DNA of 64,000 bases, from the NCBI RefSeq assembly GCF_032362555.1, contig NC_083507.1, positions 871,001 to 935,000 on the forward strand, given 5' to 3'. Position numbers and translations under genes: made by a program. A model generated the notes under the pieces. It did no database searches. It saw nothing but the letters and a program-made list of their open reading frames with translations, and was not told the origin of the DNA. Shown one piece after another: positions 1 through 64,000 of this stretch; positions within the stretch are counted from its first letter, which is position 1; the number at the start of each line of letters is the position of its first letter. This DNA is from Amyelois transitella (Eukaryota; Arthropoda; Insecta; Lepidoptera; Pyralidae).

Positions 1-118
1 CGAAATGATAATGATTAGAATAAGTGTACATAAGTAACTAATGTAAGAAGTAGAAAAAAAAAACACTTATTCATGTGATTATGTGGTTTTCCTACTTCTT
101 ACATCATTTGATGCAGCA

Positions 119-514
119 TGATTCAAAATTCAAAATTCAAAATTTTTATTCATTATTATAGGATACTATCATATCGCTTAATAATTGTCGTATGGTTTAA
201 CAACTTGGTTGACGTCAAATAAATTACTTAAAAACTAAGTTTACTGCCGCTTCCAAGGCGTCAGTGCAGAAGAAGCGGTAACAAACTGCACTGCAGCATT
301 TTCTTCAACAACGTCAACTTCACAATATTAAAATATACTTAGAATAGAATGTGGACGGGAGAATACATTGTTCAGATTTATATATTTATGAGATTTAATA
401 ATGAAAAAAGAAATATATATATATATATATATTTAATGGATTGCCAATTTTAAAAAGATTTATGTACAGAGTGTACTGAAATTTTGATTTAAGTTCAAAT
501 TAAACTACAATTAA
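119..514 (-). mobile_element. 3' UTR and (TTTTGAA)n tail of the Jockey-like LINE
   Basis: Continues downstream of the RT stop to a tail made of TTTTGAA repeats at 119-140. The same 3' sequence recurs at 33411-33780, 39652-39772, 30685-30740 and 51601-51712, defining the family. Confidence 0.85.
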
Positions 515-1830
515 TTACGAGGTTCCTGTGCCAAGCTCGAGCCAGATGTTTTTATCATTAAGGTAATCATCAGTCCTATAATAAGCCTTCTCACAAAGTA
601 CTTTCTTTACATACTCTTTGAATTTTCGGTTGGGCATATCAAGAACAGACTCCGGCAACCTATTATAAAATCGTATACAGTTCCCCATAAATGATTTACT
701 GACTTTGCTAAGCCTATGAAACGGCATGACTAATTTATATTTATTACGTAAATTTCTATCAGTTGTGGCACTAACTTTTTGAAAAAAAGAGGTATTTTTC
801 CTAACATACATTATAAGATCAAAAATGTACTGGGACGCTACTGTAGGTATGTTTATTTTCTTAAAGAGTTGTCTTAACGAGTCTCTTGGTCCTAAGCCGT
901 AAATTGCGCGAACGGCCCTTTTCTGAATTATAAAAATAGTTTGTATATCAGCCGCGCTACCCCATAAAAGTAAACCATAAGATAACAAGCTATGAAAATA
1001 GCTGAAATAAACAAGCCTAGCTGTAGCTACATCTGTCAATTGTCGGATCCTCCTAACAGCATAAGCGGCAGAGCTAAGTCTATTGGATAGTTTAGAAATA
1101 TGAGCACCCCACTGTAGCTTTGCATCAATTATAATTCCTAAAAACTTTGTATTTTCAACAAATTCTAATTTGTGGCCTTCCAGTATTATGTCAGTATTGG
1201 CCTGCCTTACGTTTGGAAGGGTAAATTTAATGCATTGGGTCTTATTAGCATTTAAAAGAAGATTGTTGGTTGAGAACATATTGTTGGGAATGGAAAATGT
1301 TATTGATTTTAAAATATTGTTGCATTTGATTAAGCATCATCTTCTCAAACACCTTGCTCAAAACTGGCAATATAGAAATAGGTCTATAATTGCCAAGGAC
1401 TGTTTTCTCCCCTTTTTAGAATAGAGGTATTAATTTGCTACATTTCATTAAATTTGGAAAAATACCCTCATCAATAGATAGATAGATAGATAGATCCATA
1501 GGGATATGGACGTGATCATCAATACATTCATTAAATATAAAAGCTAGAGCAGATGCAATAATATCTATGATTTGACTTATGATACTAACAGACATACCCC
1601 AATGGTCTTCAGACTTTTTAAAATTAAGTTGTTTGAACGCCTTTTAATATATTATCAGAGTTAACATATTTAAATTTAAAGACAGATTTGATGGGAGTTG
1701 TGTTATTATTAAGAAGGGTTTCAGCGCGCAATGGACAAGAGTCAACGTCAGAAGTTAGCTCCACAGGGATTTTTGCAAAGAAATTATCAAAAGCATTTAC
1801 TATGTCCTGAGTTTTAGAAATACTTTTGTT
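515..1830 (-). pseudogene. Jockey-like LINE reverse transcriptase, internally deleted
   Basis: The minus strand shows an N-terminal RT part around 1320-1830 (GNYRPISILPVLSKVFEKMM) and then a C-terminal part at 515-1279 (KFLGIIIDAKLQWGAHI, RQLTDVATARLVYFSYFHSL, SYGLLLWG). The palm domain with the YADD box is absent between them, so the copy is dead. A GATA microsatellite sits at 1475. Followed by its 3' UTR at 119-514. Confidence 0.85.
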
Positions 1831-2230
1831 ACCGATTGACTGGTAATTGTGTCCAAAATACTAGTTTATGAACAGGAATAATATTTTTCAATTTTTCAAT
1901 CAAGTTATCTTTTCGCTCTTGCTCGATACCTTTAGGAAATGATCTGAAAGATAGTGATACAGCTTTAGGATTTTTGAGATATTTATCATTCAGAAATCTC
2001 AATACTATTTCTTCTTCGTCAAAATTATTTTTATAAAATAAGTCAAATTCATTTCTTTTAAAATTAACTTGTACCATAGTTTTCAAATATGCTCTTGGAG
2101 AAGATTTTTGAATTCGTCGATCTGAAATATTGTTGGGCATATTTATGAATTGTTGAGCGGTTAGCGATTCTACAATGACTTTATTATTATTAATTGATGA
2201 TACTGCATCTACAAAGTCGTGATAGCGCAA
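1829..2230 (-). CDS. Unknown 133-aa reading frame beside the LINE
   Basis: Starts MRYHDFVDAVSSINNN and contains FKRNEFDLFYKNNFDEEEI, VSLSFRSFPKGIEQERKD and KLVFWTQLPV. It has no stop for 133 codons and a natural-looking composition. It ends exactly where the LINE RT similarity begins. No family is recognised. It may be LINE ORF sequence brought in by rearrangement, another transposon, or a host exon. Confidence 0.4.
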   Translation of the reverse strand: MRYHDFVDAVSSINNNKVIVESLTAQQFINMPNNISDRRIQKSSPRAYLKTMVQVNFKRNEFDLFYKNNFDEEEIVLRFLNDKYLKNPKAVSLSFRSFPKGIEQERKDNLIEKLKNIIPVHKLVFWTQLPVNR

Positions 2231-2418
2231 GCGACACTAAAATGACGGGTCGCGCGGGGTGGGGTGCCAGAGTGATTAGCGGGGATTTTGTATGGTATTG
2301 ATGCTAAGCGTTATTATAGTATTGTATTTGTAATTTTTATTTTACTTACGTCAATCGCTTTGGGCGGTTAACGTCTCAGAAAAAGTAATAATTTTATTTA
2401 TGGTTTTACTGGTCATAC

Positions 2419-2852
2419 GCTAAAAAGTCGTTAACTGATTTTAACGTTCATAAAGTGTTTTATTTTGGGAAAACGTTTTTATAGCTTAGTATATTTATTT
2501 GCAATTTAAACAGTAAACCTAACTGAATTGTAACTAAAGGATCTTTACGATTCTTTAATGTGGTAAAAAAGGATAATGTTATTATTGCAATGTAACTATA
2601 GCGATAATTTTGAAAGCATAACCACGTTAAGGTATAAAAGTGATTTTTTACTGAAGTATTGTTGGTTAACGTCTATAAAGCTATGTTCACTATTGTTTTT
2701 TTCTTCGCTTAACGATGTATTTGTGTTGGCTATTTTCAAAACTACAAGCGATAGAAAAATGTTTCTAAGACAGATCGATAGAGATTTTTTTCCTGTATAA
2801 AGTGGTATCAAAAACTCAAAATCGACCCCTTGAGGCTTAACGACTTTTTAGC
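2419..2852. mobile_element. Putative 434-bp MITE with 16-bp perfect terminal inverted repeats
   Basis: GCTAAAAAGTCGTTAA at 2419-2434 is exactly inverted at 2837-2852. The interior is AT-rich and carries further CGTTAA/TTAACG motifs. No clear target duplication was identified and no second copy is in the window. Confidence 0.5.
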
Positions 2853-2934
2853 TAACGGACGGCAGATAAGCATATACCTTAGTCTCTGAAAAAAATCTAT
2901 TCTATTCTTAAGAGATCAAGTGGTAATATTCTAT

Positions 2935-3400
2935 TTTCTATTGGCGCCGGGAACCACACGGCTGATATTATTCTACAAGCGATCACGGTAATAACAAAAT
3001 CTTGGCTACACCCAGCAGATTTATTTCGTCAATGCCTCGTCAAAGACACACAAAATATTACGTAAAATGTACCTATCGCTGACAGCGACCGTTTAACCGA
3101 CCACGTTGTAGGAAGTCATGTTGTTCCGGTGTTTTGGTAGGTCAAGAGTCTCCATTCATTGGCACCGTGTTATTTATTGACCAACTTACATATTTTAATT
3201 GATAATTAATGCATACTATTAAAGTTGAAATAGAATTGCGTTTTTGTTTGTACTGTGTTAAAAAACATTAAAAACTACTGTTTCGATTTTGATGATATTT
3301 GGGCACAAAGATAGGTATAACCTTCAAGGAAACATTGCCAAATTTTCCACTGCTAATTCTCAAGGGAGCGAATTCCCGCGGAAAATTATACAAAATAAAT
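2935..3400. other. SINE head fragment and unassigned AT-rich sequence
   Basis: About 2935-2972 matches the inverted head of the TATG-tailed SINE (GCGCCGGGAACCACACGG). Nothing further recognised. Confidence 0.5.
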
Positions 3401-3401
3401 A

Positions 3402-3560
3402 AAATGACGCCTCTTACCTGGAAAGGTAGGCAGAGTATATGTCTTTCCACTTGCTTACCACGATCCCTGCATACTTTTTCGCTTCATCCACAATCATGCA
3501 ATCGCAATCTCGTCGGTTAAGGGTATTCTTGACCTGACCTTTGGCCAAGATGACCTCTAT
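3402..3560 (-). mobile_element. RTE-like LINE 3' fragment
   Basis: Diverged copy of the common LINE 3' end (complement of the GKEA stop region, here CCTGGAAAGGTAGGCAGAG), followed by the Arg-rich C-terminus on the minus strand. Confidence 0.7.
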
Positions 3561-4180
3561 GTAATTCATTTAACGAATATAAAAATTAACAAAATGAAAA
3601 GTAAACCTTTTTTTTTGTTTCTTATTTATTTGTTTCATAATGAAAGAAAACTTTGAATTTTACGTTAAGAAAATAGGTTTAAAACTTTAATGTGAATTTG
3701 CAAAAATTGCATTGTTTGTTTGCAATTCAAATAAATATGTCAATTCATTTTACGTACATAAAATTGACATATACCTAATCCAATAAAATTTATGTTTTCC
3801 ACTTATTTAAACAAATCATCATAATGTACTATCTAAGTATATATAAAATAATGGAACGAATAAAATAATTTTCCTTGCAAAATTTCCTGTCCTATTTAAA
3901 TTACAATAATTTAGTAATAGCCGTCTAAATTATTGTATGAAAGTTGTGCGAACCGGTCGGCAGTGGGTCAAAACTAGACTGAGATGGAAATATACATTTG
4001 TTGAGAGTGCGAAAGAGATGGCCTGTGAACATAACAGTTACGTAAGGTTTGATTCTTGCGAATTTTAATACCTAGTGGTGAAATGTGATCTCTTACGACA
4101 CTTAGCCTGAATTATGAAAGTCTAAAAGGAGATAGAATACTCTTATTATAAACATAATTATTGCACATAAAATTATAACA
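3561..4180. other. AT-rich sequence, nothing recognised
   Basis: Low-complexity AT-rich sequence without a convincing reading frame or known repeat. Confidence 0.5.
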
Positions 4181-4181
4181 T

Positions 4182-4462
4182 ACTAGCTGCGCCCGCGACT
4201 TCGTCTGCGTGGAATAGTTATTTTGGGCATCACTGAAGCCCTCAAGAATGAATATTGTTTTTTACATATTCCCTTATTTCTTTGCTTTTTATAGTTGCAG
4301 CGTGATGTTATATATACATATATATATATTTATATAAGCCTTCCTCAATAAATGGTTTATTCAACACAAAAAGAATTTTTAATTCGAACCAGTAGTTCCT
4401 GAGATTAGCGCGTTCAAACAAACAAACAAACAAACTCTTCAGCTTTATAATATTAGTATAGA
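4182..4462 (-). mobile_element. Helitron-like non-autonomous element, family H1
   Basis: Inverted order: ACTAGCTG...CCCGCGACTTCGTC at the left and ...CTTCAGCTTTATAATATTAG at the right. This corresponds to TC...CTAG ends inserted in A/T, the lepidopteran helitron-like pattern. Confidence 0.75.
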
Positions 4463-5685
4463 TCTAGCGGTAACCCGCAGTATCGCCCGCGTGAGTTTAT
4501 CGAAATCGCACAATAAGCGACGAATTTATCGCCACCCACAAAAGAATACCTACAAGTTTTTGTAAACGCCACGTAAGCTTTATATTCGTTTTTACGCGGA
4601 CAAAAAGTACCTTATGTCAAGCAACACTTTATTGCTACGGCATATTGTTTTAATTGTCCATAATGGCTGGTGACCGCAATCAGACAGGTTCCGCCGAATG
4701 AAGTCAGGTCAGGTCAGGTCAGGTAATCACCGTGACAGATGAAAATCATGCAATTGACCTGCGAGATAATTTTATGGATGTTTATGTGAAAAGTTCAATT
4801 ATAGATACCGAAATTTGTTTCTTTTTTATTTTTAATAATGAAAAGTTAAATTATAGGTTCTGAAATTAGGTTTTTTTTTTAATTACAATCAAAATTAGAA
4901 TTGACTTAATAGCCAGCTTTTTTCTGTTACTTCGTATGAATTCGTTAAGGATCCGATTTCAACTATAAAAAAATTAAATAATTATATAATACTTAAATGT
5001 CATGTAAAAAAAAAAAATTTAACATCATTAGTTTGGTTTAGTAGTTTTGGCGGGAAAACAAAAACACCACACAGTTACATTTATAATATCAGTATGGTTT
5101 ACGAGTTATTATAAAAAAAGACAGTCGATGCGCGAATCCTACTCGCATTTGTCTTTAAATTTTCTACAATAAAACAAGGGCCGTCTGCATGGTTGCCAGA
5201 TGATACCGACTGTACCGAGACAGTAGTAGCGACACGGTGCAAAGACCCCATCCTTAATACTCACTTTCACCTTGTGGTTTATGGGATTAACGTGCTCTTC
5301 ATCTTTTTTAAGAGTCCCATAGACAAAACGGAAACCTTTTTGCCTTTAACTCTATGGTTTCGTCATAGAAATAGTTTCGCTTGTATACCTAGGAAATATG
5401 CTGAAATAATTAAAATATTTGAGCTGGAATAAAAGATGATGATTACTCTGTCATGATATTTTTTTTATTTATTCTTTTTTTTTTAGTATATTTAAACACT
5501 TTGTGGTTTTTTAAGAAAGGAGTTTGTAACACCTGTGTACATTGAATTGTACAAATAAATCTTTCATTCATTCATTCATTCAAATCTAATTATAATAATA
5601 TCGTGTAAGTACCTCGTTCTATTATCTATGATTAGTCAGTAGAAGTAAAAAAAAATTACAATATCCATAAAAAATCAATGACTCT
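4463..5685. other. AT-rich intergenic sequence
   Basis: Holds a short AGGTC tandem repeat at about 4707-4726 and an ATTC microsatellite at about 5563-5582. A 79-codon frame at 5193-5432 shows no recognisable motif. Confidence 0.4.
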
Positions 5686-5689
5686 ACAA

Positions 5690-6200
5690 ACATGTAATCA
5701 CGTAATGTCCCTTGCGAGGTAGACAGAGGCAAAGGCCTTGAAAAGACTGAAAGACCACGTGATCAGCTGTGATGGAATTGCGATTCAAATCATTGATAGC
5801 CCGTCACCTACAAGAAGAATCTCAAGTTTACTAGCCTTTCCCATTCTCGCCTTTTACGACATCTACGAGAAAGATATGTGTCCTATTCTTAAATGCCGAG
5901 AATCACAATATTAATTACTCTAAGTGTATTTCATACGTTTTTTATACATACATATGGTCACGTCTATATCTCTTGCGGGGTAGACAGAGCCCACAGTCTT
6001 GAAAGGACTGAATGGCCACGTTCAGCTATTTAGCTTAATGATGGATTTGAGATTCAAATAGTGACAAGTTGCTAACCCATCGCCTAAAAAAGAATCCCAA
6101 GTTTGTAAGCCTATCCCTTAGTCGCCTTTTACGACATCCATGGGAAAGAGATGGAGCGGTCCTATTCTTTTTGTATTAGTGCCAGGAACCACACGGCACA
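5690..6200 (-). mobile_element. Two TATG-tailed SINE copies in tandem
   Basis: A diverged copy at 5690-5893 and a nearly full copy at 5945-6200. Hallmarks on the minus strand: head GTGCCGTGTGGTTCC, box TTTACGACATC (complement), tail TATAGACGTGACCATATG. Confidence 0.85.
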
Positions 6201-6501
6201 CGTTTTATTTTTTTCTATACATTAGTAAATTTTTATTCGTCCGATCTCAATCTGGCTGATAAGAAAGAGGAGGTCTAATATGGCGCACGCAAGCTAAAAC
6301 AATGTCTAAAATTGTAAGAAGATATAGGTTTTTTTCCACAAAACATGACCAGGAAATAGTCTCGCAAAGAGTCACAATAGCTTATTAGTGTGTTCCCGAC
6401 ATAACCACAGTACTTAATAAAGCATTGTAGAAAGTAAAGCCGTTTCCAAACGCCTCTGTAAATGGACGTTGCCTTTATCATGGGTACAGTCAACTGCATA
6501 T

Positions 6502-6905
6502 ACATACATACAACACAATCACTTCTATATCCCCTGCGGGGTAGACAGAGCCAGCAGTCTTGAAAAAAAACTGATAGGCCACGTTCAACTGTTTGGCTTA
6601 ATGATAGAATTGAGATTCAAATAGTGACAGGTTGCTAGCCCGTTTTCTTTTTTTTTTCCTCCGAATGGGAAATCCTTTTAACAGACTGCCTCCCGGGTCT
6701 TCACCCGGGAGAGTGTGGGCATCTAATGTGCCAGCCTACCCACTAAAACCCCTCTGGTGCGCCCTTTTCGCCATTTTGAGCAGCTAGCTCGTCGCCTAAA
6801 AGAAAAATCTCAAGTTTATAAGCCACCAATAGAAAAAGAATAGGACCACTCCATCTCGTTCCTATAGATGTCGTAAAAAGCGGAAAAAAAGTAAAAAGGT
6901 AAAGG
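6502..6905 (-). mobile_element. SINE copy interrupted by a 140-bp insertion, then an inverted piece
   Basis: The 3' half is at 6502-6642 and the remainder at 6783-6835. A + oriented head fragment runs at about 6819-6905. The inserted block at 6643-6782 is listed separately. Confidence 0.75.
6643..6782. mobile_element. 140-bp insertion with 9-bp target duplication
   Basis: Flanked by GCTAGCCCG and GCTAGCTCG (8 of 9 match), both from the host SINE. It begins with a T-rich run and carries a strong hairpin, CCCGGG-TCTTCA-CCCGGG. T-run at one end plus target duplication suggests a retroposed RNA in minus orientation; its source is not recognised. Confidence 0.6.
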
Positions 6906-7340
6906 CTTATAAACTTAGGATTCTATAATTCTATTAAAGCAAATAAATATTCTATTCTATTCTTTTAGGCAATGGGCTAGTTCTCTATCAACCCCGTTAG
7001 GGATAGGGAAGTGATATGTGACGTAAAAACTTAATAATAAATAACAATATCAATGATTCTTTCTAACGAACTTTAGATAATTCATTACAACTTTTATTTT
7101 TATATCAAAGGGTCTTCGTTATCGAATTCCGTATAATAAGCTAAGGAATGCTGTCCGTCCTTTTATTGGTCCAAGGGTAGGTCAATGACCCTGATCTGGA
7201 CAGGAATTTAGAAACTAACCTGTATTAAAAAAAATACAATGCTATAGATAAAAATTAGATAACATCTAAATACCTGTTTGAATGATAACAATTCTTAACT
7301 CGACTATAGAAGTAATATTATGTAGATGTACAGTTATACA

Positions 7341-7553
7341 TAAATATACTCACGACTATATCTCTTGCGGGGTGGACAGAGACAACAGTTTTGAAAAGAC
7401 TGATAGGCCACATTGAACTGTTAGGGTTAATGATAGAATTGAGATTCTAATAATGACAGGACATAATAATCTCAAGTTATTTCTTACTCACCTTTAATGA
7501 GATACCTGAGTGGTCCTATTCTTTTTCTATTGGTGCCGGGCACCACACGGCAC
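7341..7553 (-). mobile_element. TATG-tailed SINE copy
   Basis: Diverged, with head GGTGCCGGGCACCACACGGC (complement) and a body deletion. Confidence 0.8.
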
Positions 7554-7604
7554 GGCGTATACAATAATAAGAAATAGGTCATCTTATCTTATAAGTACGA
7601 ATTT

Positions 7605-7815
7605 GACGGCCACTGTGGCGCAGCGGTAGAAGGCTTGTGTGTGACACCAGAGGTCCCGGGTTCGAATCCCGGCCAGGGCATGATGAGAAAATAACTTTTT
7701 CTGATTGACCTGGGTCTTGGATGTAATTATTATAGAATATTGTATCGTTGAGTTAGTATCTCGTTACTCAAGTCTCGAACTTACTTCGAGGCTAACTCAA
7801 TCAGTGTAATTTGTA
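7605..7815 (+). mobile_element. tRNA-derived SINE (family T1), full length
   Basis: The head has A-box-like TGGCGCAGCGGTAGAAGG and B-box GGTTCGAATCCCGG. The body follows with GACCTGGGTCTTGGATGT and a 3' part ending CTAACTCAATCAGTGTAATT. Confidence 0.88.
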
Positions 7816-7999
7816 CAAAAAAAATTAAATAAGATTATGCCTCGTGTAATTATCTTAATTACCATCTCCTGGATTGGGGATTTATGTGAAATAATAGACC
7901 AGGATGGAAAAGGCTTGTCACTATACGAATCCCAATTACATCAGTACTCGAGACCTTTGGCTCTATCTACACTGTGACGTATATTAATATATATATAAA

Positions 8000-8206
8000 A
8001 CTAGAGGCCGCCCGCGACTTCGTCCGCATGGAAACCCTATCAATCCCGCGGGAACTCTGGGATAAAAAGTAGCCTATGTGTTATTCTGGGTCTTCAGCTA
8101 CCTACATACCAAATTTCATGGTAATCGGTTCAGTAGTTTTTGCGTGAAAGAGTAACAAACATCCATACATCCATACAAACTTTCGCCTTTATAATAGTAG
8201 TAGGAT
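8000..8206 (-). mobile_element. Helitron-like element, family H2
   Basis: Left end CTAGAGGCCGCCCGCGACTT, right end CTTTATAATAGTAGTAGGA. Nearly identical to copies at 9306 and 50714, so young. Confidence 0.8.
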
Positions 8207-8559
8207 TAATATTGTTTCTATGAGATATATGCATACACTACCTATTTATTTATTTATTTAAAACTTTATAGCACAAAAAACAAATGTACAAAAGGCGGAC
8301 TTATGCCGTTTGGCATTCTCTACCAGTCAACCAGCTGACCGAACAGTAAAAACTATGTTATATTATATGTTTTAACCGATTACGTAAACAATGTAAATGT
8401 TACTATCGTTGCGGTTTACGATTATAAAAAAAAACCCGTAGAAAGTCAGATGTGAACTGGTGCGAGTTCAATTATTATTGTACGTCGTACGAGCAAGAAG
8501 TGCGAGAAATGATTTCATCAGAGTCGGTCAAGTGGTGGTATTAAAAATATTCATTGTGC

Positions 8560-8690
8560 CGTGTGGTTTCTGGCACTTTAGAATATTTGCTCGATGTTGT
8601 ATAAAGCGACTATTAGTAACCTGCACATTCAGGAAACTGGATAGGTAACCCATTATTAACCCAATATGTAGGTTGGGAGTAAACAGACAA
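8560..8690 (+). mobile_element. Fragments of two SINE families
   Basis: SINE head GTGCCGTGTGG at about 8561 joined to a piece (CCTGCACATTCAGGAAACTGG region) that matches the tRNA-SINE at 45763-46080. Confidence 0.55.
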
Positions 8691-9076
8691 AAATCTTTTC
8701 AAATTACGATAAAAAAAACTTGCTTTTCCTAACTAGAGTAAAAGCTAGGCCTAAATGAATGTAAATAGAATGTAATGTAAACAATGGTAGCTAGCGCGTG
8801 CCAGAGAAAGTGTCGTACGTAGGCGCGCAAGCGAGAGGCGCAAGCGAGCGGGGCTTTGGGTCAAGTTCAGTATCATTTTTGACCTCGGATCCTTTCCCTT
8901 ACTCTTCTCCCTCCTGTCGTTAATTCCGGTTACATTCACTCACATCGAATTCACCAGCTTTTACCGAAAATTGTTTCTCCTTTGGACTGATGATCGACAT
9001 GATGATTCGCTTTTGAGTAATTTCAGTCATCTCCGGGTGAAAATCGCTCTATTGACTTATTTATTCGTATTCACAA

Positions 9077-9163
9077 ACATACATATAGCCACGTCTTTGT
9101 CCCTTGCGGGGTAGACAGAGCCAACAGTCTTGAAAAGACTGATAGGCCACATTCAGCGGTTGG
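9077..9163 (-). mobile_element. TATG-tailed SINE 3' fragment
   Basis: The tail half only, ending at the CAGCGGTTGG junction. Confidence 0.75.
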
Positions 9164-9305
9164 TATGCCCAACCGCTGAATAATAAAAAAACGCTACAAC
9201 CTGTAATTTTGGCCATACGTCAAAAGTCAACATGACATTCCGGGCGATGCGCTATGCCATCATGAGTTTCAGTGTAGTGATGTGAACAGTGAAACTATTT
9301 ATTAC

Positions 9306-9503
9306 TAGAGGCCGCCCGCGACTTCGTCCGCATGGAAACCCTATCAATCCCGCGGGAACTCTGAGATAAAAAGTAGCCTATGTGTTATTCTGGGTCTTCA
9401 GCTACCTACATACCAAATTTCATGGTAATCGGTTCAGTAGTTTTTGCGTGAAAGAGTAACAAACATCCATACAAACTTTCGCCTTTATAATAGTAGTAGG
9501 ATA
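9306..9503 (-). mobile_element. Helitron-like element, family H2
   Basis: Same ends and near-identical body as 8000-8206. Confidence 0.8.
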
Positions 9504-9615
9504 GATAATATTTTTAACAATAACAAATACGTTTGCTATACAGCTGCAAAAGGTCGCTATGTCATATCAATCAATCAATCATTATGTTTTTATTTTTGAA
9601 AACAGGTTACAATGG

Positions 9616-10045
9616 CGTGCCGTGTGGTTTCCGGCACCAGTAATAAAAAGAATAGTCTTATTCCCGATGTCGTAAAATGCGACTAACAACCTGTCCGAAT
9701 TTTAATCTCAATTCGATCATTAAGCCAAACAGCTGAACTTGACCTATCAGTCTTCTCAAGACTAGGCTGTCTATCCCGCAAGGAATATAGACGTGCTTAT
9801 ATAAATGATGCTCTAATAAAATGATAATCTAAAAATCTAATAAATCTAAGCTGCTTTGTCAGGATTGATACATAAATAATCACGTTTCTATCCCATTCGA
9901 GGTAGACAGAGTCAACCAAACATTTAATCATAGATAGTGTGGCGACTAAAGAGTTTTACTTTAGCTAGCCTATCGCCTATATGAAGAATCGCAAGTTTAT
10001 AAGTCCCTTACTTGCCTTTTACAACGTCCATAGGAAAGCCATTAG
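9616..10045. mobile_element. Two diverged SINE copies in opposite orientation
   Basis: + copy at 9616-9803 and - fragment at about 9878-10045; both carry the TCAGTC..GACTG stem region or its remnants. Confidence 0.7.
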
Positions 10046-10187
10046 AGTTAGTTAGCCAACTGACCCAAAGACCTAGTACTCGCTAGATGCATATCAATGC
10101 ATGTCATCACACTGTGATCGTTGCAACAGATTCCTTTTCGTTGGCGGTTTGTGTGATTGGAGAAAAGCGGGAGCTATCTATACTAAT

Positions 10188-10449
10188 ACTAGCTGTGCCC
10201 GCGACTCCGTCCGCGTGGAATAGTTATTTTAGGCATCATTAAAAGGGTGAATAATTTTCCCCGCTTTTTTCCACATTTTCCATTATTTCTTCGCTCCCAA
10301 TAGTTGCAGCGTGATGTTATATACCCTAAAGCCTTCCTCGATAAATGGTCTATTCGACGCAAATAGAATTTTTCAATTCGAACCACTAGTTCCTGAGATT
10401 AGCGCGTTCAAACAAACAAACAAACTCTTCAGCTTTATAATACTAGTAT
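10188..10449 (-). mobile_element. Helitron-like element, family H1
   Basis: ACTAGCTGTGCCCGCGACTC at the left and TTCAGCTTTATAATACTAGT at the right. Confidence 0.75.
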
Positions 10450-10812
10450 CTATACTATACGAGTATATTTCTAAATATCATTAATTTTTACTATACTCTG
10501 TTTAGTTTATTTCCTTATTTCAGTATATTTTTTCCGCTTACCGTAGGCTATCAAACCCTAGCCTCCAATTCGTTATATGCAGATAATATTCGCAACGATC
10601 TGCGCGCGCGCATTAGAAGTGCGCCTAATGATGCATCCAGGATTTCAATCACGTTTCAAGGTCGTCGTTCTTATTACTGCCATTAGGCAACCGATTTGAC
10701 TGGATTCAACTGTCATCAGTCGCTGTTCACTATTACTGGACAAAGAAGCTAGTACTCATATATGTAGATATTATTTTTATTATGAAGGTTTATTTTTATG
10801 ACGCTACGTTTT

Positions 10813-11020
10813 AGTACGCTTGTCTGTGACACCGGAGGTCCCGGGTTCGAATCCCGGCCAGGGCATGATGAGAAAAGAACTTTTTCCGATTGACCTGGGT
10901 CTTGGATGTTTATCTATATAAGTATTTATTATAAAATATAGTATCGTTGAGTTAGTATCTCGTAACACAAGTCTCGAACTTACTTCGAGGCTAACTCAAT
11001 CTGTGTAATTTGTCCCGTAT
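10813..11020 (+). mobile_element. tRNA-derived SINE T1, head truncated
   Basis: Begins within the tRNA-like head (GTACGCTTGTCTGTGACACC), keeps the B box and full 3' part. Confidence 0.85.
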
Positions 11021-11439
11021 TTATTTATTATTTATTTTATTTATTATTTTTGTAAAACATCAACAACCTCTAAATATATGAAATAAGTAGCACTTTTGTA
11101 CTAGAATTACGGTATTAAATGCTCTTGTATATAATTTTGTGTACATGAAAAAATAAATAACCTCGGAAGACTAGGTACCTATTATTAAAATGACAATATT
11201 TAACAAACACCTAGTAGAACAAATGATCAAAGTTGACGGCTATCTATGTCTACTTATTACCCTTGTAAGTAATTTCTACAATAGTAATATAAAAAAAATA
11301 CACGTATGTACAATTGTACATATGTATGTTTCAGAATTATTTGTGGCACTAGAAATAAAAATATTAATAATTTTTTTCAAAAAAGGATACAAGGTATAGC
11401 TTATTGATGTCAACATAACTTATGTCTAATCACATCAAT

Positions 11440-11560
11440 TACCTCTTCCAAAGCGCATGCGTAGAAGAAGTGGCGGAACAAACCACACTGCAGCATTTTC
11501 ACCGGACTTTAAATCTAAATCGTGGACGAACTTTATCCCCGACTCACGACTTGTATTCCG
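11440..11560 (-). mobile_element. Jockey-like LINE 3' UTR fragment
   Basis: CTTCCAAAGCGCATGCGTAG and GCAGCATTTTC match the 3' UTR of the LINE at 119-514. Confidence 0.6.
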
Positions 11561-11674
11561 AATCACGGAGAGGCTCCCTCTTGATTTTACTTTTATTTTC
11601 TATTATTTTAAAAAGGCTTTCATCACTCGATTTAATATTAAGTGTACCTACTTGAAATCGCCAAACTTAGTCGA

Positions 11675-11803
11675 GGGTAGGCGATGGGCTAGCAACCTTT
11701 CACTAGGTATTTGAATCTCAGTTCCATCATAAAGCTGTTTATGACCTCTCAGTCTTTTAAGACTGTTGGCTCTGTCTCCCTCATGAGGGATATGGACGTG
11801 ACT
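11675..11803 (+). mobile_element. TATG-tailed SINE 3' half
   Basis: GGCGATGGGCTAGCAACCT through TATGGACGTGA. Confidence 0.75.
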
Positions 11804-12520
11804 GTGTGGCGATATCTTTACGCCACAAAAATAAAAAATAGAATCACGCGACGCTATCAGTCATAAACAGCGAAAAACCTAAATCGCGCAAGCAAAGATT
11901 TCACTGATTGGAGCAATATATACAACCTCCGACTCAACATCGTCGCAGCCGCGGTTCCCCAGGCATAACACCTAGCCTGGCGGAAGATCTTGCCTTTGGT
12001 GGCGGTCGAGCTGATTCAACGCTCCCACTACAACTGTATGTATATTAATGTTGTAGGAAGCAAAATCCGGTTTTCAACAGATTAAGATATAAATAAATGA
12101 GTTTCAAAAGTGACAAGCCTCTAAGGTAGTGTCAATTTGTAATCGATAGAAAGGTGACCTTGATGTTTTGGGTCAAGGCGACAACGGCCGTTGAACTCGA
12201 TTTATTTTTATAGTAAACTAAACATAAACATTACGGAATGTTTCTATATAATGTACGTACATATGTATATGAAGTCACGCCGCTTTCTTGGATGGGAAGA
12301 CAGAGACTTCATCCTTCGACTTTCGAAAATAATACAGTCTTCATGCAAGCTCCTCGGTTTAGAGATACAAAAAATGTTTTATATTCGAACTGTTTATCAT
12401 CATCTTGCATACATATACAGTTATTAGGGTATGTATGTACTTAAATACATATCATTAGATATTTATAACTTCCGGGGTAAAAAAGGGTCTTAAAAGAATG
12501 AAAGGCCGCGATCAGCTGTA

Positions 12521-12771
12521 CATACATACATATAATCACGTCTATATCCCGGGGTAGACAGAGCCAAACAGTCTTGTAAACACTGATAGGCCACGTTCAA
12601 CTATTTTAAGATAGAATTGAGATTTAAATAGTGACAGGTTGCTAGCCCATCGCCTAAAAGAAGAATCCCAGGTTTATAAGACTACCCCTTAGTCTCCTTT
12701 TACGACATCGATGGGAAAGAGATGGAATGGTCCTATTCTTTTTCCTATTAGTGCCGGGAACCACACGGCAC
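12521..12771 (-). mobile_element. TATG-tailed SINE, full length
   Basis: (CATA)n tail at the left, GTGCCGTGTGG head (complement) at the right. Confidence 0.88.
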
Positions 12772-13308
12772 CTGTGTATTACTTAAAAATTAAATCGAAA
12801 ATTTTTGTCATGAAATTTATCTTAAAACAACTAAAGAACTGTGTTTAGATTTCCCTTGAACTGCTGCATTGTAAACTAATTTACTTACATAATTACAGAA
12901 TAACTTAAAACACAGATCGTGATTTATCACAATTATTTTCAGTCCCAATGACTGTATGACATTGGCCGCCTTGGCCTGATCTGAGCAATTTCAGATTTTT
13001 TCTTTGCAGCTAAATGATAGTGGCCAGTATTTTAAAATTAATCGTGTCTATTAAGAAAAACAATAATATGTACATGCAGATTTAGGTTCTGTCATAATGT
13101 CATTCCTTAAACAATTTTGGCGGCAATCCAGGCCTTTCTTCAGACTAAAGATTAACAGAAAAATACAATCGTGATCATAGATGTTGTGTTTTGTGTTTTT
13201 TTTTTCTGGACTTTTAATGGACAAACAATGTCTAGTGGGCACTAATCGTTTAGAACTTTAGTTCCACAAATTTAAGAACTGTAAAATAAAAAAATTAAAA
13301 TTAAGCTT

Positions 13309-13547
13309 AATCCTACTAATATTATAAATGCGAAAGTTTGTGAGTATGTCAGGATGTCAGTATATATGTTTGTTACTCTTTCACGCAAAAACTGCTGAAC
13401 CGATTACGATGAAATTTGGTGCTTTTGGGCTATATAACATCACGTTGAAAATGTGAAAAAAACGGGGAAAATTATTCACCCTTGAAGGCTTCAATGATGC
13501 CAAAAGTAACTATTCCACGTAGACGGAGTCGCGGACACAGCTAGTAA
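13309..13547 (+). mobile_element. Chimeric helitron-like element (H2 5' end, H1 3' end)
   Basis: The 5' part (TCCTACTAATATTATAAATG, ACGCAAAAACTGCTGAACCG) belongs to family H2. From ATATAACATCACG to GGACACAGCTAGT it is family H1. The switch is near 13431. Confidence 0.7.
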
Positions 13548-15120
13548 AAATACAAAATGTATTTACAACGCGTATGAAGTTCGCGGGACAGCTAAATTAA
13601 CATAAAAATATCAATTACTCAAACAGTCTAGTACATCTAACTTGCAGCAACAAATACAAGTCGCGTATAATTTATTAACACATGTGAATATTAAACAATA
13701 ACGCAACGCATCAAAACATCGTTATTTTCGTCAGTCATACATTACGTTGTGACAACACTACGTCCGCTTGAATACGACATGATTTATTGCATACAGAATA
13801 TTTTATGCACTGAAAATATGGTTAAGTTTCTGTAATTGTAACACGATTTTTAGTTAGTTCGTTAATATTATTTATTAGGTGTATAGAGTTATGAAATTAA
13901 AAAAAAATGTTAAGTTGCGTATCCCATAAGGAATTGTATAACAGTTAATCAGTTTTAATAAAAGGATTACGGGGTAGACAGAGCCAACAGTCATCAAAAG
14001 ACTATTGCACCTACCCTTAAGACATTAAGAAACCGTCTCGCTCCAATATGGAGGTGATCAACGCAATATAGTTTTTAAGAAATAATGTCTAAATATACTG
14101 CCATGCGGAACGAATTGCTAATAATAATATCTACGCGTTATCTTTTCAAGCAAAGAACGTTAATTTTTCTTGCGCTAAGTACTTATAAAATATTAATAAC
14201 AGACCGGTCGGGAAAATAGTTGGGAAATTAAAAACAAATATATACTTTTTTAATTTATCGAAACAAGCAATAAATTACGACTGATTAGAACAATCTCAGG
14301 GTGCATTAGTATCAAAAAGACTGAGTGGTGGAGAAGGTAATTGAAATTTGAATTTTTCCCTATACATATGATAAATTCTTGTTTTCGTTGGGAAAATGCG
14401 TTGTTTTATGTACAAGAGAAAGATAAAGCTAAAAATGTAGAAACATTCAAAATTTGTTCACACAATTCGAACTATTAAGAAAAACTTAATTTCACAGATT
14501 ATCAATCCTTTATTCTTGAAAGATCTGTATTTATTTTTAAGACATTGAAACAGAGTAAGGACTTTGCCTTGACGGCCTCAAACAATCAAACCTTGTCGTT
14601 TTTAACAATAAATACTTCAACCACTTTAAAAAAACTAAAGGCAATCGTAATAAATTTTTAATCCAAATGTCAATACACAAGAGAAGGTAAGCCGAGGTAG
14701 TTCGATCCAAAAAAGGATGCAGTCGATTTAAAAATATAGTACACTTTTTTTTAATGTATAAGGTATAAGGTCTGTCAAGAAACTTTAATTATCTGTGCAC
14801 CTAGTTTTTTTTAAGAATTGACATGATTGTGATGTAGGTATGTTTAATTTCGATTTAAATTTTAAAACTTTGTTTGGTATTCTTTATTTTATTCAATTTA
14901 TACTTTTTACTTGCCAGTTCATTATTTCAATATATGACCTTTGCGTATGGCACTTTTGTATGAAGTTTCTTAATATAATACCTGTAGAAAAACATACTGT
15001 TTGTATCGATAACCCGCCAAAACATGCTAAATTATAACCAAATGAGGTTTAGTAGTAAGCTACTTTATCTAATTTGGTTATTTAGTACTTTAGGATAAGT
15101 ATAAATGTGACTAATATAGA
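13548..15120. other. AT-rich sequence with one SINE scrap
   Basis: A SINE fragment at about 13972-14009. A small hairpin (TAACCAAAT ... ATTTGGTTA) at about 15035-15080 follows a 65-codon frame (14840-15037) that has no recognisable motif. No host exon seen. Confidence 0.4.
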
Positions 15121-15300
15121 ATAGAAGTACTCCATCTCTTTTCCATACATGCCATAAAAGCCGACAAAGGGATATGCTGATAAAATCTTAGGCGATGGGC
15201 TAGGAATCATATTCCATAATTATGCCATACAGCCGATTGTGGCCTTTCAGTCTTGTGAGACTGTTAACTCTGTCTACCTCATAAGGGAGTGACGACATAC
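15121..15300 (+). mobile_element. TATG-tailed SINE, head truncated
   Basis: Diverged copy from ACTCCATCTC to the tail. Confidence 0.75.
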
Positions 15301-15900
15301 CTACATATGTTTATATTTTATAATTCTAGAACTTTAATTAAATATTTATATTTGTTATAGAAAAAACACCTTAATTTGGACTGAGATTCAAAACAAACAA
15401 AATTATGCAAAGATTATATAAAAAGAAAGATGTGGTCTTTGCCTACCCCTTCTAAAGAATCTTGATGTCTGATTGATGTCCTATTTTTAAACCTCATTTA
15501 AGGCAGTAAATTATACCAAACAATAATTATCTAGAGACAATGTCATCATCATTTCTGGACAGGAAGCGGAAGAGAAATGTCACGGAAAAGCGCGGCAAAT
15601 CGATCTTCCGGATATAACTGAAGACATCCATCAAGATGTTTACAGCCTTTATACTTTATTGTTCAGATATACGGGTTCATGGCGAGTTGTCTTACAAAAC
15701 GTTTTATTAAAAGTAAATTAACTCACACGGCTTTTTATTTCAAAAAGCAAACAGTTTTTTATTTAAATTATTTTTTTAGAAGAGTATGGATATTATCAGA
15801 TTAAAAAAGAAATTCATCCTTTTGTTACATGTATGGAGTCTTATATGGAATGCTACCCCTTACATTTTATTTTTCTAAATCCATTCTACACGAATTTATA

Positions 15901-16160
15901 GTGCCGTGTGGTTCCCGGCAACGATTGAAAAAAGAATAGGACCACGCCATGTCTTTCCCATGGATGTCGTAAAAGGCGACTAAGGGATAGGCTTTATATA
16001 CTTGGGACTTCTTTAAGGCGACGTGCTAGCAACCTGTTACTATTTGAATTTCGATTCTATCATAAAGCCAAACAGCTTAACGTGGCCCATCAGCCTTTTC
16101 AAGACTATCACGTCTGTCTTCCCCGCTGAGGTTATAGACGTGATTATATACCTAAAAGAA
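15901..16160 (+). mobile_element. TATG-tailed SINE, full length
   Basis: GTGCCGTGTGGTTCCCGGC head to ATAGACGTGATTATATA tail. Confidence 0.88.
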
Positions 16161-16202
16161 TTTCTAGAATTTTATTTTTATACACCTTATCTTCAAAATT
16201 CA

Positions 16203-16280
16203 AGTGGAAAGAGGTAGTCTCTGCCTACCCCTCCAGGAAAGAGGCGTGATTTTATGTATTTATGTATGTATGTATATTAA
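16203..16280 (+). mobile_element. RTE-like LINE 3' terminal fragment
   Basis: GTAGTCTCTGCCTACCCC through GAGGCGTGATTTTATGTA and a TATG tail. Confidence 0.8.
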
Positions 16281-16709
16281 AAAATTCAGTTTTATAATTT
16301 TAATAATCCTTAATATAATGGTTGTTACGCACGGACAGACAAACGGACAATGCGCTCACAAAACTACAAAAAAATGATGTTCACGAAATTTAAATTCTTC
16401 AATATAAATACGGAAAGGAATTTTATAAGAATACTCGAGATTACAACCTTCATATAACTTTATTGCAATGGCAGAAGGCTTCCGACTTACAACCAGTTGA
16501 TGAAAATAAATTTAAGGTAAAATGTGATGAGTTTAAGACACGAGGTTAAGTAAGTACTCGTAGTAAAAGAAAATTTATGGTGTTAATATTGAAAATTAAG
16601 TGCAATGAATTATGTTATGAATTTTTACGCCTTACGCCCATAAAAAAGGAGAGCTGTTAAGATTGACTTTTACATACATGACATACATTAATAATAATAA
16701 TAAATAAAT

Positions 16710-16935
16710 ATATACGGGACAAATAACACTGATTGAGTTTAGCCTCGAAGTAAGTTCGAGACTTGTGTTACGAGATACCAACTCAACGATACTTTATTTT
16801 ATAATAAATACTTATATAGATAAACATACAAGACCCAGGCCGATCAGAAAAAGTTCTTTTCAGGCAGAGACCACATCTTTCCACTGGCCACGATCCTTGC
16901 AAACTTACTTCTTTCGCTTCATCCACATTAAAACT
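16710..16935 (-). mobile_element. tRNA-derived SINE 3' part fused to RTE-like LINE fragment
   Basis: SINE T1 tail at 16710-16860, then switches at about 16861 into the LINE C-terminal region (CATCTTTCCACTGGCCACG) up to 16935. The fused unit ends 60 bp before exon 1 of gene A. Confidence 0.75.
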
Positions 16936-16995
16936 TAAAATAAGATTTTTATTAGGTGACATAATTAAATTATGGAACCTGTTTTTTTTTTCCAG

Positions 16996-17115
16996 TGGAA
17001 GACGCCAGCGGCCGCTACACGTCGATGTTCTACTGGGGGAACAACTACTGGACGGGCTCCGCCGAGCTGTGCCAGATCCTGAACGAGCAGCACACGCCTT
17101 CACCACACCACAATA
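16996..17115 (+). CDS. nrf-6: Gene A exon 1 seen (start of NRF domain)
   Basis: A pyrimidine tract and CAG precede it and GTAAGT follows. It encodes EDASGRYTSMFYWGNNYW and a cysteine, and aligns with exon 2 of gene B (ADSSGRYEPG). It enters with 2 nt of a codon, so a coding exon must precede it. Confidence 0.85.
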
Positions 17116-20100
17116 GTAAGTACTTATAGATAATTTAACTAGCTGACGCCCGCGACTTCGCGAACAATATGCTAACGCCCTGTATTGCCCCCTTAGAGGA
17201 GCGGAAGAAGAAATTTTTGTGAATCAGTTTTTATATTGGACCGAGCCAACCATATCAGGGAAATCGCATTCAAATCTGTATATTATTTTATGCGTGATGT
17301 AGATGGACAGAGATTCTAGAAATCATTATTTGATTCGCTTGACAAAATGTTTCCAGTACCGACATCGGTCCCTTAAATTTTGATTTTGAGTATTGATATG
17401 GATAGAAAAAAAAAACAAAAACTAGCTTTCGACCGACATAAGTTAAAAAATAATTAGATAAATGTTTCAGTTACATACGACATTAATTTACATATAATGA
17501 TGCAAAGATTCTTTCATACCGCAAGGGATAGGCTAAGGGGAAAAAAAATACTGCCTAGAAGATTATAAAAAAAAGGAGGCATTATAGCAATGGCCACTAA
17601 CAAAAAAAAATATTTTTGACTTTGGCGCGTTAATAGTGATCATGTCACCCATACCAGTAAACATTATTAAGATTATAAAACAAAATATGTAAGTTATCTT
17701 TTTCATTAATATTAATAAGCTTTTAAAGAATAGTTGATCCTATTTTTATACTAACAATTTTTTTAGACTTTCATTTTATTTTATTTACTCGTCTTTGTTA
17801 TAATTGATTAAGGTAATTAAAGACAAATATTTTGAACAATAAACTTAAATTTAAATTCTGTAACTTCATTCGCGTGGTTACACAAATTTTAAATTGCAAT
17901 TGTAGTCCTCTTAATTTAACTGGCAGGTTATAAAACGTTACAAAATGTCAGTTAAACACACATAAGAGATTTACAAATAAACTTATTATGGGCATTATGA
18001 GCAAATGTCATAATTTGTTTGGAATTATTTCTGTCCAGTCACTTCTCAAGGCCCGTAAATGAGGTATTATGATAACGTTACATAATTTTTATCATATTTA
18101 TTGCACGCTATCATAATTATCATATATGCTTTTGGTGTATTAAAATTGAGTATACAATTTAAGATGAAGGGAAAATAAGAACATCTAAATGACGACTATT
18201 CTACTAATCCTTCTCACTTATATTAAAAATGCGAAAGTTTATAAGGAAGGATGTTTTGAAGTGTATTTGTTACTCTTTCACACAAAAACTACTTACATAC
18301 ATATAATCAAAAACAAACACGCAACTAATCCGTCAGTTAGGTAGTAAAATTAATCTATACCATAATATTATAAAGCTGAAGAGTTTGTTTGTTTGAACGC
18401 GCTAATCTCAGGAACTACTGGTTCGAATTGAAAAATTAGTTTATCGAGGAAGGCTTCAGGCTATATAATTTCACGCTGCACCTATAAGGAGCAAAGAAAT
18501 AATGGAAAATGGTTTTCATGATGCCCAATATAACTATTCCACGCGGACGAAGTTGCGGGCACAGCTAGTATATACTTATGTATAATGTAGCCATGTGAGA
18601 CTCTAACTTGGAATTGCAATTATCCAAAAAGACAAATGAAAGGAGCCCATTAATTTTCTAATGACAAGACACAGACCACTGAAGCACGTTAAGACATCGC
18701 AATTTTTGCTTTACAGACAGACACACAACATAACTAACTGCTATCATATATATAAATGATCCTTGTGTCATCGCAAACGCGTAATTTGTCATTTTGCAAA
18801 GTTATCATTTGTATTTCGTGCATGGATGAGTCTTATACGACAAAACAATTTGTTGTATGTCGCAATTTTTTTTATTTTTTGTACCGTTCAGTTCACATTT
18901 GCTTTTTTATAGTTCCGAAGAACTCCTTGTAGGATCACATCGTTATGAGTATGTCTGGCAAAAATGGTGCCGTGTGGTTCCCGGACCATTAAAGAAAGAA
19001 TGGGCTTATAAACTTGGGATTCTTCTTTTAGGCGACGGGCTAGCAACCTATCACTATATGAATCTCAATTCTATCGTTAAACCAAAAAACTGAACTTGGC
19101 CTATTAGTGTTTTCAAGACTGTTAGCTCTGTCTACCCTGCAAATGATATATATGTGATTATATGTATGTATGTATCAGTAAGTAAGAACGTCGTAACATA
19201 AGTCTCAAACTTATGTATTTCGAGACTAACTCAATATGTGTAATTTGTCCCGTATATATTTTATCTGTGAAAATCTTATAATTAAAAGACAACGTTATAA
19301 AAAAATAGAATACTTTTTATACAATTTTTTTTAATGTTTATAAATATACCAACCAAAAAATCTGTGTCACTTGGTACATACATATATAAACATATGCTTG
19401 CATGAATATGCAGCTTATTGTGTATAAGGAAAAGTCGGTTTTCAAGAAATATTATGAAACCCGCACCTATTATAATTTTCGACACATTACAAATTTGCAA
19501 TGCAAATTAGAAAAATCTGCAAAGAGTAATTTCATGATAATTACATACCTATGGCATGTTCATAAACAAAAAGTTAGTGAGCGTGTCTGTCCGTACGTAT
19601 GTACGGTGAACACGTAATAATACATAGAGTTGTGTAATGATGAAATGCCTTCCGCGGTCTCTGGGTCAAGGAAAGCCGGCGGCCTAAATCAGGATTATAT
19701 ATATATACGGGACAAATTACACAGATTGAGTTAGCCTCGAAGTAAGTTCGAGACTTGCGTTACGAGATACTAACTCAACGATACTATATTTTATAATAAA
19801 TACTTATATAGACAAACATCCAAGACCCAAGCCAATCAGAGAAGAGAAGATCTTTTCTCATGCCCTGGCCGGGATTCGAACCCGGGACCTTCAGTGTCAC
19901 AGACAAGCGTAATACTCGTACCGCTGCGCCACAGAGGCCGTCACTTAATTATTATTCATCACACTATTTCCTAATGGTATTGTTGACTAAGGGATAGGCT
20001 TAAAAACTTGGAATTCTACTTTTAGGCTATAGGCTAGCAATCTGTCACTATTTGAATCTCGATTCTATCATTAAGCCAAAAAACTGAACGTGGCCTATCA

Positions 20101-23100
20101 GTGTTTTCAAGACTGTTGGCTCTCTGTACACACAACATGCTGTTTTGTATGTTTTGCAGAAATCAGTGCAGAAGAAGCGGTAACAAACTGCACTGCGGCA
20201 TTTTCTCAACAACGTCAACTCAACAACTATCCAAACTTAGAATCTATTGTCTTTATAATACCACCAACAACCGCTTCGTTCGCGCAATTTAGCGCCACCT
20301 TCAAAAGAAACAGACAGATTTTTCGCAAATTCCACGGGAATTTAAGCTTTTCATTTATTCATTTAAAACTTCATTGCTTAAAGTAAAATGTATAAATGTT
20401 GGAGGTAATGTCGTTTGACAGTCTTTACCAACCATTTGACATTTGGTTTGTACCAGAATGAAAAGTACCAAATTCAAATTCAAAACGTTAGAATTTAAAT
20501 TCATTATTATGGGACCCCATATCATTCTCCAGACTGTTATTTATATATTCGAAAAATTTTATGGTTTGCTCAGTAGATAACGCGTGAAGAGACAACAAAC
20601 ACACTTTCAAATTATTAACATTAGTTGGGATTAAATAAATGCCCTTAGCTTAAAGCCATACATTCATACATATGGTCACGTCTATATCCCTTGCGGGGTG
20701 GACAGAGCCAACAGTCTTGAAAAGACTGAATGGCCACGTTCAGCTATTTGGCTTAAGATAGAATTAAGATTCAAATAGTGACAGATTGCTAGCCCATCGC
20801 CTAAAAAAGAATCCCAAGTTTGTAAGCCTATCCGTTAGCCGCCTTTTACGACATCAATGGGAACGAGATGGAGTGGTCCTATTCTTCTTTGTAATGGTGC
20901 CGGGAACCACACGGCATAAAGCCATAGGCGAAGGGTAGAGAGAGCCGTGCCGAGACACACATCTTTTTAGGTCACAGGTGCTAGACTTTAATAAAGTATT
21001 GTTATCAAACAGAACTGAAACCGATAATTACACAGACTGATTTGATCTAAAAGGTCACATGGAGGTCAAAATTGGCAAAAACATCGCAAATTAAGGACAC
21101 TGTTAATTGAGAACGGTGTAAACTCGATTGTTATCAAAAAAGGTCATATTGTGACGTGACATTCTAGTAATTTTTACAATAATATATCTGTGGTTTGTTT
21201 ATTTATTTATTTAAACATTATTATAATGCACAATAGGATTGTTATCATTTAATACATGCTAATTATAAGATAATTAGAGCAAATTTTTTTTAAGACTTGT
21301 GGTTCCCGGCACCAATAGAAAAAAGAATAGGACCACTCCATCTCTCTCCCATAGATGTCGTAAAAGGCGACTGAGGGTAAACTTATAAACTTGGGATTCT
21401 TCTTTAGGCGATGGGCTAGCAACCTGTCACTATTTGAATCTTAATTCTATCTTAATGCCAAATAGCTGAACATGGCCCATCAGTCCATTCAAGACTGTTG
21501 GCTCTGTTTACCCCGCATAGGATATAGACGTGATTATATGTATGTATGTTTTTTTTTGTATGTCTGTAACGAATAAACTCAAAAAAACTACAAAGCTGAT
21601 TTTCACGAAATTTAGCACAGATATAGAATAGACCTTTGGGAGTAACGTAGTCTACTTTTTCTAGCATTTCCCACGGGAACAAAGCCCCGCGCAATAGCTA
21701 GTTTTTAATTTTTAATACAAATCAAGTTCATTTCTTTAAGAATGCTATATCTTATGTTGTATTTCTTTATTGGGCTTAATTCATTCAGAAAACTGCAACA
21801 GTAAAACACGACATTACTCTCATATTTGGGGCGTGACACCCTGAAACAGATGGTTACATGATTGCCACAAATGTACTAATGATCGTTACAACGAAAAACA
21901 TAGATAGATAATAGCGAAAAAGTTACAATTTTACAAAATGGAACAGTCCAAATTGGGTGATGTAAGAATGTGCGCACGCGTTGATGTCTTTCGTAGAACG
22001 ATGTGTTGATTACTCGTATCATCAACATTGCTATTTATTTTTAGTTAAAGTATATGATAGATACATATGAACATACAATCACGTCTTTATCTTTTTAGGG
22101 GTAGACAGAGCCAACAATTTAGTAACGACTGAAAGGTCACGGTCATCTATATAATGATGGTATTGAGATTCAAACAGTGACAGGTTGCTAGCCCATCAGC
22201 TGCAAAATTAAAAGCCTATTTCTTAGGCGCCTTTTACGACATCCATGGAAATAATACAAAGTGGTTCGTCTAAGTTCCGGAAACCATACGGTACTTACAT
22301 ACATACCATGCTACATGTTTCCCATTGGGGTAGGCAGAGACTATTTCCACGTACTTAAGATGGCCATATATAGGGTAGGTTAAGATGGTTCGGTCATGTG
22401 GAGAGGATGAATGAAAGCAGGTTGACTAAGCAGAAATACAAGGAGAGTGTGGAGGGAAAGGTCGGAGTGGGAAGACCTAGACGAACGTTTCTTGATCAAA
22501 CTAAGGACGTCCTGGCAAAGGGTCAGGTCAAGAGTACCCGAAACCGCCGAGCTTGCATGAAGAGAGTAATGAATGTGGATGAACCGAAGAGAGTGTGCAG
22601 AGATCGTGGCAAGTGGAAAGATGTAGTTTCTGTCTACACCACCAGGAAGGAGGCGTCATTTTTATGTATGTTAACATGTATGTTAACATACATACATATC
22701 ATCAAGTCTATATCCCATGCGCGGTAGACAGAGCCAACAGTTGCCAGCCCAGCTAGTTTATAAGCCTATCCCTTAGTGCCGTGTGGTTCCTGGCACCTAC
22801 ATACATACATAAAAAAAGAATAGGACCACTCCATCTCATTTCCCATGGACTTCGTAAGAGGCGATTAACGGATGTATGTTAAATAATATATTAATCTATT
22901 AATCGTTGTTCCAGAGAGCAGCGGCTCCCAGATCTTTAGCGAATGGCGGCAGGACGTGTCCATGTCGGGCTCCGGGCCTCCGTTCGCGACGGCCTTCTAC
23001 ACCGTGCGGCTCAGCGTGCAGACTGATGTCAAGGAGATTGTGAAAACGGTAATGAATACATACATACATAAATAATTAATCTTTATTTTCTCCCATACAA

Positions 23101-26100
23101 AAAAAGGTTTCACTTATAAGATTCTAGCGACCCGCCCCGGCTACGCACGGGTGCAAAATTATAAATGTTATTATACATAAAAACCTTCCTCTTGAATCAC
23201 TCTACCTGTTACAAAAAACCGCATCAAAATCCGTTGCGTAATTTTAAAGATTTAAGCATATAGACAAACAGACTAAAATAGCGACTTTGTTTTATACTAT
23301 GTAGTGATTCACATATACATATCGGGAGACTGGTAATGGACTGGCCTAAGCTAGGCTAAAATCCTGTGTTTCAGGCCACCAGGTCTCCGCCCCCATTTAA
23401 GTTACACAAAAACACACTTAACATTAGAGATTAGGTATATAAAAAAAAGACATACATAAAATCACGCCTCTTTCCCGGAGGGGTAGGCAGAGACTACCTC
23501 TTTCCACTTGCCACGATCGCTGCATACTCCCTTCGCTTCATACACATTCATAACTCTCATGCAAGCTCGGCGGTTTGGGGTACTTTTGACCTGACCCTTT
23601 ACCAGGACGTTAATTTGGTCAATATACGTTCTAGGTCTTCCCACTCCGACCTTTCCCTCCACACTCTCCTTGTATATCTGCTTAGTCATGATGAATATGC
23701 CATCAAAAACATCCTGTAAAAACGCCAAGTCTCGCAGCTCAGTTTTTCTACCAAGTAAAAAGTTGTGAGATCCATGTGATAACAAGTCGGTTAATCTATT
23801 TATGTAGTCTCTACTTAGATGACCTTCTGACCTAAGTTATTATCATGCCAATATTAAAAATATTTTACGTGTTAAACAAATAGATCGACGATTTGATCGA
23901 AAATTCAGGTTTTTGTTTTATCCACCACGAAATTATACGGGGTCGAAAATAGCCTGAATAGTTTCGAAGGGAGGAAGCTTTTTTTTTGCTCGACTTGGCG
24001 GGGGCACTGCCGTGCCCCCAGATACAAAACCAGCTTTAGCACGCAGCTTCGCACACGTTTAGCTGAAATTTCCATTTCCGTATAATAACAACCAAAAATT
24101 TCACGCGTCCTTTTCCAATTTTTAATTCAAAATAAACGTGTAGAGTTAATCGTCAACTCGCTTGAAAGAAACTCGCTTGCGCGCGCGAGTTGGTGATTTT
24201 CAATATTACCTAGTTTTATTGTTATCAACTCGCTCGTCTATATAAAGTACAGTCTAATAAAATACAGGTTGATGAAACCAAAAACTATAAATCATTATTT
24301 AGTGACGGCGTTGGCTGATTCTATGAAGTGCTGACTTAGATTTCACACAGGTGTACAGTTTCTACTAATTTTAGCAACTTAAAAGTTACTTTTAATTACT
24401 CAATTGTGTCGTTATATAGAGTGGGTGTAACGCTATGTAGAGTGAATAATTGTATGGAATACAAGCTAAACCAACCAAAGCCAATTGATTTCGACGCTTT
24501 AAAGAGTTTGTCGTTAAATCGAATGACGTTTCATGGAATTTACACTGTATACTGATTTCAAAAACGATGTATATATTGGTTTTATTTAAAAACACCAGTC
24601 TTATATAAATTGTCTTATACATTTATACGAGTAGTAAGCAAGTACCTAAACATTAAATTTCTGTAACGTTTTTGTAGCTGACTATACTTTTAAACGTCAG
24701 ATTTCATGATCAAGCGAGTTGACGACAACAAAAATAAATAGAATTGAATATTGCCAACTCGCCGGCGCGCGCGAGTTTCTCTCACGCGAGTTGACGATTA
24801 ACTCAACGTGTAGCGTTACGTGCGCGTTTAATAAAAGGTTTTATTTACAAATCTATAAAAATTGTAGTTCGCGTAGGAAATGCGAAAGACCTGAATAGGT
24901 GGCGCTAATTCGCGCGTGTAGGTGGAGATAATTTCACGCAGGGGAAGCTAGTGCGTTGGTAAATAAGAAATGGCTTCACGTTACACCTAAATGTCACCAA
25001 AATTGGAAAATCAGTAGAATTGCTTGGCAAAATTTTGAAAATTCCCGTTAGAGCGAAAAACAGACACACCACACATCAGCTTGATCGGAGCTATGTTAAA
25101 ATAACCACATTGGCTTTCACTAAAAACCAATATTTTTATTTTATCTTTTTTTTCGTAGTAATTTACACAGTAACAAGAAATAGTACACAGTTATAAAAGT
25201 AACAAATCACTTGCAATAATACCATTTATTTTCAATTAAATTAAAGTAAATTTGAATAATTTTAAAACCTAATTGTACTCGTGTAAATGCAAATTAAAAA
25301 TTTGAAAAAAGAACACATAATTCCATTTCCCGCACAGCGCCGCACTCTCCACCTGGGCATATGCCTGCCGTCGAGCTGCGGCCGCGGCGACGTGACGTCA
25401 CTGGCGAGCGGCGTGCGCGCACCCGTCCTGCGCCACGCCGTGCTCAGCGTGCGCGCGCCGTTGCAAGGCTCCTACACCTACTTTGGAGACCCTACTTTTA
25501 GGGTGTTATTGTAAGTATACATACATTCAGTCAGAAAAGTATCGGGAATGGATTATTTATTTATGGTTCCAAATTCAAATTTTTGTTTTTTTTGTTGTTG
25601 TTAGATTGGCACAACTGTTTTCCATTTTGGCGCGGAGTTTGAGTTGCATCTGTTGTTTACATTAAATACAGTGCTATTTTTAGTTATATCATATCTAGTG
25701 TGTATTGCTAATTTCATAATGGATAAAAACATCGAACAAAGAGTTTGTCTTAAATTTTGCATTGCCAATGGAATATCGTGTTCGGAGTCACTGAAAATGT
25801 TACAGAAGGCTTACGGTGAATCGACTTTATCAAAAACTCGTGCTTATGAGTGGTACAAAGCGTTCAAAAGCGGTCGAGATGTGATGGAAGATTTGCCTCG
25901 CTCTGGTAGGCCATCAACGTCTGCAACTGAAGTTAACATCGCAAAAGTGAAGGAAATAGTGACTGAAAATCCTCATTCAACTTTGAGAGAGATAGCCACC
26001 GAACTTTCTGTATCTCACGAGTCGATCCGTACCATTTTAACTAATAATTTGGGTATGAAACATGTTGCCGCTCGGCTAGTCCCAAAAGACCTGAATTTTT

Positions 26101-29100
26101 TTCAAAAACTCAATCGCATGGGAGTCGCTGAGGACATGCTAGAACGAGTCAATTCCGACCCAACATTCATGAAACGCATTGTTACTGGTGACGAGACGTG
26201 GGTTTACGAGTTTGACATGCAAACTAGTCAACAAGCTTCGGAATGGCGCCTTCCAACTGAACCGAAACCGAAAAAACCACGCCAAAGTCGTTCAAAAGTC
26301 AAAGTCATGTTGACTGTTTTCTTTGACTATCGCGGTGTTGTGCACTCGGAATTCTTGCCGGAAGGTCAAACGGTAAATAAGGAATATTATTTGAGTGTTA
26401 TGCGGCGTTTAAGAGAGCAAATCCGACGAAAGAGGCCAGATTTGTGGAAAGAAAATTCTTGGATTTTGCACCATGATAATGCACCTTCGCACAAGGCCAT
26501 CATTGTGAACGAATTTTTAACCAAACACTCAACAAATACCATCGAGCAACCACCATATTCACCAGATATGGCTCCAGCCGACTTTTTTCTTTTTCCTAAA
26601 CTCAAATTACCACTTCGTGGCACCCGTTTTCAATCGGTAGAAGACATAAAAGAGAATTCGCGGCGAGAACTGACCTCAATTCCGGAAACAGCGTTTAAAA
26701 AATGTTTTGATGTTTGGATTATTCGTTGGCGTAAGTGTACCTATCGTTTCTAAAGGAGCATATTTTGAAGGTGATAAAATAAATTTGGATGAATAACAAA
26801 CAGTTTGTGTATTATTGATCTTTTCCTGCTACTTTCTTGACAGAGTAGTACATATAGTCACTATCTTATCTACATACATACATATAGTCTATATCCCTTA
26901 CGAGGTAGACAGAGTTAATAGTCCCGAAAAGACCGGAATGGCCACATTCAGCTGCGGACCCGACATTTAGGGTGTTATTGTAAGTATACATACATATAGT
27001 CACGTCTATATCCCTTACGGGGCGGAGCCAATAGTACAGAAAAGACCGGAATGGCCACATTCAGCTGCGGACCCGACATTTAGGGTGTTATTGTAAGTAT
27101 ACATACATATAGTCACGTCTATATCCCTTACGGGGCAGAGCCAATAGTCCCGGAAACACTGAATGGCCACGTTCAGCTGCTCGGCTTAATGATGGAATTG
27201 AGATCCAAATAGTGACAGGTTGCTAGCCCATCGCCTAAAAAAAGAAGCACAAGTATGTAAGCCTATCCCTTAGTCGCCATTTACGACATCCGTGGGAAAG
27301 AAATGGAGTGGTCCTGTTCTTTTTTGTATTGGTGCCGGGAACCACACGGCACTGTAAGTATACTCATTAAATATGTCTTTTCTGTGATGTGACTTGAGTC
27401 CCGTAAGGTCTTGAGTACGATTCTGGCAACTGGGCTTGCTTGAGATCTTTTTAGTGGTTATATATATATAAATATAAATAAATATCACTATCATCACTAT
27501 CATACGTATGATAGTGATATTGAAAGGAGAGTGAACGCGGGGAACATGGTGAATGGAGCTTTGCATGCCTTTATGAGCAGTCAGAAACTATCCAAAAAGG
27601 CTCGACTGGCTGTGCACAGGGGCGTGTTGGTCCCGACATTAATGTATGGGAGTGAAAGTTGGGTATGGCAAAAGAAGCATGAAAGCAGAATAAATGCAGT
27701 GGAAATGAGAGCGTTAAGGAGTATGATGGGTGTGAAATTGAGTGACAGGATAAGGAACAGCGTGATAAGGGAATGTTGTGATGTGAAAGAAGATGTAGTT
27801 ACAGGAATAGAAAAGGGTATGTTAAGATGGTTCGGTCATGTGGAGAGGATGAATGAAAGCAGGTTGACTAAGCAGATATACAAGGAGAGTGTGGAGGGAA
27901 AGGTCGGAGTGGGAAGACCTAGACGAACGTATCTTGATCAAATTAAGGACGTCCTGGTAAAGGGTCAGGTTAAAAGTACCCGAAACCGCCGAGCTTGTAT
28001 GAAGAGAGTTATGAATGTGGACGAAGCGAAAGAAGTATGCAGAGATCGTGGCAAGTTGAAAGAGGTAGTCTCTGCCTACCCCTCCGGGAAAGAGGCGTGA
28101 TTTTATGTATGTATGTATAAATAAATATATACAGGACAAATTACACAGATTGAGTTAGCCTCGAAGTAAGTTCGAGACTTGTGTTACGAGATACTAACTC
28201 AACGATACTTTATTTTATAATAAATACTTATATAGATAAACATCCAAGACCCAGGCCAATCAGAGAAAGTTCTTTTCTCATCATGCCCTGACCGGGATTC
28301 GAACTCGGGACCTCCGGTGACACAGACAAGCGTACTACCGCTACGCCACAGAGGCCGTCAGAATATGTATATATATATGTTTGTTGAAACCCGAAACCCT
28401 GGAAAAAAATAATATTAAATGCAATTCAATTCGGATTTTTGTTTTTTTTTTAAATTTATAAAACTACAAAAACAGAGATCTCTGCTAATAAAAAAACATA
28501 GTAATGTCTTGTTATATAGACGTGACGAAATAAAGGAATGCGGACGATGCAATTTTATGTTTGTATGTTATTGCTAGAAGCCGAAACGTCTGTCATTTGT
28601 CCTACAAATGGCGTGTGTGTAAATAGATTACATAGCTTATGTCAGCATAAGGAGTTTTGTAATGTTTTTGGGTAACTATTGTGGAACGGTCTAGCAAAAA
28701 AATATATTGTAACATAAATATATTGTACAAAAAAATATATACCTGCTATATCAAATTTGAAGCTTCATATCTACATACATTGTAGTCACGTCTATATCCC
28801 TTGCGGGGTAGACAAAGCTAACAGTCCTGAAAAGACTGAAAAGTGACGTTCACCTGTATGGCTTTACGATGGAATTGAGATTCAAATAGTGACAAATGGA
28901 TGTCATAAAAGGCGATTAAAGGATAGGCTTATAAATTTGCGATTCTTCTTTTGGGCGATGGGCTAGCAACTTGTCACATTTTGAGTCTCAGTTCTAACAT
29001 TAAGCCAAACAGCTGAACGTGGCCATTCAGTCTTTTCAAGACTGTCAGCTCTGTCTACCCCGCAAGGGATATAGACGTGACTATATGTATGTATAAGAAT

Positions 29101-32100
29101 AACAATCGTTATCAAACGATTAATTGATAATTTCAGAGGCGTGTGCATAGCCGTCGGCCTGCTGCTAATATCAGCGACTGCGTACGACATGAAGCTGGCG
29201 CGGGACGTGCGCAGGCGCAGACGGAGGGCCGCCAACATGGCCGCCGAGGGGGCCAGGAACGATCTGAAGTTGGACCTCAATGGCCTGGATGATATCACTG
29301 TGACTAATGGTAAATTGATAACATTTCGTTATGCTTTTTCCTGGAGGGGAAGATAGGGACAAAATTACGATTACGATGAAATTTGGTATGTTGGTAGCTG
29401 AAGACCCAGAATAACATATAAGTAGGCTACTTTTTATCCCGGAGTTCCCGCGGGATAGATAGGGTTTCTATGCGGACGAAGTCGCGGGCGGCCTCTAGTA
29501 TATAATATATTTTTGTCTTCAAAGTAGCTGGCTGGACTGATTATAACGGGACTTATAAACGGGACGCTATAAAACTTGAGATTAGCGCGTTAAAACAAAC
29601 AAACACTTCAGCTTTATCATATTAAAGTATAGATTTCAGTTGGCTCTGTCTACCCCGCGAGGGATATAGACGTAATCATAAGTATGTACATTGTCCACTC
29701 CAGGCAAGTCAATGTACAACGTGAACAACAACATAGCGGTCGCCAGCAACACGTCTGAAGAGCGGCTGACGGCGGAGACAGCGTCCACTGACGAGGAGAT
29801 CAAACTGAGTGAGATTATAATTGATGTATTTCATAATTCACATTCACTATATTAATTATAAAGAAAAGATTCGTAGTGCCGTGTGGTTCCCGGCACCATT
29901 ACAAAAAAGAATAGGACCACTCCATCTCTTTCCCATGGATGTCGTAAAAGGCGACTAAGGGATAGGCTAACAAACTTGGGATTCTTTTTTAGGCGATGGG
30001 TTAGCAACCTGTCACTATTTGAATCTCAATTCTATTATTAAGCCAAATAGCTGAACGTGGCCATTCAGTCTTTTCAAGACTGTTGGTTCTGTCTACCCCG
30101 CAAGGGATATAGACGTGACCATATGTATGTATTTACATATGTAGATATGTAAAAGATTTGTATATTTGTATGTTTGTATTAAACTCAAAAACTATATATT
30201 GCTATTAAAAACTACTTGATTTTAAAAATTCCTACATACATATGTACATATAGTCACGTCTATATCCCTTACGGGGTAGACAGAGCCAACAGTCCTGAAA
30301 AGGCTGAATGGCCACGTTCACCAACTCGGCTTAATGATGGAATTGAGATTCAAATAGTGACAGGTTGCTAGCCCGACGCCTGCAAGATGAAACCGAAGTT
30401 TTAAAGCCTATCCCTTAGTCGCCTTTTTACGTAAAGGACGTACGGAATCGCATCGTTAGTAACATTTGCATTCATGAATGTTATAATTGATTGCCGTGTG
30501 GTTCTCGGCACTTATAAAATAATAATAGGACCACTCTATTAATAAATGGGAAAATCCATTTATGTCGTAAATGTGATTAAGTTTAAAGCTTATAAACTTG
30601 GAATCCTTCTTTTAGACGATGGGCAAGCAACTTGTCACTATTTGAATCTCAATTCTATCATTAAGCCAAATAGCTGAACGTGGCCTTAATAGTATCCTAT
30701 AATAATGAATAAAAAATTTTGAATTTTGAATTTGAATCGCGTCTCTCAAACGGATCTTACATAATTAAGTATTGTGTGTGACCCATCAAATTTAACCTCA
30801 TAAACTCTCATAATTGCAGGCATCTGGTCGGAGCTGCTCCTATCTTTCTCCATGAAAGCGAACATTCTCCAGATCTTCGACCAGACAGTTGGCTCCGACA
30901 CCGTTCCCGTGGTTCATGGTCTGCGTACTCTGTCCATGGTGTGGGTAATTTTTGGACACACTTGCATCGTTGTCTTCAAGGTATGCAATAGAATAATATA
31001 TTTATTATCTTTTTCTTGACATATTTGACATTATTTTACCATATATATGATTGATTGCTTACGCGTATTATTACGTACATACATATGGTCACGTCTATAT
31101 CCCATGCGGGGTAGACAGAGCCAATAGTCTTGAAAAGACTGAATGGCCACGTTCAGCTGTTTGGCTTAATGATAGAATTGAGATTCAAATGGTGACAGGT
31201 TGCTAGACCATCACCCTTAAAAAGAATCCCAAGTTTGTAAGCCTCCTTTTACGATATCCATGGGAAAGAGATGGAGTGGTCCTATTCTTTTTTGTATTGG
31301 TGCCGGGTACCACACGGCACATAATATTTTTCTTGACATATTTGACATTATTTTACCATATATGATTGCTTACGCGTATTGTCACGTCTATATCCCCCAC
31401 GGGGTTGACAGAGCCAACAACCATTAACAGACTGAAAGGCGACGCTATGTCGTTCGGCTTTATGATGACAGGTTGCTAGCCCATCGCCCAAAGAGGAATC
31501 TCAAGTATATATAAGCTTTTCCCTTAGTCGACTTTTACGACATCCATGGGAAAGAGATGGAGTGGTCCTATTCTTTTTTCTATTGGTGCAGTCTCTGGGT
31601 GAACTTTTATACACATTTATCGCTTATAGTGATATGGTTGCCAAGTATTTTAGTCACTACTACGCTGGTCGCCTTTTGATGCTATGTTTTTAATACACAA
31701 TTGTGAATTTGCTGTAATTTATTTTGGTGCAATAAAGAGTTATTACATTGCGTTGCTTTACGTTGCGTTGCGTTGCGTTGCGTTGCATTGCGTTGCATTG
31801 CAATGTATTGTATTGTATTGTGTGTTGTTACAGTACGCAGACAACACCGCGCTGCGAGCTGTGCTGGAGAAGAGTTTCCTGTTTCAGCTGATCCTGAGCG
31901 CGGTCTACAGCGTCGACACGTTCTTCTGTCTCGGGTAATTCACTTACCTATAACATAATGTTAGAAAGAAAGAAAGAAAGAAAAATCGTTAATTTGGTAC
32001 ATTAACAAAATATAAATTGAAATCAGTGTATTTTAAATTATATACATACATACAAATAATCACGTCTATATCCCTTGCGGGGTAGACAGAGCCAACAGTC

Positions 32101-35100
32101 TAGCAAAGACTGATAGGCCACGTTCAGCTATTTGGCTTTAAGATAAAATTGAGATTCAAATAGTGACAGGTTGCTAGCACATGGCCTAAAAAAGGATCCC
32201 AAGTTTGTAAGCCTATCCCTTAGTCGCCTTTTACGACATCCATGGGAAAGAGATGGAGTGGTCCCATCCTTTCCTGTATTGGTGCCGGGAACCACACGGC
32301 ACTTTAAATTACATGCATGCACCAAAAATGGCCCTCGCTCAGCATGTGTCATGGCAGAGTCATGACGCTGGTTTTCTGCGAGTACCATACTAAATAAAAC
32401 TAAACATTAAAACTTACATATATATAAGTAAGAGTTACACTAAATTATATCATTAACAAAAAAAAATGGTGTGTGGTGCCGTGTGGTTCCCGGCACCAAT
32501 ACAAAAAAGAATAGGACCACTCCATCTCTTTCCCATGGATGTCGTAAAAGGCGACTAAGGGATAGGCTTACAAACTTGAGATTCTTTTATAGGCGATGGG
32601 CTAGCAACCTGTCACTATTTTAATTCTCAATTCTATCATTAAGCCAAATAGCTGAACGTGGCCATTCAGTCTTTTCAAGACTGGTGGCTCTGTCTACCCC
32701 GCAAGGGATATAGACGTGACCATATGTATGTAAGTACAAAAAAAAATATACAGAACATTTTTCATTATAATCATAAAATAAAATACGAGTAGCATTATAA
32801 TACAAATTGCTGCAAAATTACAATAATTGTGTACTTAGTCTACTAACTATGTTAGTCATTCAAATTAAGTGCCTTCACAATATATTTTTAATCTATACTA
32901 ATATTATAAAGCTGAAGAGTTTCTTTCTTTGTTTGTTTGAACGCGCTAATCTCAGGAAGTACAGGCTTGAGTTAAAAAAAAATTGTTTTGAATAGACCAT
33001 TTATCGATATAACATCACGCTGCAACTATAAGGAGCAAAGAAATAATGGAAAATGTGCAAAAAACGGGGAATATTATTCATTCTTGAGGGCTTCAATGAT
33101 GCCCTAAATAACTATTCCACGCGGACGAAGTCGCGGGCACAGCTAGTATATTATATTATAAACTAGCTGATATTATAAAGCCTAAAGACTTCCTCGATAA
33201 ATGGTCTATTCAACGCAAAAATATTTTTTCAATTCGCACCAGTAGTTCCTGAGATTAGCGCGTTCAAACAAACAAACTCTTCAGCTTTATAATATTAGTA
33301 TAGATTTATTGATAGCCCAAACAATGTGATACAATATTAAGATATTGTATCACAATGTTATCACGTGATAGATTTATTATCTTTATTGCATAGAAATATT
33401 CTTATGCATTGTAAGCAATTCAGTACACCCTGTACATAAATCTTTTTAAAATTGGCAATCCATAAAATATACATATATATATATATATATTTCTTTTTTC
33501 AATATTAAATCTCATAAATATATAAAATTAAACAATGTATTCTCTCGTCCACATTCTATTCTAAGTATAATTTAATATTGTGAAGGTGACGTTGTTGAAG
33601 AAAATGCTGCAGTGCAATTTGTTACCGCTTCTTCTGCACTGACGCCTTGGAAGCGGCAGTAAACTTAGTTTTTAAGTAATTTATTTGACGTGTAACCAAT
33701 GTTGTTAAACCATACGACAATTATTAAGCGATATATAGTATCCTATAATAATGAATAAAAATTTTGAATTTTGAATTTTGATCTACTTCAGTGGCATGTT
33801 GGTGACGTTCCTGTATTTCCGGACGAACGCGAAGGGGAAGCTGGACCTCATCACGAAGGGCAGGAGGAAGCTCACCGCCGGAGTACTACAGTTCATGGGA
33901 CTCATCGCTTACAGATTCGCCAGGTTTGTTAGTTTGTTTGTTTGTATTATCTTTATTGCATAGAAATATACACAGTAACAAGAAAATAATAAGGACATAG
34001 TTATAAAAAGTGCCGTGTGGTTCCCGGCACCAATACAAAAAAGAATAGGAGCAGTCCATCTCTTTCACATGGATGTCGTAAAAGGCGACTAAAAGATAGG
34101 TTTACAAACTTGAGATTCTTCTTTTACGCGATGGGCTTGATGGCTTTTTTTTTGTATTATCTTCACATACATACATATATACATTGGTCACGTCTATATC
34201 CCTTGCAGGATAGACAGAGCTAGACAGTCTTGAAAAGACTGAATGGCCACGTTCAGCTATTAGACTTAGGTAATGATAGAATTGAGATTCAAAATGTGAC
34301 AGGTTGCTAGCCAATCGCCTTAAAAAAATCCCAAGTTTGTAAGCCTATCCCTTAGTCGCTTTTTACGACTTCCACGGGAAAGGGACGGAGTGGTCCCATT
34401 CTTTTTTGTATTCGTGCCTTGAACCACAACGGCATCGGCACGTATCTAAAATGATGTTATCCATGAACAATAAATGCGAGTGATTCTATTCCACTTTCCC
34501 GATTTAACCGTACGATCTAAAATACATACATACATACATATGGTCACGTCTATATCCCTTGCGGGGTAGACAGAGCTAGACAGTCTTGAAAAGACTGAAT
34601 GGCCACGTTCAGCTATTTGGCTTTATGATAGAATTGAGATTCAAATAGTGACAGGTTGCTAACCCATCGCCTAAAAAAAGAGTCCCTAGTATTATCTTTA
34701 TTTCATAGAAATTTACACAGTAACATGAAAATAGTAAGTACCTACCTACATAGTTATTAAAAGAAACAAATCATTTGCAACGGCGGACTTATCCCATGAA
34801 GGGATCAAAAATGATGATAGACAAAAAAAAAAATTGAACTTCTCTTCAGACTGACAGCGCCGTACCTGTTCATGTACTTATTATAACAAAAAAAAAATGA
34901 ACTCTTCAGACTGACAGCGCCGTACCTGTTCATGTACTTATTATAACAAAAAAAAATGAACTCTTCAGACTGACAGCGCCGTACCTGTTCATGTACTTAT
35001 TATAACAAAAAAAAAATGAACTCTTCAGACTGACAGCGCCGTACCTGTTCATGTACTTATTATAACAAAAAAAAAAATGAACTCTTCAGACTGACAGCGC

Positions 35101-38100
35101 CGTACCTGTTCATGTACTTATTATAACAAAAAAAAAATGAACTCTTCAGACTGACAGCGCCGTACCTGTTCATGTACTTATTATAACAAAAAAAAAATGA
35201 ACTCTTCAGACTGACAGCGCCGTACCTGTTCATGTACTTATTATAACAAAAAAACGAACTTCTCTTCAGACTGACAGCGCCGTACCTGTTCATGTACTTA
35301 TTATAACAAAAAAAAAAATGAACTCTTCAGACTGACAGCGCCGTACCTGTTCATGTAGGTACTTATTATAACAAAAAAATGAACTCTTCAGACTGACAGC
35401 GCCGTACCTGTTCATGTACTTATTATAACAAAAAAAAAATGAACTCTTCAGACTGACAGCGCCGTACCTGTTCATGTACTTATTATAACAAAAAAATGAA
35501 CTCTTCAGACTGACAGCGCCGTACCTGTTCATGTACTTATTATAACAAAAAAAAAATGAACTCTTCAGACTGACAGCGCCGTACCTGTTCATGTACTTAT
35601 TATAACAAAAAAACGAACTTCTCTTCAGACTGACAGCGCCGTACCTGTTCATGCTGGGCGTGGTGGAGGTGACGATGAAGTGGTTCGACCAGAACGCGGT
35701 GTTCGAGCCCCCGGCCGCGGACCACGAGACCTGCCCCAAGTACTGGTGGAGGAATCTGCTGTACATCAACACGTTGTTTCCTGTCGATCAGATGGTAATG
35801 ATATACTACTCTGTCAAGAAAGTAGCAGGAAAAGATCCATAATACACAAACTGTTTGTTATTCATCCAAATTTATTTTATCACCTTCAAAATATGCTCCT
35901 TTAGAAACGATACACTTACGCCAACGAATAATCCAATCATCAAAACATTTTTTAAACGCTGTTTCCGGAATTGAGGTCAGTTCTCGCCGCGAATTCTCTT
36001 TTATGTCTTCTACCGATTGAAAACGGGTGCCACGAAGTGGTAATTTGAGTTTAGGAAAAAGAAAAAAGTCGGCTGGAGCCATATCTGGTGAATATGGTGG
36101 TTGCTCGATGGTATTTGTTGAGTGTTTGGTTAAAAATTCGTTCACAATGATGGCCTTGTGCGAAGGTGCATTATCATGGTGCAAAATCCAAGAATTTTCT
36201 TTCCACAAATCTGGCCTTTTTCGTCGGATTTGCTCTCTTAAACGCCGCATAACACTCAAATAATATTCCTTATTTACCGTTTGACCTTCCGGCAAGAATT
36301 CCGAGTGCACAACACCGCGATAGTCAAAGAAAACAGTCAACATGACTTTGACTTTTGAACGACTTTGGCGTGGTTTTTTCGGTTTCGGTTCAGTTGGAAG
36401 GCGCCACTCCGAAGCTTGTTGACTAGTTTGCATGTCAAACTCGTAAACCCACGTCTCGTCACCAGTAACAATGCGTTTCATGAATGTTGGGTCGGAATTG
36501 ACTCGTTCTAGCATGTCCTCAGCGACTCTCATGCGATTGAGTTTTTGAAAAAAATTCAGGTCTTTTGGGACTAGCCGAGCGGCAACATGTTTCATACCCA
36601 AATTATTAGTTAAAATGGTACGGATCGACTCGTGAGATACAGAAAGTTCGGTGGCTATCTCTCTCAAAGTTGAATGAGGATTTTCAGTCACTATTTCCTT
36701 CACTTTTGCGATGTTAACTTCAGTTGCAGACGTTGATGGCCTACCAGAGCGAGGCAAATCTTCCATCACATCTCGACCGCTTTTGAACGCTTTGTACCAC
36801 TCATAAGCACGAGTTTTTGATAAAGTCGATTCACCGTAAGCCTTCTGTAACATTTTCAGTGACTCCGAACACGATATTCCATTGGCAATGCAAACTTTAA
36901 GACAAACTCTTTGTTCGATGTTTTTATCCATTATGAAATTAGCAATACACACTAGATATGATATAACTAAAAATAGCACTGTATTTAATGTAAACAACAG
37001 ATGCAACTCAAACTCCGCGCCAAAATGGAAAACAGTTGTGCCAATCTAACAACAACAAAAAAAAACAAAAATTTGAATTTTAACCATAAATAAATAATCC
37101 ATTCCCGATACTTTTCTGACTGAATGTATTATAATACAAATTTAATTTATTGCCCACAAAAAAAAATACATAATATGTAGAAGAAACATACATCTATACT
37201 AATATCATAAAGTTGAAGAGTTTGTTCGTTTGTTTGAATGCGCAAATCTCAGGAACTACTGGTTTGAATTGAAAATCTTTTTTGCGTTGAATAGACCATT
37301 TATCGAGGAAGGCTTTCGACTATTTATCAAAAAGTACCACTCTAAATTTTTCTGTTTTTATTTCATGATTAATAACTCTTGAAGGTCTATTTGTACATAC
37401 ATACATACATAAAATCACGCCTCTTTTCCGGAGGGGTAGGCAGAGACTACCTCTTTCCACTTGCCACGATCTCTGCATACTTCCTTCGCTTCATCCTCAT
37501 TCATTCTATTTGTTAAATGTGTTTTAACTGGATCAAGTCATATATTTGTATTAAGCATTTAAGCAATGATTGTAGTGACATTATTATATTTATAACGATC
37601 TTGTTCTACTTACAGTGCATGTTGTGGAGTTGGTACCTGTCAGACGACACACAGTTCTACGCCGTCAGTGCTATACTACTCATTTTAGCAACAAGGTAAT
37701 TGGTTTCAATAATTATATATACCAGAACGTTTTGTAAAGCCATTTTTGAAATGATTTAAAGCCAAACAGTAAACTTTAAATTTAAGTCCGCTAAAGTCAG
37801 CTTAGTGCGAACTTAAAATAATTCTTCTAAACTCAAATCCGCTAAATTCAGCTTAGTGTAAACTTAAAATAAGTCTTCTAAATTCAAATCCGCTAAAGTC
37901 AGTTTTGTGTGAACTTAAAATTAGTCTTCTAAACTCAAATCCGCTAAAGTCAGCTTTGTGTTGTAGGAAGTATAGTTATAAAAGTTATTTAATTCCTACA
38001 GAAGAAAGAAGGAGAAAAGAGGAGAAAATATTCAGTTTAAAATAATTATATTATGAACATAAAAATTAAGAAGCTTTTACAATAAAAATTATTTTTGACA

Positions 38101-41100
38101 TCAATCAGTAACAAAACCAAACGGTTGCCATCCGTTGCTATGGGCGTCTAGCAAGAAGGTTGCCTACAGTGTGAACTTAAAATAATTCTTATACACTTAA
38201 ATCCGCTAAAGTCAGCTTCGTGTGAACTTAAAATAATTCTTCTAAACCCAAATCCGCTAAAGTCAGCTTCGTGTGAACTTAAAATAATTCTTCTAAACTC
38301 AAATCCGCTAAAGTCAGCTGTATGAACTTAAAATAATTCTTCTACACTTAAATCCGCTAAAGTCAGCTTCGTGTGAACTTAATATAATTCTTTTCTAAAC
38401 TCAAATCCGCTAAAGTCAGCTTAGTGCCAACTTAAAATAATTCTTCTAAACTTAAATCCGCTAAAGTCAGCTTCGTGTGTTAAAATAATTCTTCTAAAGT
38501 CAAATCCGCTAAAGTCAGCTTAGTGCCAACTTAAAATAATGCTTCTAAACTCAAATCCGCTAAAGTCAGCTTAGTGCCAACTTAAAATAATTCTTTTAAA
38601 CTCAAATCCGCTAAAAACAATTTTGTGTGAACTGAAAACAAATCTCATAAATTAAATTAATGTGAGACAGCAATTAAAGCCTGTTCAAACGTTTCGGACA
38701 TCGGATTTAACACCTCCTCCTCCATTGTTTTCCAGCCATTTCAAACTGTCAGTATCACTAACCGGCGTATTCTTCGTGTCGTCATTATTCACAACGGGCT
38801 ACGTGTCATGGAGTAACGAACACATTCCAAACAGCGAAGACCCATTCACTCAGTTCGACAAGATTTACGACAAACCCTGGACGAGATTAGGGCCTTATTT
38901 GATAGGCATGGCCACTGGATGGATATTGTTCAAGACTAATTTGAAAATCAGGATGAAGAAGGTATGTTTATTAATTTTTATTATTATATCTTATATATAA
39001 AATTCTCGTGTCACAATGTTTGTCTCCGTTCTCCTCTGAAACGGCTTTACCGATTTTAACCAAATTTTGCATGTATATTCAGTAGGTCTGAGAATCGGCT
39101 AACATCTATTTTTCATACCCCTAAGTGTTATTTTTTTTAACTAGGTTTACTTTATATGGCAAAACAACGTTTGCCGGGGCAGCTAGTAGTTATATAATAT
39201 TTAAGATACTTTCTTCATCGGCAATATGTTTGGTTGGATTTAAATCATGATCAATTGAAACATCAGCATGGCTGGGTTCATCTGCGTTTTTTTTCTGTTT
39301 CCTAATTATTTTACATACATACATATGGTCACGTCTTTATCCCTTGCGGGGTAGACAGAGCCAACAGTCTTGAAAAGACTGATTAGCCACGATCAGCTAA
39401 GTATTTGGCTTAATGATAGAATTGAGATTCAAATAGTGACAGGTTGCTGACCCATCGCCTAAAAAAGAATCCCAAGTTTGTAAGCCTATCCCTTAGTCGC
39501 CTTTTACTATATCCATGGGAAAGAGATGGAGCGGTCCAATTCTTTTTTGTATTGGTGCCGGGAAAACCACACGACACGAGTTTAGTATTTTTCATTATTA
39601 TTTAGCTACATAATATTTAACATACTTTCTTTACTGTAACATTATATGAGAGTTTTAAGTAATTTATTTGACGTCGACAACCAATGTTGTTAAACCATAC
39701 GTTTTGACAATTATTAAGCGATACGAAGTATCCTGATATAATAATGAATAAAAATTGAGAATTTTGAATTTTTTTTTAAACATCTACTACATTTAGTCAC
39801 ATAATATTTAATATACTTTCTTTACCGTAACATATATGATATATATCTCTTATATAACTCTATAAACTATTAGGAGCGAAGAAATAATTGAGAATGTAAA
39901 AAAAACGGGGAAAATTATTCATCCTTTCATCCATCAATGATGCCCAAAATTCCACGCAGACGAAGTCACGGGCACAGCTAGTATAACTCTATAACAACTC
40001 TATATCTTCTATAACAACTCTATATCTTCTATAACAACTCTATATCTTCTATAACAACTCTATATCTAATCGTCTACAACAAATATCTCCCACAGGTATG
40101 GGCATGGGTGGGGTGGACAGTGTGCACAGCAACGCTGCTGTTCCTCATATTCGGATTGTACCAAACTCAGTTAGGAGTGGCGGCGGCCGCCGTGTACAGC
40201 GCGCTGTCGCACTCGCTGTGGTCCGCCTGCGTCGGCTGGATCATCATCGCCTGCTCCACCGGTTACGGAGGTCTGTACATACATACATACATAAAATCAC
40301 GCCTCTTTCCCGGAGGCAGAGACTACCTCTTTCCACTTGCCACGATCTCTGCATATTTCCTTCGCCTCATCCACATTCATAACTCTCTTCATGCAAGCTC
40401 GGCGGTTTCGGGTACTTTTGACCTGACCCTTTGCCAGGACGTCCTTAATTTGATCAAGATACGTTCGTCTAGGTCTTCCCACTCCGACCTTTCCTGGTCT
40501 GTTCGTCTTTACTGATATTATAATAAGGCTGAAGAGTTTGTTTGTTTGTTTGTTTGAGCACGCTAATCTCAGGTACTACTGGTATTCTTTTTGCGTTGAA
40601 CAGACCAGTTGTCGAGGAAGACTTTAGGCTCTAATATTATAAAGCTAAAGAGTTTGTTTGTTTGTTTGGCTCCACCGGCTACGGAGGTCTGTCTGTCTAT
40701 ATATAATACTAGCTGTGCCCGCGACTTCGTCTGCGTAGAATAGTTGTTTAAGGCATCATTGAAGTCCTCGAGGCGCGCTGTCGCACTCGCTGTGGTCCGC
40801 CTGCGTCGGCTGGTTACGGAGGTCTGTTCGTCTATACTGATATTATAAGGCTGAAGAGTTTGTATGTTTGTTTGAACGCGCTAATCTCAGGTACTAGTGG
40901 TTCGAATTGAAAAAATCTTTTTGCGTTGAATATACCAATTGTCGAGGATAACAATACGCTGTAAGGAGCGAAGAAATAATGGAAAATGTGAAAAAAAAAC
41001 GGGGAAATTTTTTTAACCTTGAGGGCTTCAATGATGCCCAAAATAACTTTCCACTTTTTTCAAGACTTAAAACTGAACACAGTTTAGATTGTGAATGTTA

Positions 41101-41686
41101 ATTTATAATATTTCCTAGGTCTTTAATATGTATGTTTATATACAAGTCTCGTTTTCAATTTTAATGCCCTGGGTTCACAAAAAAACTATATTTTCAAACG
41201 ATACTAGGTATTTTAAGTATCACCTATGTATATCATCACTCTCCTAACTTTCATTAAACATAGTCACTTTAGTATTTTATTTTTTATTAATTGCTATTTT
41301 ACTAATAAGAAAATATGTTTCCACAGGTTGGGTCCGGCCTCTGTTATCGGCTCCAATCTTATACCCGTTCTCAAGAGTTACCTACTGCGCATATCTAGTA
41401 CATCCGGTGGTGCTACGATACGTCGCTATGCACCTAACACATCCCATACATTTGGGGGAACTTTTAGTGGTAAGTTTGTCGCCAAGAAAAGGTTTTTTTT
41501 TTCAAAATAACAATTTCTATAAAGCATTTGACTAAATTTAAGCTATTTTGTTTACAGTTTGTATTATTCCTGGGGCTGACTGTCATATCCTACGTGCTTG
41601 CTTTCATCATATCCGTGGCTTTTGAAGCGCCGATGGTAACGATGCTGAAGATAATAGCGCCTCAGAGGAAACCACACAGAGTCTGA
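16996..41686 (+). CDS. nrf-6: Gene A: NRF-6-like acyltransferase-3 family membrane protein, 14 exons, 5' end not found
   Basis: Exons joined by GT/AG and phase: 16996-17115, 22915-23048, 25338-25510, 29137-29309, 29704-29808, 30820-30980, 31834-31934, 33792-33923, 35629-35794, 37616-37695, 38736-38961, 40096-40270, 41327-41469, 41558-41686. The 2018 nt are open throughout and end in TGA. The N-terminal part is the extracellular NRF domain (ASGRY, later GICLPSSC with its paired cysteines). From exon 6 on it is an acyltransferase-3 domain with many membrane helices (GLRTLSMVWVIFGH with the family histidine; YWWRNLLYINTLFP; FSRVTYCAYLVHP). In C. elegans NRF-6 family members are linked to lipid and drug transport; the substrate here is unknown. 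Exon 1 begins in mid codon (phase 1), exactly like exon 2 of paralog B, so one signal-peptide exon is missing. It may lie left of the window or be hidden in repeats. Tail-to-tail with gene B. Confidence 0.9.
17140..17260 (-). mobile_element. Helitron-like 3' end fragment
   Basis: ACTAGCTGACGCCCGCGACT immediately after exon 1 of gene A; the rest is diverged. Confidence 0.5.
17261..18210. other. Gene A intron, AT-rich, nothing recognised
   Basis: No repeat family or exon could be supported here. Confidence 0.5.
18212..18569 (+). mobile_element. Helitron-like pieces: H2 5' fragment and H1 copy
   Basis: H2 start at 18212-18300, then H1 from about 18354 (AATATTATAAAGCTGAAGAG) to GGGCACAGCTAGT at 18569. 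Confidence 0.72.
18967..19176 (+). mobile_element. TATG-tailed SINE with internal deletion
   Basis: Head GTGCCGTGTGG, missing the CTCCATCTC segment, tail GATTATATGTATG. Confidence 0.8.
19200..19252 (+). mobile_element. tRNA-derived SINE T1 3' fragment
   Basis: Diverged GTCTCAAAC...GACTAACTCAAT and GTAATTTGTCCCGT. Confidence 0.65.
19703..19945 (-). mobile_element. tRNA-derived SINE T1, full length
   Basis: Complement of the GGCCTCTGTGGCGCAGCGG head at the right, ACGGGACAAATTACACAGAT end at the left. Confidence 0.88.
19985..20128 (+). mobile_element. TATG-tailed SINE middle part
   Basis: GACTAAGGGATAGGC through GACTGTTGGCTCTCTG. Confidence 0.75.
20157..20545 (-). mobile_element. Jockey-like LINE 3' UTR, rearranged
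   Basis: Blocks at 20157-20235 (CAGTGCAGAAGAAGCGG) and 20470-20545 (tail side), with unrelated sequence between. Confidence 0.6.
20664..20916 (-). mobile_element. TATG-tailed SINE, full length
   Basis: All landmarks present, including TTTACGACATC and the head hairpin. Confidence 0.88.
20917..21295. other. Gene A intron, nothing recognised
   Basis: AT-rich with no supported feature. Confidence 0.4.
21296..21703 (+). mobile_element. TATG-tailed SINE followed by a helitron-like 3' part
   Basis: SINE at 21296-21551. Then 21562-21703 ends GGAACAAAGCCCCGCGCAAT and AGCTAGT, another CTAG-ending family. Confidence 0.75.
22071..22294 (-). mobile_element. TATG-tailed SINE, diverged
   Basis: The head is mutated (TTCCGGAAACCATACGG). 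Confidence 0.75.
22303..22680. mobile_element. RTE-like LINE fragments of two families
   Basis: 22303-22360 is the inverted 3' end of family 2 (TTTCCCATTGGGGTAGGCAG). 22384-22675 (+) is family 1 and encodes WFGHVERMNESRLTKQ, KVGVGRPRRTFLDQTKDVLA and NRRACMKRVMNV, broken by a frameshift near the end. Confidence 0.8.
22682..22872. mobile_element. SINE remnants in both orientations
   Basis: A minus tail fragment (22682-22745) next to a + head fragment (22776-22872), 40 bp before exon 2. Confidence 0.65.
22915..23048 (+). CDS. nrf-6: Gene A exon 2 (NRF domain)
   Basis: The acceptor is TTCCAG and the donor GTAATG. It encodes the segment FATAFYTVRLSVQTDVKEIV, matching gene B exon 4 (KFPLAYSVAKIYMTVI). 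GC-rich against AT-rich repeat introns. Confidence 0.85.
23131..23312 (-). mobile_element. Helitron-like element, family H4
   Basis: CTAGCGACCCGCCCCGGCTA at the left, TTTGTTTTATACTATGTAGT at the right; a body common in Lepidoptera (inference from memory of the family). Confidence 0.65.
23449..23785 (-). mobile_element. RTE-like LINE C-terminal fragment
   Basis: Minus strand encodes YKESVEGKVGVGRPRTYI, VKGQVKSTPNRRACM and WKEVVSAYPSGKEA stop, then a TATG tail. 5' truncated at about 23690; the sequence beyond is unrelated. Confidence 0.85.
24143..24804. mobile_element. 662-bp foldback DNA transposon with long TIRs and 8-bp target duplication
   Basis: Both ends read GAGTTAATCGTCAACTCGC inwards. 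The imperfect inverted repeats extend about 100 bp and contain several AACTCGC/GCGAGTT motifs with a GC-rich core (GCGCGCGCGAG). Flanked by perfect 8-bp duplications AACGTGTA at 24135-24142 and 24805-24812, pointing to the hAT, P or related superfamilies. No transposase inside. Confidence 0.8.
25338..25510 (+). CDS. nrf-6: Gene A exon 3 (NRF cysteine motif)
   Basis: It opens with RRTLHLGICLPSSCGRGDV, the conserved C-x-P-x-x-C signature of NRF domains. The donor GTAAGT is followed 13 nt later by a mariner element. Degenerate copies of the exon end plus donor occur at about 26953 and 27066. Confidence 0.9.
25524..26848 (+). mobile_element. mariner transposon, copy 1 (1325 bp)
   Basis: Bounded by TA duplications (25522-25523, 26849-26850). 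Imperfect TIRs of about 30 bp (CATTCAGTCAGAAAAGTATC and the complement of CTACTCTGTCAAGAAAGTAG). Starts 13 nt after the exon 3 donor of gene A. Near-identical to the inverted copy at 35806-37126. Confidence 0.93.
25719..26753 (+). pseudogene. mariner transposase copy 1, frameshifted at C-terminus
   Basis: Same protein as the copy at 35858-36931. A 4-bp insertion at about 26740 shifts the frame, so the last residues become KCTYRF instead of the normal end. Substitutions include F for V near residue 12 and V for D in KCFDVW. The D,D34D catalytic residues (VTGDETWVYEF, HHDNAPSHKA, YSPDMAPADFF) are still present. Start chosen at MDKNIEQRV as in the family; an upstream in-frame ATG adds 25 residues that are not mariner-like. 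Confidence 0.9.
26873..27352 (-). mobile_element. Three SINE pieces interleaved with copies of exon 3 end
   Basis: Tail fragments at 26873-26955 and 27000-27065, then a longer copy at 27110-27352. The two junctions carry GACATTTAGGGTGTTATTG then TAAGTATAC, the exon 3 end plus donor of gene A. Confidence 0.8.
26953..27109 (+). repeat. Two degenerate copies of exon 3 end plus donor site
   Basis: TTTAGGGTGTTATT followed by GTAAGTATACATACAT occurs at the real exon 3 end (donor 25511) and again with donors at 26980 and 27093, 113 bp apart. The repeat unit includes a SINE tail piece. Confidence 0.82.
27515..28118 (+). mobile_element. RTE-like LINE C-terminus (longest copy, about 188 codons)
   Basis: Open to the natural stop. 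Encodes GVLVPTLMYGSESWVWQKKH, AVEMRALRSMMGVKLSDRIR, MLRWFGHVERMNESRLTKQI, KVGVGRPRRTYLDQIKDV and SAYPSGKEA, the C-terminal region after the RT domain of RTE-like elements. 5' truncated at a short palindrome (ATATCACTATCAT...). Ends GGCGTGATTTTATGTATG. Confidence 0.88.
28125..28360 (-). mobile_element. tRNA-derived SINE T1, full length
   Basis: Inserted in the TATG tail region of the preceding LINE; the GCCACAGAGGCCGTC head (complement) is intact. Confidence 0.87.
28771..29093. mobile_element. Two SINE halves facing each other
   Basis: Minus 3' half (28771-28895) joined to a + part (28896-29093), a natural inverted repeat 40 bp before exon 4. Confidence 0.8.
29137..29309 (+). CDS. nrf-6: Gene A exon 4 (first membrane helix, Arg-rich loop)
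   Basis: It encodes GVCIAVGLLLISATAY, a membrane helix, followed by an Arg-rich cytosolic stretch (ARDVRRRRRR). This is the usual link between the NRF domain and the acyltransferase domain. Confidence 0.88.
29366..29690. mobile_element. Helitron-like fragments and SINE tail
   Basis: H2 3' part at 29366-29501 ending GCGGGCGGCCTCTAGT, inverted H1 head at about 29575-29634, SINE tail at 29636-29690 ending 13 bp before exon 5. Confidence 0.75.
29704..29808 (+). CDS. nrf-6: Gene A exon 5 (hydrophilic linker)
   Basis: An acidic, Ser/Thr-rich linker (TAETASTDEEIKL) between clear AG and GTGAGA sites. In phase on both sides. Poorly conserved in sequence, as is usual for this loop. Confidence 0.8.
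29876..30133 (+). mobile_element. TATG-tailed SINE, full length (near consensus)
   Basis: GTGCCGTGTGGTTCCCGGCA through TATAGACGTGACCATATGTA; one of the least diverged copies. Confidence 0.9.
30233..30740. mobile_element. SINE (-), SINE (+) and LINE tail
   Basis: Minus SINE 30233-30432. + SINE 30492-30685, which breaks into a Jockey-like LINE 3' tail (AATAGTATCCTATAATAATG) at 30685-30740. Confidence 0.78.
30820..30980 (+). CDS. nrf-6: Gene A exon 6 (start of acyltransferase-3 domain)
   Basis: It encodes WSELLLSFSMKANILQIF and then HGLRTLSMVWVIFGHTC. The last block is the acyltransferase-3 signature with Arg and the membrane-facing His. Confidence 0.92.
31076..31595 (-). mobile_element. Two SINE copies in tandem
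   Basis: 31076-31320 full and 31379-31595 lacking its head. The flank TATTTTTCTTGACATATTTG around 31005 and 31325 is duplicated, so the first copy sits in a local duplication. Confidence 0.82.
31741..31830 (+). repeat. Pentamer microsatellite (GTTGC/ATTGT)n
   Basis: GTTGC repeats grade into ATTGT repeats and end next to the exon 7 acceptor. Confidence 0.9.
31834..31934 (+). CDS. nrf-6: Gene A exon 7 (membrane helix)
   Basis: It encodes FLFQLILSAVYSVDTFFCLG, including the family motif VDTFF. The acceptor lies just after a pentamer microsatellite. Confidence 0.9.
32042..32302 (-). mobile_element. TATG-tailed SINE, full length
   Basis: Complete from CATACATACA tail to head. Confidence 0.9.
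32476..32735 (+). mobile_element. TATG-tailed SINE, full length
   Basis: Complete; in inverted orientation to the copy 175 bp upstream. Confidence 0.9.
32891..33306. mobile_element. Helitron-like H1 copy followed by an inverted partial copy
   Basis: Complete H1 (+) from CTATACTAATATTATAAAGC to GGGCACAGCTAGT at 33149, then minus 5' half from 33164 to 33306. Confidence 0.82.
33411..33780 (+). mobile_element. Jockey-like LINE, 5'-truncated, abutting exon 8
   Basis: Same 3' UTR as the LINE at 119-514, including the TA microsatellite and the ending TTTTGAATTTTGAATTTTG. Its end is 11 nt from the exon 8 start. Confidence 0.88.
33792..33923 (+). CDS. nrf-6: Gene A exon 8
   Basis: It encodes GMLVTFLYFR and LQFMGLIAYRFAR. 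The intron side of its acceptor is only about 11 nt long before a LINE 3' tail. Confidence 0.88.
34010..34440. mobile_element. SINE (+) head half and SINE (-) full copy
   Basis: + part 34010-34145 (GTGCCGTGTGGTTCCCGGCA) and minus copy 34167-34436. Confidence 0.82.
34531..34688 (-). mobile_element. TATG-tailed SINE 3' part
   Basis: Tail through the CCATCGCCTAAAAAAAG region, then stops. Confidence 0.8.
34840..35640 (+). repeat. Minisatellite of 13 units carrying the exon 9 acceptor and first coding bases
   Basis: Units of 57-61 bp. Each holds ACTCTTCAG then ACTGACAGCGCCGTACCTGT, TCATG, then TACTTATTATAAC and a poly-A run. CTGACAGCG starts at 34851, 34911, 34970, 35030, 35091, 35151, 35211, 35271, 35332, 35393, 35453, 35510 and 35570; the real exon is the next, at 35630. 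The unit diverges from the exon after FM (then Y L L stop). Variant units with AACTTCTCTTCAG at 34851, 35271 and the true exon suggest a block duplication. Confidence 0.96.
35629..35794 (+). CDS. nrf-6: Gene A exon 9
   Basis: It encodes LTAPYLFMLGVVEVTMKW and CPKYWWRNLLYINTLFP, a strongly conserved family block. It has the same length (166 nt) as exon 9 of gene B. Its acceptor and first 24 coding bases are repeated 13 times immediately upstream, and a mariner starts 11 nt after it. Confidence 0.93.
35806..37126 (-). mobile_element. mariner transposon, copy 2 (1321 bp), intact
   Basis: TA duplications at 35804-35805 and 37127-37128; TIRs as in copy 1. Begins 11 nt after exon 9 of gene A, in the opposite orientation to copy 1. 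Confidence 0.94.
35858..36931 (-). CDS. mariner transposase, intact (357 aa)
   Basis: Cut-and-paste DNA transposase acting on its own TIRs. N-terminal helix-turn-helix region (MDKNIEQRVCLKVCIANG, then SKTRAYEWYKAFKSGR and LPRSGRPSTS). The catalytic core is D,D34D: VTGDETWVYEF, HHDNAPSHKA, YSPDMAPADFFLFP, with 34 residues between the second and third Asp. Ends SKGAYFEGDKINLDE. Length is normal for mariner (about 340-360). An upstream in-frame ATG would give 382 aa, but MDKN fits the family start. Possibly still active. Confidence 0.93.
   Translation of the reverse strand: MDKNIEQRVCLKVCIANGISCSESLKMLQKAYGESTLSKTRAYEWYKAFKSGRDVMEDLPRSGRPSTSATEVNIAKVKEIVTENPHSTLREIATELSVSHESIRTILTNNLGMKHVAARLVPKDLNFFQKLNRMRVAEDMLERVNSDPTFMKRIVTGDETWVYEFDMQTSQQASEWRLPTEPKPKKPRQSRSKVKVMLTVFFDYRGVVHSEFLPEGQTVNKEYYLSVMRRLREQIRRKRPDLWKENSWILHHDNAPSHKAIIVNEFLTKHSTNTIEQPPYSPDMAPADFFLFPKLKLPLRGTRFQSVEDIKENSRRELTSIPETAFKKCFDDWIIRWRKCIVSKGAYFEGDKINLDE
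37194..37320 (+). mobile_element. Helitron-like H1 5' half
   Basis: CTATACTAATATCATAAAGT to AGGAAGGCTTTCGAC, then truncated. Confidence 0.75.
37396..37505 (-). mobile_element. RTE-like LINE 3' fragment
   Basis: (CATA)n tail, CACGCCTCTTTTCCGGAGGG, then the C-terminal codons in complement. Confidence 0.82.
37616..37695 (+). CDS. nrf-6: Gene A exon 10
   Basis: It encodes CMLWSWYLSDDTQFYAVSAI, the family motif following the YINTLFP block. In gene B this exon is fused to the start of the next one. Confidence 0.9.
37786..38640 (+). repeat. About 51-bp minisatellite, 13 units in two blocks
   Basis: The unit core is AAATCCGCTAAAGTCAGCTT followed by GTGTGAACTTAAAATAATTC. Four units at about 37786-37965, about 200 bp of other sequence, then nine at about 38167-38640. 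It fills the intron up to about 95 bp before exon 11. Confidence 0.93.
38736..38961 (+). CDS. nrf-6: Gene A exon 11
   Basis: Helix SVSLTGVFFVSSLFTTGYVS, then DKIYDKPWTRLGPYLIGMAT and GWILFK: the conserved P-W-x-R-x-x-P-Y-x-x-G signature of the family. Confidence 0.93.
38983..39190 (+). mobile_element. Helitron-like element, family H3
   Basis: CTTATATATAAAATTCTCGT start and TTTGCCGGGGCAGCTAGTA end; a second copy at 48248. Confidence 0.78.
39314..39579 (-). mobile_element. TATG-tailed SINE, full length
   Basis: All landmarks, small insertions. Confidence 0.88.
39652..39983 (+). mobile_element. Jockey-like LINE 3' tail and helitron H1 3' half
   Basis: LINE 39652-39772 (TTTAAGTAATTTATTTGACG...), H1 end 39880-39983 (CACGGGCACAGCTAGT). 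Confidence 0.75.
39984..40075 (+). repeat. 20-bp tandem repeat next to exon 12
   Basis: CTATAACAACTCTATATCTT repeated about four times, ending 20 bp before the exon 12 acceptor. Confidence 0.9.
40096..40270 (+). CDS. nrf-6: Gene A exon 12
   Basis: Two membrane helices (WTVCTATLLFLIFGLY and VGWIIIACSTGYGG). The donor GTCTGT is followed at once by an RTE LINE fragment whose target duplication includes the donor itself. Fragments of this exon recur at 40673 and 40773. Confidence 0.9.
40277..40495 (-). mobile_element. RTE-like LINE fragment inserted at the exon 12 donor
   Basis: Left: GGTCTGT (40270-40276) overlaps the donor G|GTCTGT. Right: GGTCTGT again at 40496-40502. A 7-bp target duplication around a 5'-truncated LINE copy encoding (complement) GRPRRTYLDQIKDVLAKGQV. 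Confidence 0.88.
40510..41052. mobile_element. Rearranged helitron-like H1 pieces with exon 12 fragments
   Basis: H1 5' parts at 40510-40640 and 40832 to 41052, inverted 3' part at 40717-40771. Between them are exon 12 end copies at 40668-40695 and 40773-40830, each with the GGAG|GTCTGT donor. Confidence 0.8.
40773..40830 (+). pseudogene. Fragment of gene A exon 12 with donor
   Basis: GCGCGCTGTCGCACTCGCTG through GTCGGCTGG equals exon 12, then 23-26 nt are deleted before TTACGGAG|GTCTGT. A shorter piece (CTCCACCGGCTACGGAG|GT) lies at 40669-40688. Confidence 0.85.
41327..41469 (+). CDS. nrf-6: Gene A exon 13
   Basis: It encodes PLLSAPILYPFSRVTYCAYL and VHPVV, the conserved penultimate helix. 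143 nt, the same length and phases as gene B exon 13. Confidence 0.92.
41558..41686 (+). CDS. nrf-6: Gene A last exon
   Basis: Final helix LFLGLTVISYVLAFIISV followed by FEAPMVTMLKII and a basic tail, ending in TGA. The FE-x-P motif is typical of the family C-terminus. Confidence 0.92.
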   Translation, partial: FVLFLGLTVISYVLAFIISVAFEAPMVTMLKIIAPQRKPHRV

Positions 41687-42587
41687 ACGCGGTGTGCCGC
41701 AGGGCAGCGAACTTGGACCAACGTACAAAGATTTTTTATAAGAAGTTGGCACTGCCGACGTTTATAAGTATAAATATAATGTGGATAAATGAAAATGGTA
41801 AATGGAAGCTTTCCATGTAAATATTTTTTGATATGACATAAAAAAAGATGCGTTTATTACATTGTTAACTTGTTATTTAACAAAGAACAAACTATTTTTT
41901 ATTTCAATATATTTGAGTGAATAGTTATAATAATGGACGTTTCCATTTACCTACGTTTAAGACAACCACATTGACTTTAAACTCACGGATTACCTAACAA
42001 GCCAAAGGATCTCGAGTGAAAATGAGGCTAAGTTTAAATCACAGTTGGGATGATTGAAATAGCTTTTACTGTAACTCTATGATTATGGACTTGTATATCA
42101 TAATGACTTCGATTAGTTTAATGATTTACTTCTTAGACATAACCAACATGGCCGATATTAAAGTCATTGAATAGAATAAAGAAAAACATGATCCACTGGA
42201 TTTTTTACGGTAGAAATCAGCTTCTGTAGAATAATATCGTTTCATAGATCATGCCTTAGGTACATTTCTTTAGTAATGTCATCCATAAGCTGCTCATTCA
42301 AAGACATCACGTCTTCTAACTGGTAGTCTTCTATCTAAACTGGTAGTGTCATGGGTCATGGCGGTCCACACGAATCTGATCTATAAAGCTTAAGCGTATT
42401 AAGAAATAAATTTAATTAAAATTTAATCTTTATTTATATAAAATTAAAGACTACAAAGGTCAATAAGGACTTAGAAGGAAAGTATTTTTAAAATAATTAT
42501 AGTTTTATCACTGATTATCAAAAGAATATTTGGCATTTTAATGAATCACAAATTCATGATGATTCCTGAAATGTATTATTCTAGTAG
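41687..42587 (+). other. Gene A 3' UTR and convergent intergenic sequence
   Basis: Unique AT-rich sequence free of the common repeats. An AATAAA at 42175-42180 could serve as polyadenylation signal. Confidence 0.5.
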
Positions 42588-42652
42588 AATAAGAATGCGA
42601 ATGGTCACTCAAAAGAAAGCCTTTCTTTTGAGTGACCATTCGCATTCTTATT
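42588..42652. repeat. Perfect palindrome, 32-bp arms with 1-nt centre
   Basis: AATAAGAATGCGAATGGTCA continues to AAAGAAAG at 42619; after one C the exact complement runs from 42621 to 42652. No mismatch. Confidence 0.97.
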
Positions 42653-43230
42653 TTTATATACTTGTAGATATATCTGGCGTACATACCTAATCTTTTTTAC
42701 CAGTGATGTGCCGATGGAATTAGGTTTAAATGATGATCGATTTTCTTCTAAAGTATATTTTCGTTAAATTAATTATGACACAATATTTTTATCATTCTTG
42801 TCTTTTCAAAGATTGGATTTGTTATTACCTTGGTTAGTACATTTTTGTGAGAATTGTCTGTTTATGTTAAACGTGTGATTGAGTTGAAGTCGTGATTTTT
42901 TCTGCTGACCAAGTCTTATCCTATTTAAGATATTCTATTGACAATTAAAGAATTTGCTCATATAGTATAAGTTTTGCCACACGACTAAAAAAAATATTTC
43001 TTTCTCTGTACAGAGATTTTTTAATACCTAGGTGACCCCAGACATATTGAAATATTATAAACTTAATTAGGGACATACACTTTTTCGTCCTAAGAATATT
43101 AAGTATATATCATGACAAATGTGTGCATAATTTTATATGTTTGTATAAATCTCTGTCCTTGTACCTAATAGACTATGTAAATAGGCTGTAAATAATATTC
43201 TAGGCGTAAGTTTTGTACGAAAACATAAAT

Positions 43231-43236
43231 TTTATT
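43231..43236 (-). terminator. Candidate polyadenylation signal of gene B
   Basis: AATAAA on the minus strand, 66 bp after the stop codon. Confidence 0.5.
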
Positions 43237-43301
43237 ATAAATTTTAAATATAAATTAATGAATAAATAACAGGTGGTTTTTCTTAAAACTATGAATTTAA
43301 C

Positions 43302-43421
43302 CTATTTGTTGGCGCAGTCCGACAGTCTTCTCAATATGCAGCAAAACGGAATTTCAACGAACAGTGAAAGCAGTAGCGCCCCAAATAGAGTCAGCAACGT
43401 TGTGCCGGCAAAATACGACCA
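43302..43421 (-). CDS. nrf-6: Gene B last exon
   Basis: It encodes WSYFAGTTLLTLFGALLLSL, then FVEIPFCCILRRL and TAG stop. FVE-x-P equals FEAP of gene A. TTTCAG acceptor. Confidence 0.9.
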   Translation of the reverse strand, partial: WSYFAGTTLLTLFGALLLSLFVEIPFCCILRRLSDCANK

Positions 43422-46400
43422 CTGAAAGAAAACCAAGTAGTACCTAATAAACAGTACCTAGTAAATAGTACCTAATAAATAGTACCAAATAAATAATACC
43501 TTGAACATAGTACCTAGTATACATATAGTTCTAAGTAAATCGTACTAAGTAAATCGTACTTAGTAAATAATACCACCTAGTAGTAATCCCACAACAGCAT
43601 GCTCACAGTAGTCTCTCTTTAATTTTCAGTACTGAAGCACGTACCCCTACACTATTTGAACCATATAAAGAGTACCTAAGAAAATATTTGAAATCATTCA
43701 AATAAAAAAACGATGTGTTGTGATGAATGCGTGTTGCATGCATTTAATTATGCAACCATTGACGTCGCTAAAGAGTTGAATAAACATCTGAGTCCATTGA
43801 AACGTGAGACACCAAGCGAAGCCAGACATGTAATATTAACAATTTTACTATGAATTTTATCGTTTAAAAACGAAGTGAGCTGAATGCTCACGAAAACACT
43901 TTGCTATTATTAACATCATCGAGGATCATCTTAAAGCCATGGGTTGTAGTTGGAAAGTGTTAATAAAAACAGAAATACTGATCAAATATGACGTTGAAAG
44001 GAGACTCCTAACACAAAGAGTCAGAGCTGAAGAGCACTAAATATCAATTAAAGTATTGTATTAACTTGAAGGCAATCAACAAAATAAGAGCACAGATAAT
44101 GGGGCTTAAGGTATTAAAGGGGCTCTTAATAGTTAGGGTACTTACGATACAAAGAGTTTGCGTACATAGCAGTGTCTGTGAGCAGATATCGTGTTACTGG
44201 TCCATGCAGCAAAAGAGCGCTATATGTGAGACTTCTCAGAGCACAAATCATACTAATGTATAAAGCAGATCATGATCAACAAAATAAGGTCAATAAATAA
44301 AGGGTTACTTACAATACAAAGAGTTTGCGAACACAGAGCAGTGTCTGTGTCGAGGAGCAGATATCGTGCTACTGGGCCATGTAGCAAAAGTGCGCTGTAT
44401 GTGAGACGACTAAGGGCACACGTCATACTATTGTTTAGTATGCGACGAGTTGTTGCTGCAATATAAAAAATAATATGTGTATGTACAAAAATTTTTTTGT
44501 TTTTTTAAGTTTCTGTTTAATTATAAAATCATCGTGATGTTTGATTTAATTCAGTTTCAACATTTGCAGAATTTGATACAAAAAGTTTAAGAACTTTCCT
44601 AAGATTGGGAACAATGTTTAAGTAGATTCATGCTTTAAGATAAAATGATTGTGAAAAATTAGACTTAGAAGAAATCACTTTAGAAAGGAAATTTTAAAAT
44701 TAGATCATTTCAATCAATTATTTGTTTTTATTTGTGAAAACATGTTACAAAGGTTACATACATACATACATATGGTCACGTCTATATCCCTTGCGGGGTA
44801 GACAGAGCCAACGGTCTTGAAAACACTGAATGGCCACGTTCAGCTATTTAGCTTAATGATAGAATTGAGATTCAAACAATGACAGGTTGATAGCCCATCG
44901 CTTAAAAAAAGAATCCTTGGGATTCTTTTATAATAATAAAGCCTATCCCTTACTCGCCTTTTACGACACCCATGGGAAAGAGACGGAGGGTGCTATTCTT
45001 TTTTTTGTATTGGTGCCGGAAACCACACGGCACACTACTAATTTTACAACTTTATAAATTCGTTCCACAATTAATCAGTAACACCAGAACAGGACGGGTA
45101 TTGTGCCGGGAACCACACGGCACGGCATCATTCCATTGACGTACTTACCTTTATACCTGGTGCCTGCTAAAAGCGCGGGCCACATCAAAGCGGCCGGCCA
45201 CGTGAGGTGCAGCCACGCCGCCGCCCAGCGCGGCTGCAGCCAAGGCAGGCTCAGCGACAGCGACAGGGATGTCAGAGTCACCAGCCACAGCCAGGAACGT
45301 GCCATCTGTTGGATCGAATTCATGCGTACATACATATAAATACAACTATCAACATATACATATAACTATCAAAACACTATCAACATTTTAATTACATATA
45401 CATAATACAGCTCAACGTGGCCTATCAGTCTTTTCAAGACTGTTGGCTCTGTCTACCCCGCAAGGTATTTGGACGTGACTATATGTATGTTAATAAATAT
45501 ACAAATACTTTAGACTGCCCAGAAGAAAAGTCAAAAGCAATGAAAAGAAGCTACTTAATAGTAAAGTGGTTAAAGATTATACGAGTATATAAACTGCACT
45601 GTTCTATAGATATCGAGTATATTTTTATTTAAAATTTTAATGATATGTGTAAAAACCTTATTACTGTAAAAACAAAATAATCATTTTGGACATCATTCAA
45701 GTAAAACTTACTAAACATTATCGAGAAAAAATCAAAGCAACATAACAATAAAACTCATATTAGGTGCGTCGGTGGTCAAATCGGTAAGGTGCCCGGTTAA
45801 ATGCGTGATGCGCGGAAAGTCACAGGTTCCAATTCCACCTCGGCCGTGTACCAATGACTATTTTAGATAATATTTACATTAGTTTGAATACTAACTGATG
45901 CTCTCACATGGGGGAAAACATCGTGAGGAAACCTGCACATTCAGGCAACTGGATGTGTAACCATGATCGATCCAATACGGGTCAGTTCTTGCAAAGGTTG
46001 CGGAGGTCAGATCAGAGTCGCTTTGTGTAAAAACCTGACTCACCCAATCCAGGATCTACGGTCAAAGGCATACCCCGCGCTCCTCTCCAGAGAATAAAGA
46101 GGCAACCGGGACTAAAACTAGGAGAAAGAAGAACGAAGCTCATAATTCAATTTTAACATACATACATATGGTCACGTCTAATCCCTTGCGGGGTAGACAG
46201 AGCCAACAGTCTTGAAAAGACTGACTGGCCACGTTCAGCTATTTGGCTTTATGATAGAATTGAGATGAGATTCAAATAGTGACAGGTTGCTAGCCCATCG
46301 CCTAAAAAAGAATCCCACCTACATCTATGGGAAAAAGATGGAGTGGTCCTATTCTTTTTTGTATTGGTGCCGGGAACCACACGGCATCAATTTTAACTAA

Positions 46401-49400
46401 CCTTAGAAACCTTAATGACACCGTCTGTCTTGTACAACGACCAGCCAGCGATGACCCCGGTGAAGTACGGGACCACTCGAGCCCAGGGCCGGTTTATGAT
46501 GGTCGAGTACGCTGAGAACACTCCTGGCATACTGCATGTAGTAATATGAGAATTTCTTTTTAATCAGATCATATTTGAGGACTAAATTACACCTAAAGAT
46601 ACCTCTGTAATAGTTTGGACAATTTACTCGGAATTAGATGATCATTCATAAAATATTTTTGATGATTCATTATAATTATAATTTTTTATATAAGTAGAAT
46701 ATATCCATTTATCCATCTATTAAATCACGTCTATATCTCTTGCAGGGTAGATAGACCCAGCAGTCTTGAAAGACTCTCTCAGACTCTTCAAGAATCTCAA
46801 ATCTATCATTAAGCCTAACAGCTGAACGTGGCCTGTCAGTCTTTAAAGACTGCTAACTCTGTCTTCCACGCAAGGAACATAGACATGATAAACATAGAAA
46901 TGGATGAATGAATAAAAAACTAGATGAAGAAATTATACAATTGGTTCAGAGTAAAAAACCATATGAAGGAATGATGAAGAGAGAGAATGAGAATGATATG
47001 AGAATACATGAAGAAATGATCCAATATGGAAAAATTGCGGAGCTCAGAAAGGAATCATTTACTATAAAAAGCCTATCATTGACGACCCCTGGATCTATTG
47101 AGTTCAGGCGATGACGATCATCACATGTAAAAGCATGTCATTGGCGACCCCTGGACTTCCTATTGGGTTCAGGCGATGACGATCTGATGACCCACCTGTA
47201 CACGTAATCCCTGTAAGCGCCGGTAACATCGGCGGCTGTGGTTGCCAACATAGCTGTCATCAGCAGCGAAGCTATTACCCTCCCCCTTCGACCGGTTCCC
47301 AGGGCACAGAGCAAAGCACCGATCACGTGTAGCTGACTTTCAGTGCTGAGGTACCAGGAGACTTGCATGCACTGGTTGTTTTTGGAAAATGTAATTTAAT
47401 AAAATAAATAAATTAAAGTAAGTAAATTTTGTAATTCGTAAGAGTTTTTGTAACTCAAATGGCAAATACTAGCTGTGCCCGCGACTTCGTCCGCGTGGAA
47501 TACTTATTTCAGGCTTCATTGAAAAGTACATTTTGTAATTTGTAAGAGTTTTTGTAACTCAAATGGCAAATACTAGTTGCCCCCGCGACTTCGTCCGCGT
47601 GGAGTTATTTCAGGCTTCATTGAAAAGTAAATTTTGTAATTTGAAGAGTTTGTTACTCAAATGGCAAATACTAGCTGTGCCCGCGACTTCGTCCGCGTGG
47701 AGTTATTTCAGGCATCATTGAACCACTCAAGGAGGAATAATTTTACCGGGTTTTTTTTTCACATATGGGCACAGAGCGCAGCACCGAGCACATGTAGCTG
47801 ACTTTCAGTGCTGAGGTACCAGGACACTTGCATGCACTGGTTGTTATTGGAAAATGTAATTTAATAAAATAAATAAATAAAAGTAAGTAAATTTTGTAAT
47901 TTGTAAGAGTTTTTGTATCTCAAATGGCAAATATACTAGCTGTGCCCGCGACTTCGTCCGCGTGGAGTTATTTCAGGCATCATTGAAGCCCTCAAGGATG
48001 AATAATTTTTCCCGTTTTTTTTTTCACATTTTCCATTATTTCTTTGCTCCTTATAGTTGCAGTGTGATGTTATATAGCCTAAAGCCTTCCTCGATAAAGG
48101 TCTATCCAACACAAAAATAATATTTAATTCGAACCAGTAGTTCCAGAGATTAGCGCTTTCAAACAAACAAACTCTTCAGCTTTATAATATTAGGTAGTAT
48201 AATAGATTACTGCAATGACGACAAGATAAAAAAATCTTATTCACATTATCTGCAATATCTTATATATAAAATTCTCGTGTCACAATGTTCGTTCCCGTTC
48301 TCCGAAACGGCTTGACCGATTCTAATGAAATTTTGTGAGCATATTGAATCAGTCTGAGAATCGGCCAACATCTATATTTCATACCCCTTAGCGATAAAGG
48401 TTGTAACATTTTTTTAAATTAGAAATTACTTAAAAAATATTTATATGGCAAAACAACGTTTGCCGGAACAGCTAGTAGGTATTATGTAAAGAATGCCTGA
48501 TTCCTAATATCTATCTAAGTGCACGCGCATAAAAAATCTGAAATTAAACAAAACACAGATACAGTTGAAGTTAAACATGACGATACTCACCTCCTCTCCC
48601 ACGGGATAAAGGGTAGTGACGTAGAGGATGTTACGCCACCAGTAGCTGTCACAGTTGACATGGTCACCGTCCGGTGGGGTGAGAGGGGATGTGCTTAAAG
48701 ACATCCGGGCTAGGACACCCGATAGGAATATCGTGTAGATGTATGATGGCAGTAATCTGGAGAGCGATTTTATGGATAACGACGATTTCTACTTGGGTTG
48801 CATGATACATACATACATACATATGGTCACGTCTATATCCCTTGCGGGGTAGACAGAGCCAACAGTCTCGAAAAGACTGAATGGCCACGTTCAGCTGTTA
48901 GGCTTAATGATAGAATTGAGATTCAAATAGTGACAGGTTGCTAGCCCATCATCGCCTAGAAAAGAATCCCAAGTTTGTAAGCCTATCCCTTAGTCGCCTT
49001 TTACGACATCCATAGGAAAGAGATTGAGTGGTCCTATTCTTTTTTTGTATTGGTGCTGGGAACCACACGGCACATATATACATATCTATATAAATAAATA
49101 AATATCCATATGTATATATATATGGACAGGGACAAATGACACAGATTGAGTTGGCCTCGAAGTAAGTTCGAAACTTGTGTTGCGAGATAGGAACGATACT
49201 ATATTTTATAATAAATACTTTATTAAAATTATAATTATTAAATAGTTGATAATGATATTATTATCGTACCTGACAGCTCTGTTAGTAATGAAACAGATGT
49301 ATTGCAGAATCTGTCCGAAGAATCCGCCGAAACTAACCAACTCTTCAACAGTGTAGTGACTCCGCAAGTAGAAATAGTGATGGGCGCTGAAGAGGCCGCT

Positions 49401-52400
49401 GAAATGAAGTCTCCGATTACAATACTAGAACGAGACTGGATAAAGCAGAATCAAGAGGGAAATCTTGAATACACAGCACTCGAAATCTTAGAAAATATAA
49501 TGATAAATATAAGGACAAAAGTGGCAACAGAGTTCAAAGAAATCATTATTTGTATGAGTAAGTAATTCAATATCGAATATGAAAGAACAAAATAACATGT
49601 ACAATTTTATTTTAATACTAGCTGTGTCTGCGACTTCGTCCGCGTGGAATAGTTATTTTGGGCTTCAATGAAGCCCTCAAGGATGAATAATTTTCCCCGT
49701 TTTTTTTTTCACATTTTCCATTATTTCTTTGCTCTTTATAGTTGCAGCGTGATGTTATATAGCCTAAAGAGTTCCTCGATAAATGGTCTATTTGACACAA
49801 AAACAATTTTTCAATTAGAACCAGTAGTTCCTGAGATTTGCGCGTTCAAACAAACAAACAAGCAAACAAACTCTTCAGCTTTATAATACATATTAGTATA
49901 GATTAAGAAGACAAAAATGGCAACAGAGTTCAAAGCAATTATTATTATTTGAAGTAAGTAATTTAAAATCGAACATGAAAGAACAAAATAACATATAAAA
50001 TTTTATTTTAAAATTCGTTTCTCAACAACAGGCAGACCAAAAAGAAACAATGAAATTATAAGAACAGAAAGATATTACGAAAACTGATGGAGCAGTAACA
50101 TATATTATGAAGTTAATTAAAGGGCCTTTCAAAAAAGATTACCTCACAAAAAACAACGTATCAAACGCCAGAGTTCCAGTCGCAAGTATATAATACATAT
50201 CGTCATGATGGTGTATACTCGAAGTATTTACTGTAAATGATTTAAATGATGTCAATATTTTTTTAAAGATATCTCCTCAATCCTCAGGTTCTTTTATTCT
50301 TAGTAAATCTAAAACGTATGTGCCAATACTGATAGATATTTGGGAATTCCATGAAAGTAGATATTTTGAAATACCTACCAGAGACTGGCAAACAGACAAT
50401 GCCTATTATTTAATATACATACATACATATAATCGCGTCTATATCCCTTGAGGGGTAGACAGAGCCAACAGTCTTGAAAAGACTGATAGGCCACGTTCAG
50501 CTGTTTGGCTTAGCGATAAAATTGAGATTCAAATAGTGACAGGTTGCTAGTCCATCGCCTAAAAGAAGAATCCCAAGTTTATAAGCCTATCTCTTAATCG
50601 CCTTTTACGACATCAATGGGAACGAGATGGAGAGGTCCTATTCTTTGTTTATAGGCACTAATAAAAATTTATATTATATAGTATAATACGATAGTAGAGT
50701 AGAATTTATATGATACTAGAGGCCGCCCGCGACTTCGTCCGCATGGAAACCCTATCAATCCCGCGGGAACTCTGGGATAAAAAGTAGCCTATGTGTTATT
50801 CTGGGTCTTCAGCTACCTACATACCAAATTTCATGGTAATCGGTTCAGTAGTTTTTGCGTGAAAGAGTAACAAACATCCATACAAACTTTCGCCTTTATA
50901 ATAGTAGTAGGATATAAATTCTACTCGTACTATGTAATTACATGCAGTTTAAATCATTAAGGTGAATTTGATTGAAAATTTCAAAGCAGATGTTATTAAT
51001 ACAACTGTTAACAAAGTTGGTGTAAAGCCTCAACTTACCTGTAGAATAACTAACAATGACAGCCACATGAACAAATATAACCCAGAGGGTCGCGACAATT
51101 TTGACCAGATGCATCATGGACATATCTTTATTCGCCATGTTGGTATTGAAGATCCTCATGAGGCAATACTTGAGGGAGAAGCAGAGGAACAACCTCTTTG
51201 TCAATGAACTTCTTATTTCCTGAGTGGTGAGGCTGGCGACGGAGCTGTATTTAACTCTAGGACAAGGTGGCAGGTTGACCGCTTCTTTTGGACTTTTGCA
51301 TTGTCTTCTATAATGATAATTGATTTTTATTATCAGAATATATTATCTGATAATTCGTAAGATTTTAATATACAAATAGTTGTGTGATGAGAAAACAAAA
51401 TTAAAATCTCAACGACAAATTTTAAGTAATGTTGTTTCAATCAGCAGTCCAATAAGCTAGAAATTTTCTAAAATGCTGAAAGGCAATGTTGTCAGTCGCT
51501 TGCTCTTATTCTTTCTCATTAATATTTATGACTCATAGTTGGCAAAAAAACGATTGAATTTGAATTTGAATTTTGAATTTTTCGAGCACACTGAGCTTCA
51601 AATTGCGTTCAATTCAAATTTAAATTCAAAATTTTTATTAAATTTTATAGGATACTTCATATCGCTTAATAATTGTCAAATCTTTTGGTTCCACAACATT
51701 GATTGACGTCAAATGTCCTGTTCTAAAATGTACTGACTGCAAGAAATCTAGAGGTACTATTGCAAAAGGCATTTTTTTAACAAATTATACAGATTGAATT
51801 AGCCTCGAAGATAGTTCGAGACTTGTGTTACGAGATACTAACTCAACGACCCAGGCCAATCAGAAAAAGTTATTTTCTCGTCATGCCCTGGCCGGGATTC
51901 GAACCCGGGACCGCCGGTGTCACAGACAAGCGTACTACCACACGCCACAGAGACCGTCCACCATTGAAAACCACATGTCAATGATTCAATTTACCGTTAT
52001 AATTTAAATGATACAAACTTACCTAACCTACCTTGTCGGCCTCTGTGGCGCAGCGGTAGTACGCTTGTCTGTGACACCGGAGGTCCCGGGTTCGAATCCC
52101 GGCCAGGGCATGATGAGAAAAGAACTTTTTCTGATTGCCCTGGGTCTTGGATGTTTATCTATATAAGTATTTATTATAAAATATAGTATCGTTGAGTTAG
52201 TATCTCGTAACACAAGTTTCGAACTTACTTCGAGGCTAACTCAATCAGTGTAATTTGTCCCGTATATATTTATATTTATTTATTTTTACCTATACTTGCC
52301 GCATCTGTCACAACTGCCCGTCACTCGCTCCGTAGACACTACGTCCAGCGTAACAGGAGGAGCCGGGTTCAAATTCACATTTTTAACACCAACCACATTT

Positions 52401-55400
52401 GTGTTGCCATTATTGAAATTATTTGTAAAAGACACATCACCACATCGATTGGAATCTATGCACTCATTGCTTTTTATGTCAAGAAATCTGTTTGATATGT
52501 CGGTGTTCTTGTATTTTTGCAAGTCGAACGATATGGATCTTGACGTTCTCTTGCATCTGATGATTTTTATATCTGTTATTGTAGCTACCATGGATATGAG
52601 AATTAATGAGAGTGTGATTGCTGATAAGACCATGGCTGGCAGGTCGTGATGGAAATTGTAATGGTCAGTGACCTCTCTCAGGGAAGTCATTTTGATGACT
52701 CTGGGATGGGATCGATTGGATTTCAAGTTGTCATTCAGCATGATGGAGAAGGTAAGGATTGATGTGATGTCATCACGGTCACAGCTCCGAGGCAGACATA
52801 GACCCAATGTTAGATCGAAATTCTAAAACAAGTGAAGTGTTAAAAAATTTTGCATTGGTTCTCAAATATAACACCTTTTATGCATTTGGTATTTTCTTTT
52901 TTCAAATTTACAGAGACTGCTTTTACATCCATACCCATAAATATCATCACGTCTAAATATCTTGTGGGGTAACCAAAGCCTACAGTCCTGAAAAGACTGA
53001 TAGGCCACGTTCAGCTGTTTAGCTTAATGATAGAATTAAGATTCAAATAGTGACAAGCTGCTAGCCCATCGCCTAAAAGAATAATCCTAAGTTTATAAGC
53101 GTATCCCTTAGTCGCCTTTTACGAAATCCATGGGAACTATTCTTTTTTTATTGTTGCCACACGGCACTGCTGCTTTTAGCATTAAGTAACATACATAAAA
53201 TTACACATCTCTCCCGGAGGGGTAGGCAGAGACTACCTCTTTCCCTTACATTAGGTAAATTTACATGTTATTAGTTTTTAGGATCAATTGAATTTAAATT
53301 AATAAATACAAAAGATATATTTATATGTATATGGGTTACCAAAACTGACCTGTACAAAGTTAGCATTGATCACGGTCATATAAATTTTGGCTACGGAGTA
53401 AGCAAGTGGGAATTTCGACCTCGTATCTTCCAAATGATGGGCTCGGTTCTCATTTGACCCAACCGCAGTCCAGTCCAATTCTGATTTAAAAAAAAAACAT
53501 ACATACATATAATCACGTCTATATCACTTGCGGGTTAGACAGAGCCAACAGTCTTGAAAAGAATGATAGGCCACATTTAGCTGTTTGGCTTAATAATAGA
53601 ATTGAGATTCAAATAGTGAAAGGTTGCTAGCCCATCGCCTAAAAGAAGAATCCCAAGTTTATAAGCCTACCCCTTAGTAGCCTTTTACGACATCCATGGG
53701 ACAGAGATGGAGTGGTCCTAATTTCCCCACGGCACCAAAAAAAACTCCATAGACCACTCAAATTTTACCTTAGGTACGTAAATAGTGCGTTAGTTTGGGA
53801 AAAATAGCGTGTAAAATACTTAAATGAAGTTTGAAGTAAAATTTTAGCTGTTTGTTAGATTTCGGAGTTAGCAAATATTATTACGACTGCAAATATTTAG
53901 GTTTGTTGTATTGGCCAAAGTCGTTATATGCAAATTGGGGGTGATTTAATTTTATTTGACGGCCGGAGGTTCCGGGTTCAAATCTCGGCCAGGGAATGAT
54001 GAGAAAAGAACTGTTTCTAATTGGCCTGGGTTTTGGATGTTTATCTATATAAGTATTTATTATAAAATATAGTATCGTTGAGTTAGTATCTCGTGACACA
54101 AGTCTCGAACTTACTTCGAGGCTAACTCAATCTGTGTAATTTGTCCCGTATATATTTATTATTTATTAATTTAATTACTTTAATATAAGGAAGACTTGAC
54201 AGGGAGGTAGTAATTAAATTGGTCTTAACATTACCAGGCAATTCCTTGGTCTTTGATGCTTCTTCCAAATTCCTATCCTGTAATGAAAAATCAGGTTACA
54301 AGGTTTCAAATTGAGACATTGTCTGTTTGATTTTTCTAAATTTAACCTTAAGATAATACTAATTACCTATAAAATATTTTGTTCACCTGTTGAAGCTCTA
54401 AGACTGAATCAGATTTTACTATAGCTTGCTTATAACATACCTAGATACATACATACTTAAATCACGCCTCTTTCCCGGAGGGGTAGGCAGAGACTACATC
54501 TTTCCACTTGCCACGATCACTGCATACTTCCTTCGCTTCATTCACATCTCTCTTCATGCAAGCTCGGCGGTTTCGGGTACTCTTCACCTGACCCTTTGCC
54601 AAGACGTCCTTGATTTGATCAAGATACGTCCGTCTAGGCCTTCCCACTCCGACCTTTCCCTCCACACTCTTACTTATAACGGAATACAAAATAGTACATA
54701 CATATAATCACGTCTTTATCCCTGCGGGTTAGACAGAGCCAACAGTCTTAAAAGACTGATAGGCCACGTTCAGCTATTTAGCTAAATGATAGAAATCAAG
54801 TTAGCAAGCCTATCCCTTAGTCGCCTTTTACGACATCCATGGGAAAGAGATGGAGTGGCACCAATACAAAAAGAATAGGAATTCTTTTTGTATTGGTGCC
54901 GGGAACCACATGGCAAAAAAAAATAGAATGAATAAAAAAAATAGATTGACTTAAAAACAGAATATCGTCAAATATTAAAACCTGTCGATTAACAAACTGG
55001 CCTCATAAAATCGAACGCACACTGACCAGATCGAAGCATTGTCGTTTATCACCGAGCCAGAGGCCCTGTCCAGCAAATACCCCGGGTTCATATCGGCCTG
55101 AGGAATCCGCCACTGCAAACAAACATACAATAAAACTCTTTTATTATTAACTTACAGACATTTAACAATGAAATGTCTAGCTTAATGGTTTAACTAGTAT
55201 CTATATCAAGGTGTACAAAACTTTTGCTCTGGATATCTATACTAATATAATAAAGCTGAAGAGTTTGTTTGTTTGAACGCACTAATCTCAGGAACTTCCG
55301 GTTCGAATTGAAAAATTATTTTTGCGTTGAATAGACCATTTATCACGGAAGGCTTTAGGCTATATAACATCACGCTGCAACTATAAGGAGCAAAGAAATA

Positions 55401-58400
55401 ATGGGAAATGTGAAAAAACGGGGAAAATTATTCATCCTTGAGGGCTTCAATGATGCCCAAAATAAACTTTTCCACGCGGACGAAGTTGCGGACACAGCTA
55501 GTCATAAATAAGGAGCAATCAAAAAGGAAAGACTCTTAGAAGTATTATATCGATGACAAAATGTAAATCATCGCATGATGAATGGTATTTATTCGATGAA
55601 AATGAAGAGGTAAGAGGATACTTTTTATTGATTGCATGATTTAATCATTAACTGATGGATCGTCGAACTCTCAAAGAAATGGAAATGTTATGTAATGCGT
55701 GAAACAATGCAATTTATTCACACGATGCTGATTTCTTCACAAGTTGATGACAGACCTTGCTGCCGGAGTAGGTTTAACGGCTTCCTATTTCAATTGAAAT
55801 CCTACTAATATTATAAATGCGAAAGTTTGTGAGTATTTTAGGATTGGATGTGTGTGTGGATGTTTGTTACTCTTTCACGCAAAAACTACTGAATCGATTA
55901 CGATGAAATTTGGTATGTAGGTAGCTGAAGACCCAGAATAATATATAGGCTACTTTTATCCTGGAGTTCCTAGGATTGATTCTATGCGAACGAAGTCGCG
56001 GGCGGCCTCTGGTGTATAATATTTTACAACTTTTTTTATTTAGTACCATGGATTTCATTCTCTATAAGGAAACAATGGGTGTACTCAATTTGTAGGGTCT
56101 TAAACTGTTCTTTTACACTCGTTCGGGCTATGAACGGTATGATTACAAACTAACATTCTTTAAACCGTTTTTTCATAGAATGAAGAAGGTCCTTATTTTC
56201 TGTCGACCAATTTCAAGAGTTCACCAAACGTTGAAAACCCGTCAATGTTATGGGGTGGAATGTGTGTGAGAATGATTTGAGAATTTATATACATTTATTG
56301 CCTCAAATACCTTCAGAATCCTTAGGTTGGATAGGGGAAGGGGGCCCAAAGCGGGTACATGGTCCAAAGCAGGTCAGCACGATTGTCAATATGTTCAATG
56401 AATTATAGCAAAAGCAAAAGTGTGCGGGAACACCCGAACAAATCCCAACAAGCGTCAGTTTGGCCGAGGCGCCGGAGTCGCGTAGTTTTTGTGGGAGTGA
56501 CAAAAGTTGTTTTTCGGAGATTTTGTTAAAAAATATCAAGGTATGTGAACTCGAATTATTCTATTGTGGCTTGAATAGTCTTTTTGTAAGTTTGCATGTG
56601 TTTTTGTTCATGAATTTAGCTTTGAATTCCTAATAAACTGTTTCATTATCGATTAAGGCTTTCAGGTTATGTTGTCGAACATTTAAAACGTGTTTTTAGG
56701 CAAAGAGGGTAGGGGTAAAACGGGTACCTGATTTGCCCCTACCCGTTTTGCCCTATATTTAATAATATAAATTATTACTTTTATTTCCTTTCCAGATGGT
56801 TCAGAAATACAAAAGAAAAACTCAACAGGCATCGTGGGATGTTACAACCATGAAGCTAGCAATGGAAGAGGCAGGAAAAACATCAGTCAGGAATGCTGCT
56901 AAAAGATATGGTATTAATTTGTCAACTCTACAAAGACATATTAAAAAAGGTTCTGCGGAAAAAAGTCTTGGCCGATTTCGTTGCGTTTTTACAGAAGAAC
57001 AAGAAACAGAATTAATTGAATATTTATTTCACATGGACAACTTGTTTTATGGCCTGAACAAACAAGAATTTTGCCGTCTGGCTTTCGAGTATGCAACAGC
57101 CAATAATATACCTCATCCATTCAAACAAAATACTGCAGGAGATGATTGGTACAAAAGTTTTAGAATCAGACATCCTGAAGTTACATTGAGACAACCCGAA
57201 CCGACCTCAGTAGCTCGTGCCCGAGGATTTAATAGGCCACAGGTGGAAAGATTCTTCAATCTCCTAGAAGAGCAGATTGACAAACACAAAGTAGATGCTA
57301 CGAGAATTTATAATGTTGACGAAACGGGCATCCAAACAACCAGCAACAAGCCTCCAAAAGTTCTCTCAAAAACAGGCAAAAAGCAAGTAGGAGTCATATC
57401 TAGTGTCGAAAGAGGAAAATTGACAACAATCGTATGCTGTTGCAATGCAGCTGGCGGTTTTATACCACCGTTTATGATATTTGGACGAAAACGCATGCAG
57501 GAACGACTGTTGGATGGATCACCACCAGGCACTGAAGCCGTTTGTACTGATAATGGATGGATTTCTGGTCCAACTTTCTTGGATTGGCTGCGACATTTCG
57601 TGGCAATGACAAGACCAACTCAAGAAAAGAAAGTTATTCTTATATTGGACAATCATTCCTCACACAAATATTTGCCAGCTCTGGATTATGCTTCAAAAAA
57701 CCACGTGATAGTTTACTGCTAACGTTAAATATGTCAAAGATTTGCATTAGACAAAAGAGAACCAAAGTTAAGTTGTCAGGTTTGATTGTAAAATTGTCAG
57801 GTATGCGCACGATATGAGTTACCTTTTTGATTTGCTGCCAAAGTTTCCTAGAATAAGATATTATTTTCGCATACTCGCTTTGCCCAGACAGCATACCTGC
57901 TTTGGGCACTGCCTACGGGCAAAGCGGGTAAAACTATACATTCACTTGATTTTGATATAACTTGAAAAATACTTATAAGATGCATACTTTTTGTTTTTAT
58001 AAATTAAGTTTAATAAATACTTTTCGTAAATGTTTAATTAAAAGGAACCTAATAGTTAAAATTGCATTTTTATTATATAGTTTACTTTAAGTGACCTGCT
58101 TTGGGCCCTTCTCCCCTACCTACTAGATAAGTCATGACAGATAAATATTTCTTTAACTATAGTTGATTGGTATAACGGACTTGCGAAGAAATCTCGTGAA
58201 CATGTTCAAACTAATAATTAAACGCACCTAACAAAATAATTACTTATTTGAGAAAATATTATAATTTGTGCCAACACGGTCACGGTCCGACAAACTTTAT
58301 TTGATAATCAGAACTCAGCGAGTTTTCTTACCGTTAGATAATTATCTATAAGTATACTTTGGGTGTCGGTCATAAACAAGTTAGGGTAATTGAAGTTACT

Positions 58401-58890
58401 TACCTAATTCCATATTATACACTAATACATAATATTCCTATATATTATAATTTTTAAGGAGAAAATTCATTTGTTTTTATAATTTTTTTCTTTGTTTGTT
58501 TCCAGTTTCCAGTAGTTTCTTCCTACTAAATCTTGGATAAAGTTCAAGGATGGTTCTAGATAACTACTAGGTAGGTATTTACTTAATTACACACTTACCC
58601 ATGTATGCCCAGAGATGTCCTCTCGCAAAATCTTCATAAAACACCGCTGAATCGTTAAAACAATCATTACTTAAAGTTAAATGAACGCCATTTCGTATTT
58701 TAGGCCACACGGTGGATAAAAAAGTCGGATCGTATAAACTGAACATGTTTTCAAAAACATCTCCACGAGCACGCACATTTTTATCAGTTTTGGCGCGGCT
58801 TTCCTTTTTCGAATTTCGGCGCGACGGAAACCGTGTACATTCGGCCAGTATTATTAAAAACAATAATATAAAACACACTTTTTTAAACAT
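43302..58890 (-). CDS. nrf-6: Gene B: complete NRF-6-like acyltransferase-3 protein, 14 exons, 820 aa
   Basis: Exons in transcript order (high-low): 58890-58599, 55112-55027, 54277-54235, 53480-53350, 52822-52290, 51307-51039, 50230-50143, 49398-49270, 48756-48591, 47371-47196, 46531-46402, 45305-45149, 44455-44313, 43421-43302. All junctions are GT/AG and in phase; the total is 2463 nt with stop. It starts with a signal peptide (MFKKVCFILLFLIILAEC). The NRF domain runs to GLCLPRSCDRDD, then helix LPAMVLSAITLSLILISMVA and a long loop, then the acyltransferase-3 domain. The signature block is diverged: MHLVKIVATLWVIFVH keeps the His, but the Arg of paralog A's GLRTLS is replaced. This suggests altered or lost acyl transfer (inference). 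Many shorter reading frames on the + strand here are shadows of these exons. Confidence 0.92.
43437..43590 (-). repeat. Degenerate TAGTACCTAATAAA tandem repeat
   Basis: About ten units of 14-16 bp in the last intron of gene B. Confidence 0.85.
44094..44252 (-). pseudogene. Decayed tandem copy of gene B exon 13
   Basis: It still reads CALRSLTYSALLLHGPVTRY and ends at a GTAAGT donor. An 8-bp deletion shifts the frame near the 3' end, and the acceptor side is not conserved: the only nearby AG would give an immediate stop. A direct duplication of about 200 bp including flanking intron (shared ATCAACAAAATAAG starts). Confidence 0.8.
44313..44455 (-). CDS. nrf-6: Gene B exon 13 (functional copy)
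   Basis: It encodes CALSRLTYSALLLHGPVARY. 143 nt with the same phases as exon 13 of gene A, TTGCAG acceptor and GTAAGT donor. A decayed copy follows at about 44094-44252. Confidence 0.88.
44756..45124 (-). mobile_element. TATG-tailed SINE and a duplicate head fragment
   Basis: Full copy 44756-45035 and a head-only piece 45099-45124 that stops 25 bp from exon 12 of gene B. Confidence 0.85.
45149..45305 (-). CDS. nrf-6: Gene B exon 12
   Basis: Hydrophobic and Leu/Trp-rich (WLWLVTLTSLSLSLSLPWLQ). In phase on both sides, GTAAGT donor. GC-rich (AAAWLHLTWPAALMWPALL). Confidence 0.87.
45412..45492 (+). mobile_element. TATG-tailed SINE 3' fragment
   Basis: AACGTGGCCTATCAGTC through GACGTGACTATATGTATG. 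Confidence 0.8.
45763..46080 (+). mobile_element. tRNA-derived SINE, second family (T2)
   Basis: A-box-like TCGGTGGTCAAATCGGTAAG, B-box-like GGTTCCAATTCCACC, then GGGGGAAAACATCGTGAGGA and AACCTGCACATTCAGGCAAC. A fragment is seen at 8620-8690. Confidence 0.75.
46158..46386 (-). mobile_element. TATG-tailed SINE, internal deletion
   Basis: Lacks the AGTTTGTAAGCC segment. Ends 16 bp from the exon 11 donor of gene B. Confidence 0.85.
46402..46531 (-). CDS. nrf-6: Gene B exon 11
   Basis: It encodes STIINRPWARVVPYFTGVIA and GWSLYK, the P-W-x-R-x-x-P-Y signature shared with exon 11 of gene A. Confidence 0.92.
46716..46892. mobile_element. Two SINE tails facing inwards
   Basis: Minus tail 46716-46790 and plus tail 46791-46892 form an inverted repeat. 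Confidence 0.75.
47070..47182 (-). repeat. Two-copy direct repeat beside exon 10 donor
   Basis: GACCCCTGGA...GTTCAGGCGATGACGATC at about 47077-47122 and 47135-47183, just downstream of exon 10 of gene B. Confidence 0.8.
47196..47371 (-). CDS. nrf-6: Gene B exon 10
   Basis: It encodes CMQVSWYLSTESQLHVIGAL and a helix ASLLMTAMLATTAADVTGAY. The intron that splits this region in gene A is absent. Its first 70 bases and acceptor are duplicated upstream at 47766-47836. Confidence 0.9.
47400..48203 (-). repeat. Local multiplication: helitron H1 3' ends and exon 10 flank
   Basis: CTCAAATGGCAAATACTAGC followed by CCCGCGACTTCGTCCGCG occurs at 47467, 47572, 47669 and 47935 (the last is a complete H1 to 48203). 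The flank GTAAATTTTGTAATTTG is copied with it, and the exon 10 duplicate is part of the largest unit. Confidence 0.85.
47766..47836 (-). pseudogene. Duplicate of the 5' part of gene B exon 10 with its acceptor
   Basis: It reads CMQVSWYLSTESQLHVLGAA then LCAHM and a stop. The AACCAG acceptor is intact and lies upstream of the real exon in the transcript, so it is a possible alternative terminal exon or a decoy. Confidence 0.8.
48248..48479 (+). mobile_element. Helitron-like element, family H3
   Basis: CTTATATATAAAATTCTCGT to TTTGCCGGAACAGCTAGTA. Confidence 0.78.
48591..48756 (-). CDS. nrf-6: Gene B exon 9
   Basis: It encodes LLPSYIYTIFLSGVLARM and CDSYWWRNILYVTTLYP. 166 nt, identical in length and phase to exon 9 of gene A. 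Confidence 0.92.
48805..49220 (-). mobile_element. TATG-tailed SINE and tRNA-SINE T1 3' part
   Basis: SINE 48805-49074, T1 fragment 49130-49220 (GGGACAAATGACACAGATTG). Confidence 0.82.
49270..49398 (-). CDS. nrf-6: Gene B exon 8
   Basis: It encodes GLFSAHHYFYLRSHYTVEEL and QILQYICFITNRAVR, aligned with exon 8 of gene A. A + strand reading frame over the same bases is a shadow. Confidence 0.85.
49616..49906 (-). mobile_element. Helitron-like H1, full length
   Basis: ACTAGCTGTGTCTGCGACTT to TTATAATACATATTAGTATA; flanking ACAAAAATGGCAACAGAGTT is a local duplicate of 49515-49540. Confidence 0.8.
50143..50230 (-). CDS. nrf-6: Gene B exon 7
   Basis: It encodes DDMYYILATGTLAFDTLFFV, matching VYSVDTFFCLG of gene A. 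ATTTACAG acceptor, GTAATC donor, phases 1 to 2 correct. Confidence 0.82.
50416..50665 (-). mobile_element. TATG-tailed SINE, full length
   Basis: Head slightly truncated (TATAGGCAC). Confidence 0.85.
50714..50913 (-). mobile_element. Helitron-like element, family H2
   Basis: Nearly identical to 8000-8206 and 9306-9503. Confidence 0.82.
51039..51307 (-). CDS. nrf-6: Gene B exon 6 (start of acyltransferase-3 domain)
   Basis: It encodes LTKRLFLCFSLKYCLMRIF and MHLVKIVATLWVIFVHVAV. The membrane His of the family is kept, but the usual G-L-R-x-L-S preceding it is not. Confidence 0.88.
51601..51712 (-). mobile_element. Jockey-like LINE 3' tail fragment
   Basis: AATTCAAAATTTTTATT and ATCGCTTAATAATTGTC match the 119-240 sequence. 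Confidence 0.75.
51785..51960 (-). mobile_element. tRNA-derived SINE T1, internally deleted
   Basis: Tail joined to head across a missing AT-rich middle; the GCCACAGAGACCGTC head (complement) remains. Confidence 0.82.
52035..52270 (+). mobile_element. tRNA-derived SINE T1, full length
   Basis: GGCCTCTGTGGCGCAGCGGT head through TGTAATTTGTCCCGTATATA; inverted relative to the copy 75 bp upstream. Ends 20 bp from exon 5 donor of gene B. Confidence 0.9.
52290..52822 (-). CDS. nrf-6: Gene B exon 5 (NRF cysteines, first helix, long loop)
   Basis: It starts NFDLTLGLCLPRSCDRDDI, then a helix (AMVLSAITLSLILISMVA), then a long Asn/Ser-rich hydrophilic loop. The 533-nt exon corresponds to exons 3-5 of gene A without their introns. 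Confidence 0.9.
52927..53250 (-). mobile_element. TATG-tailed SINE and short RTE-like LINE end
   Basis: SINE 52927-53167, LINE 3' end at 53190-53250 (CCGGAGGGGTAGGCAGAGAC). Confidence 0.8.
53350..53480 (-). CDS. nrf-6: Gene B exon 4 (NRF domain)
   Basis: It encodes LDWTAVGSNEN and KFPLAYSVAKIYMTVINANF. The donor is GTCAGT, phase 0, as in the matching exon 2 of gene A. Confidence 0.85.
53498..53735 (-). mobile_element. TATG-tailed SINE
   Basis: Full body, damaged head; tail lies 18 bp upstream of exon 4 of gene B. Confidence 0.85.
53955..54160 (+). mobile_element. tRNA-derived SINE T1, truncated head
   Basis: GACGGCCGGAGGTTCCGGGT, then the normal 3' part. Confidence 0.83.
54235..54277 (-). 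CDS. nrf-6: Gene B exon 3 (43-nt mini exon)
   Basis: It encodes DRNLEEASKTKELP plus one base, bounded by TTACAG and GTAATG. It is supported mainly by phase continuity between exons 2 and 4, so less certain than the others. Confidence 0.7.
54448..54675 (-). mobile_element. RTE-like LINE C-terminal fragment
   Basis: Complement encodes SVEGKVGVGRPRRTYLDQIK, KGQVKSTRNRRACMKR and WKDVVSAYPSGKEA. Confidence 0.85.
54695..54917 (-). mobile_element. TATG-tailed SINE with a local inverted head
   Basis: Near its 5' end GCACCAATACAAAAAGAATA is directly followed by its complement, making a hairpin at 54857-54900. Confidence 0.8.
55027..55112 (-). CDS. nrf-6: Gene B exon 2 (NRF domain)
   Basis: It encodes ADSSGRYEPGVFAGQG and RQCFDL, aligned with exon 1 of gene A as seen here. 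The donor is GTCAGT. 86 nt, closes a phase-1 intron. Confidence 0.88.
55234..55503 (+). mobile_element. Helitron-like H1, full length
   Basis: TCTATACTAATATAATAAAG to GCGGACACAGCTAGT. Confidence 0.82.
55799..56020 (+). mobile_element. Helitron-like element, family H2
   Basis: TCCTACTAATATTATAAATG to GGCGGCCTCTGGT (3' CTAG mutated to CTGG). Confidence 0.78.
56334..58116 (+). mobile_element. pogo/Tigger-like DNA transposon (1783 bp)
   Basis: TA duplications at 56332-56333 and 58117-58118. Terminal inverted repeats GGGGAAGGGGGCCCAAAGCG versus complement of GACCTGCTTTGGGCCCTTCT. Further copies of the GCAAAGCGGGTA motif lie inside near both ends. Sits in the first intron of gene B, opposite strand. 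Confidence 0.88.
56796..57722 (+). pseudogene. pogo/Tigger transposase, truncated before the third catalytic residue (308 aa)
   Basis: Residues about 10-50 form a psq-type helix-turn-helix (RNAAKRYGINLSTLQRHIKK), residues 60-140 a CENP-B-type HTH (WYKSFRIRHPEVTLRQPEPT). From about 165 a DDE domain: IYNVDETGI with Asp 1, LILDNHSSHKY with Asp 2. The frame stops at NHVIVYC, where the family continues to the third Asp. The DNA after the stop (57723-58116) does not encode the rest, so the element is an internally deleted, non-autonomous copy. ATG at 56796 fits the family start. Confidence 0.9.
58117..58598. other. Gene B first intron, unique AT-rich part
   Basis: No repeat or exon seen. Confidence 0.5.
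58599..58890 (-). CDS. nrf-6: Gene B exon 1 (signal peptide, start of NRF domain)
   Basis: ATG followed by a hydrophobic signal (CFILLFLIILAEC), then basic Ser/Lys-rich residues and LYDPTFLSTVWPKIRNGVH, CFNDSAVFYEDFARGHLWAY. This is the conserved NRF start (C-x-D, W-A). Ends in phase 1 at GTAAGT. Not preceded by an in-frame upstream ATG close by. Confidence 0.9.
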
Positions 58891-59547
58891 CTTAACATAA
58901 TTTGGTGGTCAGTTTTATTTGAAAAATGTGTTTCTTTCTTTTTTTTACCGGTCGATGCGTTCGTGCGTACGCTACGCTAGCCAGTCACACACTTCAATAA
59001 TTATAAAACTGATTGGATCATGAGATGTTCGGTTGCAAATGAAAGTGAAACTGCTTGGGTAGCACTGAACGTTATAGTACCTACATAATTACAGTAAGTA
59101 GTACTTGCTTCCATACTGATACTGGTATTGTAGTGAAGAAGAAAAATAAGAGTGTGCAAATTGCGTCTATTCTCGCGCAGATAGTAAAAGTTCATCAAAG
59201 GGAAGGCTTCCACATTAGCGATTCCGCTTTTAGGCGATATGGGCAAGCAACAGAGATGCCAACTCTACAGGAATAATGAAAATTATTTTTTTACAATTTT
59301 AATTTAATTATAACGATCACCTACAATTCAGAGTTATATTGTAAATAGATTTGTATTTTAACTAGACTTAATTTTATTATATTTTGCACAAATACCGATA
59401 AAACCTTCAGTAGTAACTTAGGCTACATTTTTCTTAAAATTTCCACAAAAACTAAGCCCCGCGTAATACAAAGATAAGTTAACTTGATAAGTTTAAGAAA
59501 GCGAGTTTTTTGTTATAGTTATCGATAATTTGAACACTCATTGTCGA
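58891..59547. other. Upstream region of gene B and of tRNA-Val
   Basis: Likely holds the gene B promoter; GC-richer GATGCGTTCGTGCGTACG near 58955. A short degraded SINE scrap (CGATTCCGCTTTTAGGCGAT) at about 59217. No firm promoter motif. Confidence 0.35.
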
Positions 59548-59620
59548 GTTTCCGTGGTGTAGCGGTTATCACATCTGCCTAACACGCAGAAGGCCCCCGG
59601 TTCGATCCCGGGCGGAAACA
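59548..59620 (+). tRNA. tRNA-Val (anticodon AAC)
   Basis: A 73-nt cloverleaf: acceptor GTTTCCG pairs with CGGAAAC, anticodon stem TCTGC/GCAGA with AAC at 59581-59583, T arm CCGGG-TTCGATC-CCGGG and a discriminator A. A T run follows as Pol III terminator. Not associated with SINE sequence, unlike the tRNA-like heads elsewhere here. Confidence 0.96.
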
Positions 59621-60222
59621 ATTATTTTTTTAACTAAATATACTTTTTTTTATTTGTTTTACTGATTCTTTTAAGGCAGTTTTACGTATTATTATTTTTA
59701 TTATAAAAAAATTACATTAAAATAAAAAAAAAAACAATAAATTTAACAAAGATTTTATTTATCGCATACAACAATGGTTGACAATATCACTGTATATTTA
59801 AATAGTTAACGTGTATAATTCAATTGGGGTAGTACAAACAGTATAATATCAATTATATTTCATAGACAACAAAGTCAAAATCCAACATTCATCATAGATC
59901 AAAATCAATATCAGATTTACTTAATCGCAAGTTTACTTTTTCTAAATTATATTTTCACTCCCTGAAAATTTAAAACAAAATTAAATAAATGTTGAAGAAT
60001 ATTTGGTATCCTGCAAGGATACTACATTTTTTCAACAACTCAATAAGGTTTTTATTCTACTTTTTTTTTCAGAGAAAAAAATATTTAATCTCTTCGAAAA
60101 AGTAAACAACATAACAGAGAAAGAATTACAAGAACAATGTTAAATTCTAGGTCTAGTAATATCCAAAATTACAATCTCTTAATTTTTAAACAAAATAAGG
60201 TCAATAACATTCATAATCATTG
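59621..60222. other. AT-rich intergenic sequence, nothing recognised
   Basis: Contains no recognisable reading frame or repeat. Confidence 0.5.
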
Positions 60223-60480
60223 TTATACATACATACATACATACATATCATCACGTCTATATCCTTTACGGGGTAGACAGAGCCAACAGTCTTGAAAAGA
60301 CTGAAAGGCCACGTTCAGCTATTAATATAGATATAGGCTATAGGCTTAATGATAGAATTGAGATTCAAATAGTGACAGGTTGCTAGCCTGTCGCCTAAAA
60401 AAGAATCCCAAGTTTGTAAGCCTATCCCTTAGTCGCCTTTTACGACATCCATGGGAAAGAGATGGAGTGGTCCTATTCAT
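60223..60480 (-). mobile_element. TATG-tailed SINE, head missing
   Basis: (CATA)n tail and full body to GGAGTGGTCCTATTC. Confidence 0.87.
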
Positions 60481-60541
60481 TGTTATATAGCATAAAAATG
60501 TAATACATACCTATACATTTTATTTATTGTTACTTTCAAAT

Positions 60542-60790
60542 TTTATACATACATACATACCATCACGCCTGTTTCCCATTGGGGTAGGCAGAGACTATGG
60601 AATTCCACTTGCTACGATCCTTACACCCCCTCTCCCGCTTCCTCCACACTCATTACTCTGTTCATGCATATTCGATGATTACGGGTGCGCCTCGCGCGGG
60701 CAGCTCTCTTGCGCAGCGTATTGCTACTGCAATACAGCGCGGGAACGCTGCCTGCGCGATGGGAACCCTACCAAGGGGTCCAAACTTGAA
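60542..60790 (-). mobile_element. RTE-like LINE 3' end, family 2
   Basis: (CATA)n then ATCACGCCTGTTTCCCATTG and GGGTAGGCAGAGACTATGGA. Distinct from family 1 in sequence but with the same layout. Confidence 0.7.
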
Positions 60791-60799
60791 TAATATTTT

Positions 60800-61166
60800 T
60801 TTTAATTTAGAAATAAGGTCTATCTTAGACATTCCTAGCTTTTTAATGTGCATTACCAACAAGCTGAAAATAAGTTTATTTAAAACATATTTTAATGATA
60901 ACACATTTATCATAATTATATGTGTCGGTAGTGTCGAAAAAAGCGGCAAATTTTTCGGTTTTTTTCAAATTCCCTCGTATTTATACAAGATTTTTAAGAA
61001 AGTTTCAAGAAAGATAAGAATGAAATATTTCATGTTTTTTATTAATAAAACGGAAAAATATGAAAGAAACGGAAAAATACGATAGGAAAAGTATTGATTA
61101 CCTTACAATATGCATCATTGTTTTAAAAATTGGTAATTATACATAGAATATATATATAGTTAGCTT
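60800..61166. other. AT-rich intergenic sequence
   Basis: No supported feature; a frame at 60597-61085 is low-complexity and continues out of the LINE fragment. Confidence 0.4.
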
Positions 61167-61243
61167 TACAGCTGACCATGGCCCGTCAGTCTTTCAAGAC
61201 TGTTGGTTCTGTCTACCCCGCAAGGGATATAGACGTGATAAAT
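61167..61243 (+). mobile_element. TATG-tailed SINE 3' fragment
   Basis: GTCAGTCTTTCAAGACTGTT to ATAGACGTGATAA. Confidence 0.8.
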
Positions 61244-62247
61244 TGTATATATATTTTTTGTAATGTTTTAATTATTTTGTTAATTTCACTTATTTTCAGC
61301 TTGTTACTAACTCTTACTTTTTTGTCTAATTTGACCGCACTATACCTAAATACTTAATTTGTAAATATCAAAGTGAGTTTTCGACGCAAGAATTCCAGAA
61401 ATCTGTCCCCGTAACATGACAACAATAAATTGAATTTAGATTTATGAAACAAAACGCGACTCCGTTTTTTTCGCGCGAAAACTCTCGCTGTTCAACTTTT
61501 TTATTAATTTAAACTTTATAGACATAAAATATAAACAACAGGTGGACTTAATGCTCGATGTTATTATGTCGTTAAACGGGACAGCGATAGTTTTCTGCGC
61601 GATAAAAACGGCGTCGCGCGTGAAACGCTGCGGGGTCTGAAACTGTTCTGACGATCATGGACGTAAAAGAGTATTACTTTTCTGCCGACGAATCTCACAT
61701 TGATGACTAATCCAATCGTCCAATGACGAAAAATTAGTCCGTCGAACTGTAAGTAGACAAAATGACCAAACTTCGACTAGCTACAATTATATACTAGATT
61801 CACAGATGAGAGTAAAATTCAAACAAAAAAACGTCCGCACTTATACCCCATTTCCGTTACACGCTGTATATTTCAAAAATATATATCATTCAAAAATGGA
61901 TTCCAATTTATTACAATTAAGCACATTATACGTTAACATATGATTCTGCTAATTCACAATGTTTAAGGATTGTGTGCCTTACCGTTACGAATTAAGATCC
62001 ATTTTCGAACGGACGCACTGATATGTTTAATTCTGATAGTTTTTTAGCAATATCGTGAGTCTATAAATAGTACAGTCAACCGCATATCAATGAACCCTGC
62101 ATGCAACTCTATGACACGGTAATAAAAGCTAATTTGCGTTGAATTCGGGTAATTTGATATGCTGTTGATTGAACATCGAAGAACAGTTTCAGATTTAAAA
62201 TTCCCGAAATTCCCACGGGAATTTCCCCCAGTTCACATCTTAGTGTG
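61244..62247 (-). other. Unique sequence downstream of gene C
   Basis: Probably includes the gene C 3' UTR. It is free of the common repeats, which is unusual in this window. CG-rich patches at 61450-61480 and 61600-61635. Confidence 0.4.
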
Positions 62248-62373
62248 TTAGTCATTAGAATGTTCACTGTCGGCTTCACCGTCGCTGTCCGCTTTGTTTG
62301 TCGGCGCCTTTGATGTCTTGACCTTCTTTTTCCTCACCTCGAATTGCGCCACGTGTATTTTCTTGCCGCCCAC
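62248..62373 (-). CDS. Gene C last exon
   Basis: It encodes VGGKKIHVAQFEVRKKKVKT and an acidic tail ending NSD-like residues (HSND) and TAA. The last RRM strand is followed by a disordered charged tail. Confidence 0.85.
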   Translation of the reverse strand: MGGKKIHVAQFEVRKKKVKTSKAPTNKADSDGEADSEHSND

Positions 62374-63778
62374 CTTGAGAGAGAAATAAATTGTTTTTAT
62401 TTTACTAGGAATGCTAACGCGTGAATAAGATAGTTACTTTTTTTTGTCTCTAAATCGATTTAAAAATAGGTATTAAGTATATACATCCGCGATTTAGTGT
62501 TTATATCGATAATCTTCGAATTTTCCATGATCGATTTATTCGAATTCGTGAACTGTGCAATACGATGTGAAGAACGAAAAAAGACTTACCTTAGCGCCTT
62601 TAGACAACTCGATGGCTCGCCGTACTGCCTCTGGGCCATCAAACTCTATGAACACCGTATCTATAAAGTTAAACGTAAAATTATTATAACATTGTCATTT
62701 TGTCTTAATCTATACTAATAAATATTATAAAGCTGACGAGTTTGTTTGTTTGAACGCGCTAATCACAAGAACAAATTGAATAATTATTTTTGTGTTGAAT
62801 AGACCATTTATCGAGGAAGGCTTTAGGCTATGTAACATCACGCTGCAACTATTAGGAGCGAAGAAATAATGGAAAATGTGAAAAAAAACGGGGAAAATTA
62901 TTCATCCTTGAGGGCTTCAATGATGCCCAAAATAACTATTCCACGCGGACAAAGTCGCGGGCACAGCTAGTTATGGGATATAACATTTCTCCGTCAAGTT
63001 ACTGGGCTTGTGGCAATGAAAAAACACAAACCTTTTTTTCTACATACATACATTTTTCTACATACACGTTTATATACCTTGCGGGGTAGAGAGCCAATAG
63101 TCTTCAAAAGACTGAAAGGCCACGTTCAGCTGTTTGGCTTAATGATAGAATTTCAATTCAAATAGTGACGGGTTGCTAGCCCATCGCCTAAAAGAAAAAT
63201 CCCAAGTTTATAAGCCTGTCCCTTAATCGCCTTTTACGACATCCATGGGAACGAGATGGAGTGGTCCTATTCTTTATTTTTTTATCGGTGCCGGGAACCA
63301 CACTGTGCTATCATAATATTATCAATCAGTATTTTTTACTCACCCATAGATTTCTTCCCTTTGACGAGTCTACGGATGCTTCTAATGCGTCCGTGCGCGC
63401 TGAATGTTGAACACACACTCTGGTCAGACAGCGGCGCGTACGAGCGCACCACCACAGTGGTCTCGGTGGGGGGGAGGGGCCGCTTCACCTGGATGCTGTT
63501 GCCGGCGATCACAGCGCCATCTTCTGTCAGAGCCTGGAAACATTTAATAGTAGTTGTTGTTGGTGATGAAGAGAGTTATGAATGTGGATGAAGCAAAGGA
63601 AGTATGCAGAGATTGTGGCAATTGGAAAGATGTAGTCTCTGCCTACCCCTCCGGGAAAGAGGAGTGATTTTATGTATGTATGTCCTAAATAAAACTCACT
63701 TCAGTAACTGCCCCCTCACTTTCAAACAGTATAGTGGTTGTGAAACCTGTGGAATCATCAGGATAAGCTTCAGCGACC
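62248..63778 (-). CDS. Gene C: 3' end of an RRM RNA-binding protein gene (partial)
   Basis: Four exons in transcript order: 63778-63700, 63533-63344, 62660-62590, 62373-62248, all GT/AG and in phase, ending TAA. The sequence runs from the end of one RRM-like unit (TTTILFESEGAVTEALTEDG, SIQVKRPLPP) into a second one: TTVVVRSYAPLSDQSVCSTF, then GRIRSIRRLVKGKKS, DTVFIEFDGPEAVRRAIEL, KIHVAQFEV. The RNP2-like VVVRSYAP and RNP1-like TVFIEFDG are visible. The tail is Lys-rich then acidic (DSDGEADSEHSND). Nucleolin-like or another multi-RRM protein is possible; the exact orthologue is not recognised. The 5' part lies beyond the right edge. Confidence 0.85.
62590..62660 (-). CDS. Gene C exon (RNP1 strand of second RRM)
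   Basis: Reads DTVFIEFDGPEAVRRAIELS, the RNP1 strand and second helix of an RRM. GTAAGT donor. Confidence 0.85.
62709..62972 (+). mobile_element. Helitron-like H1, full length
   Basis: TCTATACTAATAAATATTAT to GCGGGCACAGCTAGT, in a gene C intron. Confidence 0.83.
63055..63304 (-). mobile_element. TATG-tailed SINE, full length
   Basis: All landmarks; head GTGCCGGGAACCACACTG (complement). Confidence 0.87.
63344..63533 (-). CDS. Gene C exon (inter-RRM linker and start of second RRM)
   Basis: It encodes VIAGNSIQVKRPLPPTETTV, VVRSYAPLSDQSVCSTFSAH and GRIRSIRRLVKGKK. 190 nt, GC-rich. Confidence 0.82.
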
Positions 63779-64000
63779 CTGAAACAATTGCAATGCATGA
63801 AATAAATAAGCTTTCAACTATTCTTATGTTTGTACATCATATCTTGAAATAATGAAGTTATATAGTAATGAATGAAGAGCACTCAAAACCGCCGAGCTTG
63901 CATGAAGAGAGTTATGAATGTGGATGAAGCGAAAAAAGTATGCAGAGTTCGTGGCAAGTGGAAAGATGTAGCCTCTGCCTACCTCTCAAGGAAAACAGCG
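63566..64000 (+). mobile_element. Two RTE-like LINE C-terminal fragments
   Basis: 63566-63683 (VMNVDEAKEVCRD then WKDVVSAYPSGKE and TATG tail) and 63876 to the window end (NRRACMKRVMNVDEAK), separated by a gene C exon. Confidence 0.8.
63700..63778 (-). CDS. Gene C exon (first seen)
   Basis: Reads VAEAYPDDSTGFTTTILFES, the last strands of an RRM. Enters in phase 2 from an exon outside the window; GTGAGT donor. Confidence 0.75.

Follow-up and report, generated by a model that had tools for sequence, protein, structure and literature searches.

Minisatellites that run across an intron–exon boundary, often with the splice signals included, have been described in amphioxus under the name 'mirages'; they are reported for Adh3, BflGb6, BflGb9, TnC, and PGBD5, and the units of the Adh3 mirage are put at 10–72 bp (PMC3087553, PMC3902484). 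In BflGb6, the mirage lies on the acceptor side and comprises 150–160-bp units that are 81%–100% alike, with six units in one haplotype and three in another (PMC3087553). According to the same authors, regular splicing of the globin and Adh3 genes is undisturbed, and the signals within the repeats could act as cryptic sites (PMC3087553). Undisturbed splicing is also proposed for lancelet PGBD5, which has imperfect repeats at its splice sites, and that report cites the Adh and TnC mirages as being without aberrant mRNAs (PMC3902484). Duplication across a boundary is likewise known from potato, in which an RdRp gene is reported to have gained an intron by tandem duplication crossing an intron end and the adjoining exon start (PMC4974935). 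In Drosophila, it is argued that nonsense-mediated decay hides weakly spliced new introns from selection (PMC2809761). Such an array in Lepidoptera is not among the matches listed by our own search, which used narrow terms in the open-access literature and had subscription papers outside its scope.

An array of the same structure, in which an intron end, the adjoining exon, and the splice signal are repeated in tandem in 14 copies, lies within a 64,000-nucleotide stretch of DNA from the moth Amyelois transitella (the window, to which coordinates refer), and by the structural definition it is a moth example of the mirage kind already described. Its host, gene A (16996..41687, plus strand), has 14 coding exons in the window, which were placed by their splice signals and encode 671 residues. 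These are contained letter for letter in P0001, an 'O-acyltransferase like protein' of A. transitella that is the best of 412 homologues found and is taken here as a predicted protein. Residues 1–217 of P0001 match at 100% starting 14.8 kb to the left of the window, where one further coding exon lies; gene A has 15 coding exons in all, and the array precedes the tenth. A sequence-only reading of this DNA had called the exon concerned exon 9, which is correct as a count of coding exons within the window but not for the whole gene. Its assignment of the gene to a membrane-protein family is supported: the protein is nrf-6/O-acyltransferase-like, and the 549-residue first model scores 75.7 bits against Acyl_transf_3 (PF01757) in Pfam, for which the gathering score is 31. 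Another nrf-6-like gene, 41%–44% identical to P0001, is found at G000:C3:5025464-5030894.

Tandem Repeats Finder places the array at 34825..35653 on the plus strand (period 60, 13.8 copies, 94% matches, score 1450), and the intron that contains it is 1705 nt long (33924..35628, plus strand). Each unit of this 60-bp minisatellite joins the 3′ end of the intron to the exon's first 25 nt. Exact search finds the exon-start core, ACTGACAGCGCCGTACCTGTTCATG, in 14 exact copies spaced 57–61 bp apart, starting at 34850, 34910, 34969, 35029, 35090, 35150, 35210, 35270, 35331, 35392, 35452, 35509, 35569, and 35629; every copy lies directly 3′ of an acceptor ending in CTCTTCAG. The first 13 cores are decoys, and core 14 (35629) is the real exon start, which continues into the exon body CTGGGCGTGG... 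A decoy array made from the exon's own boundary, as the sequence-only reading had it, is therefore borne out; the acceptor AG is present in each unit, but the exonic share is 25 nt and not the 24 nt originally given.

The 25-nt core is invariant in all 14 units, and the units differ between their cores in A-run length, at one C/T position, by a 3-nt gap that distinguishes CTTCTCTTCAG from CTCTTCAG, and by a single 4-nt insertion. Behind the core, 12 of the 13 decoys continue with TACTTATTATAAC and the A-run, and decoy 9 does the same behind the 4-nt insertion. Unit 1 has a unique left flank without the TACTTATTATAAC stretch. Zero variation events in the exonic part versus about three in the linker (A-run length aside) are too few to claim constraint on the exonic sequence. 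The tract preceding the acceptor is long in units 1, 8, and 14 (CGAACTTCTCTTCAG or TTGAACTTCTCTTCAG) and short in the remaining 11 (TGAACTCTTCAG). By exact search and acceptor scoring, the decoys, all on the plus strand, comprise decoy 1, a core with a long-tract acceptor (34850..34874); decoys 2–7, with short-tract acceptors (34910..35234); decoy 8, which is identical to the last unit at 65 of 65 bases around the acceptor (35270..35294); and decoys 9–13, again with short-tract acceptors and with the 4-nt insertion behind core 9 (35331..35593). The stretch preceding the acceptor in the 11 short-tract decoys is A-rich and only weakly pyrimidine, which qualifies the polypyrimidine acceptor once ascribed to every unit.

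A pattern for the 22-nt linker occurs 12 times in the 327-Mb assembly, always inside the array, and a 256-bp array query matches at its own locus only, in a search that skips very common words and whose counts are lower bounds. A dispersed element was rejected, since both linker pattern and query are found at the array only; chance is ruled out by the 14 exact 25-nt copies. Phage records gave no match to the sequence. Misassembly or sequencing slippage could have inflated the number of units, and homogeneous units with A-runs are indeed difficult for some read types. The assembly, however, is contiguous, with 33 contigs for 327 Mb, the array at 829 bp is well inside the length of one long read, and the unit variants follow each other in a non-periodic order, all of which makes an artefact very improbable.

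The preceding exon (33792..33923, plus strand; GMLVTFLYF...YRFA) ends at the donor CAG|GTTTGT, and the real exon (35629..35794, plus strand; 166 nt; RLTAPYLFMLGVVEV...DQM; donor ATG|GTAATG) lies inside the exact match to P0001. The gene model thus uses 35629, in agreement with the original claim, and the P0001 sequence needs this last acceptor. Read through the P0001 record, splicing to the last acceptor would be what yields the protein. Among the 120 homologues listed (of 412), 118 have a junction in which YRF.RL[TS].PY runs straight into the [LIV]G of the next exon; in P0040 and P0042, LTAPYLF is instead preceded by a different sequence, and both look like models with missing exons. P0001 falls in a cluster with one member and its name has no 'isoform' tag, which we take, from RefSeq naming habit, to indicate one protein isoform.

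Translation from the preceding exon shows what use of a decoy would entail. Twelve of the 13 decoys read ...RLTAPYLFMYLL-stop (LTAPYLFM-YLL-stop), and decoy 9, with its 4-nt insertion, reads ...RLTAPYLFM-stop; for all 13, the predicted entry in frame followed by an early stop is upheld, the stop falling within four codons past LTAPYLF. These stops lie 813–1532 nt upstream of the last exon junction, and a stop this far before the last junction is the setting for nonsense-mediated decay. Occasional decoy use would give early-stop transcripts that are presumably cleared in this way.

A decoy acceptor might instead be paired with the GT after nucleotide 24 of the core (CAT|GTACTT), so that a 24-nt in-frame exon would add the eight residues RLTAPYLFILTAPYLFML and a microexon or intron would be gained. 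The frame of such a microexon is open, and the potato gene offers a precedent in that its intron gain through a boundary-crossing duplication is described as taking the donor from a formerly exonic piece (PMC4974935). The core donor scores 0.64, however, which is under 12 of the 13 real gene A donors (leave-one-out), and the two donors close to core 9 reach 2.39 and 2.86. Successive splicing would also have to remove spacers of about 36 nt, for which they are too short, being below the intron length limit for consecutive splicing. At the protein level, P0001 contains a single LTAPYLF and no eight-residue insertion, and so shows no new intron in use of the type gained by tandem duplication. We consider this outcome extremely improbable.

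Acceptor strength was assessed with a matrix built from the 13 other gene A acceptors in the window, a small set that gives rank only. At 6.95, the real site is matched by decoy 8 and surpassed by decoy 1 (7.39), and the scores of the 11 remaining decoys lie at 2.77–2.86; the earlier description of near-perfect decoys is hence apt for decoys 1 and 8 but, on this small matrix, not for the 11 others. Leave-one-out scores of the 13 other acceptors extend from −0.17 to 8.30, and the 11 weak decoys fall inside this range. Scoring of the intron from 33950 onward covered 83 AGs, of which two, both decoys, reach or exceed the real site; a score of 5.69 is reached in the 11 short-tract decoys by an AG lying 8 nt within the core. 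Given the scores of decoys 1 and 8 and of this internal AG, it is possible that decoys compete with the real acceptor. The branch-point-like TACTTATTATAAC precedes units 2–14 equally, with no AG before the acceptor in the last unit, the one examined; being common to these units, it makes each usable and cannot single out the last. The distance from acceptor to 5′ splice site, which sets exon length, is 166 nt for the real site and 226–945 nt for the decoys. Tract strength and this distance both differ between sites, and the exonic sequence downstream of FM is therefore not the sole discriminator that it had been taken for.

The locus is very probably a boundary-spanning mirage minisatellite that is tolerated since the last acceptor is mostly chosen. 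The intron end, together with 25 nt of exon start, would have been duplicated in tandem and expanded by unequal exchange or slippage, and ordinary tandem-repeat expansion is the most likely origin of the 13 extra copies. The first copy would have remained joined to the original intron and the last to the exon body; with the last copy so attached, the gene works if the last acceptor is taken. Under exon definition, with a 166-nt exon and a 1.7-kb intron, the last acceptor would mostly win because it is the closest to the exon's 5′ splice site. The shortened tract of the 11 decoys may aid it further, and for decoys 1 and 8 distance alone would have to account for their losing.

Three further boundaries in the window have copies, two in gene A and one in gene B. 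Exon 25338-25510 has its 3′ end, donor included (ATT|GTAAGT), repeated in two copies (26957-27002 and 27070-27115, each 42 of 46 bases alike) in a 113-bp array (26957..27115, plus strand), and a mariner copy separates these from the real exon. For exon 40096-40270, the terminal part recurs in two broken copies at 40669..40830 (plus strand), one with the donor (40669-40692) and one with a rejoined donor near 40815 (40773-40813). Gene B, a paralogue of gene A, is a second nrf-6-like gene with weak matches to P0001, situated on the minus strand (46399-52813) and facing gene A. Its presumed real acceptor and the start of exon CMQVSWYLS... (47302..47435, minus strand) have a decoy copy, 127 of 134 bases identical, at 47767..47900 (minus strand).

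Local duplicates in direct orientation (no more than 3 kb apart, at least 30 bp, at least 80%) cover 16.2% of the 264 kb scanned, neighbouring dispersed-repeat copies included besides tandem ones, and 14.7% of positions are inside a local duplicate with 8 bases to spare on each side. Enrichment of boundary duplicates is not seen in this one gene and one region: 2 of 27 gene A window boundaries are spanned where about four are expected, in a test in which the donor of exon 40096-40270 falls below the 30-bp cut and which covers neither gene B nor the first exon's donor, left of the window. Arrays with a period of at least 25 cover 5.6% of the 264 kb and hold one of these 27 boundaries, that of the present array. 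For this gene and region, the boundary copies do not exceed what local duplication without exon preference would give, and being at or below the repeat-density expectation they carry no sign of selection.

Other repeats were observed in the same region. Two mariner-family transposase frames, nearly identical by eye, occupy 25605-26753 (plus strand) and 35858-37045 (minus strand), in the introns that follow exon 25338-25510 and exon 35629-35794, respectively; their common element sequence starts near both donors, and the second frame, the one scanned, contains Transposase_1 and HTH_48. A 51-bp minisatellite forms two blocks, 37787-37961 (3.4 copies) and 38169-38645 (9.4 copies), both within the intron that separates exon 37616-37695 from exon 38736-38961. 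The frame 56766-57722 has HTH_psq and DDE_1 matches and is perhaps a transposase, which we take to be possibly pogo-like. To the right of the window lies a 3.5-kb array of 127-bp units (L033:975-4522; 27.9 copies, 99% alike).

The array might have a regulatory role if decoys were used to a meaningful extent, the early-stop transcripts degraded, and protein level tuned by unit number. An early stop in 13 of 13 decoys, far upstream of the last junction, is consistent with this, as is an acceptor score that is equalled by decoy 8 and exceeded by decoy 1. Such a role is nevertheless very unlikely: 11 of the 13 decoys are weaker than the real site, P0001 has no isoform tag (in a search that covered proteins of about 300 residues or more), and boundary copies do not surpass what repeat density predicts. 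It is likewise very unlikely that a variable-number array of decoys sets the amount of functional acyltransferase-like protein through its unit count, with occasional in-frame 24-nt microexons and the boundary duplication en route to a new intron, in an insect that has several copies of this type within one gene.

The locus provides a natural experiment on splice-site selection, in that a single intron presents the spliceosome with 14 nearly identical acceptors. Models that weigh site strength, proximity to the 5′ splice site, or transcript order predict different outcomes, and RNA-seq data for the array could discriminate between them; this test of acceptor choice is the strongest part of the finding.

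Like the intronic minisatellites of the same region, the array sits among many others, but unlike them it covers a gene A boundary. With the potato RdRp gene, it has a boundary-crossing duplicate in common; that case, however, comprises one duplication with a new intron in use, whereas P0001 of the moth shows no gained intron. The amphioxus mirages are the same in having tandem boundary copies beside a real exon, BflGb6 also on the acceptor side. The moth array differs from these in its 13 extra copies, its 57–61-bp units, and an exonic part that is identical throughout (whereas BflGb6 units are 81%–100% alike). Should mirages prove common in moths, which the three further boundaries in the window hint at, the phenomenon would widen beyond the amphioxus reports.
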